This document shows positions 1 to 64,000 of a stretch of DNA of 64,000 nucleotides, piece after piece. Source of the stretch: a virus; IMG/VR virus record IMGVR_UViG_3300027741_000002, positions 62,001 through 126,000 of that record; one strand, 5' to 3'. Position 1 is the first letter of the stretch. Each line of letters begins with the position of its first letter. The notes beneath the pieces are model-generated. The model made no database searches, was not told the DNA's origin, and was given only the letters and a program-made list of their open reading frames with translations. Position numbers and translations under genes: made by a program.

Positions 1-3000
1 CGCGCGCGATATTAGTTGCGGCAATCTCGGAAAGAGGTCCACTAATATCATAGTTAGTTGCTAGATCATCCTTCTTGACATAGAAGCGTTGTCCCGATGC
101 AACATGAGTAGCAAGCCATGTGTCGTTGTAACCTGACTCATACATGCCAAGACGTTTAATATCAAAGCCTTTAACCTTATTTTGCGAGATGTCTTCTATA
201 GTAGCACTAGCAAGATCTGTTCCTACGCCAAAGTCGGTAGAATTAAGTAGAGGGTTGTCTGCCTTAGCCTCGGCGTGAAGTGCCTTACGTAGTTGGAAGA
301 TGTCCTGCATTGGCAGATCTCTTCCTTCCTTAGTTAAAAGTTGTTTTGTAACATATGTATTAAGCGCTGTCTTTGCAGCTGGAGAAAGAACTGCTAGAGA
401 TCTATTGTTTTGCAGTACGTCTCTGATTTCAGCTAAGTACTGCCCAAGCTCTGAGTTCTTATTGCCAAACTCGTTACTGTTTGCAGTCATGACAAATTCA
501 CGACCGACGTTAGGCTTATTTTCTTTTGCCTCTATACGCTTACGCGCTGCACGAATCTGATCATAATTTACTGACTGTACTTGCTCCTTGACTGTAGGAT
601 CAAGTCGCTTGACGCCCATCCAGCCATTTCTTGCCATAAGATCTTTACCGGTCCAGGTCTTTGCACCTGGATACCAACCAACAAGAGCAAGCTCCATAGG
701 AGTTGGCGTCTTATTTAGATCTAATCCGCCGTCACGAAGTTTAGCCGCTGTTGCTTTTTCCTGTAGACGTTCAATCTGTGCAATTACACCTTTGTCCGTA
801 GCTACACGTCGCATCAGTCTTAATCGTGTAAATACTTCACTCTCTGCACTGGCAGGAGTTTCCCAGTTAAATCCGTTTAGCGCCCAGACAAATCCACCTT
901 GGTAGCTTCCTCCACCTGCAGCCTGCACATGAATTTCCTTAACTCCATTGGCGATATACCAATCTTCCATAAAACGGTTATACGCTGTAGCAAATCCAGA
1001 TTTTTTATCCTTAGCGTTATTTATAGCTAGGTAGTTATTCTTTACCTGCCACTCGAAGTTGTTAGCTCCTGTATTAGGATCTACAGCTGATTTACCACTA
1101 ACTGTTCTATTTATCGTTCCGATGCTTCTGCCATTAGAGTCTAAAACATTCATTGCGATACTAAGACTCACGGGCTGATTGCCAGCTTGTAGTTCTTCCT
1201 TTGTTCCGCTTAAGAATACATTAAATCCACCAAATGTTAGCGAGTAGTTATTCTTTCCAAACGTTACGCCATCGCGAACACCGTAGGTATCCTTCATCAT
1301 CGCGTCAAGCTGCTCTTTTTTCTTAGTGACTTCTAAAGATAGCGCTTCTTTTTGTGCTGCAGGAGCCGCACGGAACTCGAGGATAGCTAGTTGATGATCA
1401 ATAGCTGCCTGCTTAATACTTTCAAGAGTTACACGATCTTGAGCTGCCCTAGCAATTTCTCCCGCGCGCAGACCCCAGACAGAGTAGTCGCTTTGTTTTG
1501 CATCGGGATTTGTGAATTCTTTTAGACGATCTGGAGTAGTTCCAAGATCGTTAACACCTTGGATATTTCCTTCAGTTGCAATTGCTCCAGGGTTAAGAAC
1601 CGGTGCGTCAAGGCGTGATGATACATCTGGAACTGGCGGAGGAGTAGGTGCCTGTCGCTGAGCTTCATTAGGAACTGCCTGCTGCGCATCTCCAGTTGCT
1701 CGTACCTTAAGTGCAGAGCGAACTGCTACTGACCCGTCGTCAAAACGCACACGAACATAAGGAATACGTTCACCTGTGCGTGAGTCAATATTTTGAACTG
1801 CGATAACTGTTCCAGTGCGGCCATCACGAGAAGCACGAATACGTGTTCCCTTGCCCATAACCTTACCTGCAATATCAAGAACTGTGTTGTCTGGGTGATA
1901 CCCACGATTTTCTGGTCCCGGGTAGACAGGCGCTGGGTTATTAGCTGCAGGAGAATCTACACTTACTGTCTCTACAGGTTGCGCTACTTCTGGCGCTTGA
2001 CGCTGCCCTGTTGTAGGAGGTCCAGCTTGTGGTGTAGGCGCTTGAGCTGGCGCTGGAGCTACTGGAGTTTCTATAGCTTGACGCTCTCCTGTTGTAGGAG
2101 GGAATCTACGCTCAGCAGCGGGAGTAGGCGCTGGGTTAAGGATAGCAGGACCGGCGACTTCTGCAATTGCGTCGATGATCTCCGACTTGTTTGCCTCAGA
2201 CCAGTCAAGAAGTCCTTTTTGGTCTATTGCATCACGAATCTTATTTGCTGTCTCAGGATCAACTGTGTTACCAGTTTGTTCAATGAGATCTTTAATCATC
2301 TGTGAATGCGCCTGAAGAGTTGGACTTTCAGAAGACGAAGGAGAAGGAGACGTAGTATCCATATTGTTTGATTCTTTCTTAAGATCAAGAAGAATCTGAT
2401 TTGTATTAACACCTTGATACTGAAGTGCGTCGCGCATTGACTCAATTGGAACTTCAACGGTGATGTTGTCAAATGCTAGAAGCGCAGCGCCTGACCCGTC
2501 GGTGATTCCAGATATAAGTTGCTCGACAAGATCTGCAGTGTAATAATCCTGCGCAAGAATTTGCGGATTGTCTGTGTAGCCATTGTTATCGACTGTAGGC
2601 TGAGATGGCACGTACGCATTTGGATCTGGAATGTAATAGTCTGGGTTTTGGAAGTCAATTGGTAGATTTTCAATAAGCTTCCCTGGCAAAGGCTCAGGTT
2701 TAGCATTAGCGTCTTTTTGGTTTGCAATAGGATTATCGCCAGGCTTAGTTGCGTCTTTAAGTTGACGTATTTCCTGCATTATAGAATCAACAAGCTGTGT
2801 CTCGTCAGCTGAAGGCTTTCCGCCTTGTGCCTCGATAATCTTATTAAGGTTATCATTATTGCCGTTAGCCGAGTCATAGATGTTTGCGATGACGCGGTTA
2901 GGGTCTAATCCAGCTTCCCATAAAGCGTTAAACAGCGCCTCAGCAGGCACATACTCTGCACCTGCGCTAAACTCTAGTTGGCCTGCACCTGAAGGCTGTC

Positions 3001-5047
3001 CAACGTTTACCTGCGGAATGTCAACGTTATTTGGAATAGCTGCAGGGTCAACCATATCGTTATTGCTATCAACGTTTGCGTTAAGAATTTCTGCTATGGC
3101 TGCATCTGTAGAGTTCCCCAGCAGCGCCTGTGACAACGCCTGAACAAGTTCCTGCGGAGTAAACTTAGTTGCTAGCTTCTTTGGGTTGTCTGTAAAGTCT
3201 CTGCTTGCTTCATCTACGCGTCCTTGAACATCGTAGTTTGCAGTATTAAGTTTGAATGCTCCATTTGGCGCTGTAAAGTCTGGGAATAGCGCAGGGGCTG
3301 TAGGCGCACTGGTATTAACAACTTTTTCTGCGTTTGACTTATTATTTGAAGGAACAGTTGCAACTTTCTTTACTGCCTTGCTTTTTACAGTCTCTTTAGA
3401 CGGAGTAAACTCAATTGGGTTATCCTTGGTAAACGTCGAATTGAGATAGTCAACTAGACCTGGAAGACCTTGTGTTTCAATCTGGCTCCATGAGTCAAAC
3501 TTCTGTGCGCCACCACGGCCGTCTGTTCCAGGCTCAGGGATCCACCCAGATGCATGCCCGGCGATATATTTACCGTCTCCAGTTAAATACGCAAGAACTG
3601 GATAAGTTCCACCGTCGCGCAATGGAAGTTCACGAGAGTAGTGTGTGTCGTTATTTGGATCACGTACCCAGCCGTCAGGAACTACATTTCCGTTAAGATC
3701 TTTATTTCCAAGTGGTTGAGGCGCAGGCTTGCCTGCGTCAATTGCCTTGTTCTCCTGCATGCGCTGTTCTTGCATCTTAAGGATGTCTTGTGGGTTAATA
3801 ACGTCCTTAGCTGTAGCGCCAGGAATTTTACCAAGAGGAAGTTGACCTTCTGTGGCTTTTGCTTCTTGGCCAGCAATATACTTATCAAATGATGGTTCGT
3901 CCTTAGACATAGCTGCGTTAGCTTCTGCCCAGCTGCTAACTCGCGCAATAGCTTCTCCGGTTGGACGCCCATTTGCGTCTAGACGTAGTACAGAATGTGG
4001 ACGCCCGCTGCGGTCAATGACGACAGCGTAGTTATCGTCTGATATATACATCCCATTTTGATAGTGCCAACCGATTGGCGCGTCTTTACGTGTTGCAGTA
4101 AGCTCCGCTAGCGTAGGAATATTTTTGTCGAGTTGATCTTTAAACGAAGGTTTCTCTGGAGCCGCATGTCCAGGAATACGTGCCTGGTATACCTGGGCGT
4201 TACCACTTTTAATAACATAAAGCCCTGGTCGAAGTCCAGGAACTCCTGATACTTCGATAAGTCCTGAGTCTGCAACAAGTGACGGGCCTTTAGGCGTATT
4301 CTCGATACGAGTATCTCCGCCGGCGCCGATATAGTCTCCGCTGCCAACTTGAATTGAGCCGTCAGGCAAACGGAAACGGAAGTTAACACCGCGTCCCATT
4401 TCAACCCAGCGGCCCTTCTTGTCACGCCACTGTAGAGCAACGCGTGCGCGACGAGCCGCGGACGAGTTTCCGCTGCTAAACGCTGCAATAATAGGTGAAA
4501 GGTTGTCAAGCTTAAAGTATGACGCAAGAAGAGTCTTGTTTGCATTGAGTCGAGCAAACGCATGTTCACGCTCGATAGACCCTGGCATTGCTCCGTGAGC
4601 TGAGGCAACTAGTGGACGAATAGACTCGTCGATGGAAGTATCAGCTGCAATCCACTGCGCGTTCTTTGCAAGAAATTCCTCGGCAGAAAGCGACGCGTTA
4701 AGAGAAGATAGAGGGTGGCCTGCGACTAGCAAATCTGTGTTACTTGTCTCGCTGGCTGTAAATGTCTTTGTTGCAACACTAAGGAAGCGTGATACCTCCT
4801 TGAGGACCGCAAAGTTGCGCGCCTCGTCGTCAAGTGTTGATAGATCTGCAAGTGCACGATTCATTACGATAAGCGCGGCGCGCGGAGTTACATGACGCTC
4901 CTCGGATACCTTAGAGTTTGCATCCTTGACGAGAGATAAGACTTGCTCATGCAAAGAGAAGACAGGTAAAAAGTTACTGTCTTTTTTCTTACGAGCTGCC
5001 TTGCGCTTGAGCATACGCTCAATCTTGTCGTTTAGAGGTGCATCCAT
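1..5047 (-). CDS. giant virion-associated protein, C-terminus cut by window edge
   Basis: An uninterrupted frame of about 1682 codons begins at ATG (MDAPLNDKIERML) just after the Dps-fusion gene and runs off the left edge. The N-terminal third is soluble and mixed. Around residues 975-1030 there is a Pro/Ala/Gln-rich linker. Around 1060-1120 an SH3/KOW-like strand set includes RTGTVIAVQ and VRVRFDDGSV. Around 1350-1395 the string GGFVWALNGFNW follows a helix, which resembles GNAT-like domains seen in some phage head proteins. At the very end GQRFYVKKD followed by EIAATNIAR resembles the ATP-lysine region of HipA or PI-kinase-like folds. The fold guesses are inference. Position after portal and Dps-fusion genes implies a head or injected protein. 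Neither family nor function is certain. Confidence 0.8.
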   Translation of the reverse strand, partial: MDAPLNDKIERMLKRKAARKKKDSNFLPVFSLHEQVLSLVKDANSKVSEERHVTPRAALIVMNRALADLSTLDDEARNFAVLKEVSRFLSVATKTFTASETSNTDLLVAGHPLSSLNASLSAEEFLAKNAQWIAADTSIDESIRPLVASAHGAMPGSIEREHAFARLNANKTLLASYFKLDNLSPIIAAFSSGNSSAARRARVALQWRDKKGRWVEMGRGVNFRFRLPDGSIQVGSGDYIGAGGDTRIENTPKGPSLVADSGLIEVSGVPGLRPGLYVIKSGNAQVYQARIPGHAAPEKPSFKDQLDKNIPTLAELTATRKDAPIGWHYQNGMYISDDNYAVVIDRSGRPHSVLRLDANGRPTGEAIARVSSWAEANAAMSKDEPSFDKYIAGQEAKATEGQLPLGKIPGATAKDVINPQDILKMQEQRMQENKAIDAGKPAPQPLGNKDLNGNVVPDGWVRDPNNDTHYSRELPLRDGGTYPVLAYLTGDGKYIAGHASGWIPEPGTDGRGGAQKFDSWSQIETQGLPGLVDYLNSTFTKDNPIEFTPSKETVKSKAVKKVATVPSNNKSNAEKVVNTSAPTAPALFPDFTAPNGAFKLNTANYDVQGRVDEASRDFTDNPKKLATKFTPQELVQALSQALLGNSTDAAIAEILNANVDSNNDMVDPAAIPNNVDIPQVNVGQPSGAGQLEFSAGAEYVPAEALFNALWEAGLDPNRVIANIYDSANGNNDNLNKIIEAQGGKPSADETQLVDSIMQEIRQLKDATKPGDNPIANQKDANAKPEPLPGKLIENLPIDFQNPDYYIPDPNAYVPSQPTVDNNGYTDNPQILAQDYYTADLVEQLISGITDGSGAALLAFDNITVEVPIESMRDALQYQGVNTNQILLDLKKESNNMDTTSPSPSSSESPTLQAHSQMIKDLIEQTGNTVDPETANKIRDAIDQKGLLDWSEANKSEIIDAIAEVAGPAILNPAPTPAAERRFPPTTGERQAIETPVAPAPAQAPTPQAGPPTTGQRQAPEVAQPVETVSVDSPAANNPAPVYPGPENRGYHPDNTVLDIAGKVMGKGTRIRASRDGRTGTVIAVQNIDSRTGERIPYVRVRFDDGSVAVRSALKVRATGDAQQAVPNEAQRQAPTPPPVPDVSSRLDAPVLNPGAIATEGNIQGVNDLGTTPDRLKEFTNPDAKQSDYSVWGLRAGEIARAAQDRVTLESIKQAAIDHQLAILEFRAAPAAQKEALSLEVTKKKEQLDAMMKDTYGVRDGVTFGKNNYSLTFGGFNVFLSGTKEELQAGNQPVSLSIAMNVLDSNGRSIGTINRTVSGKSAVDPNTGANNFEWQVKNNYLAINNAKDKKSGFATAYNRFMEDWYIANGVKEIHVQAAGGGSYQGGFVWALNGFNWETPASAESEVFTRLRLMRRVATDKGVIAQIERLQEKATAAKLRDGGLDLNKTPTPMELALVGWYPGAKTWTGKDLMARNGWMGVKRLDPTVKEQVQSVNYDQIRAARKRIEAKENKPNVGREFVMTANSNEFGNKNSELGQYLAEIRDVLQNNRSLAVLSPAAKTALNTYVTKQLLTKEGRDLPMQDIFQLRKALHAEAKADNPLLNSTDFGVGTDLASATIEDISQNKVKGFDIKRLGMYESGYNDTWLATHVASGQRFYVKKDDLATNYDISGPLSEIAATNIAR

Positions 5048-5058
5048 CTAGATGATAC

Positions 5059-7113
5059 CTATCCCTTACGCTTCTTTGGGAGTAAATCCGCGTCCTTAGA
5101 ATCATAGAGTTTTGTCGCTAGGGTGTATGCTCGCTCAAACGGGATATCCCCGTCTCTTACACCTCGTAGCCACGCACCGCGTAGCGCAGGGATTGCCTCA
5201 TAACCTAGAGATGAGTACTCGGCCATCGCATGGATAGCGTGCTCTGGTGAGCCGTATTCATCAGCAGTCTTAAGCGCAATAGATAAAAGTTCGTGCTGCA
5301 TTATTGAAGCCTCAGCGCGAGAAGACTTAGGGTGAGCCTTAGGCAATAGATCATTGTCCTGCTTATAGTTTGGATTTGCAGGAGAGCCAGACTTGAGAAG
5401 TTTGAGGAACGCATTAACGCGAGCCATTGCCCAACCATCACGAGTCATACCTGGTCGGTGGCTAGACGAGAACGCGCCTGAACCTCTACGGTAAACTGCC
5501 TTTAGCATTGGAAGGGTTGCCTTACGCCCAGGCTTCGCACCCTTGTTATGAGTTTCTACTTTAGCGCGAAGGCTTGCTTCAGTTCTTGCAGAGAAAACGA
5601 TCTTCTTAGATCCTGCGGCGCTTCCTGGCTTATTTTTCTTTGAGCCGTGAATACGATCTTTCTTTGGAGCTGGGCGTGAGCCTGCAGATGTGATTGGACC
5701 TCCGACTGCCCACGCGTTACACGTGCGTGTCGCGGCGCACTTAAAATCTAGTGCTTCGCAGTAGCCAAGATCTGCTTGCTTGATAGCTGCATCAGCATCT
5801 ACTTGACTTGAGTCTCCTTGTTCTAGTCCTTGTGCGATGCAGTCGAGCATCTTAGGTGTTTGAACAAAAAAGACACAGTTACCGCAGCGACTAGTCTTTG
5901 CCTCTTCAGGAGTTGTTTTCCACTTGTCTGCTTTTTCCTGCCAAAATTCTTCGTTAGGCTCGTTTGGATTCAACGGGCCATAGCCCACGTTGTCAATTGC
6001 GTTTTGACGATTCTTTAAGTTAACTTGAATATCCTGAGTCGCGACAGGGCATGCATCACCTTCACCTGCAGCAACGATAACTTCTCCGTCACCGTTATCT
6101 GCTCCGTCAACGTTAACTACACCGTCAGGGATAACAGCAAAGCGGCACTTGCCGTCGTCTTCAATAGTAGGTGCGATAATCTTGCAAACGCCAGGACCGT
6201 CATACAGGACACAGTTGACGCACTTAACACCGATCTCCTTGTACTCGTTTTCAGCCGCAGGAGTGTACCCTGCCCAGATGCCTGTCTCGTCTTCGTTAAA
6301 CTTTCCGTACTTGTCCGCGATCTCTAGTAGAGCTGCTGCAAGATCCTGCTCTTCGGCAACGATAACTCCTGCTGCTTGAAGAGCTTCAACCCGCTGCTCT
6401 TGAAAAGAGAAATACATATCCTGCGAGGTATACTGTCCGTACTCGTCTGCAGACAGACATTGATTACACACACAACCGGAGTCACATAGACATGTTCCTC
6501 CGTCACATCCTGGACATACACAGCCAGCTGGTCCACAAAGTGGGCAGCCGTCTGCGTCGTCCATAAGCTGCTCAACAACAGGAGTGTCTCCTGCGTCTAA
6601 AAGTTCAGCAGCTTCAGATTTTCCCGGCATACCGGAATCTGTAGGTGTTAAATATGCGCCAATCTGCCAACGCCACTTCTTGTGCATGTCATCACGGTCT
6701 GCGAGGAAGTTGATAACTCCCTGCTCGTTGTATTTAGCAGCAAGATCAAGGGCTTGTCCGATAACTGCAATCATTACATCGTTAGCTGCGTAGAGATCTG
6801 CTAGCATGGAGAATGGGTCGTCTGTAACGTCCATATCCTGTGTCTGGTTAAGATCAATAAAGTCTTGAAGCTTGTAAGGAGCATCATGACCCATCTTTAG
6901 CATAAGCTCTGCCGTAGGATCGATAGACTCGTAGAGATCCTCGTAGATCTCTTGGAAAAACTCGTGAAACTCTGCAAAGTCGCGTCCCTTTACGTTCCAG
7001 TGATGGCCGTGCGTCTTAAAGTACATAGTTACTACGCTGCCTAGAACTACAGCAATCGAGCTGCTAAGCTCCGATCTGTCGGTATTAGTGTCTATGTTTT
7101 GATTTTCGTACAT
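5059..7113 (-). CDS. Dps/ferritin-like domain fused to Cys-rich and phage head-associated domains
   Basis: The 684-residue product starts with a Dps-type four-helix domain (about 15-155). It keeps H38, H50, D65 and E69 at the spacing of the Dps ferroxidase centre (compare His51, His63, Asp78, Glu82 of E. coli Dps). The position matching Asp67 is Gln54. THGHHWNVKG is the family signature. A cysteine cluster follows (about 188-218, repeated CxxC and CxC), then two more Cys-rich segments (about 297-325 and 405-465). A basic C-terminal domain (about 500-600) contains HRPGMTRDGWAMARVNAF and QDNDLLP, a pattern I recall from other tailed-phage head-region proteins. It lies 2 nt after the portal gene. 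A virion role with iron or DNA binding is inferred. Confidence 0.85.
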   Translation of the reverse strand: MYENQNIDTNTDRSELSSSIAVVLGSVVTMYFKTHGHHWNVKGRDFAEFHEFFQEIYEDLYESIDPTAELMLKMGHDAPYKLQDFIDLNQTQDMDVTDDPFSMLADLYAANDVMIAVIGQALDLAAKYNEQGVINFLADRDDMHKKWRWQIGAYLTPTDSGMPGKSEAAELLDAGDTPVVEQLMDDADGCPLCGPAGCVCPGCDGGTCLCDSGCVCNQCLSADEYGQYTSQDMYFSFQEQRVEALQAAGVIVAEEQDLAAALLEIADKYGKFNEDETGIWAGYTPAAENEYKEIGVKCVNCVLYDGPGVCKIIAPTIEDDGKCRFAVIPDGVVNVDGADNGDGEVIVAAGEGDACPVATQDIQVNLKNRQNAIDNVGYGPLNPNEPNEEFWQEKADKWKTTPEEAKTSRCGNCVFFVQTPKMLDCIAQGLEQGDSSQVDADAAIKQADLGYCEALDFKCAATRTCNAWAVGGPITSAGSRPAPKKDRIHGSKKNKPGSAAGSKKIVFSARTEASLRAKVETHNKGAKPGRKATLPMLKAVYRRGSGAFSSSHRPGMTRDGWAMARVNAFLKLLKSGSPANPNYKQDNDLLPKAHPKSSRAEASIMQHELLSIALKTADEYGSPEHAIHAMAEYSSLGYEAIPALRGAWLRGVRDGDIPFERAYTLATKLYDSKDADLLPKKRKG

Positions 7114-7115
7114 TG

Positions 7116-8840
7116 CTACGCTCCTTCTTGTAGAGCCGGTGGTAGTGGTGGTTCAGGTGTTGCAGTTGGAGCAGGGGCAACGGGTGTTGCTTTGTCCAAA
7201 ATCTGTTGAATCTCTGGAGGTACTGGCGCGGCAGACTCTGCCTGTTGCGCTTCACGCACAGACTTCATAATCTCTGGAGCGATAGCTCCAATCATGGCCT
7301 GGGTAAGCTCTTGTGAAAGAACGCCCTTCTCTACAAGAAGACGAATTGCAAGTTCATTCGCGTCCGGCGCATCGGTAGCTGCAAATCCGTGAGCGCGACG
7401 CCATGCGTCATAGGAGACTGCCATCTTGTCAAAGCCCATGTCAGCATCTGCCGCGCGGTCGTTACGTGTTGAAACTGCGCTTGGGTCATACCAGATGCAT
7501 ACACGGGCTACGTCCTCCTCTACGAAGCCTGCAGCAAGGAGCGCAGGTCGTAGGTAGGCAACTGTAAGAGAATCCGCGATAAGAAGCATGAGAGGCTCGA
7601 TATGCGCCTTGTACAAGTTATCATCGATAGTCTGGGCGTTAGTGTACTTAACGTTTGCTAAACCGGTAATAATATCCTTAGGCACATCAAGCCCTTGAAG
7701 GATACGGTCAAGTACCTTATCGGAGCGATCTGCAAGTGCAGGGTCAAACGAGCGCTCAAACTTAAACTGCTTAATTTTGTCGCCAAGCTCTGCAGGTCCG
7801 CGAATAATAAGTGGAACAACCGCTGAAGCCGAGTCCTCGTCACGAATCGGAGTCGTCATCGCATCCATGAGTTGATCTTCAAACTCGTCGGCTGCTTCCT
7901 CCGCGGTCATGCCAGGATTGAGATCATTCTCGTCATCATACGGATAGTCAGGATCTGGAGACGCGGCAACAGAGAGACCGTCTGGGAGATAGAGAGCGCC
8001 AGCGTTTAGACGTGAGCGAGCTGTCGCGCGGAACGTACGGTTGAGCAAAAGTAGCTCTGAGCAAAGATCAAGTAGACCGCGTAATGATGAATCAGCCTCG
8101 TCTGAGTAGCGTGGGTGAGCTCTCCAGATACGAGCAACAAACGCTGTGTTAGGAAGTTTAACTCCGTTTGCGCCGGAGCGTGAAGACTGCGTTCCAATAA
8201 TGTCGCGGCGTGGAATAACAACGTATGAATTCTTAGAGTCTAGCTGCAACTCGTCTGTTGAGCGAATATCCCAGGACTCCTTAAGTCCTGAGCCCTTACG
8301 CTCGGGGAATTGAACAAGATAGCACTCGCCACTGACTAATAAGTTAAGAGCTGCATCCTTCAAAAGACCAGCTTGTCCGCCATACGCGGAGCTTAGACGC
8401 GCGAGGGCACGTTCAGCTGCGGCCGCGAGACGTGTATCAACTACCTCGCTGATGTTTACAGAGACAGGGTTCTCTCCGGCGTTATCAATAGCTCCTGCGT
8501 ATAAACGGATACGAGATACTACAGATGAAACAAGATTAAAGGCGTACTTGATCTCTCCGATTGCGTCGTAGTATTCCCATGCCTCGGACTGCCAGTCGCT
8601 GGATCCTCCGGAGCGGCGTTGCTTAAACTTCTCAACTTCGCCCTTGTCGTTAATCTGTAACTGAACTGCGGCGGCTGTAAGAGAGCGAGGAGCAGAGTAA
8701 GGAAGTGCCTGGGCATAGGTCTTGCCGTCAAAAACTACTGTCGCAGGCAGAGTGTTACGAGGCGCCTGTGCGGTGATACGACGAGTACGGGCAGGGTTGC
8801 CTTTAGGCTTCTTACTATTATCCTTAGAGAATAGTCCCAC
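7116..8840 (-). CDS. portal protein
   Basis: The 574-residue protein has portal-type architecture. A basic N-terminus is followed by an alpha/beta body containing the string EYYDAIGEIKYAFNLVSSVV. A central stem region includes RILQGLDVPKDIITGL and KYTNAQTIDDNLYKAHIEPL, which is typical of actinophage portals. A Pro/Ala-rich tail ends the protein. Portals form the dodecameric ring at the capsid vertex through which terminase packages DNA. It is followed within 2 nt by the Dps-fusion gene and preceded by small genes, and the large terminase lies upstream at 13.2-14.6 kb. This fits a normal terminase-portal-head order. Family assignment is by pattern, with no alignment run. Confidence 0.85.
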   Translation of the reverse strand: MGLFSKDNSKKPKGNPARTRRITAQAPRNTLPATVVFDGKTYAQALPYSAPRSLTAAAVQLQINDKGEVEKFKQRRSGGSSDWQSEAWEYYDAIGEIKYAFNLVSSVVSRIRLYAGAIDNAGENPVSVNISEVVDTRLAAAAERALARLSSAYGGQAGLLKDAALNLLVSGECYLVQFPERKGSGLKESWDIRSTDELQLDSKNSYVVIPRRDIIGTQSSRSGANGVKLPNTAFVARIWRAHPRYSDEADSSLRGLLDLCSELLLLNRTFRATARSRLNAGALYLPDGLSVAASPDPDYPYDDENDLNPGMTAEEAADEFEDQLMDAMTTPIRDEDSASAVVPLIIRGPAELGDKIKQFKFERSFDPALADRSDKVLDRILQGLDVPKDIITGLANVKYTNAQTIDDNLYKAHIEPLMLLIADSLTVAYLRPALLAAGFVEEDVARVCIWYDPSAVSTRNDRAADADMGFDKMAVSYDAWRRAHGFAATDAPDANELAIRLLVEKGVLSQELTQAMIGAIAPEIMKSVREAQQAESAAPVPPEIQQILDKATPVAPAPTATPEPPLPPALQEGA

Positions 8841-8879
8841 GTGTTACTCCTCGTCGTTGGCTAACGGAGCGTCGAATCA

Positions 8880-9188
8880 TTACTGATCCAGGCGCGCAGT
8901 TATAAGTCCTGCTATAGCGGACAGGGTAAATATACACCCAATTAGAATAGTTATACTTGGAAATAGAGCGTACGAGAACACAATCGGGAGCGCAACCCAC
9001 ATCGAGACGCACCAAGGGCATGTAAAGAAATATCCGATTTGAGAAGAGCGCGGAGGCTTACGGTCCCAGATCCAGTCACGGACTGGAGCTAGGACTTCAT
9101 CTAAGACGATGAGCCGTGTCAATCGGTAGACGAATAAGGCAAGGATGATTACGTGCAAGACAGACATCTTTTCTATCACTGAGTTCAT
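8880..9188 (-). CDS. DUF1360-like small membrane protein
   Basis: The start is placed at MNSVIEKM, whose ATG overlaps the upstream stop (ATGA) and has AAAGGA before it. Longer upstream reading is possible but lacks support. The 102-residue product has two or three hydrophobic helices. Its motif YRLTRLIVLDEV...PVRDWIWD...FTCPWCVSMWVAL matches the DUF1360 pattern, a small membrane family common in Actinomycetota and their phages. Function is unknown. It sits between a Cys-containing hypothetical gene and the portal gene. Confidence 0.75.
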   Translation of the reverse strand: MNSVIEKMSVLHVIILALFVYRLTRLIVLDEVLAPVRDWIWDRKPPRSSQIGYFFTCPWCVSMWVALPIVFSYALFPSITILIGCIFTLSAIAGLITARLDQ

Positions 9189-9577
9189 TCGGTAGGGTCC
9201 TTTACTGAGTCCATTGTTATGTAAGGGCTCCAAGATCGCAGTCTGCTGCCGCAGGTTGAGCAACCTTGGGTCTTACGAAACGCTATAATCTTCCCTGACT
9301 CCATAAGTGCCTGGGAATCCTGTGTCTTACTTCCTGACCAGTTAAAAAGTGAAATTTTCTCGCGAAAGATTAAGCGCGGTCCTTCGTGGTGATCCGCCGC
9401 TATCATGATGATCTGCTCGTTAAAGTTGTTCTCAAGAATCACGACGCGAACACGCTCGAAATACTTGTTGCCGCTAGGCACGTCCTCGCGGTTTGTCGTC
9501 ACCGTCATAAAGTCCTGGACGATACCAGGCGCAACCGCAACTATGGTTGCAGGGAAGAAATCATGAAGAACCTTCAT
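9185..9577 (-). CDS. conserved-looking hypothetical protein with C-terminal CxxC
   Basis: A 130-residue soluble protein overlaps both neighbours by 4 nt (ATGA), so it is translationally coupled in the head operon. The N-terminus reads MKVLHDFFPATIVAVAPGIV, and the centre is mostly beta strands. A CSTCGSRLRSW segment near the C-terminus could hold half of a metal site. I do not recognise a family. The location just before the portal region suggests a head-assembly or DNA-packaging accessory, which is inference only. Confidence 0.65.
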   Translation of the reverse strand: MKVLHDFFPATIVAVAPGIVQDFMTVTTNREDVPSGNKYFERVRVVILENNFNEQIIMIAADHHEGPRLIFREKISLFNWSGSKTQDSQALMESGKIIAFRKTQGCSTCGSRLRSWSPYITMDSVKDPTE

Positions 9578-10065
9578 TGTGTAAGTGCCTTATCTACTCT
9601 ACGTTTCATCGCACGATAGGTAACTCCTGAAGCACGAGCTAACTCAGACACGGTAACACCTTTGTTGTAGAGAAGTCCTGCGATGCTAGTAAGCTCCTGA
9701 TTCGCGGTGAAAGAAACGGATGAAGGATTTGTCCTTGCGCGGAAGCGCCGAGCAACGGGTGACAGGCGCGCGATGTGCAACTGCTCGTGGAGCGGGATTC
9801 CTGGAGACCTTGGACGTTTACGTCTAGACTTTGCCTTGGGCTGAGGCGGGGTAGGGGTCGCGGTGATAAACTCGAACTCAGGCGTATCCTTGATAACCCA
9901 ACTGCGAATCGTTGAGCGACGACGCGGTGGCGAGAATGCGTCCGCAATGGACTGAAGGGTCCAGCCTGCATCGTTCAGATCTTTTACACGACGCCAGAGT
10001 TGCTCCTTAGAGAGGGAGGCTAGGAATTCAGCTTCGCTCTTTGGGAGATCGGGTGTATGCGCCAT
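9574..10065 (-). CDS. two-HTH DNA-binding protein, possible small terminase or regulator
   Basis: The 163-residue protein carries two helix-turn-helix segments. The first, about residues 20-55, reads LWRRVKDLNDAGWTLQSIAD. The second, near the C-terminus, reads GVTVSELARASGVTYRAMKR. A basic Pro-rich linker lies between. Genes at 18452-19054 and 37800-38279 share this two-HTH layout. It is the first gene after a repeat-containing control region (10093-10130), so autoregulation or control of the head operon is plausible. A small-terminase role is an alternative because the gene lies in the packaging region. Confidence 0.65.
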   Translation of the reverse strand: MAHTPDLPKSEAEFLASLSKEQLWRRVKDLNDAGWTLQSIADAFSPPRRRSTIRSWVIKDTPEFEFITATPTPPQPKAKSRRKRPRSPGIPLHEQLHIARLSPVARRFRARTNPSSVSFTANQELTSIAGLLYNKGVTVSELARASGVTYRAMKRRVDKALTQ

Positions 10066-10092
10066 GAGAATAATGTATCATCTTTGAAGACG

Positions 10093-10130
10093 AATGTGTA
10101 CAAACTGCGCTTATAGTAATGTGTACAAAC
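10093..10130. promoter_or_regulatory. direct-repeat operator candidate upstream of head operon
   Basis: Two perfect 13-bp copies of AATGTGTACAAAC lie at 10093-10105 and 10118-10130, 25 bp apart. Each contains the palindrome TGTACA. On the minus strand a TATAAG -10-like box falls between them. The sites lie in the 232-bp gap between the two-HTH gene (start 10065) and the end of the peptidoglycan-binding gene (10298). Confidence 0.5.
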
Positions 10131-10161
10131 GAAGCAGAAACAGTACCTTTTGGTTAAAATG

Positions 10162-10227
10162 GCTTGGAGGTGAGAAAGGGTTACGTATAGGTGTGGGCAG
10201 TCCGCGAGTTGTCTCCAAGCTTTTTTT
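10162..10227 (+). terminator. plus-strand hairpin followed by T7, possible terminator of a short RNA
   Basis: GCTTGGAG at 10162-10169 can pair with CTCCAAGC at 10213-10220, directly followed by seven T. The 43-nt loop is long for a simple terminator. It could be the 3' end of a short plus-strand RNA that starts in the repeat region near 10120. No coding frame is convincing here. Confidence 0.35.
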
Positions 10228-10250
10228 AGTTTGCCTTGTGAAAGTAAGAA

Positions 10251-10279
10251 AGACCAATACTCGTTATAAGTATTGGTCT
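10251..10279 (-). terminator. terminator after the peptidoglycan-binding gene
   Basis: A perfect 10-bp stem (AGACCAATAC with GTATTGGTCT) and a 9-nt loop lie just downstream of the stop at 10298. T-rich tracts flank it on both strands, so it may work bidirectionally. Confidence 0.8.
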
Positions 10280-10297
10280 TCCTTTTGTGAAGAAGAT

Positions 10298-10792
10298 CTA
10301 GAGTACTACGCGTACGTGTACGTCCCCTTCAAAGATCTTAATAAAGGTATCAGCGTCTACAGAGCCTGTGACGTCCATTCCTTTGTCAGCCTGGAACTCC
10401 TTGATTGAAGCTACAGTCTCATCGCCTAACCAACCATCCTTGTCAGCGTCAGCGTCCTTGTAACCAAGTTCGATGAGTCGACGTTGTAGATGATGTACTG
10501 TCAATGACTTGCGTGCATAGACATTTTTGTAGATACAGTTAGCAAGGAGTACGTCGTCGACGTCTTCTCCACTGACTGCTTGACTTGGCTGATATGTAAC
10601 CTTAGTCTCTTCAATAGCTACAGGTTCAGGCATAGGCTCAGGCATAGGCTCATCAGCAATTACTTGCTCAGGCTCTACGTCAGGAGCTTGCACTTCTTCC
10701 TCAACTACTTCTACAGCTTCATCTTCAGCCACAGCAATATCTTCTGTGTCATCGATGTCGCCCGCAGGTTCGATGTTTGTTTCTTCAGTCAT
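10298..10792 (-). CDS. peptidoglycan-binding-domain protein with acidic N-terminus
   Basis: The 164-residue protein has a strongly acidic, low-complexity N-terminal half (E/V/P-rich, with a PMPEPMPEP repeat). The C-terminal half is PG_binding_1-like (about 98-155): VHHLQRRLIELGYKDADADK, then DGWLGDETVASIKEFQ. No catalytic domain is present. It probably binds cell wall, either as a lysis accessory or on the virion. It lies directly downstream of the lytic transglycosylase gene, and a strong terminator follows. Confidence 0.75.
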   Translation of the reverse strand: MTEETNIEPAGDIDDTEDIAVAEDEAVEVVEEEVQAPDVEPEQVIADEPMPEPMPEPVAIEETKVTYQPSQAVSGEDVDDVLLANCIYKNVYARKSLTVHHLQRRLIELGYKDADADKDGWLGDETVASIKEFQADKGMDVTGSVDADTFIKIFEGDVHVRVVL

Positions 10793-10818
10793 GTGAATAC
10801 TATATTCCTATCTTGTGA

Positions 10819-11391
10819 TTATGACTTAGGGTATTGGGTTATCCACAAGGTCACCGCAGGCTCTGCCGCAGATCCATCGTAGGCATTAGGACCTAAGCCC
10901 CATGAACCCCAGTCCTTACCTCCAGCAGTCATGTAGTAAGCAGCCTTAGCGTTTGCTACAGGGTCAAGTAGATCAGCATGTTTAGTGATGCCTACCCTGT
11001 CCTGAAACTTAGCTAGACGGTCTACGCCTAGACTACCGATCATGTTGATTTGGAATAGGCCGTATGAATTGTCGCCAGTGCTGGCGTTCACGTTGTGAGA
11101 AGTGGGATGTCCACGTGACTCACGCATGGCAACTGCCCATGCAGTCTTGAGAGCCTTGCCCTCAAAGCCAACAGCCGCAAGCAGCTCTACAAGCTCTTGG
11201 CTTGTTAGCTCTACCGCGTTCTTATATTTAACTAGTGGGTCTACCACGACAGGCGCGGTAACCATTAGTTCTTTTGTATTGATGTCGTCGGCGTAGCTGC
11301 TCACCATAGTGAGCGAGAATACACCAATTGTTAGTGCCGTAATATAGGCTACGGTCGACATTGCTATTCCACGTATTGTGAGTTTTTGCAA
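10819..11391 (-). CDS. secreted lytic transglycosylase / lysozyme-like protein
   Basis: A TTG start is chosen because AGGAGG lies 10 nt upstream and gives a proper signal peptide: basic MQKLTIR, then a hydrophobic stretch to about residue 33. ATG at 11361 is an alternative. The body is an SLT/lysozyme-fold domain with the putative catalytic Glu91 in AMRESRG and the family signature GDNSYGLFQINMIG. It resembles actinobacterial resuscitation-type transglycosylases and phage wall hydrolases. It should cleave peptidoglycan outside the membrane or be anchored by its N-terminus. The neighbours form a lysis cassette. Confidence 0.8.
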   Translation of the reverse strand: MQKLTIRGIAMSTVAYITALTIGVFSLTMVSSYADDINTKELMVTAPVVVDPLVKYKNAVELTSQELVELLAAVGFEGKALKTAWAVAMRESRGHPTSHNVNASTGDNSYGLFQINMIGSLGVDRLAKFQDRVGITKHADLLDPVANAKAAYYMTAGGKDWGSWGLGPNAYDGSAAEPAVTLWITQYPKS

Positions 11392-11527
11392 CGCTAGTTC
11401 GCCTCCTTAGGTCGGGGATGGGACAACCCATTGAGTTTCCAATGAGCTTCTTGCTACCGCTATGCTTCTCAAGCTCGCGCTTGTCCTCTACCGCTTGCAT
11501 AGGGCCGGAGATAAAAAGGGATAACAT
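11228..11527 (-). CDS. possible small ORF overlapping the transglycosylase start
   Basis: A start at 11527 has an excellent GAAAGGAC ribosome site like those of neighbouring genes. The first 45 codons (MLSLFISGPMQAVED...) lie outside the transglycosylase gene. The remaining 54 codons overlap it in another frame and look like a shadow. It may be a leader peptide for translational coupling, or a short gene whose real end is uncertain. No family is recognised. Confidence 0.3.
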   Translation of the reverse strand: MLSLFISGPMQAVEDKRELEKHSGSKKLIGNSMGCPIPDLRRRTSVAKTHNTWNSNVDRSLYYGTNNWCILAHYGEQLRRRHQYKRTNGYRACRGRPTS

Positions 11528-11597
11528 TGTTAGTCCTTTCGTCTCTCCGTAGTAGGCTGTTTGCCTGGTGTTAATAATACCACATAGAAAGAGAAAC

Positions 11598-11616
11598 AGG
11601 CACCCGTAGGTGCCCG
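11598..11616 (-). terminator. terminator after the small membrane gene
   Basis: GGCACC and GGTGCC form a compact stem with a CGTA loop. On the minus strand a TGTTTCTCTTTC tract follows. It sits between the holin-like gene and the promoter region of the transglycosylase. Confidence 0.6.
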
Positions 11617-11634
11617 TTACCCGCTACTTTTTTG

Positions 11635-11805
11635 CTATACGGTCTGAGCTAGCCCAGCCCAGGCAATCGCAGATAACCCTAGGGCTAAGGCAAGGACGCC
11701 TTTATCCGGGGTTAGAAGCGCAGTGAGTATGGACAGGATGGAAAGGACAGCTGATATAACAGCAGGCCAAATTAGGCTCTGCAGTGTAAGCATTAGTCTA
11801 TCCAT
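11635..11805 (-). CDS. holin-like 56-residue membrane protein
   Basis: The frame starts at ATG 11805 and gives 56 residues: MDRLMLTLQSLIWPAVISAV, then two hydrophobic helices separated by LLTPDKG. It begins 4 nt before the stop of the preceding HTH gene ends, a tight operon join. Two transmembrane helices, small size and position beside a transglycosylase and a wall-binding protein fit a holin. Family is not recognisable by sequence, so the role is inferred from size, topology and context. Confidence 0.65.
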   Translation of the reverse strand: MDRLMLTLQSLIWPAVISAVLSILSILTALLTPDKGVLALALGLSAIAWAGLAQTV

Positions 11806-11808
11806 GGA

Positions 11809-11994
11809 TTACTTGACCTTACGGGTTTTACCCTTGAGTCTATCGGAGGTATTGCGAATAGGAGTCCCCGAGTCCGCGATGAGCTTACGAGCCTTACCGT
11901 ATGTGATTGATAGCTCTTTAGCTACTTCGTCTACAGACTTCCCTGCGCTATAGAGCGCGGCTGCTTGGTTTGGTGTAACTGTTGCTGTTGTCAT
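11809..11994 (-). CDS. small HTH protein
   Basis: A 61-residue protein is almost entirely one helix-turn-helix: ALYSAGKSVDEVAKELSITY, then GKARKLIADSGTPIR and a basic tail. A GAGGAAAA ribosome site precedes the ATG. This type resembles the resolvase-like HTH proteins common in actinophages. It could regulate the lysis cassette that follows it. Confidence 0.7.
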   Translation of the reverse strand: MTTATVTPNQAAALYSAGKSVDEVAKELSITYGKARKLIADSGTPIRNTSDRLKGKTRKVK

Positions 11995-12061
11995 TGTTTT
12001 CCTCTCGTATGTACGTAATCACACTGTATGATTATGCATTTAATTGAGCGTATGGTACTGC

Positions 12062-12514
12062 TCAAGATTTCTTGCTCTTTACAGGCTTTGGCGGGATCTT
12101 CCCATGCTTGTCGCAAAGGGAACGTCCATTCCACGGTCCACGTGGTTTTATGTTGTTATCGCAGTCTGTGCCGTAACCAGCTGCGTCACATTTAATTTTA
12201 GTTCCTTGAGTAAAGTTATTGACCAGCGAAACGATTGCCCGCTTGACAATAGAGCTATCAACCGCAAATCCATTTTCCTGGTGGCATGACCAACACAGGT
12301 ATTCGTTTCTGCGATGTGATGGATCTCGGACTGCGTTTCCCGCTCCACATTTATCACACGGCGTAACCCTTTTTACAGTTCTTGCTTTGTCCCTGTAGTG
12401 CTCTGCACAGAGTAGTTGTTCACCACACTCGTAGACGAGAACGTTTTGTTCTCCGCATTGCTGGCAGTTGTCGTAGACGTATATCTTGTCTCGCTGGACG
12501 GTTCCCTGTGTCAT
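12062..12514 (-). CDS. multi-zinc-ribbon protein
   Basis: The 150-residue protein has at least three metal-site pairs: CQQC near residue 17 with C...CAEHY near 36, CDKC with CWSCH (about 53-77), and a C-terminal set of three Cys plus DKHGK. The tail is basic (PPKPVKSKKS). Such proteins are frequent in actinophage accessory regions, and function is not known. It stands alone, followed by a second zinc-ribbon gene upstream in transcription order. Confidence 0.65.
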   Translation of the reverse strand: MTQGTVQRDKIYVYDNCQQCGEQNVLVYECGEQLLCAEHYRDKARTVKRVTPCDKCGAGNAVRDPSHRRNEYLCWSCHQENGFAVDSSIVKRAIVSLVNNFTQGTKIKCDAAGYGTDCDNNIKPRGPWNGRSLCDKHGKIPPKPVKSKKS

Positions 12515-12558
12515 AGCTAGATCCTAATCCTTATTCGGTATCTTGTAAACTATTAACC

Positions 12559-12771
12559 CTATTTCTCACTGGACCCCCACTGAACGCGAGGTTCACCACG
12601 GAGAATCGAGGCTGAACAGTCTGAATGGTTAATGTGAAACGGGGCAAGACGAAGAACCGACTTACCTACCTTTGGCATCTGGTCAAACGGCTGTGACTCG
12701 TAGATGTAGTGTCCACATTTGGAACAGATTTCGTACGTGTCAGCTGTGCGCTTGACGGGCTTGCCTAACAT
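12559..12771 (-). CDS. small zinc-ribbon protein
   Basis: A 70-residue protein has CSKCGHYIYESQPF near the N-terminus and H...H..C later (FHINHSDC), consistent with a metal-binding ribbon. Its ATG overlaps the stop region of the membrane-protein gene ending at 12771, so the two are cotranslated. No specific family is recognised. Confidence 0.6.
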   Translation of the reverse strand: MLGKPVKRTADTYEICSKCGHYIYESQPFDQMPKVGKSVLRLAPFHINHSDCSASILRGEPRVQWGSSEK

Positions 12772-13055
12772 TACTTGTCACCCTTTGGACCAACCACACC
12801 TAGAAGCGTTGTTGGGCTCTTGCGCTTTAGGCGAAGGTTAGAGAACTCTTCCTTTGCGATAAGCTCTGTGCGAAGTGAGAAGAACCAAAGAGGTCCTGAG
12901 CCAGCTGCAATCAAGAACGCAGATGCTAGAAATGCGATGAGACTTGGATAGATAAAGAAAGATTGAGCGGCATACGGAATCCAAGCTAAAGCTAGGAGAC
13001 GTAGAGCTACCGTATATCGGCGGTATTTATGTCCACGGAATGTGCTGATTTTCAT
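12771..13055 (-). CDS. two-helix membrane protein
   Basis: The 94-residue protein has a basic N-terminus (KISTFRGHKYRRY), two hydrophobic helices (about 17-37 and 40-58) and a cytoplasmic-looking basic tail. The start overlaps the preceding Cys-peptide gene by ATGA. Function is unknown. Confidence 0.6.
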   Translation of the reverse strand: MKISTFRGHKYRRYTVALRLLALAWIPYAAQSFFIYPSLIAFLASAFLIAAGSGPLWFFSLRTELIAKEEFSNLRLKRKSPTTLLGVVGPKGDK

Positions 13056-13138
13056 TTTGCGTCCTTTCGGTTACAGTGCTTGCAAGGATTCTTTTTTGCT
13101 CCTCGCGGTTTCTTTCCCCAACAGTACATACATACCAT
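13052..13138 (-). CDS. 28-residue Cys-rich peptide gene
   Basis: A short frame from ATG 13138 with a GAAAGGAA site encodes a peptide starting MVCMYCWGKK and ending CKHCNRKDAK, with two CxxC pairs for one zinc ion. It sits behind its own phage-type promoter and overlaps the next gene by 4 nt. That makes it a real small gene rather than chance. Confidence 0.6.
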   Translation of the reverse strand: MVCMYCWGKKPRGAKKNPCKHCNRKDAK

Positions 13139-13172
13139 TTTCTGTTCCTTTCGTCGTTTGGCGTACAGGTTA

Positions 13173-13178
13173 ATTATA
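13173..13178 (-). promoter_or_regulatory. phage-type promoter, -10 TATAAT
   Basis: Minus-strand CCTGTTATAATTAACC with extended -10 bases. The AACGACGAAAGGAA leader of the 13052-13138 gene follows about 25 nt downstream. Confidence 0.65.
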
Positions 13179-13201
13179 ACAGGTAGATCAGGATAATGAA
13201 A

Positions 13202-14596
13202 CTACCTAACGCGGAAGGTGTTTCTCAGACCAGGGATCTTTCGGCCAGCTGGAGACTTAGCCGTAATCTTTCCGCCTACGAATCCGGCTGGTGGTTTAAT
13301 GAGTAGAGCGGTAAGGGCATGGACCAGCGCATCGACGCGGTCAGGTGATTTGCCTTCGCCTGGAATCCACGAGGTCATCTGGGACTCGAGGTCCGCTAGG
13401 TACCCTATGTGGTGCACGCGGTTCTGCTCGTAAGCTAGCGTGATTGGCTCGGCTCGAAGGGCCTTGCCGTATTTGGAGTGAACCTCAAGTACCTTAACCG
13501 TTGGGTCAATCGTGTTGATGGCGTTGCGAACAAGCGCACCGCCTTGGTTTACCTCCGCGATAACGGGGCAACCCCACTTACGCGCCATGGCTACTACCTT
13601 GTTTGCCCACACATCCGGTGAGCCTAAGATTGAAGCATCCTCAAGTACCCAGCTCTGACGTTTGTAAAGATCTCTATCGGCCGTTGCAGCTACAACAACT
13701 ATGCCGCATTCATCTCTTGGATTTTCAGCTACCGATGGATCAACACCGATGCAACGAAGCGGTGCGCCTTGTGGCATAACAAGTTCGCGTGTATTATCGA
13801 TAAGTTCTACTGTCCAGAGTGCTCCCTCAACGTCTGAAAGCATCTCGCCGTAAAGTTCCTGCGCAGCTAGACGAGTTCCTTCGTACACTCCAAGAATTCC
13901 TTCCATGTAGGCCGCAGAAAGGTTTCCGCTGTTGTCCATGGTTGAACCTTTAGTAATAATAACCTTGCCGGGATTTGTATCGGCCTCACGTAAAAGATCA
14001 TATAGCAACGGCACGCGCTTCGGCGTTGTTGTAATCATAATTTTAGGATTTTGACCAAGACGAGTACCAATACGTAAGTTTTCAAATGCGGTAAGCCCAG
14101 CTCCATCTGGAGTCTGACGCCAAGCGGCAACCTCGTCTCCCCAAGCATGCGTGAATTGAGGACCACGAAGAGAATCTGGCTCATCGGCAGTAAAGCATGT
14201 TGCCGTATTGCCGTTAGGCCAAGTCAGTCTTCGCTTTGACGGTTCGTACAACGGACGCTCACTAGGAGGCGTTACATTGATAATACCTGATTCACCTTCA
14301 ACGATAACGTCTCGTACGTCAGCAGCTGTACGAGCTACCAATGCAAAACGGCGTTGACCGGTGTTTGTGTATTTAGCTTCTTCTCTTACCCACTCTGAAG
14401 CCGTACGAGTTTTACCAGCACCGCGTCCTGCGAGGTACATCCATATGTTCCAGTCATCACCTTGAGGACGCTGTTGTTCAGGACGTCCCCAGAAACTCCA
14501 GTCCCATTGAAGAGCGTCTGGATCTAGACCTGCTAGAACCTCTGCCTTTTCTTCATCAGACATTGCCGCAATGATTTGTGCTAGACTCTTTCCCAT
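13202..14596 (-). CDS. terL: terminase large subunit
   Basis: The 464-residue protein has the packaging ATPase Walker A motif GRGAGKT (57-63), Walker B ending in D154-E155 (AWGDE), and a C-terminal RNase-H-like nuclease beginning with GVDPS around residue 285. Length fits actinophage large terminases. It pumps DNA through the portal and cuts concatemers. It is transcribed toward the portal gene, with the intervening lysis and zinc-protein genes making an unusually long spacer. Start MGKSLAQ is the first Met with a plausible AAGG site. Confidence 0.93.
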   Translation of the reverse strand: MGKSLAQIIAAMSDEEKAEVLAGLDPDALQWDWSFWGRPEQQRPQGDDWNIWMYLAGRGAGKTRTASEWVREEAKYTNTGQRRFALVARTAADVRDVIVEGESGIINVTPPSERPLYEPSKRRLTWPNGNTATCFTADEPDSLRGPQFTHAWGDEVAAWRQTPDGAGLTAFENLRIGTRLGQNPKIMITTTPKRVPLLYDLLREADTNPGKVIITKGSTMDNSGNLSAAYMEGILGVYEGTRLAAQELYGEMLSDVEGALWTVELIDNTRELVMPQGAPLRCIGVDPSVAENPRDECGIVVVAATADRDLYKRQSWVLEDASILGSPDVWANKVVAMARKWGCPVIAEVNQGGALVRNAINTIDPTVKVLEVHSKYGKALRAEPITLAYEQNRVHHIGYLADLESQMTSWIPGEGKSPDRVDALVHALTALLIKPPAGFVGGKITAKSPAGRKIPGLRNTFRVR

Positions 14597-14626
14597 ATGT
14601 ACTATGGTACCTTATAAAAGGAAAAG

Positions 14627-15550
14627 TTATACGGGTACGTTGCTAATATCTGAATATATTTCTGATACTACAGTTGCCCACACCTTTGGTGTGTGGTCGA
14701 AAGGTTGATAACCACCGGCTCCTCCAATAAGTACTCTGCCTCTTGCATGCTTGTTAGCGATGTCCGCAATGATGCGAGCAGCAGCTCGATACCCAGGATA
14801 ATCAAAGTTAAGACCAGACAATGGATCTGAATGATGTGCGTCAGCTCCGGTAGCTAGAAGAATAACATCTGGCTGAATATCATCCGCAAGCAGCTCGATC
14901 TCTTGCATCGCATCCAGAAATTCTACGTCACCATCTCCGTTAGCTAATGCCCAGTTGTATACTCCATTTTCTGGCTCGTTCTTAAGACCAGTTCCCGGGA
15001 AGATTCCACCTTGGTGGATACTTGCCGTAACTAGATTTCGATACGGGCGCAGGATATTCTCAACGCCGTCACCATGATGCGCATCCCAATCAATGTACAT
15101 AGGCTTAAGCCCTGCAGCCATAAATAACTTAGCAACTAACGCCATGTCGTTGAATACACAAAAACCAGAGCTATGGTCATACTGCGCATGATGCTTAGCT
15201 CCTTGCGGATTGAAGGCTACCTGAGCTTCTCCTGAAAGAATCTTTTCATACATGCGAATAGTCCCCGCAGCCATCTCAAGAGCAACGGCTCCAAGATGTA
15301 GCTGGTCAGGATACCATTCACCGCAGTGACCTTTATCTAAAACCTTAGAAATGTATTCATCAGAGTGAACATGATTTAACAAGTCTCTGTCTGATTCAGA
15401 CGCTGATGGCTTAACCATTACTGGTTCTAAGTCTTTAAGAAGCTCTACCGCAAGCTTAGCACGAATTGGATTAGTTGGGTGACTACCGTCACCATTTCCT
15501 AGCTGCCAATCAAGATAGATATCGTCGTATGCGACGTGTAGCTTACTCAC
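14627..15550 (-). CDS. histone-deacetylase / acetylpolyamine-amidohydrolase family enzyme
   Basis: The start is set at GTG 15550, overlapping the phosphatase stop, because VSKLHVAYDD aligns with family N-termini. ATG at 15574 is possible. The 307-residue product has every key motif: active-site His pair H120-H121 (GAKHHAQ), zinc ligands D156 and H158 (DWDAHHGDG) and D237 (GADAHHSDPLSG), and the GG-Y tail motif (IGGAGGYQPFD). The family removes acetyl groups from protein lysine or small amines. In a phage it could reverse host protein acetylation, which is inference. It is translationally coupled to a phosphatase. Confidence 0.9.
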   Translation of the reverse strand: MSKLHVAYDDIYLDWQLGNGDGSHPTNPIRAKLAVELLKDLEPVMVKPSASESDRDLLNHVHSDEYISKVLDKGHCGEWYPDQLHLGAVALEMAAGTIRMYEKILSGEAQVAFNPQGAKHHAQYDHSSGFCVFNDMALVAKLFMAAGLKPMYIDWDAHHGDGVENILRPYRNLVTASIHQGGIFPGTGLKNEPENGVYNWALANGDGDVEFLDAMQEIELLADDIQPDVILLATGADAHHSDPLSGLNFDYPGYRAAARIIADIANKHARGRVLIGGAGGYQPFDHTPKVWATVVSEIYSDISNVPV

Positions 15551-16064
15551 TTGCTTTGTCCAACGTTCGAACATACGCTTCAAACTCACCGTTACATAAA
15601 ACATATGAGGTTCGCTTAGTACGAAGAAGCGTGATAGCTTCATCAGGAGTATAACCAGCTTTGATAAGAACAAGAGCCGCAGTTAAACCAGAGCGGTTAA
15701 GCCCAGCTTGACAACGAATTAAAACCTTCTTACCAGCCTTCCACTTGCTATGCGCAAATGAGACAGCTGTAGCTAGAGACTCTGAGTCAATATGGTCTAC
15801 GTCTGAATCATAAAAACCAAAGCGTAGTTCCTCAACCATCCAGTCAACTGGATTTGCCCATGCGTATAAAGTTACTACCGCATCGAAATCTTTCTTTGTG
15901 ATTTGTTTAGGCGCGTCTAATACTGCTGACTCTTCAATTGTGTCCAGGTCATCAGTTCCGCCTACCCATAAACCAGGCAAGATCTCGCTGTGCAATGGAA
16001 AGTCCCAGCTGTCTAACTGATGTGCTGGTGCATATCCTTCGTTTGTTTCAATGAGCTTTGCCAT
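15543..16064 (-). CDS. dual-specificity protein phosphatase
   Basis: The 173-residue protein has the Cys-X5-Arg loop RCQAGLNRSG with Cys118 and Arg124. A putative general-acid aspartate lies in FYDSDVDHID (86-93), and the recognition region includes ILPGLWVGG. It should dephosphorylate phospho-Tyr/Ser/Thr proteins or related substrates. The last codons overlap the deacetylase start, so both are made together. An extended promoter lies about 40 nt upstream of its ATG. Confidence 0.88.
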   Translation of the reverse strand: MAKLIETNEGYAPAHQLDSWDFPLHSEILPGLWVGGTDDLDTIEESAVLDAPKQITKKDFDAVVTLYAWANPVDWMVEELRFGFYDSDVDHIDSESLATAVSFAHSKWKAGKKVLIRCQAGLNRSGLTAALVLIKAGYTPDEAITLLRTKRTSYVLCNGEFEAYVRTLDKASE

Positions 16065-16103
16065 TGTGTTTCTCCTTTTGTCATTTTGTCATTTAATGGT
16101 ACT

Positions 16104-16109
16104 ATTATA
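16104..16109 (-). promoter_or_regulatory. promoter of phosphatase-deacetylase operon
   Basis: TATAAT within CCTGATATAATAGTACC on the minus strand. A TTACTA -35-like hexamer lies 18 nt upstream. Confidence 0.7.
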
Positions 16110-16134
16110 TCAGGATAAGTTACCTGCTAGTAAC

Positions 16135-16701
16135 TTACTCTTCTTGTATAAACGTGTGGATGTTGCCACCGGAGTAGATGTCATGCTTGATAGCAATTTC
16201 TACTGCACGGTAAACAATCTTCTCAGCTTCCTTTGCGGTCTTACACTTTTGATAGTTAAGAGCTTCAAGAACACCGAGAGCTAGATCCGAACCACTACCT
16301 GAGTGATACACGTTTCGTTCTTCTCTGTCCCAAGAGTAGTCTTCGTAAATCGGATACAGAACTCCGTACACTGAGACAATGAACTCTGAGTCGTGAGCCG
16401 CAGCTTCACCGTCAGCCTTCATGTCGTAGCCAGACTCGACGAAAACCTTACGCATAGACGGAATAAATGTTTTCGTCATGAATACATCAAGGTCCTGTCC
16501 AGCTTTCGGACGAGGAGCTCTCCAACCAAATTGAAGTATGTTTGAGCCGCGTCCCGCACCAGACCCTGCAATTAAAATACCGTTATTCTCTACGACTTTA
16601 TGCGTAGCCATTTCTAGGTAGCGACCACTTTCGTCAGACGAACGCGAATCACAACCAATGACGGACCAGCCGTCACCTTGAATTGCTACAAGTGTAGTCA
16701 C
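16135..16701 (-). CDS. proteasome-beta / HslV-like Ntn hydrolase
   Basis: A GTG start with GAGAGGA upstream gives MTTLVAIQGDGWSVIGCDSR. After Met removal Thr1 would be the nucleophile, with Asp17 and Lys34 matching the proteasome-beta Thr1/Asp17/Lys33 set. Glycine loop IAGSGAGRGSN and the YHSGSGSDLALGVLEAL segment also match the superfamily. At 188 residues it is slightly short and lacks a propeptide. It may be a self-compartmentalising protease or a stand-alone amidase. It follows the phosphatase-deacetylase pair. Confidence 0.82.
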   Translation of the reverse strand: MTTLVAIQGDGWSVIGCDSRSSDESGRYLEMATHKVVENNGILIAGSGAGRGSNILQFGWRAPRPKAGQDLDVFMTKTFIPSMRKVFVESGYDMKADGEAAAHDSEFIVSVYGVLYPIYEDYSWDREERNVYHSGSGSDLALGVLEALNYQKCKTAKEAEKIVYRAVEIAIKHDIYSGGNIHTFIQEE

Positions 16702-16728
16702 GGAATTCCTCTCCAGGTAAAACGCCTA

Positions 16729-16765
16729 TCCAGGCGCTAGGAAAACTGTATCCTAAGCGCCTGGA
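16729..16765 (-). terminator. long hairpin between two operons
   Basis: TCCAGGCGC pairs with GCGCCTGGA, and an inner TAGGA/TCCTA stem extends it. The following minus-strand sequence (TAGGCGTTTTACC) is only moderately T-rich. It may act as terminator of the 16773-17108 gene or as a leader structure for the Ntn hydrolase. Confidence 0.5.
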
Positions 16766-16772
16766 CTACGTC

Positions 16773-17108
16773 TTACTTTACGAGATCAATTATAGCCACA
16801 GGAACAACAATATCTGCTGATTCTGATTTACCCGTAATTGGGTTAATTTTTTCGAATCTTCCAACGGGTGTCTCCAGTCTTACAACAACCTTCTTCTGTT
16901 TCATCCCTGTCACAGTTGCCTTGCGGCCAACCATGTAGCGAGTCCCAGTTAGATCATTGAAGACCACCGTGTCACCGATGTGATAATCCGCAATTGTGCG
17001 TGAGACACGAGACGCCTTTAGGCGTGAATCTACCGCATCCTTGATTTTGACTAAGCCAGAATCAAATGTTCCTGACTCAATCTGAGATACAAGATCTTCG
17101 ATATTCAT
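16773..17108 (-). CDS. hypothetical protein with SH3/KOW-like domain
   Basis: The 111-residue protein has an N-terminal helical part (about 1-38), then a small beta domain: YHIGDTVVFND, RKATVTGMKQKKVVVRL, VPVAIIDLVK. Similar short proteins occur in cyanophages and actinophages. It is monocistronic behind its own promoter at 17138 and is probably nucleic-acid or protein binding. Function is unknown. Confidence 0.65.
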   Translation of the reverse strand: MNIEDLVSQIESGTFDSGLVKIKDAVDSRLKASRVSRTIADYHIGDTVVFNDLTGTRYMVGRKATVTGMKQKKVVVRLETPVGRFEKINPITGKSESADIVVPVAIIDLVK

Positions 17109-17137
17109 GTTATTCCTTCCGTCGCAGTTATAGTACT

Positions 17138-17143
17138 ATTATA
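17138..17143 (-). promoter_or_regulatory. promoter of 16773-17108 gene
   Basis: CCTGATATAATAGTACTATAAC on the minus strand, then a GACGGAAGGAAT ribosome site directly before the ATG. Confidence 0.75.
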
Positions 17144-17153
17144 TCAGGTTTTG

Positions 17154-17366
17154 TCAGGAAAGTACAATAGCTGCTTGGTCAGGGCAATACCCAAATAACT
17201 GAGCAGACATCTGCATACTGGTCTTACCTGTATCAGTCCAGTCCTTGTAGACTCTCTTCCACTCGTTGGAAGAAGCCTTAGGATGATAAATTAAGCACTG
17301 GCAAGGAGACGTAGATAGTTCTTCCACAGCCCTTGTCTGCTCAGCTAATTGGTTAATCCAAGTCAT
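17154..17366 (-). CDS. hypothetical 70-residue protein
   Basis: The soluble product begins MTWINQLAEQTRAVEELSTS and contains a Trp/Lys-rich centre (EWKRVYKDWTDTG) and CQCLIYHP. Its ATG overlaps the stop of the gene ending at 17366. No family is recognised. Confidence 0.55.
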   Translation of the reverse strand: MTWINQLAEQTRAVEELSTSPCQCLIYHPKASSNEWKRVYKDWTDTGKTSMQMSAQLFGYCPDQAAIVLS

Positions 17367-17608
17367 TATGCATCAACCTCTGCACGGAAATAACCGATAC
17401 CTTGCTCAGCTTGAGCTAGATCTTCTACCCAAGGTAGACGTTTACGCTCAGTGTCTAAGAAAGAACTAGCGTAGAGGACTGCCTCTTTTTTGGCAGGTCC
17501 AAGAGATTTGAAAGCTCCACGGCGTGTTTCACCACTTGCAAGGTCCTTGACCTCAACTAGCCATGCAGCGTTAGGGGCTTTGCTTTTATGTAAGGTTGCT
17601 ACTATCAT
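17366..17608 (-). CDS. hypothetical 80-residue protein
   Basis: The frame starts with MIVATLHKSKAPNAAWLVEV and has a CGAAAGGACATC ribosome site. Predicted beta strands are followed by a helix (SLGPAKKEAVLYASSFL). It is coupled to the 17154-17366 gene. No family or function is recognised. Confidence 0.55.
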   Translation of the reverse strand: MIVATLHKSKAPNAAWLVEVKDLASGETRRGAFKSLGPAKKEAVLYASSFLDTERKRLPWVEDLAQAEQGIGYFRAEVDA

Positions 17609-17696
17609 GATGTCCTTTCGACATTGTTAGGTGGGTAGTTTAGTGACTTGCCCAGGTCGTTCTGTAGCGGATTGGAGTACGTTACAGAAGTTTAAT

Positions 17697-17939
17697 TTAT
17701 ACGGCGTAAGCTAATTCGTAACCTTTGTTTAGTTTTTCTTGAACCTTCATGAATGCCATTTGACGTGCATAGAACTCGTCACGATAGTTCTTTATCTCAT
17801 TCTGGCGGACTGGCTTTTCTGCCATTCCCCAGCTAGTGCGAACTACTGGACCATCTACAGTTACCTCGTAGATCTTACGCTTTCCGTTTGCTCCACGTTG
17901 ACCATCGCTGGATTTTAGGAGACACCATTTCTTTTGCAT
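17697..17939 (-). CDS. WGR-domain-like small protein
   Basis: The 80-residue product reads KIYEVTVDGPVVRTSWGMAE, then helices ending in KVQEKLNKGYELA. This matches the core of the WGR domain (Trp-Gly, then K.L.KGY), a nucleic-acid-associated module otherwise found in PARPs and MolR-like proteins. It stands alone behind a phage promoter, so a DNA- or RNA-binding role is inferred. Confidence 0.7.
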   Translation of the reverse strand: MQKKWCLLKSSDGQRGANGKRKIYEVTVDGPVVRTSWGMAEKPVRQNEIKNYRDEFYARQMAFMKVQEKLNKGYELAYAV

Positions 17940-17990
17940 TTTGGATCCTTCCGTCGTTTTGTCGTTTTCACCGTTTCCGATGATAGTACT

Positions 17991-17996
17991 ATTATA
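17991..17996 (-). promoter_or_regulatory. promoter of WGR gene
   Basis: CCTGATATAATAGTACTATC on the minus strand. The 5' leader includes the AACGACAAAACGACGGAAGGAT site. Confidence 0.75.
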
Positions 17997-18021
17997 TCAG
18001 GAAGATCTAGGGAAGTATACC

Positions 18022-18294
18022 TTACTCGTCGGTAACATCTTCATCCGGCCACATCTCCGGGCGAAGGGCGTGTTCATATTGGTCACCGCGCCAGGAATTG
18101 GATGCGAACGAGATGTCTTCCTCCATGAGCTTATTTAATGAGAGGACTGCGGTATGACCCTCAGCCTCGAACATGATGATGAGCTTTGTGTCTGACTGTT
18201 CAGGGTCATCTACAAGCGCCACGGTGAAAGGCATCCCACCAATGCCATTTCGGTGAGTGTCCATATCTACGATTTCTAGCTTATCAGCATTCAT
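18022..18294 (-). CDS. hypothetical acidic protein
   Basis: A 90-residue protein (MNADKLEIVDMDTHRNGIGG) is strand-rich in the middle (FTVALVDD, KLIIMFEAEG, TAVLSLNKLME) and acidic at the end. The start overlaps the previous stop by 4 nt. No family is recognised. Confidence 0.55.
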   Translation of the reverse strand: MNADKLEIVDMDTHRNGIGGMPFTVALVDDPEQSDTKLIIMFEAEGHTAVLSLNKLMEEDISFASNSWRGDQYEHALRPEMWPDEDVTDE

Positions 18295-18455
18295 CGGTTC
18301 CTCTTTATCTCTGGTCGTCTTTTTGAAATCTCATACTTGCTAACATCTACTCCTTTTTTCTTGAGCCAGTCCTTAGCAACTTCTTCATTGATGAATTCAC
18401 CTAGCCACTCACCTTGCTCATTAAAAACATTTACCAAATCATATAGTGAACTCAT
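18291..18455 (-). CDS. hypothetical 54-residue protein
   Basis: The start is MSSLYDLV at 18455 because its ATGA overlaps the stop of the two-HTH gene. The product contains YDLVNVFNEQGEWLGEFI and a basic C-terminus. It is coupled on both sides. Function is unknown. Confidence 0.55.
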   Translation of the reverse strand: MSSLYDLVNVFNEQGEWLGEFINEEVAKDWLKKKGVDVSKYEISKRRPEIKRNR

Positions 18456-19054
18456 TGGGCTACCGCACGATTCGTTTGTTTGATTGGCGAGTAGCATTTA
18501 CTTTTACCTGTTTTTGGAGTTAGGTATCCGTAACGCGCAAGACGGAATCTAAGAGCTCCGTGTGTCACGCCAAGACATTTTGCGAGTCGATACAAGGTTA
18601 CACCCTCAACTGAATATACATGCCACACGAGTGCAGAGTATTCCTCAGCTTCCTTACGATACGTAGAATGGTCATAGCGAACTTTCTGCGCAAGAGGTTG
18701 AAGCTCAAGTAGACGAGCTAATGTTTCAGGTGAAGGTTCAACATACTCTGGATCTCCTGGGACTTCAATTTCTCTAGTCTCTAGCTCAGGCACAGGGAAC
18801 TCACCGGGATTAGAAAGAATATAGACAATGTTAGCAGGAGACGCCATTAGCTGAATTTGGCGAATACGCTCACGAGTAAGATCAAGTGCAAAGGCAATTG
18901 ACTCGAGGGTCCAGCCTTTTAACCGAAGAGCTTTAACGTACGCCGCGCGTAGGTCCTTATCAGTTGTCAAGTTAAGGGCAAGCGTAGTAACTGCCGGCAT
19001 TGTTTGATGCTGGTTAACAGATACTTGCTTTTTAACTCTAGGTCGTTTTTTCAT
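18452..19054 (-). CDS. two-HTH DNA-binding protein
   Basis: The 200-residue protein has HTH segments at about 41-70 (LRLKGWTLESIAFALDLTRE, then RIRQIQ) and about 150-180 (YSVEGVTLYRLAKCLGVTHG). The N-terminus is basic. Its plan matches the proteins at 9574-10065 and 37800-38279, so they form a small paralogous regulator set. It heads a three-gene overlapping run. Confidence 0.7.
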   Translation of the reverse strand: MKKRPRVKKQVSVNQHQTMPAVTTLALNLTTDKDLRAAYVKALRLKGWTLESIAFALDLTRERIRQIQLMASPANIVYILSNPGEFPVPELETREIEVPGDPEYVEPSPETLARLLELQPLAQKVRYDHSTYRKEAEEYSALVWHVYSVEGVTLYRLAKCLGVTHGALRFRLARYGYLTPKTGKSKCYSPIKQTNRAVAQ

Positions 19055-19063
19055 TTGTAATCC

Positions 19064-19270
19064 TTAGTCTATTGCTAGTGGGTCGCAGGTTGGGAGAGCA
19101 TGTGTTCTCCAGTCAGTAAGAATCTGTTCAAGTACCTCGTGGTACTCATAGGGAAGATCCTCTGATACTTTTTTCATCATTGCATACCACTTTGCAGTAT
19201 CCGCAAAAACGTTTTCATGTTCCTCTACGTAGTAGGCGCAGAAGTCACAGAGAGTTAGTTCGTCACTCAC
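19064..19270 (-). CDS. hypothetical protein with CxxC
   Basis: A GTG start at 19270 overlaps the stop of the 54-residue gene. The 68-residue protein is acidic and helical and carries CDFCAYYVEEHE near the N-terminus and a late Cys (LPTCDPL). It may bind one metal. Family is unknown. Confidence 0.55.
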   Translation of the reverse strand: MSDELTLCDFCAYYVEEHENVFADTAKWYAMMKKVSEDLPYEYHEVLEQILTDWRTHALPTCDPLAID

Positions 19271-19431
19271 ACAACCACCGGCAATTGATTCTTGATGCGT
19301 GCTTGAAGATCTGACACGCAGTGAGCAAGATGATGGAATCCTGAGTCCTGGCAGAATTTCTTTTCCTTGCCAAGTGCACGGATAATAAGTTCAATGTCTT
19401 TATCTGTAAGATCTTTAATGTCGATGTTCAT
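19267..19431 (-). CDS. 54-residue helical protein
   Basis: ATG at 19431 opens a frame (MNIDIKDLTDKDIELIIRAL, then GKEKKFCQDSGFHHLAHC) with a GACGGAAGGA site upstream and a 4-nt overlap downstream. These joins show it is real. No family is recognised. Confidence 0.6.
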   Translation of the reverse strand: MNIDIKDLTDKDIELIIRALGKEKKFCQDSGFHHLAHCVSDLQARIKNQLPVVV

Positions 19432-19459
19432 GGTTTATCCTTCCGTCGTTGGTGAGTTA

Positions 19460-19465
19460 ATTATA
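19460..19465 (-). promoter_or_regulatory. promoter of 19431-start gene
   Basis: AAGATATAATTAACTC on the minus strand. It overlaps the last codon of the neighbouring gene, so the two units are packed end to end. Confidence 0.65.
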
Positions 19466-19751
19466 TCTTATCTGTTGTTAAAAGTACAGCCTTCTTGACA
19501 AGTTCAACTACATCTCGGTTGAATCCACCGATGTTGTACTCCATAACTTCATCCATGTCAGGTGCGCCTAAGTCGTAGCGCTTCCAATCGTAGATTGTTG
19601 CAACTGAACCATCTGAAAAAGTGTGGACCCATTCAACAGTAACTTTATCTCCTGGGTAATAAAAAGTTGGTTCATCAAATGCTGAGATGAGATCTCGCAT
19701 CGTGGTAGTGACATACCCTTGTAGGGATGTGCCATTTTTAATGTCATGCAT
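19461..19751 (-). CDS. conserved phage hypothetical protein
   Basis: The 96-residue protein has MHDIKNGTSLQGYVTTTMRD and a core KVTVEWVHTFSDGSVATIYD. I recall similar GTSLQGYV/ATIYDWK proteins in several cyanophages and actinophages, where their function is unknown. It is a single-gene unit behind its own promoter. Confidence 0.7.
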   Translation of the reverse strand: MHDIKNGTSLQGYVTTTMRDLISAFDEPTFYYPGDKVTVEWVHTFSDGSVATIYDWKRYDLGAPDMDEVMEYNIGGFNRDVVELVKKAVLLTTDKI

Positions 19752-19780
19752 TTTCTTGTCCTTTCGTCGTTGATAGTACT

Positions 19781-19786
19781 ATTATA
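19781..19786 (-). promoter_or_regulatory. promoter of 19461-19751 gene
   Basis: CATGTTATAATAGTACTATC on the minus strand, then AACGACGAAAGGACAAG before the ATG. A GT replaces the usual GA before TATAAT. Confidence 0.7.
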
Positions 19787-19792
19787 ACATGT

Positions 19793-20008
19793 TTACTTGT
19801 CGAAGTACACTATTTCGATGAATTCTTTTGCCCAGCCTGTGAGCCCAGCTTCCATCTTGTTTTTGTGATGACCGCAGAAGAATAGCTCTCCGCTTTGGCC
19901 GACGACTTTCCAGATTGCCTGAGCTGTCTGGCATGAATCACAAGGAACCCAACTGTAAGACTCCTGGGTTGTCTCTTCTACTACTTCTTCGGTAATGGTG
20001 GACTCCAC
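19793..20008 (-). CDS. DUF7455-like small zinc-binding protein
   Basis: A GTG start has AGGGAGAAGAC upstream. The 71-residue product has an acidic N-terminus, then CDSCQTAQAIWKV and LFFCGHHKNKM. This CxxC...CxHH spacing is common in small actinobacterial and actinophage proteins. Function is unknown. Confidence 0.65.
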   Translation of the reverse strand: MESTITEEVVEETTQESYSWVPCDSCQTAQAIWKVVGQSGELFFCGHHKNKMEAGLTGWAKEFIEIVYFDK

Positions 20009-20044
20009 GTCTTCTCCCTAGCTCGTAGTTAGATAATACTTGGT

Positions 20045-20284
20045 TTAGAAGTTGTCGTTTGGGTCATACCAACCTTCGCGGGAGTTTTCCTCACCGCACT
20101 TGTTGCACACCCACTCAGCAGTCCAAGTTATCTCGCCGTGCGAGTACTCTTCTATGCTAGGAACTTCGTAGCATGCGTCACATGTATCGTTGCCGCAATC
20201 GAGTTCTTGAACGCTTTCACTTTCGTTTGACCCGGCAATTTGAGGTTCAAATCCAGAAACTCCTGGTGGATAGTTGCTTGACAT
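20045..20284 (-). CDS. acidic zinc-ribbon protein
   Basis: The start is MSSNYPPGV because the shared GACGAAAGGACACATC leader lies directly before it. The 79-residue product has CDACYE and CNKCGEENSREGWYDP motifs and is strongly acidic. No family is recognised. Confidence 0.6.
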   Translation of the reverse strand: MSSNYPPGVSGFEPQIAGSNESESVQELDCGNDTCDACYEVPSIEEYSHGEITWTAEWVCNKCGEENSREGWYDPNDNF

Positions 20285-20309
20285 GATGTGTCCTTTCGTC
20301 GTTGGGTTA

Positions 20310-20315
20310 ATTATA
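20310..20315 (-). promoter_or_regulatory. promoter of 20045-20284 gene
   Basis: TATAAT in CCTGATATAATTAACCC on the minus strand, with TTGAAT 17 nt upstream. This is the clearest -35/-10 pair of the set. Confidence 0.8.
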
Positions 20316-20324
20316 TCAGGATAA

Positions 20325-20522
20325 TCAGGAAGATTCAAGGACAGAGCAATCGAATGATAAGGCGATTCCTCTATTTCTTTCTTCGGCATTGGGCAGGTCG
20401 CTGACGTCAATCTCTTCGTCCATTACCTGTTGCATCAAAGCCTTAGCCTGCTCTTCGTTGTCGGCATCAAACCAAACCTGGTTCATTGCTACCTCATCGA
20501 AGCGAAATGTAAACTTAGCCAT
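20325..20522 (-). CDS. hypothetical 65-residue protein
   Basis: The start is MAKFTFRFDEV at the GGAAGGATTACTA leader. The product has an N-terminal strand, a helix (EEQAKALMQQVMDEEI) and a beta end. It resembles small ferredoxin-fold phage proteins, but this is weak. It is a single-gene unit. Confidence 0.6.
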   Translation of the reverse strand: MAKFTFRFDEVAMNQVWFDADNEEQAKALMQQVMDEEIDVSDLPNAEERNRGIALSFDCSVLESS

Positions 20523-20550
20523 TAGTAATCCTTCCGTCGTTGTAAGGTTA

Positions 20551-20556
20551 ATTATA
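20551..20556 (-). promoter_or_regulatory. promoter of 20325-20522 gene
   Basis: CCTGATATAATTAACC on the minus strand with TTTACT 18 nt upstream. The -35 region lies in the T-rich tail of the terminator at 20587-20623. Confidence 0.75.
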
Positions 20557-20586
20557 TCAGGTTTTCTTCCATAAAGTAAAATAAGA

Positions 20587-20623
20587 GTGGGACCAGCCCA
20601 TGTCGAATGAAAACTGGTCCCAC
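20587..20623 (-). terminator. terminator of the non-coding RNA
   Basis: GTGGGACCAG and CTGGTCCCAC form a perfect 10-bp stem with a 17-nt loop, followed on the minus strand by TCTTATTTTACTTT. Confidence 0.85.
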
Positions 20624-20860
20624 AACTACTGGACAGGCGTCTCTCCCTCAACTCTTTGGGCCGACCTCAAAAGCTTTAGCCTAACTAAGCACCTTGCTTT
20701 ACTCTTGGTAGAGTCTCTACGAATAACACTAAGCAATGCAGAGGTCTTATGACATACAGTTGCTACCCTTTCCGCACCTTACTAGCTTATTGGGAGTACT
20801 CCACCATGTGGAACCCGTACGCCTTCAGGCTTGGTTAGTCCAATCCTTTTATTTAGTTAT
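20587..20860 (-). ncRNA. promoter-to-terminator structured non-coding RNA, about 270 nt
   Basis: The stretch lies between a phage-type promoter (20867-20872) and a strong terminator, with no credible start codon plus ribosome site. Short hairpins are visible on the minus strand, for example GCCTGAAGGC, GTAGAGACTCTAC and AAGCAAGGTGCTT. It lacks a tRNA acceptor and the tmRNA T-arm, and does not match RNase P by eye. The class is unknown, and transcription is inferred from the flanking signals. Confidence 0.6.
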
Positions 20861-20866
20861 AGTTGA

Positions 20867-20872
20867 ATTATA
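20867..20872 (-). promoter_or_regulatory. promoter of the non-coding RNA
   Basis: CCTGATATAATTCAAC on the minus strand. It begins inside the last codons of the 20878-21057 gene. The AACGACGGAAGGA leader used by protein genes is absent, which supports a non-coding product. Confidence 0.75.
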
Positions 20873-20877
20873 TCAGG

Positions 20878-21057
20878 TTATTCCCAATCTGTTAGGTATA
20901 CTGCCTCGAAGTCAGCCAATGGGCGTTTCAACCCAACTGAAGCCATCTGCAGCATCCGGTCAACGTCCGCGCGCTTGCGCGCCCTAAACTTTGAGATACG
21001 TTCGCCCGTATGAACATCACGGATCTCCCAGATGCCGGCAGATGCATTTTTACTCAT
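20878..21057 (-). CDS. 59-residue hypothetical protein
   Basis: The frame from ATG 21057 (MSKNASAGIWEIRDVHTGER) overlaps the DUF3846-like gene by ATGA. The middle is a basic helix (FRARKRADVDRMLQM). Coupling and codon pattern support it. No family is recognised. Confidence 0.6.
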   Translation of the reverse strand: MSKNASAGIWEIRDVHTGERISKFRARKRADVDRMLQMASVGLKRPLADFEAVYLTDWE

Positions 21058-21425
21058 GAGAAGAACTTAGTCTCTGCTTCGTATGCTCTACGAAGCTTCT
21101 CCGCAAGTTCCTCGAGCTGTAACTGCCAAGGATACGGCAAAGGCAGGTTGTCACCTTCATCGTCCGTTCCACCGGTGAACACGATGTCACCCATAATGAT
21201 GTCCGTCATGCCGAAGCTTTTCTCCCACATGTGCGTGCCGATGATATTTGGTTGCATGCCGTTAATAAGCTTGCCCTCTTCGTTGCACCATAGTGTTAGG
21301 TTGTCGTGCAGGTCAGCTGCTTGAACCAAGCCACCGACTGCTCCCTGGAGTTGTTCGAGACTGTCCACCTCAAGATCTAAGATCTCTGTGGTGAAGTCCG
21401 TGTTAATTCGCAATGCTGTTTTCAT
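21054..21425 (-). CDS. DUF3846-like protein
   Basis: The 123-residue product matches the DUF3846 layout: an early conserved helix (LEQLQGAVGGLVQAADL), a CNEEGKLINGMQPN segment, then the dual glycine part GDIVFTGGTDDEGDNL. The family is widespread in phages and actinobacteria and has no known activity. It is the middle gene of a three-gene unit started at 21626. Confidence 0.75.
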   Translation of the reverse strand: MKTALRINTDFTTEILDLEVDSLEQLQGAVGGLVQAADLHDNLTLWCNEEGKLINGMQPNIIGTHMWEKSFGMTDIIMGDIVFTGGTDDEGDNLPLPYPWQLQLEELAEKLRRAYEAETKFFS

Positions 21426-21428
21426 AGT

Positions 21429-21626
21429 TTACTCGATCTCTTCAATAAATTCTTGAACCGCATCTGTCACCGCGTCATTAAGTAAGTCGTGTAACTTGTC
21501 GAGTTGAGCTGCAGTAAAAGATTCAGCGGTGTACTCGTCGGTGTCACGCATGTAGTTCGCGTGGTCAAGAAAATCTTCGACTGTCATTGTGTAGCTGTAT
21601 AGTACGTGATCTGCTGGGTAACTCAT
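21429..21626 (-). CDS. acidic helical 65-residue protein
   Basis: The frame starts MSYPADHVLYSYTMTVEDFL behind GACGGAAGGATACACA. It is acidic (ending EFIEEIE) and helical. It is the first gene of its unit. Function is unknown. Confidence 0.6.
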   Translation of the reverse strand: MSYPADHVLYSYTMTVEDFLDHANYMRDTDEYTAESFTAAQLDKLHDLLNDAVTDAVQEFIEEIE

Positions 21627-21656
21627 TGTGTATCCTTCCGTCGTTGTGTTGGTTTA

Positions 21657-21662
21657 ATTATA
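21657..21662 (-). promoter_or_regulatory. promoter of 21626-start unit
   Basis: CCTGATATAATTAAACC on the minus strand, about 30 nt before the first start codon. Confidence 0.75.
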
Positions 21663-21692
21663 TCAGGTAGTGGGGAAGAAGTACAGGGTGCC

Positions 21693-21986
21693 TCAGCAGA
21701 GGCAAACCCCGGACTTTGATGGTATTGTGAAACAGTTACCGCAGACTACCGGAGCTGGGGTTAGTGGTTTGTTTGAGTGTCTGTGGTGACTTGTCGCACC
21801 AATGTTAATAAGCTTTGTTGAGACTGAGTAGTAAGAGCGTCCTAAAACTTTTGCTATCTCCTTTATAGACTTGCCAGAGGCTTTCATAGTCTCAAGTTCG
21901 CGAGCTTCAGCTAAGGTCCATTCGGACCCTGTGTTGACCGCAGCCTCAAGGGAGCGGCTTTGAGTTTCAATAAGCCAGGTGTTCAT
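21693..21986 (-). CDS. HTH protein with C-terminal Cys pair
   Basis: The 97-residue product has an SANT/HTH-like segment (EWTLAEARELETMKASGKSI, then KEIAKVLGRSYYSVSTKL) and ends with CGNCFTIPSKSGVCLC. It is likely a DNA-binding regulator. It is monocistronic with its own promoter. Confidence 0.7.
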   Translation of the reverse strand: MNTWLIETQSRSLEAAVNTGSEWTLAEARELETMKASGKSIKEIAKVLGRSYYSVSTKLINIGATSHHRHSNKPLTPAPVVCGNCFTIPSKSGVCLC

Positions 21987-22015
21987 TTGAATCCTTCCGT
22001 CGTTGTTATAGTACT

Positions 22016-22021
22016 ATTATA
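22016..22021 (-). promoter_or_regulatory. promoter of 21693-21986 gene
   Basis: CATGTTATAATAGTACTATAAC on the minus strand, then AACGACGGAAGGATTC and ATG. This shares the GT variant with the 19781 promoter. Confidence 0.7.
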
Positions 22022-22057
22022 ACATGTATCTATTATAAAGTACAACACCTTCCGGAA

Positions 22058-22288
22058 TTACTTTTTGTTGTTTTCAAACTCCCAGTAGCTTTTGGCTAGT
22101 TCGTAGAACATCTGGGCAAGACCTGGAGTAATCTCATAACCGATCTGCTCGCAGGCATCGCGGCAATAACCGTTCTCAAGGCTATCGTTAATCTCACCAA
22201 CCGCGTCAGCAGCTGAGAAGATGTATCCGGTGTCGGACATCGTAAAGAATGTATCCATGCCCTCATGGGCAACGTAAATGTTGTTCAT
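22058..22288 (-). CDS. hypothetical 76-residue protein
   Basis: The start is MNNIYVAHEGMDTFFTM at 22288, because ATG shares its A with the previous stop (TAATG). The protein is acidic and helical and contains YCRDACEQIGYE. No family is recognised. Confidence 0.55.
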   Translation of the reverse strand: MNNIYVAHEGMDTFFTMSDTGYIFSAADAVGEINDSLENGYCRDACEQIGYEITPGLAQMFYELAKSYWEFENNKK

Positions 22289-22407
22289 TATCCTACCTGC
22301 ATAAGCTCGCCGCAATCGGCACACCAATATGAATCTCCAAGAATAGAGTCATCATCATACTCGTGGGTCCACTCAACGTGAGCGCACTTAACTGTGGTGG
22401 TACTCAT
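22288..22407 (-). CDS. 39-residue zinc-ribbon peptide
   Basis: ATG 22407 with CGACGAAAGGATAG opens MSTTTVKCAHVEWTHEYDDD and ends WCADCGELMQVG. The C..H and CxxC pairs fit a single zinc site. It is coupled to the next gene and is the product controlled by the structured leader upstream. Confidence 0.6.
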   Translation of the reverse strand: MSTTTVKCAHVEWTHEYDDDSILGDSYWCADCGELMQVG

Positions 22408-22497
22408 GTCTATCCTTTCGTCGTTTAGATGGGCAACCAGCGGAAGAAAGTCTGGTAGACTCTCGCCTACAGTTTCATATCCGCTGGCTGCGCGTAG
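22408..22497 (-). promoter_or_regulatory. structured 5' leader, riboswitch-like
   Basis: Between promoter and ribosome site, CAGCCAGCGGA can pair with TCCGCTGGTTG to close a domain. The domain holds an inner GTAG/CTAC stem-loop and an unpaired CCAGACTTTC strand. The leader is about 90 nt, against 25-30 nt for most neighbouring genes. No known riboswitch class is matched by eye. Confidence 0.5.
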
Positions 22498-22501
22498 TAC
22501 T

Positions 22502-22507
22502 ATTATA
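22502..22507 (-). promoter_or_regulatory. promoter of zinc-peptide unit
   Basis: CCTGATATAATAGTACTACG on the minus strand. It abuts the stop of the subtilase gene (22508). Confidence 0.75.
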
Positions 22508-23425
22508 TCAGGTTTGGTAGAACTTTAGTTCGAAATTGGTAAGAGTTCGGTAGGCGTTTTGTAGGGACGCGTTGACCTTGCCCATGACCGTATCTAGGGT
22601 AGAACAATCAGATAGGCTTTGAGCCAGTCTGGTGGCCACAAGTACGGTAGCATTCGAGGTACCTAGGGTAACTGTCGTGTTTCCCTGGACGTCGGTTGTG
22701 GCGGCCCTTCCAAGGGCATACAGGTCAAGGTCTGGCCCGGAGTTAGAGATCAACATGATTGGGTAGACCCAACCGGTGACTTCCTTCATGGAGTACGGGG
22801 TATCCGTTGCTCCTACGGCGATTGCCTGAGGGATACATGCCGGATAGTTAACTTTCTTTTGGTCAGAGTTGTTGCCTGAAGAAATAACCGTTGGGATATT
22901 CTTTGCAGCAAGCTGAACGATAAGTGGTTGAAGCTTTGGATCCGACGATACAGGACACGCTGCTTCCTTGTAGACACGACCGATTGATACGGATACCGCG
23001 CCGACATTGAGTCTGTCAGCGTTTGCCGCAACCCAATCAAGTGCAAGTGTGACAGCTTTAGTTGTATAAGTAGTTGCGTATCCTTTAGCGCTCATGCCGA
23101 CGATGCGGATGAACACGATCTTTACATTTGGATTAGCAGCTACCGCAACCGAAGCCATCTGCGTTCCGTGGCTCATGGCCTTGTCGACTACGAGCTTTGG
23201 GTCTAAAGATGCAGCTCCGGGACCGACCATACTTGGTAGCATGTTTGGGCAGTTGCCGAACTCGATGAAGCAAGCTTCCTCAACTACCGCGGCCTTAGCC
23301 CAAGGTAGTTGCGTGTTGATACCGGAGTCGATGATGACAAGAGTTTTGTCTCCTGCCGCATGCGCCGGTGTTATTAGCAATGACAGACCTAAGGCTGCCG
23401 CAATCAGTAGTACTTTTGTTTTCAT
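22508..23425 (-). CDS. secreted subtilisin-like serine protease (S8)
   Basis: The 305-residue protein starts with a signal peptide (MKTKVLLIAAALGLSLLITP, cleavage near AHA-A). The catalytic triad is visible: Asp33 (VIIDSGI), His86 (MSHGTQMAS) and Ser257 (LGTSNAT). The oxyanion Asn lies in SSGNNS. There is no propeptide, which is unusual for secreted subtilases. It could process host surface proteins or virion proteins after export. It lies between the VWA gene and a promoter-led small unit and has an AGAAAAAG ribosome site. Confidence 0.88.
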   Translation of the reverse strand: MKTKVLLIAAALGLSLLITPAHAAGDKTLVIIDSGINTQLPWAKAAVVEEACFIEFGNCPNMLPSMVGPGAASLDPKLVVDKAMSHGTQMASVAVAANPNVKIVFIRIVGMSAKGYATTYTTKAVTLALDWVAANADRLNVGAVSVSIGRVYKEAACPVSSDPKLQPLIVQLAAKNIPTVISSGNNSDQKKVNYPACIPQAIAVGATDTPYSMKEVTGWVYPIMLISNSGPDLDLYALGRAATTDVQGNTTVTLGTSNATVLVATRLAQSLSDCSTLDTVMGKVNASLQNAYRTLTNFELKFYQT

Positions 23426-23518
23426 CTTTTTCTCTTTTCGTCTTTGTTAGTTGGTTGGTTAAAAATAACCGATGCAGGTAGAGTAATCTGACGGAAGGTC
23501 TACCCACACCGGAGCTTG

Positions 23519-25315
23519 TTACGCAGCATTACGTGCGCCAATCTTTGTTAGAGCGTCTGCCGCAGCTTTTCCGATTTGGAGTGCAGCGTCTGCTGGGTCT
23601 TTCACATCTTGTAATAGGGCAACTGATGTTCCCTTAACTATGCTACGGACATATTCTAGTTGATATTCTTGTGTGAAAGGAAGCCACATGATTGCGACCC
23701 CTGACTTCTCACATTCGCGAACCCACTTCTTAGCATTCTCTATCTCATCTGGTGTATAGCAACCATCGCTAACAACCACGAGTAGACGAGCGCCAGTTCC
23801 ATTGAGAAGATTTAGAGAACCATCGAGTGCCTTGAACGCCTTATCGAACTTTTCAGTTGCATCAGGAGCTGTATAGACATTTACCTCAGGAAGATGCTGC
23901 CCTGGCTTTAGAGTAGGGAATACACCTGAACCATAGTAGACCATTGCGCAACGTCCTTGAACGCGTCGCACTGCCTCGGACATTGCCCAGGCGGTAACTG
24001 CCATTGGCTGCATTGCGTCTGCCATTGAACCAGAGATGTCAACCATAACTCCAACGTTAAGTGTTGGGTCATCAGTATGCTTACGCACTGTACGCTTCCA
24101 TGGCTCTGCATGCATCATTGAACCACGAGCTTTGTACGCAGCTTCTTGAACCATCGCACGAGAACGTAGACGCCCTGGAGGAAGAATCGAAGTTACTTCC
24201 TTTTCATCGCGCTCACGATACTTTGCACGCTCAAGCATGTTTGCGATTTTCACCGCAGCCGCACGCTCTGGACCAGATGGTGCACGAGTCTCCTTGATGC
24301 GTGAGTAGCTACCAGAGCTTCCTAGCTCAGCAGTAGACTTGTTGAAGACTTCATCTGAAATCTTTTCATGATCTCTTTGTTGTTTTGCGGCCTTGCCACG
24401 AAGATCAACAACGTCATTCCAGTCTTCCTTCTGCTCTTGTTCCTGGGCTTCGTCGCCAATTGCAATTGCAATATCTTCCGCTGCTTCTTCAAGGGCTTCA
24501 ATAATCTCTGCGATGATACCTGCCATAGCAGCAGTGACAGGATTGTCTTCCTCTTCATCACTGTTCTCTTTAGAAACTTCAGAGATAAGCTTTTCCCATT
24601 CGCGGGCAAGTTCGTAAAGTGGCAGAGCGTTTGTGTGCCCTTCATACTTTTGGAATCGAAGCCAGATGTCACGAAGTTGTGAATAGCGAGTATCACCAAA
24701 GTACTCAGCGACAAGCTCTTGAACGTCTAGAGCATCTTCGTTATCTAGTGAACCTGCATCAACACGAGCACATACGAGAGCAGCTAACTGCGCCATAGCA
24801 CGAGTAGTGGTGCTCTTCTCTAGATATTCACGAACGTCATCAAGGATGATGTCCATCGCGCACGCGCGAAGGAACACTCGGTTAGCTGGGAAGTTTTCTA
24901 TACCGAAAGCTTCAATGCGAGTCTCCTCAAGAATAGTAAGTGCCTGAAGTTCATTCTTTGAAAGATCCTCGTGGGCTTTGAATAAATCGTAGCGAGAGTA
25001 ACGAGCGTGTAGTGCCTCATGAAAGATCGCACCGGATGCTCGTGGATAATCGAATTGTGTTCCGCGCTCGCGGACGTCTCCTATATTCTCAGGAGTTACT
25101 GTTGGACCGAAGGCAACAGAGACGTTTACCTCGACCTCAGCCATTGGTGGGTTGAAGCAGGCTGGTGCAGATTGCCCAGCGCCTGGGCCAACGTAGGCAA
25201 CGATGTCTGAGCGTCCTGCCCAGGTGTTGACTAGCTCGCCGAGTTGAGCTCCGACCTTTAGCCATTCCGGCGGAGTCTGTTCCGCGCGGGTTTTAGAAAC
25301 CTTTATATGTGCCAT
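23519..25315 (-). CDS. VWA-domain protein with N-terminal HExxH metallopeptidase-like domain
   Basis: The 598-residue protein has HEALH (99-103) followed by EETRIE (130-135), a gluzincin-like zinc site. A long acidic helical middle (about 245-330) follows, and a C-terminal von Willebrand A domain has MIDAS DISGSM (426-431) and VVVSDG near 515. This layout matches CobT-like/DUF2201-like partners of MoxR ATPases. The MoxR gene lies upstream in the same direction. Together they may form a chaperone-like complex that remodels a target. Cobaltochelatase CobT is an older annotation for such phage proteins and need not be right. Confidence 0.85.
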   Translation of the reverse strand: MAHIKVSKTRAEQTPPEWLKVGAQLGELVNTWAGRSDIVAYVGPGAGQSAPACFNPPMAEVEVNVSVAFGPTVTPENIGDVRERGTQFDYPRASGAIFHEALHARYSRYDLFKAHEDLSKNELQALTILEETRIEAFGIENFPANRVFLRACAMDIILDDVREYLEKSTTTRAMAQLAALVCARVDAGSLDNEDALDVQELVAEYFGDTRYSQLRDIWLRFQKYEGHTNALPLYELAREWEKLISEVSKENSDEEEDNPVTAAMAGIIAEIIEALEEAAEDIAIAIGDEAQEQEQKEDWNDVVDLRGKAAKQQRDHEKISDEVFNKSTAELGSSGSYSRIKETRAPSGPERAAAVKIANMLERAKYRERDEKEVTSILPPGRLRSRAMVQEAAYKARGSMMHAEPWKRTVRKHTDDPTLNVGVMVDISGSMADAMQPMAVTAWAMSEAVRRVQGRCAMVYYGSGVFPTLKPGQHLPEVNVYTAPDATEKFDKAFKALDGSLNLLNGTGARLLVVVSDGCYTPDEIENAKKWVRECEKSGVAIMWLPFTQEYQLEYVRSIVKGTSVALLQDVKDPADAALQIGKAAADALTKIGARNAA

Positions 25316-25344
25316 GATTTTCCTTCCGTCATTTTGTTAGTACT

Positions 25345-25350
25345 ATTATA
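25345..25350 (-). promoter_or_regulatory. promoter of VWA gene
   Basis: CCTGATATAATAGTACTAAC on the minus strand, then GACGGAAGGAAAATC and ATG. Confidence 0.75.
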
Positions 25351-25360
25351 TCAGGTAAAG

Positions 25361-25390
25361 AAGGTCCCAGGCACCCATACCCAGGACCTT
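25361..25390 (-). terminator. terminator of the MoxR unit
   Basis: AAGGTCC and GGACCTT form a 7-bp stem with a 16-nt loop, followed by CTTTACC on the minus strand. It lies between the MoxR stop and the VWA promoter. Confidence 0.65.
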
Positions 25391-25411
25391 CCTTTACTGC
25401 GCCAAGGGGAA

Positions 25412-26404
25412 TTAAATCTTGGCTGGTCGGCACTCTTCGCCGTACACCCTAGTGAGCACGTCCGCAACGACGGGGCGGTCGAGCTCAGGCGCACAGGCAA
25501 TCAGGTTCGCGATAGCGAACTTAGTGCCGAACGATTTTGAGATGTCGCGGAATGCGAGCAACTCACGCATTTGTGGACACCAACCACATTCACCAGATGC
25601 CTGGCGACGATTGATGTTTTGTGCAACTGTAACGATCTGTGCAGAGGCGCCAAGCTTTTTAGCAAGACCCCAGTCTGTAGTCATCTCAGATTGCACAACG
25701 AATCGAGATAGAAGAGCTTCGGATAAGCGAACTCCAGGAGCGTTTGGGTTAGTAGCAGCGATGACATAGAACCCATCTTTTGCTTTTACAGTTCCACGCT
25801 CTGGGTTTGCAGTAATTGTTAGTTCCTTACGTCCATCCATAAGTCCGTAGACTCCTGAAAGAACCTTAGGATCAATCAAGCCAACTTCGTCGATGAGCAA
25901 TGGCACACCTTCTTCGGCAGCTTTTACAAGCGGACCGTCTTCCCACATGAATCCACCGGTTGGAGTTTGTACGTATCCACCAATGAAGTCAGCGAGTTCA
26001 GTGTCACCTGTACCCATGATTGTGTATAGCTTTTCATAGGCAGCTTCAACGAGTGCGGTTTTGCCGCAACCTGGAGCTCCGTAGAGAAGAATAAACTGTT
26101 GATCCATACGCGCCTTGCGAAGAACCATGACGTCATCATGCTCTCCCCACTTACGTGCATGGTACTGCTCGCCATTTGGACGAGTGTAGACTGAATCGCC
26201 TACGAGTGCATCTGCTGATACCACAGGGACTACCTTTGCTTTGGGTGTTGGTCGTGCGTTTACTTTACCCTGAGCGAGAACTAGTGAGTCGAGAGTTGCA
26301 GAAGACTCTGGGTGAGTTGTCTGCATAAGTGATGTAAGAAGTGTAGAGCCTAGGTTAGCTCCGGGTGCGAATGTTTCAATCGCGTCCATAATTGCTGTAG
26401 ACAT
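25412..26404 (-). CDS. MoxR-family AAA+ ATPase (CobS-like)
   Basis: The 330-residue protein has Walker A GAPGCGKT (109-116), Walker B LLIDEVG (about 168-174), sensor 1 AATNPN and an arginine-finger LSRF. Spacing fits MoxR/CobS ATPases. Such ATPases work with VWA-domain partners to insert metals or remodel proteins, and the partner gene is adjacent. A HTH-free N-terminus of about 65 residues looks flexible. Confidence 0.9.
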   Translation of the reverse strand: MSTAIMDAIETFAPGANLGSTLLTSLMQTTHPESSATLDSLVLAQGKVNARPTPKAKVVPVVSADALVGDSVYTRPNGEQYHARKWGEHDDVMVLRKARMDQQFILLYGAPGCGKTALVEAAYEKLYTIMGTGDTELADFIGGYVQTPTGGFMWEDGPLVKAAEEGVPLLIDEVGLIDPKVLSGVYGLMDGRKELTITANPERGTVKAKDGFYVIAATNPNAPGVRLSEALLSRFVVQSEMTTDWGLAKKLGASAQIVTVAQNINRRQASGECGWCPQMRELLAFRDISKSFGTKFAIANLIACAPELDRPVVADVLTRVYGEECRPAKI

Positions 26405-26436
26405 TTGTGTATCCTTTCGTCGTTTGGGTGGGTGGG

Positions 26437-26895
26437 TTACTCTACGATTAACTCGCCGAACCCAAGGGTGCGTCGAACTCTCGTAATGCGACCTAAAATT
26501 TTGTAAGGAGTCTTTGAGAGTCTAATAGACTCTAGATCTTCCTGGGCAACTTCTACAATGATGGGGCTCTTGTATAGTCTATAACTGTATGAGTTAAGTT
26601 GAGACAGCGTAGTCGCCATATAGTTTAAGCGCAACTCTGCTCCTTGGACCGCATCATCGTTTGACTGAGTCTCGTAGGCTCCGAACGAGTTGATGGGTAG
26701 TGCCGGTAGACTGTAGGTCTTCCATGCACGGCGTGGCTTTTGCTTTGAGATTTGGCGGCGGTACAATGTTGAAGGTACTGCGCGACCATTTGAGGAGATG
26801 CCATCTGGGGTAAGAAGCATCTGATAGGTTTGATTGGTTGGAGTGCGAAGCTCTAAGTAGAGAGCTTTTCCAATCACCTTATCCTTGTCTGCCAT
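26437..26895 (-). CDS. hypothetical protein preceding the MoxR gene
   Basis: The 152-residue protein (MADKDKVIGKALYLELRTPT) is predicted mostly beta with a basic YRRQISKQKPRRAWKTY patch. It is the first gene of the unit that ends in the MoxR ATPase, so it might be a substrate or adaptor. No family is recognised. Confidence 0.6.
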   Translation of the reverse strand: MADKDKVIGKALYLELRTPTNQTYQMLLTPDGISSNGRAVPSTLYRRQISKQKPRRAWKTYSLPALPINSFGAYETQSNDDAVQGAELRLNYMATTLSQLNSYSYRLYKSPIIVEVAQEDLESIRLSKTPYKILGRITRVRRTLGFGELIVE

Positions 26896-26932
26896 TTTCT
26901 GTCCTTTCGTCGTTTTGGGTGGTTATAGTACT

Positions 26933-26938
26933 ATTATA
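26933..26938 (-). promoter_or_regulatory. promoter of 26437-26895 and MoxR unit
   Basis: CCTGATATAATAGTACTATAAC on the minus strand, then AACGACGAAAGGACAG and ATG. Confidence 0.75.
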
Positions 26939-26949
26939 TCAGGTAGATG

Positions 26950-27180
26950 TTAAACTGAACAATCGCAATTGCCACAACTACAGTGAGGCTCGCCAGGTTT
27001 GGCTTCGCACACGTCACAACCTTCATGGAGAGGGTAGAGATAGTTTCCAAGGTCGATGCCCATTCCAGTGCGGATGATTACCTCATCGCCATCAAGCAAG
27101 ACAGTAGAACCAGTGAGGCGTTCCTCGATATACTCGCGAAGATGTTCTAATGTTTGTATGTCTGAAAGTTGTATTTTCAT
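26950..27180 (-). CDS. 76-residue protein with Cys-rich tail
   Basis: The start is MKIQLSDIQTLEHL at the GACGGAAGGAAAT leader. The N-terminal half is helical. The tail has CDVCEAKPGEPHCSCGNCDC, six cysteines in 20 residues that could bind metal. Function is unknown. Confidence 0.6.
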   Translation of the reverse strand: MKIQLSDIQTLEHLREYIEERLTGSTVLLDGDEVIIRTGMGIDLGNYLYPLHEGCDVCEAKPGEPHCSCGNCDCSV

Positions 27181-27214
27181 TTTATTTCCTTCCGTCATTT
27201 ATTGTTATAAGTTA

Positions 27215-27220
27215 ATTATA
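27215..27220 (-). promoter_or_regulatory. promoter of 26950-27180 gene
   Basis: CCTGATATAATTAACTTATAAC on the minus strand. Confidence 0.75.
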
Positions 27221-27622
27221 TCAGGTTGACTCCACTGTAGAGGAATAAAGCTCTGCAAATAGCTCGCGAACATAAACCTTTGGGAGCTCAAGCGCCGCAC
27301 GAGGAATTTCCTTTGAGATATACACCCAGCTCGTTGCGTTATTAAAGAATGCCGCACTGTGGTCGGTACCTGGTTCCCAGAGTCCTACGTCAGTCTTAGA
27401 GGTCTTGATTTCCCAGACATGAATCGAATCATGCGCCTCAACGCCGAAAGATTCAGGAGTCCTGTGGACATGGTCAAGCAGGCGGAACCACATAAACTGA
27501 AGAGCGTCGCCTGGAGTCTCGGCCGCATAGATCTCACCAAAAGCAGACTTGAGCCCGTCAGCGTTAATGCTACCTAGTGCGCACTCGGGCGCTGCATGAT
27601 AGAGCTTCTTTGGAACTGTCAT
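27221..27622 (-). CDS. possible ADP-ribosyltransferase-fold protein
   Basis: The start MTVPKKLYHAAPE follows GACGGAAGGATGCGCA. The 133-residue product has LYHAAP, then SINADGLKSAFGEIYAAETP and ALQFMW, and later SWVYISKEIP. The order His, GL, Y-A-A and a late hydrophobic strand resembles the ART/KptA fold. The catalytic Glu of toxin ARTs is not clear. It may be a host-modifying enzyme or an inactive relative, so the assignment is tentative. It is the only gene here with a 100-nt structured leader besides 22288. Confidence 0.5.
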   Translation of the reverse strand: MTVPKKLYHAAPECALGSINADGLKSAFGEIYAAETPGDALQFMWFRLLDHVHRTPESFGVEAHDSIHVWEIKTSKTDVGLWEPGTDHSAAFFNNATSWVYISKEIPRAALELPKVYVRELFAELYSSTVEST

Positions 27623-27644
27623 TGCGCATCCTTCCGTCATTAAA

Positions 27645-27735
27645 ATTAGTAACGATGAAGGCGCCGTATTGTTTCGGACCCCTGCAGGTTTCGAGTCTTT
27701 AGTTTGGCCAGCGGCCGCCCCTTCATCGTTATGAG
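27645..27735 (-). promoter_or_regulatory. structured 5' leader closed by an 11-bp stem
   Basis: AACGATGAAGG and CCTTCATCGTT are perfect complements about 70 nt apart, placed between the promoter at 27739 and the ribosome site. The enclosed sequence is GC-rich with GGCCGCTGGCC and GGGGTCCG segments. It could be a ligand- or protein-sensing leader. No known class is matched. Confidence 0.55.
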
Positions 27736-27738
27736 TTA

Positions 27739-27744
27739 ATTATA
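27739..27744 (-). promoter_or_regulatory. promoter of ART-like gene
   Basis: CCTGATATAATTAACTC on the minus strand. Transcription would start at the left arm of the leader stem. Confidence 0.75.
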
Positions 27745-27775
27745 TCAGGTACATAATTAAAAGTAAAATAGGAAA

Positions 27776-27797
27776 CCCCTGGCTGTTAGGCCAGGGG
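27776..27797 (-). terminator. terminator of 27810-28154 gene
   Basis: CCCCTGGC and GCCAGGGG form an 8-bp stem with a 6-nt loop, 13 nt after the stop codon, followed by TTTCCTATTTT. Confidence 0.85.
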
Positions 27798-27809
27798 CTT
27801 CGTTAACTC

Positions 27810-28154
27810 TTAGAGAGTTTTAATGAATGTGTAGGGTGTCTTTACCAGGGTTGCCTCAAAGGCTTCTGGGAAAAGTTCCTGTAGGACCTTGCGGTCGATT
27901 TTGGAATTGGTTGAGTGTGCAAGCTTGAATCGCTCTACCCCACCAATGACTGCGGTATCCGCGTCACCTAAAAGTTCGCGTAGCAGTAACTCTGCTTCAG
28001 CTTTCTTTTCTTCGTACGCCTTAATCGCATCCTTTGCGAATGTGAATGCTGCCAATGCTTTTTCGGCTGCTGCAGCTTTTGATGTTAGGTCTACCTTGTT
28101 GGTAACCTTTGTTACTGTAGAGACTTTAGTCTCTGTGATTACGGTGCTAACCAT
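27810..28154 (-). CDS. coiled-coil protein of a common actinophage type
   Basis: The 114-residue protein has a Lys/Ala/Glu-rich helix (about 25-65, KAAAAEKALAAFTFAKDAIK) and a C-terminal domain with NSKIDRKVLQELFPEAFEAT. Similar proteins in actinophages lie near recombination genes and are unassigned. Here it is a single-gene unit with promoter and terminator. Confidence 0.65.
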   Translation of the reverse strand: MVSTVITETKVSTVTKVTNKVDLTSKAAAAEKALAAFTFAKDAIKAYEEKKAEAELLLRELLGDADTAVIGGVERFKLAHSTNSKIDRKVLQELFPEAFEATLVKTPYTFIKTL

Positions 28155-28211
28155 GTGGTTACTTCCCTTTCGTCATTTTGTCGTTGGCGCCAGGTTTCCG
28201 GCGTTGGCACT

Positions 28212-28217
28212 ATTATA
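28212..28217 (-). promoter_or_regulatory. promoter of 27810-28154 gene
   Basis: CCTGATATAATAGTGCC on the minus strand, with AACGACAAAATGACGAAAGGG before the start. Confidence 0.7.
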
Positions 28218-28224
28218 TCAGGTT

Positions 28225-28449
28225 CTACTCTGTAAGTAACACACCACCGGCGCATGAATCGCAAACAATCCAGGAGTCGTTCTCAGCCTCAACGATGACA
28301 CAGGAGACAAAGCGGCTGTTCACGAAGCCAATGGCTACGTCACAGTTCTCGCAGGCGAGGTCGTCTGCGTCAAAGTCCATGAGATCAAGAGACTCGGCTC
28401 TGTGAGCCTGGTCAGTATTCTCAACTACATATAAGTGTACGTTCACCAT
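28225..28449 (-). CDS. zinc-ribbon protein
   Basis: The 74-residue protein has CENCDVAIG and IVCDSCAGG, two CxxC pairs 28 residues apart. It follows the winged-helix gene at a short distance. Start MVNVHLYVVEN lacks a strong ribosome site. Function is unknown. Confidence 0.6.
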   Translation of the reverse strand: MVNVHLYVVENTDQAHRAESLDLMDFDADDLACENCDVAIGFVNSRFVSCVIVEAENDSWIVCDSCAGGVLLTE

Positions 28450-28470
28450 GGGGTGAACAATAAACGGATA

Positions 28471-29130
28471 TTAGAGAGCTGACTTAAAAAGCTCCTGAAG
28501 TTTGTCGAGCTTGGCGTTGGCCGCATCCAGCTGTGACTGGATCTCGGCGGTACGCTCCGCAACCATCTTCTCGATGAGGTAATCGACTACCGCATTTGAG
28601 TTCGTTGGCACCGGTGTCACGTCGACAAGCTCGACCTCAGTAAACCGACGCTTAGATTTAGACGCAGCCTTTGTTGAGTACTTATATACCCTACGAGCTA
28701 TGACTCCTGTTTGAGAGTAAAGTCTCAGCCCTGGTACTGCTTCAGCAACCGTACGAGCTGGAACCACGCCCGCAGGAGCCCAGTAGAGAGTAGCAAGAAT
28801 ATTAGGAGCTCGCCCGCCATCAGCGCGAACACCTTGTTCGTGCTTAGTCTCTTTTCGAGATGAGACTAGGTTTCCGGAGATGAGAGCCTTAACTTCGGTG
28901 CGAACCTGCATTTCGCCATATGGTCGATTTGCAATGCGCGATGCCGCCTCTGCGATTTCAATAATACTTAAAGGCTGCGATGATTCAGTTAACGCCTGCA
29001 GGATTGATTTACGGGCGCTGCTTAATACGGGAGTGTATGTATTGATGGGAGTGTCCTTTTTGTCGTTTGAATTTAGTGAATTTAGATTTACAGGAGTTGT
29101 AAATCTAGCCAGGTGTTTTAACTGTGGCAT
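28471..29130 (-). CDS. winged-helix DNA-binding protein with C-terminal coiled coil
   Basis: The 219-residue product has a wHTH at about 40-90 (ILQALTESSQPLSIIEIAEA), a beta wing with RRVYKYSTK and basic stretches, and a coiled coil at the end (about 190-217: IQSQLDAANAKLDKLQELF). It is likely a dimeric transcription regulator of the early array. Its own promoter at 29167 deviates slightly from the others. Confidence 0.7.
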   Translation of the reverse strand: MPQLKHLARFTTPVNLNSLNSNDKKDTPINTYTPVLSSARKSILQALTESSQPLSIIEIAEAASRIANRPYGEMQVRTEVKALISGNLVSSRKETKHEQGVRADGGRAPNILATLYWAPAGVVPARTVAEAVPGLRLYSQTGVIARRVYKYSTKAASKSKRRFTEVELVDVTPVPTNSNAVVDYLIEKMVAERTAEIQSQLDAANAKLDKLQELFKSAL

Positions 29131-29166
29131 CTAATAATTCCTTTCGTCATTTTTTCCTACAACTTA

Positions 29167-29172
29167 ATTATA
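29167..29172 (-). promoter_or_regulatory. variant promoter of winged-helix gene
   Basis: CTTGATATAATTAAG on the minus strand, with C-to-T change in the extended -10 compared with the rest of the set. Confidence 0.65.
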
Positions 29173-29316
29173 TCAAGATAAGTGCAAAATGGACCACAGG
29201 CTGGGCCGATTATTTTTTGAGCTCCACTTCTTTTACTTTACTAAGAAGCAAGCTAGCTAGAGCCGAGCTGGAGCCGAGCTGTACTGAGTGAGAGTCCTAC
29301 CAAGAAGTGGGATGCC

Positions 29317-30069
29317 CTAGGCATCAAGCTGGAAGACGCCGGTGATCTCACCAAGAAGTCTTAAGCTACGCTCGTCGGCGATTCCTGTCGCCCTGTCGTT
29401 TGCGTACCCGATCTGGCGCTGCCATCTGGCATATGCGTGCTTGGTCAACCCGTCATACATATCCGGCGTAAATCGTCCCAGGCCTCCTGTCACTTTTGAG
29501 AGCGCAAGCTGGACAAGCCCGATTGACTGGTTACGTCGCCCTGGGCGGATGCTGGATAGCTGCAAGCCTGCCCGCTGGCCCGTTGGGGCTTTTTTACTCA
29601 CAGGCCGGTAATTTGGTTTTCCAAAACCGATGATCTCATGTTTAGACCTGACACGCCGGTACACACCCATTACGTGAACGTCAGCCTTAGGCAGGCCGCT
29701 GTTTATCTGGCCCTCGATTGTTCCGACGAGCCCGTCCGTGTTCCAACGGCTAACGTCAGCTACCAGGCCTACATGTGAAACGCCAAATGTCTCGCCCGTT
29801 GGGAATACGAAGAACACAACGTCGCCAAGCCGCGGTCTTTGCTTCAACCGTCCTTGCTTGTTAAACTCCGCCATGCCGCTGGGTGGATAAACGCAGCTAG
29901 GTATGGTCACGCCCGCCTCATGGAAGACAAGGTCAATGAACGCGCCTGCCCACAACGTCCCGTCATATCCGGAACGTTCTCCAAAGGGAGTCCGTCCGTT
30001 AGGGTTGGCGGTAAAGCCTAGCCAGGCCTCAGCTTGAGTTATTACATTACTTGGCGGTAAGGATTTCAA
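29317..30069 (-). CDS. CHAP/NlpC-like wall protein lacking the catalytic Cys, with PG-binding domain
   Basis: The 250-residue protein has an amidase-like domain (about 8-140) and a C-terminal peptidoglycan-binding-like domain (about 178-245: QSIGLVQLALSKVTGGLGRF). At the usual WCG site it reads GTLWAGAF, giving Ala41 where CHAP enzymes have Cys, while His99 (GVSHVGLV) is kept. The related lysin at 56701-57465 has the Cys. It may therefore bind wall without cutting it, or be a tail component. It is coupled to two upstream genes. Confidence 0.75.
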   Translation of the reverse strand: MKSLPPSNVITQAEAWLGFTANPNGRTPFGERSGYDGTLWAGAFIDLVFHEAGVTIPSCVYPPSGMAEFNKQGRLKQRPRLGDVVFFVFPTGETFGVSHVGLVADVSRWNTDGLVGTIEGQINSGLPKADVHVMGVYRRVRSKHEIIGFGKPNYRPVSKKAPTGQRAGLQLSSIRPGRRNQSIGLVQLALSKVTGGLGRFTPDMYDGLTKHAYARWQRQIGYANDRATGIADERSLRLLGEITGVFQLDA

Positions 30070-30232
30070 GATGTAGACTCTCCAAGTGCGTTACTAAGTT
30101 CTCTGCCTCGTTGGTGCGAGCCGTCAAGCGTACGTGTTCCTCGCGGGTTGCCGCCAGCTCCAGGTCGCTCATCATGCAGGCCGCGTGTTCGCGCGCAAAG
30201 TGTAAGATATCCTCTAGTGCCGTCAAGTTCAT
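30047..30232 (-). CDS. short helical protein
   Basis: The 61-residue product (MNLTALEDILHFAREHAACM) is almost fully helical and likely a coiled coil. It overlaps the gene before it by 4 nt and the one after by 23 nt. Function is unknown. Confidence 0.6.
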   Translation of the reverse strand: MNLTALEDILHFAREHAACMMSDLELAATREEHVRLTARTNEAENLVTHLESLHLEILTAK

Positions 30233-31170
30233 TCGTTGGGTTCCGCATCCGTTGTATCCTCTTTGTCCTGGCCGTCGTTTGTTTGGGGAATTTCCTCTGC
30301 GTCGTGTACGTCTACGCCTGCCGTCGCAAGCTGGGCCGCCGTGTTAATGGCGCCAGATGCTAAACGCCCAAGCCGCTCTGAAATAATATCTGCCGCGGAC
30401 CTGCCGTCCGTGACGTTGATGTTACCGTCTAACTCTATACCGCCTCTTACTCCCGCGCGATCTAAAATCTCCGTAGATGCTTTTAATCTTACCGGCTCTG
30501 AAACCGCGGAGTTCATGAGATCCTCTAGAACGTCTACCGCATAGGGAGCAGCCTGAACTAATTTCTTGCGTGCCCGCTCTATGTCGTCGCTTGGATTCTT
30601 CTTGACATGCCGTAGGTGAACACGGCATAGTCCATCGTCCTTGAGACGCCCGCTGCTCCAAAGCATGCAGCGGATTGCGTCGTCCTTGACCTGCCGGCAC
30701 CGATGAGGGAGAGCGGTCGGCTTACGCTTCTCGGTGGCAATCGGGTTGTCCTGCTCGTTAATCCACATCCGTGTCGCGCCGATAACCCAGGGAGGAACTA
30801 TGTGATCGGACGCCGATTCCGCAACTAGATCCAGGCCGGTTAGATAATCGCTGTTCATGTTCTTAGGATCTACCAGGATCGGACGTTTCTCAGCTAGTGA
30901 AAGAATCCGGCGTTGTGTGACCATGTCCTTTGACCGCGCCTGGATGAGACCGGTCGGAACACCGTTCGTGGCGTAGACCGTATCCCAGCCCATCTGTGAG
31001 GAGCGCAGGATGCTGCGGTTTTCGTACGTGTCCTCGCACACGCCGCGGGAATGTTCTAGGATGCCCAAGGCTCCAAGATCCGGTCGGATGTTCGTAGGAT
31101 CTTCAATGATGGGGGTTGCATCATTGTCATCGTCCTCATCGGAGACCGGAAAGAGATTCGCTGTCGTCAT
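30229..31170 (-). CDS. terminase-small-like / phage DNA-binding protein
   Basis: The 313-residue protein has an acidic N-terminus, a middle Cys/His pattern (PHRCRQVKDDAIRCMLWS then CRVHLRH), and a helical segment EPVRLKASTEILDRAGVRGG. The last is typical of terminase small subunits and related proteins of actinophages. No classical N-terminal HTH is seen. It is first in a three-gene overlapping unit with the wall-binding protein, and location far from the large terminase weakens the assignment. Confidence 0.55.
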   Translation of the reverse strand: MTTANLFPVSDEDDDNDATPIIEDPTNIRPDLGALGILEHSRGVCEDTYENRSILRSSQMGWDTVYATNGVPTGLIQARSKDMVTQRRILSLAEKRPILVDPKNMNSDYLTGLDLVAESASDHIVPPWVIGATRMWINEQDNPIATEKRKPTALPHRCRQVKDDAIRCMLWSSGRLKDDGLCRVHLRHVKKNPSDDIERARKKLVQAAPYAVDVLEDLMNSAVSEPVRLKASTEILDRAGVRGGIELDGNINVTDGRSAADIISERLGRLASGAINTAAQLATAGVDVHDAEEIPQTNDGQDKEDTTDAEPNE

Positions 31171-31200
31171 TGTTCAATTGTACATACGTCTTAAAAAGGA

Positions 31201-31245
31201 GACAGACTCCGCGACCTGGGGAGAGGGCTAATCACGGAGTCTGCC
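31201..31245 (-). terminator. terminator of holin gene
   Basis: GACAGACTCCG and CGGAGTCTGCC form an 11-bp stem (one G-U). On the minus strand CCTTTTTAAG follows. A T6 run also lies on the other side, so it may be bidirectional. Confidence 0.8.
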
Positions 31246-31272
31246 TCGTTCTTTTTTGGAGTTAGAAGTTAG

Positions 31273-31458
31273 TTACTTCGTTCTTCCAAATGCTGCGTCA
31301 TTAGGATTTAGGTAGCGAAGTACAACAGGAAGGATCGCAGCAAGACCAGCCTTTGCGATATCCGCTGGGTTTGTTACTCCTGCCATATAAACCGCGATTC
31401 CTGCGGCTAGGAATGAACGAGCCCATGAGGCTGCCATTGCTTTTAGTTCGTTAGTCAT
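31273..31458 (-). CDS. holin-like membrane protein
   Basis: A 61-residue protein has one or two hydrophobic helices (about 13-50) and the ending LPVVLRYLNPNDAAFGR, a pattern of r1t-type actinophage holins. A short hairpin (GAGTCAACCCTGACTC) lies just upstream of its AAGGAG site. It is followed by a terminator. Confidence 0.75.
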   Translation of the reverse strand: MTNELKAMAASWARSFLAAGIAVYMAGVTNPADIAKAGLAAILPVVLRYLNPNDAAFGRTK

Positions 31459-31598
31459 GTTTTCTCCTTATGAGTCAGGGTTGACTCTAGGAGAAATTCT
31501 ACATCAGGTTGGAGAGGTTGAGGAGGAAAGAGGAGAGAGACTACCTCGCTTCTGCTTTGTGTAGAAACAGAATATGAATGTACGGGTAAACTGCTTCT

Positions 31599-31844
31599 TT
31601 AAAGCGGCCCGTTTCCTTGAATCACGTCAATCGCCTGTCTTAGTCCCAAGGTGTAAAGGGTCGTGTCATCTGGGACTTCAGCCTCCCAATGCTTAATCAT
31701 CTTGGTAAGTTCTTTAACCTGTTTGTCTTCTAATGCTTGTAGCTTTTTATTTAGTACAAGGTACAGATCCTGCTGACGATACCCAGGGTGGGCTAGGGCA
31801 GTAATCAAATCCTTATATAATTCATTTACAAAATCGCTATTCAT
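31599..31844 (-). CDS. hypothetical helical protein
   Basis: The 81-residue product (MNSDFVNELYKDLITALAHP) is helical and acidic/basic mixed. It overlaps the zinc-protein gene by 4 nt and ends the glycosyltransferase unit. Function is unknown. Confidence 0.55.
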   Translation of the reverse strand: MNSDFVNELYKDLITALAHPGYRQQDLYLVLNKKLQALEDKQVKELTKMIKHWEAEVPDDTTLYTLGLRQAIDVIQGNGPL

Positions 31845-32053
31845 TTTGTCTCCTTTGTTTTCTTACTCACAACTATGTTAACTGGCTTCCATCCCTTGTT
31901 ACAGTCACAACCGCAGATCCATAACTTGTCGTACCACGCGATTTCATGTGGGCATGAGTCATGGGTGTCGGTCCGACAAAATCCACAGGAACCTTCAAGT
32001 GGAATAACCTCTCGGATACTAGTCCACTCTTCATTCCTTAGCTCTTTACTCAA
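31841..32053 (-). CDS. Cys-rich small protein
   Basis: The 70-residue product has CGFCRTDTHDSCPHE and LWICGCDCNKGW, a probable two-metal or disulfide-rich core. It overlaps the glycosyltransferase by 8 nt. Similar CGFCRTD proteins occur in actinophages with unknown role. Confidence 0.6.
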   Translation of the reverse strand: MSKELRNEEWTSIREVIPLEGSCGFCRTDTHDSCPHEIAWYDKLWICGCDCNKGWKPVNIVVSKKTKETK

Positions 32054-32732
32054 CGACGTACACCACTTGTTTATGATGTTTCAGCTTAACGGTGGGGTCT
32101 ACCCAAATCTTATATCCGGCTTCCTTAGCGCCTTCACACCAGGAGTAGTCTTCTCCCATGTTCACCGCAAAACCGTTCTCTTCCCAGAAGACCTCGCGGA
32201 TCTTGAACCAGGGTCTCTTCATACTTTCAAAGACTCCATGCTTCATCGCAACGAAACCGAAACCTACACCGCCAACCTCCACTGGCTCCCAATGGAGAAG
32301 GAAGTCAGATTTGTTGACAAGTGTTGGGCGTCCTTGTGGATCTGATAGATTAACCGCTACTGTACCGTTTGGGTTGGTTTGGTACAACCCGCTGACCACG
32401 TCCATCTCTGAATCATAGATACGTAAAAAATCTTCCGGCGTCCACTCGATATCCGAATCAATCCAAAAGATCTTCTTGTAGGTGTACTTTCCACCGCCAA
32501 TCTCGTTGGTCTTCCAGTTATGTCCATAGGAATCTGTCGCAACCTGTTCACGAGTACTTGGGATAAATGAACCAGACTTATGAAGCAGGTGGTATGAGAT
32601 TCCCTTCTCGTTGAGCATTCTGGTAGTGGCAACGAGACTCGTCACGTACTCTGGCACGAACGAGAATGCTGGCGTCGCAATCAGGACGTCATAGTGAAGT
32701 ACATCAGCCTTGACAATCGGTAACTCTTTCAT
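32046..32732 (-). CDS. glycosyltransferase-like protein (GT-A fold)
   Basis: The 228-residue protein has the Anp1/GT2-like DxD: FWIDSDIEW (Asp92, Asp94). A later catalytic-side motif GEDYSWCEGAKEAGYKIWVD is also typical. No membrane segment is seen. It could glycosylate virion proteins, DNA or host glycans, and substrate is not visible. ATG at 32732 overlaps the upstream stop (TGATGA), so it is coupled to a 52-residue protein. Confidence 0.8.
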   Translation of the reverse strand: MKELPIVKADVLHYDVLIATPAFSFVPEYVTSLVATTRMLNEKGISYHLLHKSGSFIPSTREQVATDSYGHNWKTNEIGGGKYTYKKIFWIDSDIEWTPEDFLRIYDSEMDVVSGLYQTNPNGTVAVNLSDPQGRPTLVNKSDFLLHWEPVEVGGVGFGFVAMKHGVFESMKRPWFKIREVFWEENGFAVNMGEDYSWCEGAKEAGYKIWVDPTVKLKHHKQVVYVVE

Positions 32733-32890
32733 CACCACTCAAAGCCCACCCAGACAAAGATCAAATCAAGATCAAAGTTGTTTGGGCTAATGGCTATCCC
32801 GAGCGCAAGACGTCTATGTGAGTAACCACAATGAAACCAACGGTTACCCGTCTTACCTAGCTTTCTTTCATAGTGTGAGCTTAGCGCCAT
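32732..32890 (-). CDS. 52-residue phage protein with Trp-rich tail
   Basis: The frame (MALSSHYERKLGKTGNRWFH) has a basic N-terminal half and ends in a hydrophobic LDLIFVWVGFEW. It is coupled to the glycosyltransferase downstream and overlaps the upstream gene by 23 nt. The compact RWFHCGYSHRRLALG core looks conserved rather than random. No family is known to me. Confidence 0.6.
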   Translation of the reverse strand: MALSSHYERKLGKTGNRWFHCGYSHRRLALGIAISPNNFDLDLIFVWVGFEW

Positions 32891-33107
32891 TTGCCACCTT
32901 CTTGCTAATCTTGTTAATTGTCAATCCGGTCTCTTCGTCCGTGAAGGACTCACCGTCATACGTAAATCCCGTATCCTCAATAGCAATCACCCAGGCTTGG
33001 CCAGGGATATTAAGAACCATCAGCATATAATTAAGTACTCTACTTTTCCACTCTGGCATCTCGATAAGAACATACGCAGGGAGATCCTTCTTTTTCTTCT
33101 TAGCCAC
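32868..33107 (-). CDS. hypothetical protein with basic N-terminus
   Basis: The GTG start at 33107 lies one base after the preceding stop and yields VAKKKKKDLPAYVLIEMPEW. The 79-residue product then has strands and an acidic loop. It is coupled in a run of four genes. Function is unknown. Confidence 0.55.
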   Translation of the reverse strand: MAKKKKKDLPAYVLIEMPEWKSRVLNYMLMVLNIPGQAWVIAIEDTGFTYDGESFTDEETGLTINKISKKVANGAKLTL

Positions 33108-33108
33108 A

Positions 33109-33576
33109 TCACACCACCGTTCTACATGTAGGACACAACAGAGCGTCAAAGCCAGTTGCTTCATCTGCACCATATCCAGATTGAGTCACGGGGACAGGAA
33201 TAACGTTCGTGGCCTTTTCACCGCACCTATCGCAGGCAAGCTCAATAATCCACTTGACGGACTTACCTGCTTGAATGCTCGAGTACATTCCACGAGCTAA
33301 GGCATGCATTGCTCCTGCACCTTCAGTCTTACGAAGGAACACACGAGTATCGTCTACCTCAAGGACAGCTCTAGGTTTCTTGCAGGGACAACGCAGAGCA
33401 CTTGGCTTGCAGTCAACCATTCCAGAGTAGACCGTGTGCTTGGTCATGGCGTGACCACAAACGCAGACCCGTCGATCTCGACCACCGCTCTTAGTTTTTG
33501 CAACCAGCTTCTTATCTGCCGCCGCAACTTCCTCGAAGGATAATCCCATTGCCTTTAGGGCATCATCATCAATCAT
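33109..33576 (-). CDS. actinophage-type zinc-binding protein
   Basis: The start MIDDDALKAMGLSFEEV is chosen for the AAAGGAAAACCG site. The 155-residue product has CVCGHAMTKHT, CKPSALRCPCKKPRAVL, then CDRCGEKATN and CPTC, so two or three zinc sites. Such proteins appear often in actinophage genomes without known role. Confidence 0.65.
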   Translation of the reverse strand: MIDDDALKAMGLSFEEVAAADKKLVAKTKSGGRDRRVCVCGHAMTKHTVYSGMVDCKPSALRCPCKKPRAVLEVDDTRVFLRKTEGAGAMHALARGMYSSIQAGKSVKWIIELACDRCGEKATNVIPVPVTQSGYGADEATGFDALLCPTCRTVV

Positions 33577-33586
33577 CGGTTTTCCT

Positions 33587-33772
33587 TTATCCATTGACTT
33601 CAAGCACCATGTAGATGCATAGTGCCCACAGGATAGTTATAAGGACAAGCAGTGAGTAGAGGATCTTCCTCATCACTGGATTTTCTTTTCTTGCTGACCA
33701 GCCGTAGTATGCAACTATGGCTACACCAAATGTAGCAATTACAATTGCAACCCAATCAGTTTTTAGTAACAC
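33587..33772 (-). CDS. small membrane protein
   Basis: A GTG start with AGGAGAGACAAA gives 61 residues with two hydrophobic helices (about 6-24 and 38-58) split by a basic ARKENPVMRK loop. It is the first gene of the leftward block. Topology would suit a holin or antiholin, but context does not decide. Confidence 0.55.
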   Translation of the reverse strand: MLLKTDWVAIVIATFGVAIVAYYGWSARKENPVMRKILYSLLVLITILWALCIYMVLEVNG

Positions 33773-33829
33773 TTTGTCTCTCCTATCGTTTGTATAAAAA
33801 ACCTTATCATGATAGCCAACCAAAGTACA

Positions 33830-34212
33830 ACCAAAATCAACTTAAAATCTTAATTCTTTAATTCTTGACTATAAAAACTAAAGCCCCTAGGGAGAACTCC
33901 CTACACGTAAACTAAATATAGTTAACTATTTAAGTATTATAATATTCAGATTATTAGGATTATTTAAGATACTAAGCAGCAATCAACTTTTCGAACCACT
34001 ACTTTCACTTAGTATCGACCTGGAGCCTTACTAAGCACTTTTGTATCTCCAGCTCTATCACTTTCACTTAGTATCTACTTTTCACCCTTCTGCAACTCCA
34101 ACTCATATTCAACCATTCTCAACCATTTCTTTAATAATTCTCGTTCACTCTCTTCTCTCTTTTCGTCCTCTTATTCTTGCTCGCGGTGAAGATTTCACGT
34201 TAAAATCCTCCT
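33830..34212. promoter_or_regulatory. divergent control region with repeats
   Basis: An AT-rich non-coding stretch lies between leftward genes (ending control at 33772) and rightward genes (from 34213). It holds two perfect 16-bp copies of ACTTTCACTTAGTATC at 34001-34016 and 34060-34075. Inverse ATACTAAG sits at 33969-33976, and a one-mismatch TTACTAAG at 34028-34035. Alternating inverted copies suggest an operator or origin-like site. No ORF with a ribosome site is seen. Confidence 0.6.
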
Positions 34213-34464
34213 ATGATTATCGGCAATTCGACCGCGCACTACCAGGCGATGAACCGTATGCAGGCATGTACCTACACAATCCGTACCCTACTCTTAGAGC
34301 TAGAGGACCCAGGTTCTATAGAGCTTCGCGCAGACCTAGCTATCCAGGCACAGGATCTTCTTAACGAGGTTGTACTCCTCTCAGACAGAATATCCAATAT
34401 TACCTGGCAGGAACTTGACAAGAAAGCTCACCCATCAGATAGAAGCAATAAACAACTAGACTAA
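34213..34464 (+). CDS. hypothetical helical protein
   Basis: The 83-residue protein (MIIGNSTAHYQAMNRMQACT) is helical throughout and acidic. It has a CCTCCT-less but spaced start right after the control region and is followed 8 nt later by the surface-protein gene. Function is unknown. Confidence 0.55.
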   Translation: MIIGNSTAHYQAMNRMQACTYTIRTLLLELEDPGSIELRADLAIQAQDLLNEVVLLSDRISNITWQELDKKAHPSDRSNKQLD

Positions 34465-34472
34465 GGAAAAAA

Positions 34473-37190
34473 GTGCCCCGTAAAGCTCACCGTGGGGGAG
34501 AGCACGAGACACATAAGCAACACAGGAAGAGCAACATATCTTATAGATTTTTTGCTACCCTTCTTCTAAGCGCTACACTATATCTATTAGGACAATCCTT
34601 GGCGTACGCCGAGGATACGGTTCCTGCACCGTCTGAGCAGGTAGTTGTTAGCCCTGCACAGCAGGCGGTCAACACCGCACTGGCTACCGCCACAACTGAA
34701 GTTACCCAGGCAGCGGCTGCGTCCGATACCGCTGCCGCTACCGTCGCTATCGCACAGCCATTAGTCACTGCCTCTAACACCGCGGTTGCCACCGCAACCA
34801 CCGCCGTCTCCACCGCGGTCACAGCGGTTGCAGCAGTTGCAAATACCTCAACGGTTACCGATACAGCAACTGCGACAGCTGCTACCGTTACAGCTGCCGT
34901 AACACAGGTTGCTACCGCTATCGCGGCGATACCCGTGACTATTACCGCGTCTACACCCGAGATCACTACCGCGCAGACTGCGATTACAAACGCAACAGCG
35001 GTTGTAGAAAGCGCAACTGCAACAGTTATAGCGGCTGCCAACACTATAGCGGCAGAGCCTTTAGCGACAACCTCCGCGGTTGTTACCGCGATTGCAACAG
35101 AGACTGCCCGGGCGGCGACAGCGTCCACTGCAATTCAAACAGCGTCCACCGCAATTGAATCCGCAACTGCGTCCATCGCAGCTGCAACAACAGCGGTAGC
35201 TGCTATAGCTCCTGCACGAACAGAGGCGCAGACTCAGTTAACTCAGGCTAACGTCGCAATCAACACAGCGCAGGACGCAGTTAACGCATTGGCTGCAACC
35301 ATCGGAACGTCTACAAACGTTTTAGCAAATACAGACGATGCAGGGGTTCGCATGAACCTACCGTTTAACCTACGCATGGGAAACACCGTTTACACAAATG
35401 TTTATGTTGGTTCTAACGCAACGATTACCTTTGGTGTCAACGAAGGACAAAATTATTACTCCACTCCTAACGCACCTTCAATTTCTATCGCGGGATATGA
35501 CTGGACGACGTGGAGTAACGGATCCGGAGTTACCTACTCGACAACAACTAATACCCTATCTATCGCGTGGGACGTTCGCGTCTTTCCTCTAAGAACTGCC
35601 GATACTCAGATGACACAGATTAGATTTAACGCGGACGTTAATCCACAAGACGGCGCATGGGCAGCGGATGTAAACGTTACCGGTCTAATTCCGAATGGCG
35701 CAAGGTTTAACATGCGAGAAACTACCGGCGGAGCAGTTACCGCTATAGCGGACACAAACTCGGGACCTGGATTTAATGGAACAATCAGTCAAGGAGCTGC
35801 ATTTACGCCAACTCCAGACTCAAGCACCGCTACTATTCAAGCGGCTATCAACACAGCCAACGCGCAGATCGCAGCGCTTAACACACAGGTTACAGCGATT
35901 GTTGCTCAAAATGCCACTACTACTTCTGCGGTAGCAGCTCTCGCTCCTATCACGATAGTCTCTTCAAATACGGTTGCAGCTTTGCAAACTGCAACTACGA
36001 CGTTAACTACTAAGACTGAATCACTTGCTGCAGTTTCATCTGCAGTTGATGTTGTTGTTGCCGCACCTACTGCTATCACGGCGGCTCAAGTAGTTGTTAC
36101 GCAGGCAGCTGCCATACAGTCTGCAGTTGAAGCTGCAAGAGTTTTAGCGGAGCAACTTGCTGCTCAACAAGCAGCGGCTAACGCTGCACAAGCAGCAGCA
36201 GCAGCAGCAGCGTCTGTAAACGCTCCTCAAGCACCAGAACCCCCAGCTCCAACTCCTGAACCAGTAGCTCAAGCTCCTGTAGAGCCACCTACTCCTCCGA
36301 CCGAGGAGATACCTGCGCCAACACCTGAAGTCCCTGCACCGCCAATTCCAAAGCCTGAAACACCAGTCGACCCAGATACCCCAGTAGACCCAAAACCACA
36401 GCCACCAACAGAGCCGGAACAACCACCACAACCAGTGGAACCGCCAACACCAGAGCCAGAACCCGTCGAACCACCAACACCATTAGAACCTCCTGTGAAA
36501 GAACCTAAGCCAGATCCTATACCATCTGCTCATGAAAGCACGGTAGAAGCTCTTGCAGATGGCAGAGTTTCTGCGAGTGAAGCAAGGGCTGTTGGAGAAT
36601 CACTTGCGGCTGATGGAAAAGTTTCTGTCGCGGAGATTAGAGATGTTGTAGCTCAAATCTCTGGAGGAGGAGAACTATCTGCGTCAGAGAAAACTGCGGT
36701 TGCAGGAGTTCTTGTTGCTGCATTTACAAACAACGGTGATGCAATTCCTGCGTCCGCGATGGCAGCTTCTGGAATTGACTACAAAGATTTACCTCCTGAT
36801 ACACCGGTTGAACTTGCAAACGGAGTAGTTATCGTTGCTGAAGTTCAGGCAGCGTTTGAAGTGTTAGCAGACCCAGGGCAACTCCTTGCGGCGGCCTTAA
36901 CAGACCCTGGACAGGTTCTTACAGCGCTTTCTAATCTAGGCGCGGATATGTCTGATGAAGAACGTAAGCAGTCTAAGGAAGCGGTTGTGGCAACTGTTGT
37001 TGCCGCAGGAGCTGCAATTCAAGCAGCGGCAGGTGCAGCAACATCTGCAGCAGGCTCTGCTTCACGCGGCGGCTCATCATCTAGCGGTGGCTCCTCTGGA
37101 GGGGGAGGTGGTGGAGGTGGATCATCAGGAGATGGCAAAGGAAAGAAGATTGGCCGACGTCGTACAACCAATAGAACCCCAAGAAAATAA
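34473..37190 (+). CDS. 905-residue secreted surface-type protein
   Basis: A GTG start with AAGGAAAAAA upstream gives a long basic N-region and a hydrophobic segment (about 27-44) ending LAYAED, a signal peptide. Residues about 55-280 are Ala/Thr/Val-rich heptad-like repeats, likely a long coiled coil. A beta-sandwich domain follows (about 285-435: NLPFNLRMGNTVYTNVYVGS). Then come a second helical stretch, a Pro-rich linker (about 588-680), an EF-like dimer segment and a Gly-rich basic tail. It resembles actinobacterial cell-surface adhesins. It may modify the host surface or be a fibre. The role is inferred. Confidence 0.75.
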   Translation: MPRKAHRGGEHETHKQHRKSNISYRFFATLLLSATLYLLGQSLAYAEDTVPAPSEQVVVSPAQQAVNTALATATTEVTQAAAASDTAAATVAIAQPLVTASNTAVATATTAVSTAVTAVAAVANTSTVTDTATATAATVTAAVTQVATAIAAIPVTITASTPEITTAQTAITNATAVVESATATVIAAANTIAAEPLATTSAVVTAIATETARAATASTAIQTASTAIESATASIAAATTAVAAIAPARTEAQTQLTQANVAINTAQDAVNALAATIGTSTNVLANTDDAGVRMNLPFNLRMGNTVYTNVYVGSNATITFGVNEGQNYYSTPNAPSISIAGYDWTTWSNGSGVTYSTTTNTLSIAWDVRVFPLRTADTQMTQIRFNADVNPQDGAWAADVNVTGLIPNGARFNMRETTGGAVTAIADTNSGPGFNGTISQGAAFTPTPDSSTATIQAAINTANAQIAALNTQVTAIVAQNATTTSAVAALAPITIVSSNTVAALQTATTTLTTKTESLAAVSSAVDVVVAAPTAITAAQVVVTQAAAIQSAVEAARVLAEQLAAQQAAANAAQAAAAAAASVNAPQAPEPPAPTPEPVAQAPVEPPTPPTEEIPAPTPEVPAPPIPKPETPVDPDTPVDPKPQPPTEPEQPPQPVEPPTPEPEPVEPPTPLEPPVKEPKPDPIPSAHESTVEALADGRVSASEARAVGESLAADGKVSVAEIRDVVAQISGGGELSASEKTAVAGVLVAAFTNNGDAIPASAMAASGIDYKDLPPDTPVELANGVVIVAEVQAAFEVLADPGQLLAAALTDPGQVLTALSNLGADMSDEERKQSKEAVVATVVAAGAAIQAAAGAATSAAGSASRGGSSSSGGSSGGGGGGGGSSGDGKGKKIGRRRTTNRTPRK

Positions 37191-37221
37191 TATAGAATAT
37201 GCAACTTAAGGAGCAAAAATA

Positions 37222-37407
37222 ATGAAAGATCTCTTCCGCGACATTGTAGACCAAGCATGGACTCTCCTTGGCATGTTCGTAGCTTGGCTTGTGCTTGATG
37301 GATCTGCAAAGACCATTACAGGATATGCAATCATTGCTACCTCTGCGTTTTGGATAGCTACCTACCCTCTTCGTAATCCTAAGGATGATGAAGATACAGA
37401 GGGATAA
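37222..37407 (+). CDS. small membrane protein
   Basis: The 61-residue protein has two hydrophobic helices around 12-26 and 32-48 (LGMFVAWLVL and GYAIIATSAFWIATY) and an acidic tail DDEDTEG. A TAAGGAGCAAAAATA site precedes ATG. It is close to the surface-protein gene. A holin or anchor role is possible, and no family is certain. Confidence 0.6.
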   Translation: MKDLFRDIVDQAWTLLGMFVAWLVLDGSAKTITGYAIIATSAFWIATYPLRNPKDDEDTEG

Positions 37408-37447
37408 TCCTCTTCTTTAAAATTATAATAAATACGCGTTTCCTGTA

Positions 37448-37476
37448 TATAATTTAACTCGTTAATCAATAACGAG
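37448..37476 (+). promoter_or_regulatory. plus-strand promoter and leader hairpin
   Basis: TATAAT at 37448-37453 sits in CCTGTATATAATTTAAC. CTCGTTA (37458-37464) pairs with TAACGAG (37470-37476), immediately before the GGAGAG ribosome site of the 37489 gene. Confidence 0.65.
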
Positions 37477-37488
37477 GAGAGATTATAG

Positions 37489-37803
37489 ATGAAAAGACTT
37501 GTTGTATACGTAGTCAACGTTGATGAAGATATTGCCGAGAAAGCATTTAACAATGCTGTAGAGGCTACCTCTCTTCTTCCCTTTGTAGATATCAAGACAA
37601 AGACCATTAACGTCGAGCCAAATGATGACTACCGTGGAATCGTTGCGTCCTTTGAGTATGATCTTACTATCCCCGACCCCGATAACGCTAATATGAAAAA
37701 GGCGTCAATCGCGGTGCATGATGCAATGCAGACAATTATTAAATCCAACCTATGGAGTATACCCGCAGTCCGAGTGATGACAGAATCAGGAAACCCACAA
37801 TGA
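37489..37803 (+). CDS. hypothetical 104-residue protein
   Basis: The product begins MKRLVVYVVNVDEDIAEKAF and contains NVEPNDDYRGIVASFEYDLT. A ferredoxin-like alpha/beta pattern is plausible. Its stop overlaps the two-HTH gene (ATGA). Function is unknown. Confidence 0.55.
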   Translation: MKRLVVYVVNVDEDIAEKAFNNAVEATSLLPFVDIKTKTINVEPNDDYRGIVASFEYDLTIPDPDNANMKKASIAVHDAMQTIIKSNLWSIPAVRVMTESGNPQ

Positions 37804-38279
37804 GCAAACAGTTTGAAGAGATTACCGAAAAGTACGCGGCTAAAATTGCGCCTCACCTTGAGCTTGCAAAGAAGGCCTACGGACTTCGCGGACAGGCAAC
37901 CCCTGCCCACAGGGCATCCGCCAAGTACACAGAGCTAATTAAGGAATACTACTCTAAGGGTGGATCCCTCGTTGCTCTCTCAGAGAAGTTAGGTGTTGCC
38001 TATTCCGGCCTGCGGCGGAGAGTTTTCACCTCGGCCATTCCCCCTGTAGCTCGTAAAAACCGTTCACGCGCGACCGAGGAGACCATCGCTAAGTCACTTG
38101 AGTCCATTCTAAAGGCACGTGATACGTCAACCGAGGATTACCATCAAGAGTTGCATGATGCGTACCACGCGGGCATCTCCCTTGCTACCGTCTCTAAGGC
38201 GCTAGGTCTTTCATCATCCGCTCCTCTCTATTACGCCGTTCAGCGTCACGCTATGCGCGTGCAGGAAGGCAAGAAGTAA
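37800..38279 (+). CDS. two-HTH DNA-binding protein
   Basis: The start MSKQFEEITEKYAAK overlaps the previous stop by 4 nt. The 159-residue product has HTH segments at about 50-72 (YYSKGGSLVALSEKLGVAYS) and 118-150 (YHAGISLATVSKALGLSSSA). It shares this double-HTH plan with genes at 9574 and 18452. It may regulate rightward genes from 37.4 kb. Confidence 0.7.
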   Translation: MSKQFEEITEKYAAKIAPHLELAKKAYGLRGQATPAHRASAKYTELIKEYYSKGGSLVALSEKLGVAYSGLRRRVFTSAIPPVARKNRSRATEETIAKSLESILKARDTSTEDYHQELHDAYHAGISLATVSKALGLSSSAPLYYAVQRHAMRVQEGKK

Positions 38280-38281
38280 TT

Positions 38282-38476
38282 ATGCTAACTACAATTTTCG
38301 CCATGCTTGTTACGTGGTATGCGACTAAGGTTTATTACACGGGGTCGACTGTTTTTAAGTTAAGCAAGTTTAATAGCAAGGATCTTATCCACGCAAAGTG
38401 TTCTAAGTGCTGCATTGTTGTCACCACCAACAAAGATAACCTTCGCGTTCCCTTCTACTGTTCGTCATGCAAATGA
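38282..38476 (+). CDS. membrane-anchored zinc-ribbon protein
   Basis: The 64-residue protein has an N-terminal hydrophobic helix (MLTTIFAMLVTWYATKVYYT) and a C-terminal CSKCC...FYCSSCK ribbon. It overlaps the oxygenase gene by 10 nt. Function is unknown. Confidence 0.6.
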   Translation: MLTTIFAMLVTWYATKVYYTGSTVFKLSKFNSKDLIHAKCSKCCIVVTTNKDNLRVPFYCSSCK

Positions 38477-39096
38477 CAAAGCTTATGGATAAAGAGCAAA
38501 TAAAATCAATAAAAAACTATGTTGAACCGTCGGACGCTCAAGCATTGATTAACTTGATGGAAGAGTTAAAATTAAAAGATCAACTAAATAACGAAAGAGG
38601 AGACGGCACTTTTAGACTATACAACTCTGATAACCCTGTCTTGATTGATTTTGTAAAAAAGTATTCTAATAAATTTATTGATCAAGAAGAACTTTACGTA
38701 GCAGAAAACTTAGTAGGGCTGTACGAAGAGGGCGCCTTCATGAAAGTTCATAGAGACGTTGAAGATGAGTCTGAGACGATAAGCACAGTCATATATCTAA
38801 ATGATGAGTACGAAGGCGGAGAACTATCTTTCCCAGAAATCGATGGTGGATACACTTACAGACCAGAAAAGTATGAACTTATTTATTTCCCAACACCGTA
38901 CCTACACGGGGTAAATCCAGTAATATCTGGCAAAAGATACATAATTACCATTTCTTACACAGATAAAGTGCCCACTAATGCGACGCAGTACTGGTCCCCG
39001 GCAGTTAAGGTATGCAAAACTTGTAGCCCTGATGCAACTACACCTTGCCAGCTTTCTCATACCTTTTGCCCTTATAGAGATATCAACACGAAGTAA
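38467..39096 (+). CDS. 2OG-Fe(II) oxygenase (prolyl-4-hydroxylase-like)
   Basis: The 209-residue protein has the double-stranded beta-helix motifs HxD (His95-Arg-Asp97 in KVHRDVED), distal His147 (LHGVNP) and the 2-oxoglutarate Arg157 (SGKRYIITISY). EGGELSFPE is typical of P4H-like members. A short Cys-rich tail (VCKTCSPDATTPCQL) follows. It may hydroxylate a protein side chain. Collagen-like fibres of this phage are an obvious candidate substrate, by inference only. Confidence 0.88.
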   Translation: MQMTKLMDKEQIKSIKNYVEPSDAQALINLMEELKLKDQLNNERGDGTFRLYNSDNPVLIDFVKKYSNKFIDQEELYVAENLVGLYEEGAFMKVHRDVEDESETISTVIYLNDEYEGGELSFPEIDGGYTYRPEKYELIYFPTPYLHGVNPVISGKRYIITISYTDKVPTNATQYWSPAVKVCKTCSPDATTPCQLSHTFCPYRDINTK

Positions 39097-39108
39097 AAAG
39101 AAGTATAA

Positions 39109-39282
39109 ATGAGCGCCCCGACCAGACTTTTTTGTCACGTATTCAGAAGGGTGCCATCCTCTCTTGATGAACAGGTTAAGAAGGATCTAATGACGCACAA
39201 GCACGACTTCGTGCAAGATTTAGACGGACAGGTTACCTGCTCTATTTGCGGAGCTACAGATGACGGGAAGGAACTTAATTGA
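39109..39282 (+). CDS. 57-residue zinc-site protein
   Basis: The frame from ATG 39109 gives MSAPTRLFCHVFRRVPSSLD and then KHDF and CSICGATDDGK. It overlaps the next gene by TGATG. A single zinc ribbon is likely. Function is unknown. Confidence 0.6.
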   Translation: MSAPTRLFCHVFRRVPSSLDEQVKKDLMTHKHDFVQDLDGQVTCSICGATDDGKELN

Positions 39283-39497
39283 TGTGGTCCTGGGTACTTG
39301 CGGTGATAGGTGTGACAGGGATATACTTTGTAGGTCGCAAGACTATATGGGGTTGGCTTGTTCTTTTAACTAACGAGTGTATCTGGATTGTGTACGCTCT
39401 TGCGACAGATCAATACGGATTTATCTTTGCAGCCACCGCTTACTCCGCGGTATATGTTAAATCATATCTACACTGGAGACGTGCAGAGCGGTTATGA
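39282..39497 (+). CDS. small three-helix membrane protein
   Basis: ATG at 39282 overlaps the preceding stop. The 71-residue product has hydrophobic stretches WSWVLAVIGVTGIYFVG, GWLVLLTNECIWIVYALA and FAATAYSAVYV. It recalls half-PnuC-like small membrane proteins found in phages. The assignment is weak. Confidence 0.6.
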   Translation: MWSWVLAVIGVTGIYFVGRKTIWGWLVLLTNECIWIVYALATDQYGFIFAATAYSAVYVKSYLHWRRAERL

Positions 39498-39751
39498 AGA
39501 AAATGAAGGAGCCTCCAATTGGCTCGGTAGTCGTCGCTAGAAACGGAAGCGCCTGGCAAAAAGATCCAAAGGGCTGGGGCATGGTTGGCTCAGATGGATC
39601 TTGGAAATATAGCTGGTCAACGCTTGTAAAAGAGCTATATGAAGATATGTACTACCCAACGCAGGAATGGCAACCAGTTCTTGGAGATAAAAGACTCCCC
39701 TGTATTGTTTACGTCCCGCACGATGAGTTGATTGTAGAGGATGAAGAGTGA
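39494..39751 (+). CDS. hypothetical Trp-rich protein
   Basis: The 85-residue protein (MKKMKEPPIGSVVVARNGSA) has repeated Gly-Trp beta strands (GWGMVGSDGSWKYSW) and an acidic tail. It overlaps both neighbours by 4 nt. Function is unknown. Confidence 0.55.
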   Translation: MKKMKEPPIGSVVVARNGSAWQKDPKGWGMVGSDGSWKYSWSTLVKELYEDMYYPTQEWQPVLGDKRLPCIVYVPHDELIVEDEE

Positions 39752-39888
39752 CAGTTCAATTCACGTTCTTTTGTCCTAACTGCAAGGGTAAAGCCTACGG
39801 AGTTGTGTCAGACCAGCTTACCATCGACGGTGATGATACCTGCTATGATTGTAACTCTGATTGGGAAAAGGTTATAGTAAACAGATAG
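39748..39888 (+). CDS. 46-residue zinc-ribbon protein
   Basis: A GTG start overlaps the preceding stop (GTGA). The product has FFCPNCKGKAYG and TCYDCNSDWEK, a classic two-CxxC ribbon. It ends 6 nt before the tRNA gene. Confidence 0.65.
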   Translation: MTVQFTFFCPNCKGKAYGVVSDQLTIDGDDTCYDCNSDWEKVIVNR

Positions 39889-39894
39889 TACAAC

Positions 39895-39967
39895 GCGGAC
39901 GTAGCGCAGTTGGTAGCGCGGAACCTTGCCAAGGTTCAGGTCGCCGGTTCAAACCCGGTCGTCCGCT
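39895..39967 (+). tRNA. tRNA-Gly(GCC)
   Basis: A full cloverleaf folds by eye. Acceptor GCGGACG pairs with CGTCCGC, the D-stem is GCGC/GCGC, the anticodon stem GAACC/GGTTC holds loop TTGCCAA, and the T-arm GCCGG-TTCAAAC-CCGGT is complete. Anticodon GCC reads GGC and GGT. The 3' CCA is not encoded. It lies close to glycine-rich adhesin genes. Confidence 0.95.
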
Positions 39968-39990
39968 CTGGTTCACGATATTATAAAGTC

Positions 39991-40197
39991 ATGCCCTTGA
40001 CCTATGGAGTCATCTCTCCGATAGTTCCTAGTGACGTCTGTGATCTCTGCCCGTCCTTTGCTGCGGTGAAGGCTGAGATTAAAAACAAGATAATCTTTCT
40101 ATGTGACATACATGCGTTCGTGCACAGCGAAACAATCTGGGAGGCGGCAACAGCCGTCTATGACAAGCTGGACATACTTCCGCCAAAAGACGCTTAA
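39991..40197 (+). CDS. DUF7455-like zinc-binding protein
   Basis: The start MPLTYGVISPIVPSDV is chosen to stay outside the tRNA. The 68-residue product has CDLCPSFAAVKAE and FLCDIHA, a spacing like the 19793-20008 product. It is the last plus-strand gene before the fibre region. Function is unknown. Confidence 0.6.
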   Translation: MPLTYGVISPIVPSDVCDLCPSFAAVKAEIKNKIIFLCDIHAFVHSETIWEAATAVYDKLDILPPKDA

Positions 40198-40198
40198 A

Positions 40199-40435
40199 CT
40201 AGATAACTAGTGTAGCAGCTTCTTCTTCTGTCAAAGGTGTTCCTGCAACAAGCTTAGCCTTAGCTGAAGCCTTCAGAGCTGCGAGTGCCGCGGCTGCAGC
40301 TTCTTCCTCTTCGCGACGAGCTGCAGCATCTGCTGCATCTTGGTCACGCTGAGCGATTTCAGCTGCTGTAAGTTCAAGGATCTGTTGTTCGCCTGTTGAG
40401 CAATCAACTACGATCTTTGTTGGTGTATCTGACAT
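40199..40435 (-). CDS. fibre-associated small protein
   Basis: Start MSDTPTKIVVDCSTGEQQIL overlaps the previous stop (TAATG). The 78-residue protein has a long Ala/Glu helix and ends PLTEEEAATLVI. It resembles the 56338-56547 product and small fibre-assembly proteins often found behind tail-fibre genes. A chaperone role is inferred. Confidence 0.65.
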   Translation of the reverse strand: MSDTPTKIVVDCSTGEQQILELTAAEIAQRDQDAADAAARREEEEAAAAALAALKASAKAKLVAGTPLTEEEAATLVI

Positions 40436-40776
40436 TATGCTGTTACCTGAACCCAAGATGTTGTAGCTTCATCCCATGTGTACATCTTGTCATCTTCTGG
40501 ACGAGCAACAGGTGCGTCCCAGTTGCATGTCTCTTCGTTCAAGACCCAAGACGCAAAAGGCTTAGGTGGAATAAAAGCATCGCGGCCGGAATCAAATGTG
40601 TATCCAATTCCTGCGTAGTTCTTGCGAATACGCGCGTTGTAAGATGTCTGAACCCATGTGCCACCAAGACCGAGGTCGGCAGCTAGGTAATCATTTCCGC
40701 GGTTTTCCTGCTCGTCTGGGACAACAAGAACACGTGTTACGAGGTTGTCTCCGTCAATTTCTGCAAAGTGTGCCAT
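40435..40776 (-). CDS. conserved phage structural-region protein (MAHFAEI family)
   Basis: The 113-residue product has the pattern MAHFAEIDGDN, VLVVP, WVQTSYNARIRKNYAG, DAFIPPKPFASW and repeated short W motifs. I recall this from many cyanophage and pelagiphage fibre regions, where its role is unassigned. A promoter-like TATTAT box (about 40811) lies upstream. Confidence 0.75.
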   Translation of the reverse strand: MAHFAEIDGDNLVTRVLVVPDEQENRGNDYLAADLGLGGTWVQTSYNARIRKNYAGIGYTFDSGRDAFIPPKPFASWVLNEETCNWDAPVARPEDDKMYTWDEATTSWVQVTA

Positions 40777-40833
40777 TGTTATATATCTCCTTGGTTACGG
40801 CGTTAGTCCAATAATATCACAGGTACTTGTTTA

Positions 40834-41037
40834 CTACTTCGGGTCTAGGTTACCTTCCCCGTAGACCACATCTGCGTTGACGAGCTTGACGTCACGTCGA
40901 GTGACGATTCCGCCCTTTTCGTCCAATTGCTTCTTTGCGGTGATCTCGTCGTCCGCAATGATATGGATAAGCATAGTGACCTCATAGCTGAAGCACTGCG
41001 TTACCTTTTTGTCCTTGATAGGTGTTACCTTTGCCAT
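40834..41037 (-). CDS. hypothetical 67-residue protein
   Basis: Start MAKVTPIKDKKVTQCFSYEV has GGGAGAAGAC before ATG. The rest is an alpha/beta pattern (VTMLIHIIADDEITAKKQLD). It lies between the glycine-rich adhesin and the MAHFAEI gene. Function is unknown. Confidence 0.55.
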   Translation of the reverse strand: MAKVTPIKDKKVTQCFSYEVTMLIHIIADDEITAKKQLDEKGGIVTRRDVKLVNADVVYGEGNLDPK

Positions 41038-41062
41038 GTCTTCTCCCTTGTTAATAGGTCTA

Positions 41063-42721
41063 TTAAATCGCGTATCTAACAATTATGATACCGGAGCCGC
41101 CGCTGGCTTTATAACCGCCACCGCCACCGCCCATATTTGCTGGAGCGTTTGTATTTTGTTCTCCACCACCACCAAGACCTGGCGCTGGAGTGTTATACCA
41201 ACCTGCTCCACCACCTGCGTAATAATAATTACCACCCGATAATTGACCTGTTGATGTAGCAGAACCCATTGCGTTAATTAAGGCAGATGTTGCACCAATT
41301 CCACCAGTTCCACCGATTACTGAACCGTTTGCATTTCCACCAACTCCACCAGCACCTCCACCACCACCAGTACAAAATGCAGCAGTACCGCCAGCGTTAC
41401 CTTGTCCAAAAGTACCACTTCCAGGATTAGTAGTTCCCCCACCATTATTAGAGTTACCACCTGCACCTGATCCGCCAGTAGGGTTTTGGCTTCTATACCT
41501 TGCTCTACCACCACCAACACAAAGGGTCAAGGAACCAAATTGAGAATCATTACCGCTTGTTGCATCATCAACATAATTATCAGTAGCAGTAGTACCACCT
41601 GCACCTACTGTGCAAGTATATGCCTGAGCAGTAAGGGATTGAGAACTAAAAGTTAATAATCCACCAGCACCACCGCCACCTGAATCTTGTGAAGTTCCAC
41701 CTCCGCCAGCAACAACTAATATATCTGCACTTAAGGATATGGTTGGAGTAAATGTACCTGACCCAGTAAATGCGTGATACACATATCCATCAGCGTAACT
41801 TACAGTTCCGCCAGTTGCCTTAGGTGCAGCAGTGTAAAAAATACCTGAAGATAAAAATGTGTGAATTGTATTTCCACCTGATGTGGTTACAGTTCCACCA
41901 ATCGCTTTTTGTGTAGTGCCTGAGTATCGGGCTATAACAATTCCTGAGCCGCCGTTGCCTCCATTTTTATTGGCTTGATAAGCACCGCCGCCACCGCCAC
42001 CGCCTGTATTAGATGAACCATTGTTAGTATTTCCATTTGCTCCACCGCCAGTTCCACCAGTACCAGGGCCAGTTGCAGAGCCGTAACGATAAGATGAACC
42101 ACCACCACCACCACCAGCATAAGTAGTTGATGAGCCTGAAATAGATGTGGCTACACCATTACCACCATTACCTTGTGTTGAATAATTACCACCAACAGCA
42201 CCAGCGCCACCGCCACCGCCAGGACTTTGGTCATAACCACTAATTCCAACAGCAGCATCACCACCAGCATAACCTTGATTAATTGTACCAGCAGCGCCCG
42301 TAGAAACAACAGAATAATCTCCAGTACCACCACCACCACTACCACCTGTACCAGGTGCAGCATTTGCTGAATTAATACCTGATGAACTTCCTTTACCACC
42401 ACCAATAGAAGTTATAGTAGAAAATACAGAATTACCACCTTGAGTAGCATAAGTTGTTGAAGATTGTATTCCACCATTACCACCAGCACCAACAGTTACT
42501 GTGTATGCAGTATTAAGTGCCATTGATAAAACAGTTTCTAGTGAACCACCACCACCAGTTGCAGTAACAGTAGAGCGTAAACCTCCTGCTCCGCCGCCAC
42601 CACCACCAGCATTTGAAGCAGCAAATCCTGCACCACCACCACCTGCAACAACAAGGTAGTCAACTGCAAGTGTTAAACGACTCAACGCTCCCGCTGAAGC
42701 GGCAGTTCCAAGAATTGGCAT
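41063..42721 (-). CDS. glycine-rich adhesin, tail-fibre tip type (paralogue 1)
   Basis: The start MPILGTAASAGALSRL follows AGGATAAACTA. The 552-residue product is a series of Gly-rich blocks (GGGGAG, GGAGGL) alternating with short beta sequences such as LVVAGGGG and VTVGAGG. C-terminal GGSGIIIVRYAI is shared with two other adhesins here. Poly-Gly folds like this occur in T-even-type gp38 adhesins and bind receptors at the fibre tip. The repeats probably reflect duplication. It has no signal peptide. Confidence 0.8.
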   Translation of the reverse strand: MPILGTAASAGALSRLTLAVDYLVVAGGGGAGFAASNAGGGGGGAGGLRSTVTATGGGGSLETVLSMALNTAYTVTVGAGGNGGIQSSTTYATQGGNSVFSTITSIGGGKGSSSGINSANAAPGTGGSGGGGTGDYSVVSTGAAGTINQGYAGGDAAVGISGYDQSPGGGGGAGAVGGNYSTQGNGGNGVATSISGSSTTYAGGGGGGSSYRYGSATGPGTGGTGGGANGNTNNGSSNTGGGGGGGAYQANKNGGNGGSGIVIARYSGTTQKAIGGTVTTSGGNTIHTFLSSGIFYTAAPKATGGTVSYADGYVYHAFTGSGTFTPTISLSADILVVAGGGGTSQDSGGGGAGGLLTFSSQSLTAQAYTCTVGAGGTTATDNYVDDATSGNDSQFGSLTLCVGGGRARYRSQNPTGGSGAGGNSNNGGGTTNPGSGTFGQGNAGGTAAFCTGGGGGAGGVGGNANGSVIGGTGGIGATSALINAMGSATSTGQLSGGNYYYAGGGAGWYNTPAPGLGGGGEQNTNAPANMGGGGGGYKASGGSGIIIVRYAI

Positions 42722-42803
42722 TAGTTTATCCTTCTCTAAATATACATACAATTCTATACCAATTCTATACTAGTACGGACAAAGCGTCTTAAGGCATAAG
42801 AAA

Positions 42804-42829
42804 AGCGGGGCCAGTTTCCTGACCCCGCC
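42804..42829 (-). terminator. terminator of the secreted coiled-coil protein gene
   Basis: GCGGGGCCAG and CTGACCCCGC form a 10-bp stem with a G-U and a TTTC-type loop. TTTTCTT follows on the minus strand. Confidence 0.85.
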
Positions 42830-42842
42830 TTAATGACCTACT

Positions 42843-43859
42843 TTACTTAATCGCGGTGAACTTATACTTCTTTGCCATCGCGTTGTACTTAGCCTTAATT
42901 GAGGCCATGTCCTTATTGAGCTTAGCAACTGCGGCTGAAAGATCAGCAACTGCCTTATCTGTAACAACCTTAGCAGCCGCGTTATCCGCTACTACCTTAG
43001 CCATTGCCGCGTCCGCTGCAGTCTTATCAGCTGCGCGTCCTGCCTTCTCAGCGGCAAGTTCAGCCTTGACCTTTGCAAGTTCTGCTGCAAGATCGCTTAC
43101 GACTGTTGTAGCTGCAACTGCAGCCACGCCTGTAGCTGTTGCTACAACTGTAATAGATCCAGTAGCAGGAGCAAGAACCTTAAGCTCTGCGTTGCCAAGA
43201 CCTACTGTAGCTGTATCAACCGCTGTTGTCACTGTTGCCACGTTAAGGCCAGTTGAAGCAACTGTTGCACCTGCAACTGTAGCGTTAATCGCAAGGCCGG
43301 AAACCTTGTTGCCGAAAACGTCTAGAGCTGTAAATGTGTATGTTGCCACTGTGCCAGAAGCTACAGCTGAAGGAGCAACTACAGAAACTGCTGATGCTGC
43401 GCCTGCTGTGCCCTTCATGTAAATTGTGTTGGTAACTCCACCGTTAGAAACGATGATTGTACCTGCCGCTACATTAGTTGTGTAAGCATAAACAGTTGCA
43501 GTGTTACCTGTTCCTGTTGCTACAACAACTGATGAAGCTCCGTCTGTCGAGCGTACACGCACTGCCGCTGGATTATCTAGAGCTGCAACGAGCTTGATAG
43601 CTCCTGTTGCGACGAATGAAACTGAGGTACCTGCGTCTACAGTTGCGACCAAACGGACTACGTCTGCTTCGTCGATTGTGTTATCTGCTGGAACCGTTAC
43701 TACTGCAGGTACTAAAGCTGTTGTTGCGTTCGAACTTGCAACAGCTGCTCCGACCTTTACTGATAGTGACATGTCCGCAGCGCTTGCCGGGAGTGCAACT
43801 GCAGCTCCAAGACCTAGCGCAACGACAGATGTCATTGCTATGTTACGTATTAACTTCAT
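42843..43859 (-). CDS. secreted Ig-like / coiled-coil surface protein
   Basis: The 338-residue protein has a signal peptide (KLIRNIAMTSVVALGLGAAV, cleavage near ASA-A). Val/Thr/Ala-rich Ig-like beta segments follow to about residue 255. A helical coiled coil (about 260-330) ends in KKYKFTAIK. The make-up resembles actinobacterial S-layer-like proteins. AGGAG lies before ATG. It may alter the infected cell surface or be taken from the host. No phage-structural marker is seen. Confidence 0.75.
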   Translation of the reverse strand: MKLIRNIAMTSVVALGLGAAVALPASAADMSLSVKVGAAVASSNATTALVPAVVTVPADNTIDEADVVRLVATVDAGTSVSFVATGAIKLVAALDNPAAVRVRSTDGASSVVVATGTGNTATVYAYTTNVAAGTIIVSNGGVTNTIYMKGTAGAASAVSVVAPSAVASGTVATYTFTALDVFGNKVSGLAINATVAGATVASTGLNVATVTTAVDTATVGLGNAELKVLAPATGSITVVATATGVAAVAATTVVSDLAAELAKVKAELAAEKAGRAADKTAADAAMAKVVADNAAAKVVTDKAVADLSAAVAKLNKDMASIKAKYNAMAKKYKFTAIK

Positions 43860-43882
43860 TATTCTCCTATAGGTTTTTCTAA

Positions 43883-44026
43883 CTACTTCTCAGTAGCTAG
43901 GTGTCTATCCTCACAGTCTCTTGCTAGCGATGAAACAACATATACCTTGTCACAAATGGCACACGTCCATTGCTGCATACGTCGTTCATTACTCATAAAG
44001 CCGTAAGAATCATTAAATGTAGACAT
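43883..44026 (-). CDS. 47-residue zinc-finger protein
   Basis: The frame from 44026 (MSTFNDSYGFMSNERRMQQW) has CAICDKVY and a later C...H (DCEDRHL), spacing of a simple zinc finger. It precedes the surface-protein gene. Function is unknown. Confidence 0.55.
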   Translation of the reverse strand: MSTFNDSYGFMSNERRMQQWTCAICDKVYVVSSLARDCEDRHLATEK

Positions 44027-44039
44027 AGGTGTCTACGGG

Positions 44040-44195
44040 TTATTCTGCAGCTGCTCGCTTGTCTACCGCGGCAAATGCCGTGTTAACGTCCTCTTTTGTA
44101 AGTCTAAATATGATTTCAGCCGTCAAGTAAGAGACTATGTATATAACGCCTAAAGTTCCAAAAACCATAAGTCCTAGCTTTAGTGTAGGGCTCAT
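44040..44195 (-). CDS. 51-residue membrane protein
   Basis: The frame from 44195 (MSPTLKLGLMVFGTLGVIYI) has one or two hydrophobic helices and ends TKEDVNTAFAAVDKRAAAE. The ending resembles that of the neighbouring 44198-44491 product (INAAFNSVDKKAN), so the pair may have arisen by duplication or interact. Confidence 0.6.
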   Translation of the reverse strand: MSPTLKLGLMVFGTLGVIYIVSYLTAEIIFRLTKEDVNTAFAAVDKRAAAE

Positions 44196-44197
44196 AT

Positions 44198-44491
44198 TTA
44201 GTTAGCCTTCTTGTCTACAGAGTTAAATGCAGCGTTAATTTCTTGAACGGTAAGTTTTCCATCGTCCATGAATCCACGAGCAAGGCGCTCAACTACAGTT
44301 GCAACACCAAGTGTTCCAGCAAGGATTACTGCCTTCGCGGTGCTAATTCCAACAACAGCGCCAGCGCCGATAACACTAAGTCCTGATGCAGCGAATACTG
44401 CTATGATACGAAGCAAGATGTTCTTAATCGCGGTGACTGGTCCTGCTGCCACTGAAACATCAGCTTCCATAATGTCGTTCTTTTTTGCCAT
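44198..44491 (-). CDS. holin-like membrane protein
   Basis: The 97-residue protein has two hydrophobic helices (about 24-45 and 50-66; LLRIIAVFAASGLSVIGAGA) and a charged tail. Size and topology suit a holin. A small partner membrane gene follows directly, as in holin/antiholin pairs. The role is inferred from topology. Confidence 0.6.
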   Translation of the reverse strand: MAKKNDIMEADVSVAAGPVTAIKNILLRIIAVFAASGLSVIGAGAVVGISTAKAVILAGTLGVATVVERLARGFMDDGKLTVQEINAAFNSVDKKAN

Positions 44492-44556
44492 ATAATCTCC
44501 CTAGGGATAGAGGTAGTAAGGTTTGCTTACCTCTCCCAAGAAGCTTTATTATTCTA

Positions 44557-44844
44557 TCATTTATTGCTGTTTGTTACTTTTAACTTTCTGCGGTGAACAC
44601 GTCGTTCTTTCTGGGTAGTTCCGCCCCAGATTCCCATTTCATCGTGCTCTACTGCCCATGCAAGGCACGGCTCTTTATAAGGACAGCCTGCACACATTCT
44701 TCGCGCTGCGCCAATGATGTATTGAGATTGGCCCTTTGCTCCTTTTTCTGGAAAGAAAATCTCAGGATCTGTAGTCGCACAAGCAGGGACTCCAAGATCT
44801 TTGAAGACAGGGTAATTGCTAGATAGCTGTATGTCTAGTGCCAT
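44557..44844 (-). CDS. WhiB-like iron-sulfur regulator 1
   Basis: Start is MALDIQLSSNYPVF. The 95-residue product has the four WhiB cysteines Cys22, Cys51, Cys54 and Cys60 (CAGCPYKEPC) and the G[IV]WGG turn GIWGGTTQKERR. A basic tail (VHRRKLKV) may touch DNA or sigma factor. WhiB proteins bind the host sigma factor and are specific to Actinomycetota and their phages. Confidence 0.92.
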   Translation of the reverse strand: MALDIQLSSNYPVFKDLGVPACATTDPEIFFPEKGAKGQSQYIIGAARRMCAGCPYKEPCLAWAVEHDEMGIWGGTTQKERRVHRRKLKVTNSNK

Positions 44845-44900
44845 GGACGGACCATACACACAATAGGAATTCTTGTAAACTATAAGTTTTTAGTTTACAC

Positions 44901-45203
44901 TTACTTAACTATTCTTAATCCTTGCTTGCGAAGAATAAAGTTTCGTTCGTCCGCTGTCATTCCGCCCCAGACACCAAAGAACTCTGGAATTGAAAGAGCA
45001 TGACTTAAGCATTGTTCCAAAACAGGACAACCTCTACACACCTTCTTGGCAGCTTTTTCTTTTTCACGTTTTTCCTTGCCACGTGCCATCAGATCTAAAA
45101 AGAATAGATCTGAATCTACATCACGACAGTTAGACTGTTCCTGCCATGCCCAGTCATCATAGACAGGGCGCAGGTTGAGAAGCTGCGGGTTATGTTTTGC
45201 CAT
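44901..45203 (-). CDS. WhiB-like iron-sulfur regulator 2
   Basis: The 100-residue product has Cys26, Cys56, Cys59 and Cys65 (CRGCPVLEQC) and GVWGGMTADERN. An unusually basic loop (RGKEKREKEKAAKK) lies between the first and second Cys. It is tandem with WhiB 1 but clearly divergent, so the two likely have separate targets. Confidence 0.92.
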   Translation of the reverse strand: MAKHNPQLLNLRPVYDDWAWQEQSNCRDVDSDLFFLDLMARGKEKREKEKAAKKVCRGCPVLEQCLSHALSIPEFFGVWGGMTADERNFILRKQGLRIVK

Positions 45204-45238
45204 TAAATAATTCTATATTGAACTATGACAAAAGTACG

Positions 45239-45418
45239 TCATTTAGACGTTGAGTAAAACCCGTTTCCTTTGAAGCTTATTGAAGGTACGCTGTACTGTC
45301 TCTTAAGCTCTTCAGAGCACTCCGGAGCGGTGCAGGTTGGATTACCCTCTGGCTCGCTTATGCTACGCTCTATGAGGTTGTAGTGACCATTCTTGCAATG
45401 ATATTCGTACTGTGGCAT
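45239..45418 (-). CDS. FmdB-like zinc-ribbon protein
   Basis: The frame from 45418 (MPQYEYHCKNGHYNLIERSI) ends SVPSISFKGNGFYSTSK. This start and ending match the FmdB regulator pattern. The zinc site is C8, C29 and C34 plus a His, one Cys short of a classic ribbon. ATG overlaps the stop of the ribonucleotide reductase gene (TAATG), so the two are cotranslated. Confidence 0.75.
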   Translation of the reverse strand: MPQYEYHCKNGHYNLIERSISEPEGNPTCTAPECSEELKRQYSVPSISFKGNGFYSTSK

Positions 45419-47457
45419 TACTTCATGTTCTCCACGATAAGCTTAACCTCGCACGCATCAGTTGTGCAGTACGCATCTCCGATTGCATCCGACGCCATTC
45501 CTGCGTAGACTCCGGTGAAGTCAATAGGAAACAACTTCATCGTCGCATCCTCATACTCACTTGCGGTGATCTGCGTGTATGGCATCTGCGGATATGTGAA
45601 GTTACCCATCGGCAGGAAGGACACTGTCTTCAACTGTCCGTCGTACATGTGAAGAACTGTTCCTACGTGCTCCGCTTCCTTTTCAGGATCAAATGATACG
45701 GTTACAGAGACAGAGTTGTCTGACCAGTAGCGCTGCGCTGTTGCGGCGATTGCTGTCTTCTCAAAGATTGATACTTCCTTCTCGGCACGCTTAGCGCTTG
45801 ACTTGATAGGGAAGAACACGACGCTCGTAAAGTCTGGTGACTCTGACGCAGGCTCAACTCTGTAGTTTGCCATCTTGAAGAGAGGCAACATTGGATCTTC
45901 GTTAGAGAAACGAATTGCGCGGTTAAAGTACTCTCCGCCTGGTGTCCAGTGAACTCCCGGTGACTCTCCTGCCAAGATTGAAACTGTACCTGAAGGCTTA
46001 ACGGTAGTCATCTTAATAGACTCACGAATACCAAGCCACTCTGAATACGTGTTGTCATACGTCTTGACTGTCTTGTATCCTTCGTCCATCCACTCACGCA
46101 GAGTTGGTAAACCAACGTTGTCTGCAAAGTTAGCTACACCGGACATTGAAGTTCCGATACGGCGGTTGCGTTGCATGATTGCGTTTGTCTCCTCCCAGTG
46201 AGTAGGAAGCAGCGTCACTGTCTTAGCATATAGATATGCAAACTTCAACGTGCGCTTGTAGTCTTCTAGTGAATCGTGACGTCCTAGATACGTCTCAACA
46301 AGCGTGCAACACTCGTATGATTCAAGTGACTGCTCTGCGCAAGGGTTGTATCCAACTACGCGGTGATCCTTGTTGTTTACTGGATCTGCTAAACGACCAT
46401 ACTTACGTGATACGTCCATCCAGACTACGCCAGGCTCTCCGTTGCGGGCAATGCCCTCAACGATCTTGTCTAGATCTTGTCCTACTGTTGTTTCAATGGA
46501 GTTGTTTGACATCCAGCCCCAACCCGGTGATGCTGGGTCATAGCTATTGCGCTCTGGGAAACGCTCTGTGTTCTTAAGGTTTAGGAACGTATCGTCATCA
46601 AGGCGACCGATTAGAAGTTCAGCTGAGCGACGAACGTTGCCAGAAACAACGCACACGCCAATAAGATTACCGATGTCAGCAAGATCAGTACGAGTAACTT
46701 TTTCACCGGCGCGTCCTTCAAATAGTTTACGGATGTAGTTGTGTAAACGTTCTAACGGTTCGTGTCCTGCGGCTGTGCCACCGAACGTCTTGATTGGAAT
46801 ACCTGCTGGGCGGACTTGGCTGTAATCATATAATGGAGCCTTCTGATCTGGCTTGAGGTAAGCATTGAGGATGATTGAGAGTGATTCAACCCATCCTTCT
46901 CTTGTGTCTGGGACAACGTATGTTTCCTCTCCTTGCGGTGAATAAATCACAAAATCTTTGTCTGCACCTTTATCATCAAATCCTACACCAACGCCGAGCA
47001 TTGACGCTTCCATAAGAAACGCAAAAGGCTTTGCTGGGTTTTGCTTTGTCATTTCAAGTGTTGAAACAAATGCACAGTTTTGCAGTGCTGCAGAGTTCTT
47101 TTGCACGTTAACTAAAGGAGTACCCATAACCCAGAGACCACGACCTGGCGGTGTCCACTTTAGATTAAATAGTCTATCAAATCCATCCTTTGCAGATGCC
47201 TGTGCCTTTGAATCATTCCAAGGAAGTCTTTGGCTTTTGCAGTGATCTTTTTGAATAGAGTACATGCCATTGATGACACGCTCGCATACGTCAGCCCAAG
47301 TTTCCTTGGTGCCGTCTTCTTTTAAGCGAGAGTACGTGCGAAGAAAAGTAATTTCTCCAACAGAGTTTCCTGCTGCATCAGTGTAGCCAAAAGGAGCTTT
47401 CTTTCCTCGATACCCTTGCACAAAATCATCGCTTAGTTTGAAAGAGAAAAAGCTCAC
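45418..47457 (-). CDS. nrdJ: B12-dependent ribonucleoside-triphosphate reductase (class II, NrdJ)
   Basis: The protein of about 679 residues starts at GTG 47457 with AGGGGG upstream. It is of the monomeric adenosylcobalamin type (about 739 residues in Lactobacillus). Cys128 and the C-terminal DACEVK tail fit the redox pair set. NPCAEQ gives the thiyl Cys373 and Glu375, and Cys384 is 11 residues on as in known enzymes. It makes dNTPs without oxygen dependence but needs host B12. It is coupled to FmdB-like gene 45239-45418. Confidence 0.93.
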   Translation of the reverse strand: MSFFSFKLSDDFVQGYRGKKAPFGYTDAAGNSVGEITFLRTYSRLKEDGTKETWADVCERVINGMYSIQKDHCKSQRLPWNDSKAQASAKDGFDRLFNLKWTPPGRGLWVMGTPLVNVQKNSAALQNCAFVSTLEMTKQNPAKPFAFLMEASMLGVGVGFDDKGADKDFVIYSPQGEETYVVPDTREGWVESLSIILNAYLKPDQKAPLYDYSQVRPAGIPIKTFGGTAAGHEPLERLHNYIRKLFEGRAGEKVTRTDLADIGNLIGVCVVSGNVRRSAELLIGRLDDDTFLNLKNTERFPERNSYDPASPGWGWMSNNSIETTVGQDLDKIVEGIARNGEPGVVWMDVSRKYGRLADPVNNKDHRVVGYNPCAEQSLESYECCTLVETYLGRHDSLEDYKRTLKFAYLYAKTVTLLPTHWEETNAIMQRNRRIGTSMSGVANFADNVGLPTLREWMDEGYKTVKTYDNTYSEWLGIRESIKMTTVKPSGTVSILAGESPGVHWTPGGEYFNRAIRFSNEDPMLPLFKMANYRVEPASESPDFTSVVFFPIKSSAKRAEKEVSIFEKTAIAATAQRYWSDNSVSVTVSFDPEKEAEHVGTVLHMYDGQLKTVSFLPMGNFTYPQMPYTQITASEYEDATMKLFPIDFTGVYAGMASDAIGDAYCTTDACEVKLIVENMK

Positions 47458-47533
47458 CAAAACCCCCTGGAATATGTTGTAATTTTAGATCAAAATTAGA
47501 TGACGAATTATACTGCTTTTTCGTTAAAGCGTG

Positions 47534-47761
47534 TTAACTTCCTAGTGTTTCAAAGATTTCTTTACACGGCTTGCAGACAGGAAATTTTGTTCCGTCTCTT
47601 GTTGGAACCCATATTTTTCCACATAAAGCGATAGCAGGCTTGCCTTCTACGTATGCTTCCATTGCTGCATCGCGGTGAATATAATGCGAAAACTTGTCGT
47701 GATCTCCGCTGTTAGTGCGCAGATCTGCTTCAGTATCAACTTCTATTATTACGTCGCTCAT
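47534..47761 (-). CDS. DUF3039-like protein
   Basis: The 75-residue product has GDHDKFSHYIH, ALCGKIWVPTRDG and PVCKPCKEIFE. That order is the DUF3039 signature, a family I know from Actinomycetota. A zinc site (one C, then CxxC) is likely. It points to the host group. Function is unknown. Confidence 0.8.
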   Translation of the reverse strand: MSDVIIEVDTEADLRTNSGDHDKFSHYIHRDAAMEAYVEGKPAIALCGKIWVPTRDGTKFPVCKPCKEIFETLGS

Positions 47762-47778
47762 ACTTGCAATTATATTAC

Positions 47779-48675
47779 TTAACCACCCACTGCAGAACGA
47801 AGATAGCGAACAATAACAATACCAGATCCACCTATGCCACTTACTGTATTGTATTGACCGCCGTTCAAAGCTCCGCCGCCGCCACCACCAGTATTAGTGC
47901 CACCTGCAACTCCGTACCCACCGCCTCCACCTGCGCCAGCTTGTCCACTAGAAGCATCAACTCTGTATCCGCCGCATCCACCACCTGCGTAATATCCGCT
48001 TCTACCAGTTCCAGTTGCAGTTGCCCAAGATGACCAAGTGCTTAATCCATCTCCGCCCGACCCGCCAGGAGTTTCTCCGTACCCTCCGCTAAGAGACACG
48101 CTACCTCCTGCTGCGCCCGCGCCGCCTCCGCCACCTTGCGCTGGATACGCACCGTTTGTGCCACCAAAAGAATCTCCACCTTTATTTCCATAAAAAATTC
48201 CGCCAGTGCCGCTTGTAGCTGCGCCACCTGTTGCTGTTGCTGATGTGCCCTGATTACCGCTTGCTCCACCGCCAGATCCGCCAGCTACTCCGTCTACAGC
48301 ACTAGCTAATACGCCTCTACCGCCGCCCTTTGCGATAAATAAAGAACCTAGTGAAGAATCAACTCCATTAGACCCAAGGCTGCCACCGCCACCAATTGTT
48401 GCCGTGTAAGTTCCCGCCGAAAAAGAAGTTGCAGCTCCATATTGAACTCCACCAGCTCCACCGCCAGAAGCGTATCCTCCAGCCGAGTTATTTCCGCCTG
48501 GGCCTCCGCCTGCAATTACAAGAGCATCTGCAGTAAGAGGAGCTGCAGTGACTACTAAGTCTGCGGTAGAAGTAAATGTACGGTAGTAATAAGTTGCGTC
48601 ACTAGTAAGTGTACCGCCAGTGACAATTGACAAAGGTACATTGTACCCGCTCGCGATTGTTCCAAGAATAGGCAT
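47779..48675 (-). CDS. glycine-rich adhesin (paralogue 2)
   Basis: The 298-residue protein begins MPILGTIASGYNVPLSIVTG, keeping the MPILGT.AS opening of paralogue 1. Gly-rich blocks follow and the end has GGSGIVIVRYLR. It is roughly half the length of paralogue 1, with one repeat unit rather than two. It probably serves as an alternative receptor-binding tip. Confidence 0.8.
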   Translation of the reverse strand: MPILGTIASGYNVPLSIVTGGTLTSDATYYYRTFTSTADLVVTAAPLTADALVIAGGGPGGNNSAGGYASGGGAGGVQYGAATSFSAGTYTATIGGGGSLGSNGVDSSLGSLFIAKGGGRGVLASAVDGVAGGSGGGASGNQGTSATATGGAATSGTGGIFYGNKGGDSFGGTNGAYPAQGGGGGAGAAGGSVSLSGGYGETPGGSGGDGLSTWSSWATATGTGRSGYYAGGGCGGYRVDASSGQAGAGGGGGYGVAGGTNTGGGGGGALNGGQYNTVSGIGGSGIVIVRYLRSAVGG

Positions 48676-48714
48676 AGGCTTATTTTATCTTATCTACATA
48701 TGATTGATAAAAGC

Positions 48715-49272
48715 CTACTCCGCGGTCTTACGAATCCAGACCTGGTAGTTCGTAACGATAAGGTTGTAGCGTCCTCTAAACAGCCTTAGAACGCAATCAA
48801 TACCGTCCTTAGGGTGTAAGGGTGTTCCTTGATACATGTGCCAGTCGTAGTCGTCAAATATCATGATCCCGCCAACCTCCAGCACGCGCCAGCCATGAAG
48901 GGCATCAATCACGGTCTGCAGTGCGGTGTGATCTCCGTCTATGTAGACAACGTTAAATCTTTCACTTGCAGGGCATGTCGCAAAGTATTTATCACTTGTG
49001 CCCTTACGCTTTTCAACCTTTTCAATTTTAGCAAATCGCTCGTCGTAGACTCTCTCAACCTGGTTAAAGTCAAAGGTACCTTCGTGCTCTATTGAGCCTT
49101 CCCAGGTGTCAACGTCTACTATCCTGTTGATGTTTTTATTGTCTAATAACCACTGTGTTGTGTCACCCTCATATACTCCGATCTGTAAAACAGTTAAGGG
49201 AGATTCAATCCTCAGGTAGTTTTCAAAGTTTGGTTTAACGTGGTTAAACCACGTAGGAAGCTCTTGCTCCAC
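48715..49272 (-). CDS. class I SAM methyltransferase-like protein
   Basis: The 185-residue protein has motif I VLQIGVYEGDTTQW, a DVDTWEG acidic loop, the YIDGDH motif and IMIFDDYDW. This set fits Methyltransf_24-type enzymes. It overlaps the cupin gene by one base, so both act together, likely on a sugar or capsule component. Substrate is not visible. Confidence 0.75.
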   Translation of the reverse strand: MEQELPTWFNHVKPNFENYLRIESPLTVLQIGVYEGDTTQWLLDNKNINRIVDVDTWEGSIEHEGTFDFNQVERVYDERFAKIEKVEKRKGTSDKYFATCPASERFNVVYIDGDHTALQTVIDALHGWRVLEVGGIMIFDDYDWHMYQGTPLHPKDGIDCVLRLFRGRYNLIVTNYQVWIRKTAE

Positions 49273-49622
49273 TACTCAACACGTCCAAAATCATCTTCAT
49301 ATCTAATGATGTCATCTTCTCCAAGATACTCACCTGTTTGAATCTCGATAAAGACGAGGTCGCCTTCGCCTTCGGCTCTTACGCGGTGAACTTCTCCAAC
49401 CCCAATTGAGACGTAGTCTCCTGGGCCAAGATGAAGTATCTGGTCAAATAGCTCGACCTCCGCGTAACCTTGCGTGATGTACCAATGCTCCGCGCGGTGT
49501 TTGTGTGATTGCTTACTTAAACGACTTCCGTTTTCAACGTGTATTCGTTTGACCTGTACTTTTTGCTCAGTGTGAAGGATTACATAGAAGCCCCAAGGGC
49601 GAACAAAGATCTCCGGTGTCAT
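49272..49622 (-). CDS. mannose-6-phosphate isomerase / ManC-type cupin
   Basis: The 116-residue protein matches the C-terminal cupin of GDP-mannose pyrophosphorylase/phosphomannose isomerase: RPWGFYVIL, SKQSHKHRAEHWYITQG, HRVRAEG and IEIQTGEYLGEDDI. Metal ligands are the H/E set in HRAEHW and HRV. As a stand-alone cupin it could isomerise sugar phosphates for glycosylation. The adjacent methyltransferase supports a surface-glycan role. Confidence 0.85.
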   Translation of the reverse strand: MTPEIFVRPWGFYVILHTEQKVQVKRIHVENGSRLSKQSHKHRAEHWYITQGYAEVELFDQILHLGPGDYVSIGVGEVHRVRAEGEGDLVFIEIQTGEYLGEDDIIRYEDDFGRVE

Positions 49623-49654
49623 GAATGAACTGTATCATAAAAATTAGAAAGAAT

Positions 49655-49874
49655 CGGGTCTAGCACTGGCAGCGCTTCTTATGCTACCCGTAACGATAGC
49701 TCGCTAATCAACAACCCACTCGATGTCTACCCAGCCAGTGCTAGACACTCAACTCTGAAGTTGGAGTGGATGACAGTTGTACGTCTTATCCAGGACGATT
49801 CGCATTGGCGGGATTAGCGAAGGTTCGCTTTCGTTGTGACAAGCTACTGATGGCGGCACCAGGCCAGTGGCGAT
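49655..49874 (-). ncRNA. putative structured non-coding RNA, about 220 nt
   Basis: Downstream of a phage-type promoter (49881-49886) no start with a ribosome site is seen. Strong helices exist: GTCTAGCACTGGC with GCCAGTGCTAGAC (13 bp), CAACT-TCAG-AGTTG, and GCGAACCTTCGC. The last helix lies before TTCTTTC, a possible 3' end. Class is unknown and it differs from the 20.6-kb RNA. Transcription is inferred. Confidence 0.55.
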
Positions 49875-49880
49875 GCTTAA

Positions 49881-49886
49881 ATTATA
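49881..49886 (-). promoter_or_regulatory. promoter of second non-coding RNA
   Basis: TATAAT in CCTGTTATAATTTAAGC on the minus strand, like the 13173 promoter. It is the only copy of this box far from the 13-29 kb array. Confidence 0.65.
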
Positions 49887-49894
49887 ACAGGATC

Positions 49895-50170
49895 CTAGAC
49901 AGCTTTTAGCGTATTTACCCAGCCGACGATACCTTCAATAGATAAGTCCATCATGCCGTCTTCCCCTAGAAGATCCTCTAGACGGGTTAAGATCTCGCTA
50001 AGTTCATCCCTATCTACGTCACATACGTTCTGGATGTATGTCTCCATGAGAGCCATCAGTTCCTTCATGAACTCAACGGGGACGAGGAGTAGCCCTTCCT
50101 CCTCAAGATACTGCATTAGAACATCATCATCTCTACCAAAATCAGGGTCTATATCGTCGTTGAATTCCAT
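49895..50170 (-). CDS. acidic hypothetical protein
   Basis: Start is MEFNDDIDPDFGRDDDVLMQ, since the longer reading runs into the divergent promoter. The 91-residue product is very acidic with helices (EILTRLEDLLGEDGMMDL). It diverges from the secreted protein gene at 50273. Function is unknown. Confidence 0.55.
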   Translation of the reverse strand: MEFNDDIDPDFGRDDDVLMQYLEEEGLLLVPVEFMKELMALMETYIQNVCDVDRDELSEILTRLEDLLGEDGMMDLSIEGIVGWVNTLKAV

Positions 50171-50272
50171 TGATAGATAGTATCCCACAAAACCTGCGGT
50201 GATAGTTGTACGTTCTGGCCTCTATGTGATATTGTCTATTATACTAAATGACACACTACGAAAGGCACTAAG

Positions 50273-51409
50273 ATGAAAAGACGTATAACGCTACTTGGGA
50301 TTGTTTCCATGGCAACTCTCATCGCAACACCTGCTCACGCGGACTGGGCAATTGACACAGACTCTAGCTCCACAGTTTCCCGCATGGCAGGAGACGATCT
50401 GCTTCAGACTAGGGCAGACGGCTACTTTTTAATTACCGCAGACGAAATTTTTTCTACTCCTCAGATGTCTCTTCAGACAGAAGCTCCTAGGCCAAAGGCG
50501 CAGTATGCAGTTATCGTTGGCGGAGTTGTTGATAAGATTGTTACCTGGGACGGTTATACGCCTAATCGCAAGATTGATGCGTACGGCATTATCGTAAAGC
50601 TTCCTGTGTCAAAGGGAGTCAAGTACGTAGACTCAAATGGAGTAATTCGATTTAAGCCAGTTACACAGGGATCCATCATTTCTGTTCTACAGGATACAGG
50701 CAAGGTTGTTACACCTTCGTATGATGTTATTCTAAACGAGCTACTTTCACTAGTACAACCGATGGGTAACGCTGTAGCCGAGGCTAACACTCCGGTTGTC
50801 GTATCTCAAACTGTTGCTACGAATAACTCAGTTTCTCTTAATATTCAGGTACCTGACGTTGCAAATCTTCCTTTAACGTCATCTGTATCTGTCTACGTCA
50901 TAACGGACGGTAGATCTACCACTGCTATTGGTTTAGCTCCATCACAAACTGCGGTGACAGTAACGGACGTACCTCAAGGGCAGAACGTTACAGTTAAGAC
51001 CGTTATTCGTGACTCCGTGACAAACACGGAAAGAGTCATCTCAAATCCGGTAATTGCTACAGTAGCTGCAACACTTCCTGCTACCGTTGCTGCAAGAGAC
51101 GCTGCACGTGATGTTGCTACGATTGCTGCTCCGGTAACCCAGGCGGTAACCACCGACACGTCGGGCGCTCGTCAGGCAACGATCTCAATACCTGCGGTGA
51201 CGAACTTTGATGGTAATAAGACCTGGGCAACCCTTATGGTTGTTGATAAGAAGACAGGGTCTACTACCGCGATTGGCACCGACGGGTCTGCACAGACTAT
51301 CGACGTTAACTCGTTAGGGTCTAGCAGCGAGTATACCGTTAAGCTTGTTCTTCGCGATCTAGCAACAGGACAAGAGACAACTATCTACGGTGAGACAATT
51401 AACAAGTAA
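50273..51409 (+). CDS. secreted multi-domain beta protein
   Basis: The 378-residue protein has a signal peptide (KRRITLLGIVSMATLIATPA, cleavage near AHA-D). A novel-looking N-terminal domain follows, then two fibronectin/Ig-like repeats around 185-270 and 300-375. The repeats share VxLxIxVPxV and DRSTTAIG-like patterns. AAAGGCACTAAG precedes ATG. It lies alone behind a divergent promoter region. A surface or virion-decoration role is inferred. Confidence 0.7.
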   Translation: MKRRITLLGIVSMATLIATPAHADWAIDTDSSSTVSRMAGDDLLQTRADGYFLITADEIFSTPQMSLQTEAPRPKAQYAVIVGGVVDKIVTWDGYTPNRKIDAYGIIVKLPVSKGVKYVDSNGVIRFKPVTQGSIISVLQDTGKVVTPSYDVILNELLSLVQPMGNAVAEANTPVVVSQTVATNNSVSLNIQVPDVANLPLTSSVSVYVITDGRSTTAIGLAPSQTAVTVTDVPQGQNVTVKTVIRDSVTNTERVISNPVIATVAATLPATVAARDAARDVATIAAPVTQAVTTDTSGARQATISIPAVTNFDGNKTWATLMVVDKKTGSTTAIGTDGSAQTIDVNSLGSSSEYTVKLVLRDLATGQETTIYGETINK

Positions 51410-51420
51410 TTAGTTAAAAG

Positions 51421-51462
51421 AAAGAGCCGGTTGCATATGTAAATATGCTCCCGGCTCTCTTT
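51421..51462. terminator. bidirectional terminator between convergent genes
   Basis: AGAGCCGG and CCGGCTCT form an 8-bp stem with A- and T-runs on the two sides. It separates the secreted-protein gene (+) from the third glycine-rich adhesin (-). Confidence 0.85.
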
Positions 51463-51474
51463 AATTCTTAATAG

Positions 51475-52314
51475 TTAAAAGGTTATGCTCCCCGAAGCGT
51501 TAAATTGATAGATATGATAGCTTCCAGAAGTTGTGTATACCGGCGAGCCTACTGTTGTGCGTGCTGCGCTAGTTGCTCTTAGTATAACCACACCTGATCC
51601 TCCAGCGCCTTGATTTGTATTTGCCGCACCAGTAATTCTATCGTTTCCACCACCGCCACCGCCAGTATTTGCTGTGCCGCTTGTTCCGTAGTCTGCACCA
51701 GAAGCTCCACCCCCGCCTAGACCTCCATCTGCTCCCCCGTCCATTGGTGACCCTCCGCCACCGCCTGCACGATATACAGATGTGCCAGTAATTGATGAGG
51801 CAATTCCATTACCTCCAGTTGCTGGTCCCCCTGTTGTGCCTACAGCACCAGCTCCACCGCCTCCACCACCCCAAGGATGACTTCCTCCTCCACCATTAAA
51901 TCCTTGACCAGCTGTTCCTTGTCCACCATTTCCAGTGCTATTTGCTCCTCCGCCACCACCAGAACCTCCCGTGTATCCAGTGTTAGTAGCATGTACTCCT
52001 GCTCCTCCGCCTAAAGAAGTTATTGTTGAAAATACAGAATCAGTTCCATTTGTTCCAACATATGCAGTTTTAGCTCCACCACCTCCTACTGTGACGCCAT
52101 AACTGACGCCTGCAGTTAAAGATAAAACTGCTTCTGCTGAAGTATTTCTTCCTGAAAGTTCTCCTACTACTGAGGACCTATATCCTCCTGCTCCGCCGCC
52201 TCCGCCGTGATAAGTAGAACCTCCAGATGCACCACCAGCAATAACTAAGTACTCGACGTTAAATGTTAAAAATGATTTTGTATTCTGTGATGCGCTAGTT
52301 CCTATAAGTGGCAT
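51475..52314 (-). CDS. glycine-rich adhesin (paralogue 3)
   Basis: The 279-residue protein begins MPLIGTSASQNTKSFLTFNV, again the conserved start, followed by EYLVIAGGASGG. Poly-Gly blocks and GGSGVVILRATS near the end align with paralogues 1 and 2. Its end (YQFNASGSITF) differs, which may define receptor specificity. Confidence 0.8.
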   Translation of the reverse strand: MPLIGTSASQNTKSFLTFNVEYLVIAGGASGGSTYHGGGGGAGGYRSSVVGELSGRNTSAEAVLSLTAGVSYGVTVGGGGAKTAYVGTNGTDSVFSTITSLGGGAGVHATNTGYTGGSGGGGGANSTGNGGQGTAGQGFNGGGGSHPWGGGGGGAGAVGTTGGPATGGNGIASSITGTSVYRAGGGGGSPMDGGADGGLGGGGASGADYGTSGTANTGGGGGGNDRITGAANTNQGAGGSGVVILRATSAARTTVGSPVYTTSGSYHIYQFNASGSITF

Positions 52315-52455
52315 AAGGCTATTTTATCACAACAACAGCAAAGCGATAGTTTAAGTTTCAACTAGCTACTTCCTCATAAGGCACCAAGAAGTCCTACTAA
52401 GAAGTAGCTGGAGTATGATAGATTAGACCTAACTAGTTTTTAGGGTAGGGGTATT

Positions 52456-54452
<1,997 letters not shown>

Positions 54453-54503
54453 TTCAAAACTCTAAGCCCTCTCATACCGCGTAAAGACGCCTTAAAAGCA
54501 TAC

Positions 54504-54521
54504 ACCCTTCAACTTAAGGGT
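54504..54521 (+). terminator. weak hairpin after fibre 1
   Basis: ACCCTT and AAGGGT with a 6-nt loop, followed by TTTACAGC. Stem is short and T-tract weak. Confidence 0.35.
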
Positions 54522-54648
54522 TTACAGCAGTTTGATTCTCTTGTTTGTTTGTAAGAATTGTACATTAGAACGGACAAAGTATTATGTCTGCAATAAATGT
54601 ACATATGGTATTTAGCACATTTTAAGCTAAATAGGGTATGATATCTTA

Positions 54649-55308
54649 ATGGAACTTGACGACAAGATAGCGCTACTTTACGCACGTGTATCTACGTCTA
54701 TGCAGGTTCAAGACGGCATCTCGCTAGAGGTTCAAGAGCGCACGTTGCGCCAGGCCGCGGAGCTTGCAGGGTATAAAAATGTACAATTGATACGCGAGGA
54801 AGGACGCTCTGGCAAATCAATTAAAGGCCGTCCCGTCCTCCGTAAGGCCTTATTAGATCTTGAGTTAGGCAAAGCCCATGCATTATTTGTTACCCGCCTA
54901 GATCGCCTATCTCGCTCAACTCAAGACTTCCTATCTATCATTGACCACTCTAAGACGTACGACTGGCGCCTTGTTCTTCTTGATCTTAATCTGGACACTT
55001 CTTCATACCAGTCTCGCTTTGTCGTGACAATCATGTCCGCGCTCGCAGAGATGGAAAGATCTATCATCTCCGAGCGTCAGAAGGACGTTCACTCATATAG
55101 ACGCTCAACAGGTAAAGTATGGGGTGTAGACCTAGGCCCTAAGCAACTTATCTCTGACGAGATACGTAGTCGTATTATAGCAGAACGAGAAAAGGGTCTT
55201 TCTTTGCGTGTTATTGCAAACACATTGCAAGCTGAAGGTATTCCTACAGCTTATGGCGGGAAATGGTCTGCTTCTAGTATTAAGTACGTATTAGACCAGC
55301 AAAAATAA
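54649..55308 (+). CDS. small serine recombinase
   Basis: The 219-residue protein has a resolvase catalytic domain with YARVSTSMQ (nucleophile Ser15, Arg13) and RLDRLSRSTQDF. A helix FVVTIMSALAEMERSIISER follows, then a C-terminal recombinase/HTH piece GLSLRVIANTLQAEGIPTAY. It lacks the large zinc-ribbon/coiled-coil part of serine integrases, so inversion, resolution or transposition is likelier than phage integration. A TATGAT box lies 7 nt before ATG, so the transcript may be leaderless. It sits next to fibre genes. Confidence 0.88.
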   Translation: MELDDKIALLYARVSTSMQVQDGISLEVQERTLRQAAELAGYKNVQLIREEGRSGKSIKGRPVLRKALLDLELGKAHALFVTRLDRLSRSTQDFLSIIDHSKTYDWRLVLLDLNLDTSSYQSRFVVTIMSALAEMERSIISERQKDVHSYRRSTGKVWGVDLGPKQLISDEIRSRIIAEREKGLSLRVIANTLQAEGIPTAYGGKWSASSIKYVLDQQK

Positions 55309-55339
55309 GAAGTCTGGACAAGATAGTATAAGACATATT

Positions 55340-55364
55340 GTTGTTACAGGTATATGATAACAAC
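55340..55364. repeat. 25-bp imperfect palindrome after recombinase gene
   Basis: GTTGTTA and TAACAAC, 11 nt apart, lie 32 nt after the recombinase stop. It could be a recombinase binding or crossover site, or a terminator hairpin without T-tract. Confidence 0.4.
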
Positions 55365-55402
55365 GTTGATCTAGGGCACTTAGCTTTTAAAGCCAGTAAG
55401 TC

Positions 55403-55434
55403 TCCTTCTTTAACCTGTATACGGAGAAGAAGGA
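55403..55434 (+). promoter_or_regulatory. RBS-sequestering hairpin
   Basis: TCCTTCTT (55403-55410) is perfectly complementary to AAGAAGGA (55427-55434), the ribosome site of the 55439 gene, with a 16-nt loop. In the folded mRNA the site would be hidden. Confidence 0.55.
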
Positions 55435-55438
55435 AACT

Positions 55439-55564
55439 ATGCTCGTAGTAGGCACAGTATCATCCAGTTCGAAGGTATCTACCTCGTGGGAAAACGTGTC
55501 TTCTTCCTTACAGTGGAATGAAGTACCAGAAACATTTATCTGGTCTTCTCTAACTAAACTCTAA
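55439..55564 (+). CDS. 41-residue protein before fibre 2
   Basis: The frame has a perfect AGAAGGAAACT site and reads MLVVGTVSSSSKVSTSWENV, Ser/Trp-rich. It ends 10 nt before the next fibre gene. No family is recognised. Translation may be controlled by the hairpin above. Confidence 0.55.
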   Translation: MLVVGTVSSSSKVSTSWENVSSSLQWNEVPETFIWSSLTKL

Positions 55565-55574
55565 GGAAAATCCT

Positions 55575-56336
55575 ATGGCAACAACTACCAACTTCGGGTG
55601 GACAACTCCCGATGACTCATCTCTCGTCCAACAAGGCGCCTCAGCCATTCGCTCATTAGGCACCTCAGTTGATACCACTGTTGCAACTATGATTCCAAAA
55701 TCTATTGTAGACGCTAAGGGTGACATTGTTGCTGCTACTGCAGCAGATACTGTTGCTCGTCTTGCTGCAGGTGCTAACGATACAGTACTTACTGCAGACT
55801 CTACTGCTGCTACTGGATTGAAGTGGGCTGCTGCTCCTGCTGCTGGTTCTATGACTCAAATTGCCACAGGTGATATATCTAGTGGTGGTGGTTCTAGCCT
55901 AACAATATCTTCTATTCCTCAAACTTATAAATCTTTGCAACTGCAACTTTTTAATGTTACAGGTGATTCTTCAATTACCAATATGGGTCTTCAACTTAAT
56001 GGTAATACTAATAGCAATTATTCTTATACTTATACTCTTAATACTTCAACTGCAAATACTAGTCAATTTAGCAATATAGATAGTCTTTATATAGGTCGTT
56101 TTGGTGGCAACTATACTTATTCTATGGTTATGGATATTCCTTTATATACACAATCTTCTATGGCTAAATATGTTAGTTGGTATTCAAGTTGGCAATATAG
56201 CACTTATATGTATGTTTCTATGGGGGTTGGCGGAACTACTGGAGTAACTTCAGCGGTTACAAGTATTACACTTTTATCAAATGGTATTTCTGCTTTTACA
56301 AGCGGAAGTACCTACATACTATACGGAGTAAAATAA
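55575..56336 (+). CDS. tail fibre protein, MATTTNFGWTTPDD type
   Basis: The 253-residue protein has the widespread N-terminal pattern TTTNFGWTTPDDSSLVQQGA, SIVDAKGDIVAATAADTVAR and ADSTAATGLKWA, found in fibres of marine and freshwater phages. A C-terminal beta domain rich in Ser, Asn, Thr and Tyr follows and likely binds the receptor. Its partner gene follows within 1 nt. Confidence 0.85.
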   Translation: MATTTNFGWTTPDDSSLVQQGASAIRSLGTSVDTTVATMIPKSIVDAKGDIVAATAADTVARLAAGANDTVLTADSTAATGLKWAAAPAAGSMTQIATGDISSGGGSSLTISSIPQTYKSLQLQLFNVTGDSSITNMGLQLNGNTNSNYSYTYTLNTSTANTSQFSNIDSLYIGRFGGNYTYSMVMDIPLYTQSSMAKYVSWYSSWQYSTYMYVSMGVGGTTGVTSAVTSITLLSNGISAFTSGSTYILYGVK

Positions 56337-56337
56337 T

Positions 56338-56547
56338 ATGAGCAGACCAATGGTAAGAATTCACGACCTATCAACAGACACAGTCATTGACCGTGAAATG
56401 AACGATGAAGAATTTGCTGCCTATGAAGCACAGCAAGCAGCCAATGCTGTTGCTGCTCAGCAAGAAGCAGATAAGGCAGCAGCCAAAGAAGCACTATTAA
56501 GCAAGCTCGGCATTACAGCAGACGAAGCAAAACTACTTTTAAGTTAA
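56338..56547 (+). CDS. fibre-assembly-type small protein
   Basis: The 69-residue product has VRIHDLSTDTVIDREMNDEE, an Ala/Gln helix and KLGITADEAKLLLS. Such proteins regularly follow fibre genes and are thought to aid assembly. It resembles the 40199-40435 product at both helix and end. Confidence 0.7.
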   Translation: MSRPMVRIHDLSTDTVIDREMNDEEFAAYEAQQAANAVAAQQEADKAAAKEALLSKLGITADEAKLLLS

Positions 56548-56591
56548 AGACTTTCCTTGTTTTTAGGATTAAAAGATCTATACCTAAAAAT

Positions 56592-56628
56592 AGAGCCGGA
56601 CGCGCGATTACTCACGCTGTCCGGCTCT
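56592..56628. terminator. bidirectional terminator between fibre 2 and endolysin
   Basis: AGAGCCGGA and TCCGGCTCT form a 9-bp stem with T-runs at the right end. The genes on both sides converge. Confidence 0.8.
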
Positions 56629-56700
56629 TTATGTTTTAGGCGTTCTCTCCCAGGACACCAAAAACTAGTATTACTGTATACCTGTTTCCAGGCTCTTGCG

Positions 56701-57465
56701 CTATTTTACGGGCAATCCTGTAATAGCATTCCAAGTTTTTGGGCCGATAACCCCGTCCGCCGCGCCTAGCTTAGGGTTCTTCTCCTGAAACGCAATTACT
56801 GCCTTCTTAGTTACAGGTCCATATTGTCCATCAGCTGGTTTAATACCTAAAGCTTTCTGTACTGTAGCAATATGGATACCAGCTTCTCCTGGGTCGATTG
56901 TCTCGCCTGGATAAACCTGTCCAGTTGTGTCTACTGCCTTTTCAACCTTTACCTCTACCGCCGCGCCGAAGACTGGACTACCAAAACCTACAACAAAAAT
57001 AGGAAGACCTTTTTTATTTGCCTTATACGCGCGGATCTTTTTTGCAACTTCTCCGCCGTTGTTTTGACTTCCTTTTTCATTACCTGCTGTGTTACCTTCA
57101 ATGGTAGTTACAGATCCGTCGCCGTTATCCTTAACTACGATACCGACGTGCTGAATACCTGCTGTCATTCCTCTAGAGAAATCAAAATAAACAAGATCTC
57201 CTGGCTGAGGAGTAGCTGACGCTGCGTCTGTCCACTGTTTTGCCTTCTTAAACGCAGTCGCGCCCGCAACAGTTGAAACTGTGTTGGGAAGCTTTACTCC
57301 TGCTTGATTTGCAGACCACATGCAAAAACTACCACACCATGGCAAAAAGTTTGCCTTAGTAAACGCGCCATACTTAGTTTGATTATCCTTTGGTCCTTCT
57401 GCTGTGCCTAGCTCTGCTAGCGCCACTTCTACTAAGCGAGCTGCTGTTCCTTGTGCTGCTGCCAT
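56701..57465 (-). CDS. CHAP amidase endolysin with PG-binding domain
   Basis: The 254-residue protein has an N-terminal CHAP/NlpC-like domain with catalytic Cys44 (LPWCGSFCMW) and His106 (IQHVGIV), and polar residue near EGNTAGN. A C-terminal PG_binding_1 domain (about 190-250) reads GIHIATVQKALGIKPADGQY. It lacks a signal peptide, so it needs a holin. The related 29317-30069 protein lacks the Cys. A tiny Cys-peptide gene lies 3 nt upstream. Confidence 0.88.
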   Translation of the reverse strand: MAAAQGTAARLVEVALAELGTAEGPKDNQTKYGAFTKANFLPWCGSFCMWSANQAGVKLPNTVSTVAGATAFKKAKQWTDAASATPQPGDLVYFDFSRGMTAGIQHVGIVVKDNGDGSVTTIEGNTAGNEKGSQNNGGEVAKKIRAYKANKKGLPIFVVGFGSPVFGAAVEVKVEKAVDTTGQVYPGETIDPGEAGIHIATVQKALGIKPADGQYGPVTKKAVIAFQEKNPKLGAADGVIGPKTWNAITGLPVK

Positions 57466-57467
57466 TT

Positions 57468-57533
57468 TTACTTACCTCCCTTAGGCTTTGATGGTTTTGG
57501 CTTTGATTTTCTGCATCCACATGTTGCACACAT
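57468..57533 (-). CDS. 21-residue Cys peptide
   Basis: MCATCGCRKSKPKPSKPKGG encodes a three-Cys head and Lys/Pro tail, with AAAGGAAAATA before ATG. Similar MCATCGC peptides are known to me from actinophages, with unknown role. It is coupled to the endolysin gene. Confidence 0.6.
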   Translation of the reverse strand: MCATCGCRKSKPKPSKPKGGK

Positions 57534-57560
57534 ATTATTTTCCTTTCTACTGGTTTTTAA

Positions 57561-58088
57561 TTAACCGTTTGATTCAACAACTTTTACATCCGCGGGGACA
57601 GAGTATTTATTGTACGCTGCCACCCAGTCTTTAGAAATTGCTTTCTGTGCGTCTTTAAGTGTAATAGCTCCAGCACAGATCATTCTCTTTAACTTTGTCT
57701 CGATGACGTCTTTCTTTCGTGCATTTGCTCCTACATACGGTTGCGGCCAAAGATTTTTAGGGTCAGAAGGTGATCCGCCTAGCTGTAGTGAAATAAGATG
57801 ATCTTCTTCATAGCCGGATAGATCTGCTCCGTATGTCGCAACTAAGAACTTATAGGTTGTTGCAAGCTGTGTTTCCTTTAGCTTATTTGTGTATGTAGTA
57901 GTAGGACGCACGGTATCTGTCCACCCTGACTTACAGATATTGTCCTTAATGTTTGCCTGTGTTACATCTGGATTTGTTATACCAGGTGTCAACTTTGCCT
58001 TTGGCTTTACCCAATCTGCCGCATATGACGGAGTTGTAATCGCAAGAGCAATGGCTACCGCTATAGAAATTCGTGTGCTATTTTTCAT
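57561..58088 (-). CDS. secreted HNH-nuclease-like protein
   Basis: The 175-residue protein has a signal peptide (KNSTRISIAVAIALAITTPS, cleavage near YAA-D). The HNH-type core is EEDHLISLQLGGSPSDPKNL followed by WPQPY, with Asp-His and Asn at the expected places. Later residues are basic and helical. Exported HNH-like proteins are found in many bacteria. For a phage it could attack competitor DNA or peptidoglycan-associated DNA outside the cell, by inference. Confidence 0.75.
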   Translation of the reverse strand: MKNSTRISIAVAIALAITTPSYAADWVKPKAKLTPGITNPDVTQANIKDNICKSGWTDTVRPTTTYTNKLKETQLATTYKFLVATYGADLSGYEEDHLISLQLGGSPSDPKNLWPQPYVGANARKKDVIETKLKRMICAGAITLKDAQKAISKDWVAAYNKYSVPADVKVVESNG

Positions 58089-58108
58089 TGGTGTTCTTTG
58101 ACCAGTCC

Positions 58109-60730
58109 TTATCCGCGAGAGTAGCGAGAAGCAAGACCCCAGTCGACCTCGCCAGTTTGTACAGCGCGCGGAACAAGTATTCGACCTTGAATTTCAGCCT
58201 TTGAACCAAGACCGACTACAGTCATTCCGCGATCCGATATCTTACGCTGGAATGCAATCTGTGTCATTGGTCTTTCACCGCGTTCTTCACTCCATGCACG
58301 ATATACAGAGTACAAAGCCTTGATAGGAACTACCGTTCCTTCAGACTCCTTTGTCTCTTCGTTTAAGAAGATGCCGATACGGTCTTCGTTCTTTCTGTAG
58401 ATCTCAGATGCCTCGGTTACAACCTTACAGGTTCCAAGAGCATCACGTGCAGACGAGCCAAGCAGTTTAATCGCACCCTCAACTGCCCAGGATAGAACAG
58501 CAGGCAACGCGCCTTCAGGATCAAATATATAGTGCTTCAAGTCTGGGTCTGGAGATTCAGGAACGTTGTTCAATGGCACAGGACGAATACGACGCCACAT
58601 CGCATCATCGTTAATGATAGGTCTGTGGTTTGTTGTAACCCACAGTTTCGCGCGCGATGAAAACGTAAATGGTTTTTCACCAGGTGAACGTGCAGAGATT
58701 TCAGAAGAACCTGTAAGCTTCTTAACTGAGTTTTCTTTAAGTCTTTCAGACTCGGGCAACTCGTCAACCCACACCATACGACGTCCGCGTAACTCTGCCC
58801 AGTGATAAAGATCTGAGCCATTGGCGTGACCGTCTCCTTGCGCAAGGATAGAAGAATCAAGAGGCCAGGCATATTGCTGTGTGCCCATGCACTTAACCAA
58901 CGCTTCAACAAGTGTGTTCTTGCCTGAACCTGCAGGGCCATAGATCAAAAACATTACGTCGTATGTACGTAGACCGGTTAACGAGTAACCTGCTGCACGT
59001 TGAATCCAATCTTGCAGCTCTTTATCTCCGCCTGTTGCAAAGTCTAAGAACTGTTCCCACTTAACATTTCGCATTCCTGCGGTGTATGCAACAGGTGCGC
59101 GGCGAGTAATAAACAAATCAGGACGTCCCTTAAGTAATTCACCGGTGCGAAGATCAATAACTCCGTTGGCAACGCCAAGTAGTGTCTCGTCTGAATCCCA
59201 CGCGTTAACCTCAACCTGCACGCGAGGATCTGACGTTGCGTTTTCGATACAGCCTGCGATGCGCGAGTTAGATTTTGCTTGCAATGCCCACTTCATTAAC
59301 TCTGCTTGCTTGTCTGCGTCCTCATAGTTAACAACTTCAGATGCAATAACCGGCGCAAGCTTCTTTGTTAACTCTTGTAGTTCAAGATTTTCTACGTCAG
59401 GTTTCCAGTATCCGCCGTCCCAGTGAAACCAACCAAGTCCTGGCGTGTAACGAATTGCAGGACCAAATGCATCTACAAGACGACGACCGTTTCCCGTATC
59501 TGTAAGTGTGCGCTTACCAGGTTCTCCACCGTCGTTCTCGTTAATAGCGTCAACATCCTTAGGCACGTCCATCTTTAAAAGACTTGACGCCTCAGAAATT
59601 GAATCGCCATCTGAGATTGACTGTGTAATTGATCCGCCGATAGTTCCTGGTGCGTTATATGTATCCTGCGGTGAATAATTTTCAGTTGTTCTAATTTCCT
59701 GTTGCTTTGTAGGCTTAGAGCGTGTTTCATCTTGAGACTTGTTAGCCCACTCCTGTAGTCCTGGCCACATGCGCTCTGACTTTGGATTGTCAATAACAAA
59801 CTGAATTGCTCTGCGAACGTGCATGAGCAATCCGCCTTGGCCTTCAAGCTCAAGCGGAGGCCGCACCTTTTCAGCGTTAAAGCGAATCATCATAGTTTCG
59901 ACTGCAAGTTTACCAGCCTCGGTGTTGATTGGAAACTTATTAGCAAGCGCACATGTCATCGAGTAAATATCAACAGCGCGTGAGCCTTCTTCAATTCCTT
60001 CCTCAAGCAAACGTTCTACGTCGATGCGCTCGCCAGCAAAGTCTAGGTCCTCTAGGAAAGTCCAATCGCCTTCACCAAGATTCGTGCCACCGCGACGACT
60101 ATTCTTCTTACGAAGAGACTGCAGTAACTCTTCAGGTGCGGTTGCCATCTCAATTTCCCACGGCGCATGACCTGGTGCCCACTCGTAACAAACTCCAGAG
60201 AAGTGTCGTGATGGAGTAATTAAAACGTATCCATTGTGTTTAATATCAACGCCCGGAAGGTTTGCCTTCTTAAGATTTCCAACAAGCTGCTCTGACTCTT
60301 CGCACTTATAAAATAGGTGACGACCGCGCATTACCTTTCCACCGGCGATTGTGTACTCGCCTGTGATTGCCTCAACTGTTGGAGGCAGGAATCCTTCGAC
60401 TAATGCTTCAAACTTTTCAAATGAATCTGGTCCACCTGAGCGCGGATCAATATCAATTACAAAAAATCCACTGGAGCGACACATGACACCGATGTTCATG
60501 TTTGGATCTCTGTCCCACCAAGAGTCTACAGTTGCAGCGTCTGTAGTTGCAAACTTGTTCCACTCTGGAAGTGATGGGTGCTTGCCTACGTCCTTTGGCT
60601 CAACGTGCGCGCCGCCACAAGTGCAACGACCTCCGACGATTCCATAGCAAGGAAGTATAGACCAGTTATGAGTCGCGTACCAATTTGCAGCAGGACCTAG
60701 ACGTCCCTCTGCTGACTCCCATGCGCTCAT
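58109..60730 (-). CDS. primase-polymerase / SF3-type helicase
   Basis: The 873-residue protein has an N-terminal prim-pol domain (about 1-210) with metal-binding VIDIDPRSGG (Asp93, Asp95) and a Cys-rich patch CTCGGAH. A flexible middle follows. The C-terminal D5-like helicase has Walker A GPAGSGKN (598-605), acidic VWVDELPES and sensor LWVTTNHRP. Such fusions prime and unwind DNA at phage forks. ATG lies behind a variant leader (AACGACGAAAAGATG). It runs divergently from the 60959 gene. Confidence 0.9.
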   Translation of the reverse strand: MSAWESAEGRLGPAANWYATHNWSILPCYGIVGGRCTCGGAHVEPKDVGKHPSLPEWNKFATTDAATVDSWWDRDPNMNIGVMCRSSGFFVIDIDPRSGGPDSFEKFEALVEGFLPPTVEAITGEYTIAGGKVMRGRHLFYKCEESEQLVGNLKKANLPGVDIKHNGYVLITPSRHFSGVCYEWAPGHAPWEIEMATAPEELLQSLRKKNSRRGGTNLGEGDWTFLEDLDFAGERIDVERLLEEGIEEGSRAVDIYSMTCALANKFPINTEAGKLAVETMMIRFNAEKVRPPLELEGQGGLLMHVRRAIQFVIDNPKSERMWPGLQEWANKSQDETRSKPTKQQEIRTTENYSPQDTYNAPGTIGGSITQSISDGDSISEASSLLKMDVPKDVDAINENDGGEPGKRTLTDTGNGRRLVDAFGPAIRYTPGLGWFHWDGGYWKPDVENLELQELTKKLAPVIASEVVNYEDADKQAELMKWALQAKSNSRIAGCIENATSDPRVQVEVNAWDSDETLLGVANGVIDLRTGELLKGRPDLFITRRAPVAYTAGMRNVKWEQFLDFATGGDKELQDWIQRAAGYSLTGLRTYDVMFLIYGPAGSGKNTLVEALVKCMGTQQYAWPLDSSILAQGDGHANGSDLYHWAELRGRRMVWVDELPESERLKENSVKKLTGSSEISARSPGEKPFTFSSRAKLWVTTNHRPIINDDAMWRRIRPVPLNNVPESPDPDLKHYIFDPEGALPAVLSWAVEGAIKLLGSSARDALGTCKVVTEASEIYRKNEDRIGIFLNEETKESEGTVVPIKALYSVYRAWSEERGERPMTQIAFQRKISDRGMTVVGLGSKAEIQGRILVPRAVQTGEVDWGLASRYSRG

Positions 60731-60958
60731 ACGCAGTTACCTTGCTCTAGCATCTTTTCGTCGTTAACTCCAATCAAATATAATTATAAAACTCTAATTT
60801 TTCTAGAGAAACTCTATCATATCACTTATTTAGAATCTTTGTTACTTGGCAACTATAAAGGGTACGTATCATATAAGTAAACAACCAAAACAACTAATAC
60901 TTTAATCCTTAATATATAATTTGATATATCTTTGATACTTAACTGAAAGGCAACTACC

Positions 60959-61336
60959 TTGCTTAATCAACTATCAATGCAGGTAGGCGCAATGGTTGGA
61001 ATCGTAGGCGGAGGCTTATTTCTCCTAGCCTTCATCTATAAGATCTACAAGGTCATCAACCGCGTCGAGACCGCCATCGGCGTAGACGACAAAGGAAGAA
61101 CTATGTCCGAACGCATGGAAAGAGTCGAGTACCAACTTTGGGAAAATGGAGGAAACTCCATGAAGGATCAGATAAATACGCACGGGGAACTAGCTAAGCA
61201 GACAGCCACAGAGGTTAAGTTTATTAAGGACGTTCTTCTTCAGCTTCTATCTCTTCCCGAAATGCATCAAGGCCCTGCTCCAGTTGAACCAAAGATGACA
61301 AAGGCACCACGCAAAAAGAAGGCTTCAACCGCATAA
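60959..61336 (+). CDS. membrane-anchored coiled-coil protein
   Basis: A TTG start with GAAAGGCAACTACC is the best. The 125-residue product has one transmembrane helix (about 10-27: AMVGIVGGGLFLLAFIYKIY), then coiled-coil-like residues and a basic tail (KAPRKKKAS). DUF2746-like phage proteins look similar. Function is unknown. Confidence 0.6.
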   Translation: MLNQLSMQVGAMVGIVGGGLFLLAFIYKIYKVINRVETAIGVDDKGRTMSERMERVEYQLWENGGNSMKDQINTHGELAKQTATEVKFIKDVLLQLLSLPEMHQGPAPVEPKMTKAPRKKKASTA

Positions 61337-61566
61337 CAGAAGCAGTTTTATTTTGTCTTGTTTTACGTCTTTCTGTACTGTATTCCTGCTGTAAGTACAC
61401 TTATAAGTACAGTTAACATTACTTTTTAATTAACTATTTATTTGCCTAATAAGCAGTACTTTTGCTTACTTCTTGTTACAATTTTCCTAACCGTTAGCTC
61501 AAGGCTTATGGTTCACTTAACCGGAGATGCCGTTAAGTAGCGTGTAGACAATACTTGGAGAGCTAT

Positions 61567-61845
61567 ATGTCACTTGCAGAACGTTTATCTCAATCCTCAG
61601 GAATCGGTGCGGGTCTACCGTGCAAGATAGGAAGCCTACTAACAGGCGAACAACTTTCAAAGGAAGATAAGGCAAAGCTTGCCGAGGTACTTGAGGTTCC
61701 TTACGGTGCTCCAGGACGTCTTCCTAACACGGTTATTGCCGCTGCTCTACGAGACGAAGGATTAGACGTAGGTGACGCTGCGGTGACAAAGCACCGTCGC
61801 GGCGCGTGCCGATGCTTCGGATCTAATCCTAAGATTAGTGCGTAG
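61567..61845 (+). CDS. actinophage-type small DNA-associated protein
   Basis: Start MSLAERLSQSSGIGAGLPCK follows GGAGAGCTAT. The 92-residue product ends AAVTKHRRGACRCF, a pattern common in actinophages before a metallophosphoesterase gene, as here. A helical SKEDKAKLAEVLEVPYGAPG part may bind DNA. Role is unassigned. Confidence 0.7.
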   Translation: MSLAERLSQSSGIGAGLPCKIGSLLTGEQLSKEDKAKLAEVLEVPYGAPGRLPNTVIAAALRDEGLDVGDAAVTKHRRGACRCFGSNPKISA

Positions 61846-61856
61846 GTATTAACTAG

Positions 61857-63050
61857 ATGACATTATTTGATAAGCTCTCTGTTCCAGGGCGCTCGGGCTC
61901 AGACTTTAAGACAAAGAACAGCGCTCCCGACGAGGCATGGCGTCCGCGCATGGACGTAGGAGACGACGGCGGTTATGTAATCTCGATACCACGCCCGATT
62001 ACTGATATTCCTGACGCAAGAGAGTTACTAGTTGAGTTTGACCTTAACCCAGACCATTGGGCAATTACATCGGTAAGAAAATCACGTTGGCAAAGGTACG
62101 ACGGCGAGCTTTTAGAATCGCAAAGAATTAACATAGTTCCAATATCATCTCAAACAGAATTAGACCTAGACGTAAAAGATCTAATGAAGAGTATGCAAAA
62201 TTGGAAGCCTGGCAAGAAGCCTTCGGTGACGACTGGAGACCTTGCCTTTATTTTTGCGCCCAGCGACCAGCAACTAGGTAAGAAAGCTAACGGAGAGGGA
62301 ACCAAGGAAACCGTAGAGCGTATACAGACGGCAACCGAAGGTGCGGTTCATCGTCTACACGACCTTAGAAAAGTTGGAAGAGAAATAGGCACGGTTGTTA
62401 TCGCGCTGCTAGGAGATCACGTTGAAGGAAACGTTTCTCAAGGTGGGCGTCTACAAAGCCACTTCGCGTCGGACATGGGTCTTACCGAACAAATACGCGT
62501 AGGTATTGGTCTGCTTATGGTTCAAATAAAGGCGTTTGCCCCGTTGGTAGACCGTGTCGTAGTCGCGGTAGTAAACGGAAACCATGACGAGGTAAGTCGC
62601 CAAGTTGCGCTTGATCCATCTGAAGGATGGAACACTCATATTGCAAACGTAGCTCAGTCTATCTGCGCGGAAAGTAGCGCGCTATCACACGTAGAGTTTA
62701 GGTTCCCTGCGAGAGATCATCAAACACTTGCGGTAGAAGTATGCGGAACTATGATTGGACTATTTCACGGTCATCAAAGTGGAAAAGATGTTACTAAATA
62801 TCTGTCAGAGCAGGCTGCAGGCCAGACTGCGCTGGGCGGATGTGATGTTTGGCTGTCAGGACATTTCCACAACTTTAGATCAATGGATGTTGGCGGCAGA
62901 TTTTGGGCGCAATGTCCGACGGTCGACCCAGGCTCCGCATGGTTTAGAGACCGACGTGGTCTAGAGTCTAACCCAGGTATATTGACCATGGTGGTAGGTA
63001 AAGATCACGATCCAAGGCTCGATGTTAGCGTAATTCCAGCTAATAAATAA
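61857..63050 (+). CDS. calcineurin-like metallophosphoesterase (SbcD/exonuclease type)
   Basis: The 397-residue protein has SDQQLGKK (place of D.H), GDHVEGN, the central NGNHDE, LFHGHQSG and GHFHNF metal ligands. The first block has Gln where D-x-H is usual. Actinophages often carry such an enzyme beside DNA genes, and a nuclease role is likely but not shown. It follows the 61567 gene by 11 nt. Confidence 0.85.
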   Translation: MTLFDKLSVPGRSGSDFKTKNSAPDEAWRPRMDVGDDGGYVISIPRPITDIPDARELLVEFDLNPDHWAITSVRKSRWQRYDGELLESQRINIVPISSQTELDLDVKDLMKSMQNWKPGKKPSVTTGDLAFIFAPSDQQLGKKANGEGTKETVERIQTATEGAVHRLHDLRKVGREIGTVVIALLGDHVEGNVSQGGRLQSHFASDMGLTEQIRVGIGLLMVQIKAFAPLVDRVVVAVVNGNHDEVSRQVALDPSEGWNTHIANVAQSICAESSALSHVEFRFPARDHQTLAVEVCGTMIGLFHGHQSGKDVTKYLSEQAAGQTALGGCDVWLSGHFHNFRSMDVGGRFWAQCPTVDPGSAWFRDRRGLESNPGILTMVVGKDHDPRLDVSVIPANK

Positions 63051-63166
63051 TAAAGTATCCAAGTAAAGATTTTATATGTTTGGTAGTATATACCTGTCTC
63101 CTATTGATGTCTTTGCTATGTTGATAAAGATATAGGTGCATTGAGTTTTTTAGGAACGGAGCTTCT

Positions 63167-64000
63167 GTGCCAAGCTGGTCTGAGGACGTTGTAACGCGTA
63201 CCGTCATAGGCACGTATGTATCATCAAGAGGTATCGCAGGTGTAGGAACTATCTCGTTTACACCGACGTCTACTGTAACTGATACCGACAATGCCGTTGT
63301 CTTAAGTGGCGCAACTACAGTATCGCTAGACGGCACCGGCTCGTTCTCACTAAAGCTTCCAACTACCGACAACCCACTTGTTTCTCCAGCAGGTTGGGCG
63401 TATGAAGTTGCTATCCGTATCAACGGTGTTAAGTCTGTAAACGTAAGAGTCTTCTTGCCTATAGGCAATGGCTCGGACATCGATCTATTCACACAGATCG
63501 CGCGGTTAGTTCCAACATCAACTGGCTATAACGTATCTTCATCAACTACTGCTCGCGGACCTATCGGTCCCGCTGGAGCAACAGGTGCAACCGGCGCAAC
63601 AGGTGCTGGTGTAACTGGAGCAACTGGTCCTGCAGGTGCGACTGGCCCAGGAGCCGGTGCAACAGGACAAACTGGTATAACAGGCTCTACAGGAGCTACC
63701 GGTAGAACAGGCGCAACAGGTTCAACAGGCGCAACTGGTGCGCAAGGCGTATCAATAACATTTAAGGGAAGCGTCGCGGCAGTTGTCAATCTGCCAGCAA
63801 CAGGCAACACTGTCAATGACGCTCACATAGTAGACGCTGATGGCGATTTGTATGTTTGGAACGGCTCTGCTTGGACAAGCGTAGGTCAGATTGTTGGTCC
63901 CGCTGGTGCTAACGGCGCAACAGGCGCTACCGGCGCAACAGGCTCTGGTCAAACTGGCGCAACAGGTAACACTGGTTCAACAGGTGCAGTTGGAAATACC
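63167..64000 (+). CDS. collagen-like tail fibre 2, cut by right edge
   Basis: A GTG start with GGAACGGAG gives [20 protein letters not shown]. An N-terminal beta domain (to about 120) includes the [18 protein letters not shown] pattern of actinophage fibres. Gly-X-Thr triplets follow, then a module [40 protein letters not shown] nearly equal to that in fibre 1, and more triplets to the edge. The end is missing. Confidence 0.85.

What the first reader, a model, noticed from the sequence alone, without database searches (positions are those of the whole stretch)
5059..7113. Dps-like ferritin domain fused to a phage head-region protein
The N-terminal domain keeps four of five ferroxidase residues (H38, H50, D65, E69; Q54 in place of Asp), then joins Cys-rich clusters and a phage-head-type domain. 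Stand-alone Dps proteins are known in some phages. A fusion beside the portal suggests iron or DNA binding within the capsid.
Basis: partly seen in the sequence, partly recalled or inferred. Interest (0 to 1): 0.75.

Follow-up and report, generated by a model that had tools for sequence, protein, structure and literature searches.

The report
Mini-ferritin fused to phage head proteins
A freshwater virus of bacteria carries an iron-handling protein (Dps) welded to proteins of its head-building gene block, and related viruses have welded the same iron protein to their head-maturation protease, which suggests that many aquatic viruses load an iron-oxidising antioxidant into the shell that holds their DNA.

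Summary
The minus-strand ORF at 5059-7113 (684 aa) starts with a true Dps domain (Pfam Ferritin 1.9e-14; predicted four-helix bundle with the Dps BC helix; best PDB matches all Dps). H38, H50, D65 and E69 are present and the motif is kept in 194 of 195 phage relatives. Residue 54 is never Asp in those 194. The Dps domain is followed by a 10-Cys cluster, two further Cys-motif domains and a basic C-terminal DUF5824-type domain. The fusion is no assembly error: dozens of distinct full-length relatives exist, always directly behind the portal gene.

Following it further gave a broader pattern. In aquatic phage contigs the same Dps clade is also fused to the prohead serine protease Peptidase_S78 (61 distinct ORFs N-terminal, 4 C-terminal), in terminase-portal-[Dps-protease]-major head protein operons, and once to a second protease type. 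Different domain orders, a tree and gene context point to several separate fusions to head-assembly proteins.

Best explanation: Dps is loaded into the prohead as cargo and protects packaged or incoming DNA from iron/H2O2 damage. Packaging and activity are inferred, not shown. No paper describing such fusions was found.

The parts
5059..7113 (-). 684-aa fusion gene (P0001): Dps + 10-Cys cluster + two Cys-motif domains + basic DUF5824-type C-terminal domain
   Evidence: single ORF; dozens of distinct full-length relatives in IMG/VR
6640..7077 (-). Dps domain, residues 13-158; ferroxidase H38, H50, D65, E69, with Q54 in place of Asp
   Evidence: Pfam Ferritin 1.9e-14; AlphaFold helices 7-40, 46-73, BC helix 82-88, 100-127, 131-155; PDB Dps matches, target TM 0.88-0.92 at rmsd 1.5-1.6; motif in 194/195 relatives
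6457..6555 (-). 10-Cys cluster, residues 187-219 (CxxC, CxC motifs; metallothionein-like by eye only)
   Evidence: counts; conservation in alignment A1; no Pfam family at E<=1
6079..6420 (-). MID domain, residues 232-345, with conserved CxxC-x8-C-x12-C
   Evidence: alignments A1 and A4, all four Cys invariant in A4
5680..6066 (-). HiPIP-like Cys domain, residues 350-478; separate gene in DSL-LC01 and in spring-water phages, where it is annotated 'high potential iron-sulfur protein'
   Evidence: tblastn hits; alignment A3; Pfam HIPIP only 15.0 bits against a cut-off of 22
5062..5679 (-). C-terminal domain (CTD, DUF5824-type), residues 479-684; basic half 479-600; ends DADLLPKK
   Evidence: PF19141 28.4 bits; pLDDT mostly 80-97 but no PDB fold match; same domain in the next giant gene, in head-protease ORFs and in a Salinibacter phage gene next to the major head protein
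7116..8840 (-). portal protein, directly upstream of the fusion gene
   Evidence: PHROG 776, 8.9e-109
1..5047 (-). part inside the window of the giant downstream gene P0002 (1912 aa); N-terminus is a second CTD copy, C-terminus has a weak PI3/PI4-kinase-like match
13202..14596 (-). terminase large subunit of the same head gene block
   Evidence: Pfam Terminase_6N 1.1e-21

Best explanation
The gene encodes a head-cargo form of Dps (mini-ferritin). The Dps domain oxidises Fe2+, probably with H2O2, at a His-type ferroxidase centre, and the Cys-rich modules bind further metal or clusters. The basic DUF5824-type C-terminal domain carries the protein into or onto the prohead beside the portal. Related phages reach the same end by fusing Dps to the prohead protease, which enters the prohead during assembly. 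The virion would thus hold a ferroxidase/antioxidant that protects the packaged genome in sunlit, peroxide-bearing water, and protects it or the host cell just after injection. Shown: Dps fold, conserved ligands, purifying selection, fusion, head operon, repeated fusion to head-maturation proteases. Inferred: assembly into dodecamers, iron binding, packaging, protection.
For: Dps fold and ligands. Fusion real and selected. Head operon terminase-portal-P0001-P0002-protease-major head protein. Dps fused to Peptidase_S78: 61 distinct ORFs N-terminal, 4 C-terminal, 1 inside a second protease type (Pfam S78 up to 2.8e-48 together with Ferritin), in terminase-portal-[Dps-S78]-major head protein operons. 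Dps also fused to a phrog_2859 domain found in portal and protease proteins (L213). CTD also in head-protease ORFs L222, L228, L233 and HiPIP-like domain inside protease ORFs L183, L227. Tree: starred branches force at least 2 changes for S78-N, 2 for S78-C and 4 for CTD-fused. CTD basic half net +22. Nanomolar H2O2 (50-120 nM) measured in a lake (PMC3965437).
Against: No virion proteomics. About 54 of 195 distinct Dps ORFs are stand-alone with no head marker within 3 kb, and the stand-alone Dps of a Streptomyces phage lies among tRNA and metabolic genes, so phage Dps is not tied to heads as a rule. The fifth ligand is Gln. The dodecamer cannot be tested here, and about 530 extra residues per subunit might hinder it. 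The CTD has no recognised fold, so its targeting role rests on gene context alone. Survey counts come from top-80 lists around chosen seeds, not from a random sample.
Confidence: 0.55

Rival explanations
1. The protein is an injected multi-domain effector of the 'polyvalent protein' kind: it is packaged mainly to act in the newly infected cell (iron withdrawal, blocking peroxide-based damage, or attacking host DNA, since some Dps cut DNA in vitro), not to protect the virion.
For: The next gene is a 1912-aa protein with a weak PI3/PI4-kinase-like match and a second CTD copy. Polyvalent proteins are described near portal/MuF genes and are thought to be packaged and injected (PMC5512222). The closest solved Dps, PA0962 (8ff9), is reported to cleave DNA in vitro (PMC10002758).
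Against: None of the P0001 domains is an enzyme listed in that paper (no Dps, ferritin or iron-sulfur mention). Dps inside the prohead protease is not the usual effector arrangement.
Confidence: 0.2
2. Dps acts only inside the infected cell late in infection (guarding nascent DNA or managing iron set free by lysis); its place in the head operon is expression timing, and the fusions are linkage without packaging.
For: Many phage Dps are stand-alone and outside head operons; known phage Dps are proposed to protect the host cell (PMC8008677, PMC6669764).
Against: Repeated translational fusion to prohead proteases and to CTD proteins in different orders is hard to explain by timing alone.
Confidence: 0.17
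3. Dps serves only as a 12-mer scaffold for head or portal assembly, without iron chemistry.
For: It sits next to the portal and is fused to head proteins.
Against: Ferroxidase ligands kept in 194/195 ORFs while the rest of the domain diverges to about 36-58% identity.
Confidence: 0.06
4. The fusion is an assembly or ORF-calling artefact.
For: In a minority of relatives Dps and the CTD protein are separate neighbouring genes.
Against: Dozens of distinct intact fusions from many metagenomes and purifying selection across all domains.
Confidence: 0.01

Closest known systems
Dps (dodecameric mini-ferritin), e.g. PA0962 (8ff9), V. cholerae Dps (3iq1), B. subtilis MrgA (2chp)
   Same: four-helix bundle with BC helix; His-type ferroxidase ligands H, H, D, E
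   Different: about 530 residues of Cys-rich and phage domains appended; Gln at the fifth ligand position; acidic tail; encoded in a head operon
Stand-alone phage Dps (Lactobacillus plantarum phages PMC6669764; Gratiaviridae PMC8008677; Streptomyces phage Emma1919 gene 20)
   Same: Dps domain encoded by a tailed phage
   Different: separate genes, in the cases read near DNA-metabolism or tRNA/metabolic genes; not joined to head proteins
Caudovirus prohead serine protease Peptidase_S78 (PF04586)
   Same: partner to which relatives of this Dps are fused
   Different: the S78 fusions are in other contigs; in the window the partner is a DUF5824-type protein, and the phage's protease is a separate gene
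Polyvalent proteins of phages (Iyer et al. 2017, PMC5512222)
   Same: multi-domain proteins in the portal/head gene block, thought to be packaged
   Different: no Dps, ferritin or iron-sulfur domain reported there; metal-binding theme
Actinomycetia phage DSL-LC01 (OQ999401)
   Same: closest named genome found: similar size (129,469 bp), portal and terminase strongly related; separate HiPIP-like gene and a CTD protein with 64% identical C-terminus
   Different: no Dps domain in the corresponding gene; the HiPIP-like domain is a separate gene before the protease

Membership tests
Dps | four-helix ferritin-like bundle with a short helix in the BC loop | tested here: met
Dps | ferroxidase ligands His, His, Asp, Glu (H38, H50, D65, E69) | tested here: met
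Dps | additional acidic ligand (Asp/Glu) four residues after the second His | tested here: not met
   Gln54; Glu in only 30 of 194 phage relatives. Not essential to the fold assignment
Dps | dodecamer with iron core and ferroxidase activity | not testable with these tools
   monomer prediction only
Dps | Lys-rich DNA-binding tail (E. coli type, not universal in Dps) | tested here: not met
   tail 1-12 net -3 with no Lys or Arg outside the ORF count
High-potential iron-sulfur protein (PF01355) | Pfam model score above cut-off | tested here: not met
   15.0 bits against 22; no PDB sequence match
Metallothionein | match to a metallothionein model | tested here: not met
   no Pfam hit at E<=1; CxC pattern noted by eye only
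DUF5824 (PF19141) | Pfam score above cut-off | tested here: met
   28.4 bits against 25, partial match 71-119 of 127
Phage head/virion protein | encoded in the head gene block | tested here: met
Phage head/virion protein | present in virions | not testable with these tools
   needs mass spectrometry
Polyvalent proteins | multiple domains, head-region gene, signature effector domains | tested here: inconclusive
   first two met; no signature effector domain found in P0001

The most novel reading that the evidence does not exclude
A widespread and repeatedly evolved strategy in aquatic tailed phages: a mini-ferritin is built into the capsid by translational fusion to the prohead protease or to a head-cargo protein, so that virions carry their own iron-oxidising antioxidant, possibly as an iron core.
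Probability: 0.5. Interest if true: 0.87.

Novelty: new variant of a known kind. Interest (0 to 1): 0.74.

Why it matters
If Dps is carried in capsids, virions would be iron- and peroxide-active particles and not inert containers. It would give a protein basis for the open question of how much iron virus particles hold (the Ferrojan Horse discussion, whose proposed iron sites known to me are in tails), explain how virion DNA survives photochemical H2O2, and offer a natural nested protein cage. The Dps-protease fusions also make the test simple, since prohead proteases are known to enter the prohead.

Tried and rejected
Assembly or ORF artefact: rejected. HiPIP identity of the two Cys domains: not confirmed by Pfam, by PDB sequence search or by fold search. 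Fold of the C-terminal domain: confident model, but no PDB match. Host through genome contigs: no relative found; the second attempt could not start because the alignment had no conserved stretch long enough. A mixed MID/HiPIP/CTD alignment (A5) misplaced MID-only and P0002-type rows, so A7 was used. Three 'stand-alone' Dps (L070, L241, L244) proved to be cut by contig ends and were dropped from the second tree. Literature: no paper for DUF5824, for HiPIP protein with phage and capsid, or joining Dps with a prohead protease in a relevant way (titles and abstracts read).

Full report
What is there. The minus-strand ORF at 5059-7113 encodes one 684-residue protein. The window is part of a 129,506-bp virus record. 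The closest named relative of the protein is in Actinomycetia phage DSL-LC01, a 129,469-bp genome assembled from Dishui Lake (PMC10611076); its C-terminus is 64% identical. Residues 28-156 match Pfam Ferritin at 1.9e-14 and residues 534-582 match DUF5824. The best PHROG is 3636 (13-152, 8.5e-22). The best PDB sequence matches are Dps from V. cholerae and P. aeruginosa.

Fold. AlphaFold on a 34-sequence alignment gives helices 7-40, 46-73, a short helix 82-88, 100-127 and 131-155 for the Dps part (block pLDDT mostly 66-91); most of the rest is at low confidence. Foldseek ranks Dps chains first (8ff9, 3iq1, 2fjc, 2c41, 2chp; target TM 0.86-0.92, rmsd about 1.5-1.7 among the best). A second model of residues 350-684 gives a confident C-terminal domain (block pLDDT mostly 80-97) without any credible PDB match.

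Ferroxidase residues. H38, H50, D65 and E69 are invariant in 40/40 relatives that cover the site, in 19/19 divergent phage Dps, and the spaced motif is present in 194 of 195 distinct ORFs. The fifth position is Q, E, A, S, G, L or N in nearly all and never Asp; Glu occurs in 30 of 194. dN/dS of the Dps part is 0.03-0.13 against the five nearest relatives, and CYS, MID, HiPIP-like and CTD parts are also well below 1.

The rest of the protein. Behind Dps come a 10-Cys cluster (187-219), a domain with CxxC-x8-C-x12-C (MID), a second Cys domain (350-478) that other phages encode as a separate 'high potential iron-sulfur protein', and the C-terminal domain, whose first half is very basic (net +22). 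The Pfam HIPIP score is below its cut-off, so iron-sulfur binding is an open inference. The modules are swapped freely: Dps-CYS-MID-HiPIP-CTD, Dps-CYS-MID-CTD, Dps-CYS-CTD, Dps-MID-HiPIP-CTD, CYS-MID-HiPIP-CTD without Dps, and Dps as its own gene directly behind the portal. Relative L008 is nearly identical over Dps-CYS-MID (dS about 0.02-0.06) but diverged over HiPIP and CTD (dS 1.09 and 0.56), as recombination inside the gene would give.

Gene context. In the window genome the order is terminase, (smaller genes), portal, this gene, a 1912-aa gene with a second copy of the CTD and a weak PI3/PI4-kinase match, a small gene, the head maturation protease (PHROG 18402 and 859) and the major head protein (PHROG 777). 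In relatives with an intact 5' flank the Dps fusion starts 0-21 bases behind the portal. The CTD domain is also found at the C-terminus of head-protease ORFs (L222, L228, L233), and in a Salinibacter phage protein encoded just before the major head protein; the HiPIP-like domain sits inside protease ORFs L183 and L227. CTD is thus a head-operon module; a targeting role is inferred.

The wider pattern. Searching viral contigs with diverse phage Dps gave 195 distinct Dps ORFs in 431 loci. 61 are Dps N-terminal to Peptidase_S78, 4 have Dps C-terminal to S78, 8 have the same N-terminal phrog_2859-Dps start without S78 seen (mostly contig ends), 1 is in a P0003-type protease (L299, followed by the major head protein), about 44 belong to the portal-adjacent CTD-fusion type, 21 are labelled stand-alone directly behind the portal (3 of these cut by contig ends), and about 54 are stand-alone with no head marker nearby (at least one of these, L290, lies between terminase and portal). 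Pfam and PHROG confirm Ferritin plus S78 in the same ORF for eight examples (L257, L258, L262, L274, L293, L302, L307, L309). Three loci that were opened show terminase and/or portal, then Dps-S78 or S78-Dps, then major head protein (L355, L376, L293). A 75-row tree of Dps domains needs 12 changes of context label; starred branches force at least 2 for S78-N, 2 for S78-C and 4 for CTD-fused. With only 141 columns this is rough, but the different domain orders point the same way: Dps has been joined to head-maturation proteins several times.

How it most likely works. Prohead proteases and portal-adjacent proteins enter the prohead during assembly (established knowledge). Fusing Dps to them would deliver it inside. 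Once there a His-type ferroxidase can use H2O2 to oxidise Fe2+ and so stop Fenton damage to the packaged genome; lake water holds nanomolar H2O2 (50-120 nM in one lake; PMC3965437). It may also be injected and act in the first minutes of infection. Packaging, 12-mer formation, iron chemistry and protection are inferred.

What is known. Stand-alone Dps in phages is published (PMC6669764 and PMC8008677) and is present in Streptomyces and Aeromonas phages. Polyvalent head-packaged proteins are published (PMC5512222), but their paper mentions no Dps, ferritin or iron-sulfur domain. No paper found here joins Dps with a prohead protease or a head protein. The library holds only open-licence papers, so absence of a report is weak evidence.

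Limits. Counts are from best-80 lists around selected seeds and are not frequencies. 'Distinct' means not identical in protein sequence. The host of the window phage was not identified; an actinobacterial host is suggested only by the DSL-LC01 relationship. Not every Dps hit among isolates was opened, so fusion in a cultured phage is not excluded.

Noticed in passing
L257:3429-4817, L262:2094-4280, L274:4117-6222, L293:5272-6588, L299:2-2674, L309:5512-6504: Dps domains fused to prohead serine proteases (S78 and a second type) in other aquatic phages; two of the S78 fusions (L274, L307) also carry a HAD/polynucleotide-kinase-like domain.
   Followed up: yes
window 1-5047 (-), continuing outside the window (P0002, 1912 aa): Giant gene behind the Dps fusion: N-terminal copy of the same CTD domain and a C-terminal PI3/PI4-kinase-like stretch with an NNQDRHNGN motif; looks like a packaged multi-domain protein.
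   Followed up: partly
L008:6001-8052 compared with window 5059-7113: First half of the gene nearly identical and second half diverged (dS about 0.02-0.06 against 0.6-1.1): recombination inside the fusion gene.
   Followed up: partly
L183:1-2607, L227:3285-5453: The HiPIP-like Cys domain is inserted in or appended to head-maturation protease ORFs.
   Followed up: partly
L076:5962-6719: In one relative the Dps coding sequence is broken over two overlapping frames (two Dps fragments); could be a sequencing error or decay.
   Followed up: no
window 14627-15673 (-): ORF with histone-deacetylase-like motifs by eye (HHAQYDHSSGFCVFNDMAL, DWDAHHGDGVE) beside the terminase gene; no PHROG match.
   Followed up: no
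window 15543-16064 (-): ORF with a dual-specificity phosphatase-like signature by eye (CQAGLNRSG).
   Followed up: no
window 45418-47460 (-): B12-dependent (class II) ribonucleotide reductase (Pfam RNR_Alpha 2.1e-29 and RNR-II insertion domain).
   Followed up: no
window 58109-60730 (-): Prim-Pol plus D5-type primase/helicase protein.
   Followed up: no
window 52809-54452 (+), 41063-42751 (-), 47779-48675 (-): Collagen-like repeat protein and two glycine-rich-domain proteins.
   Followed up: no
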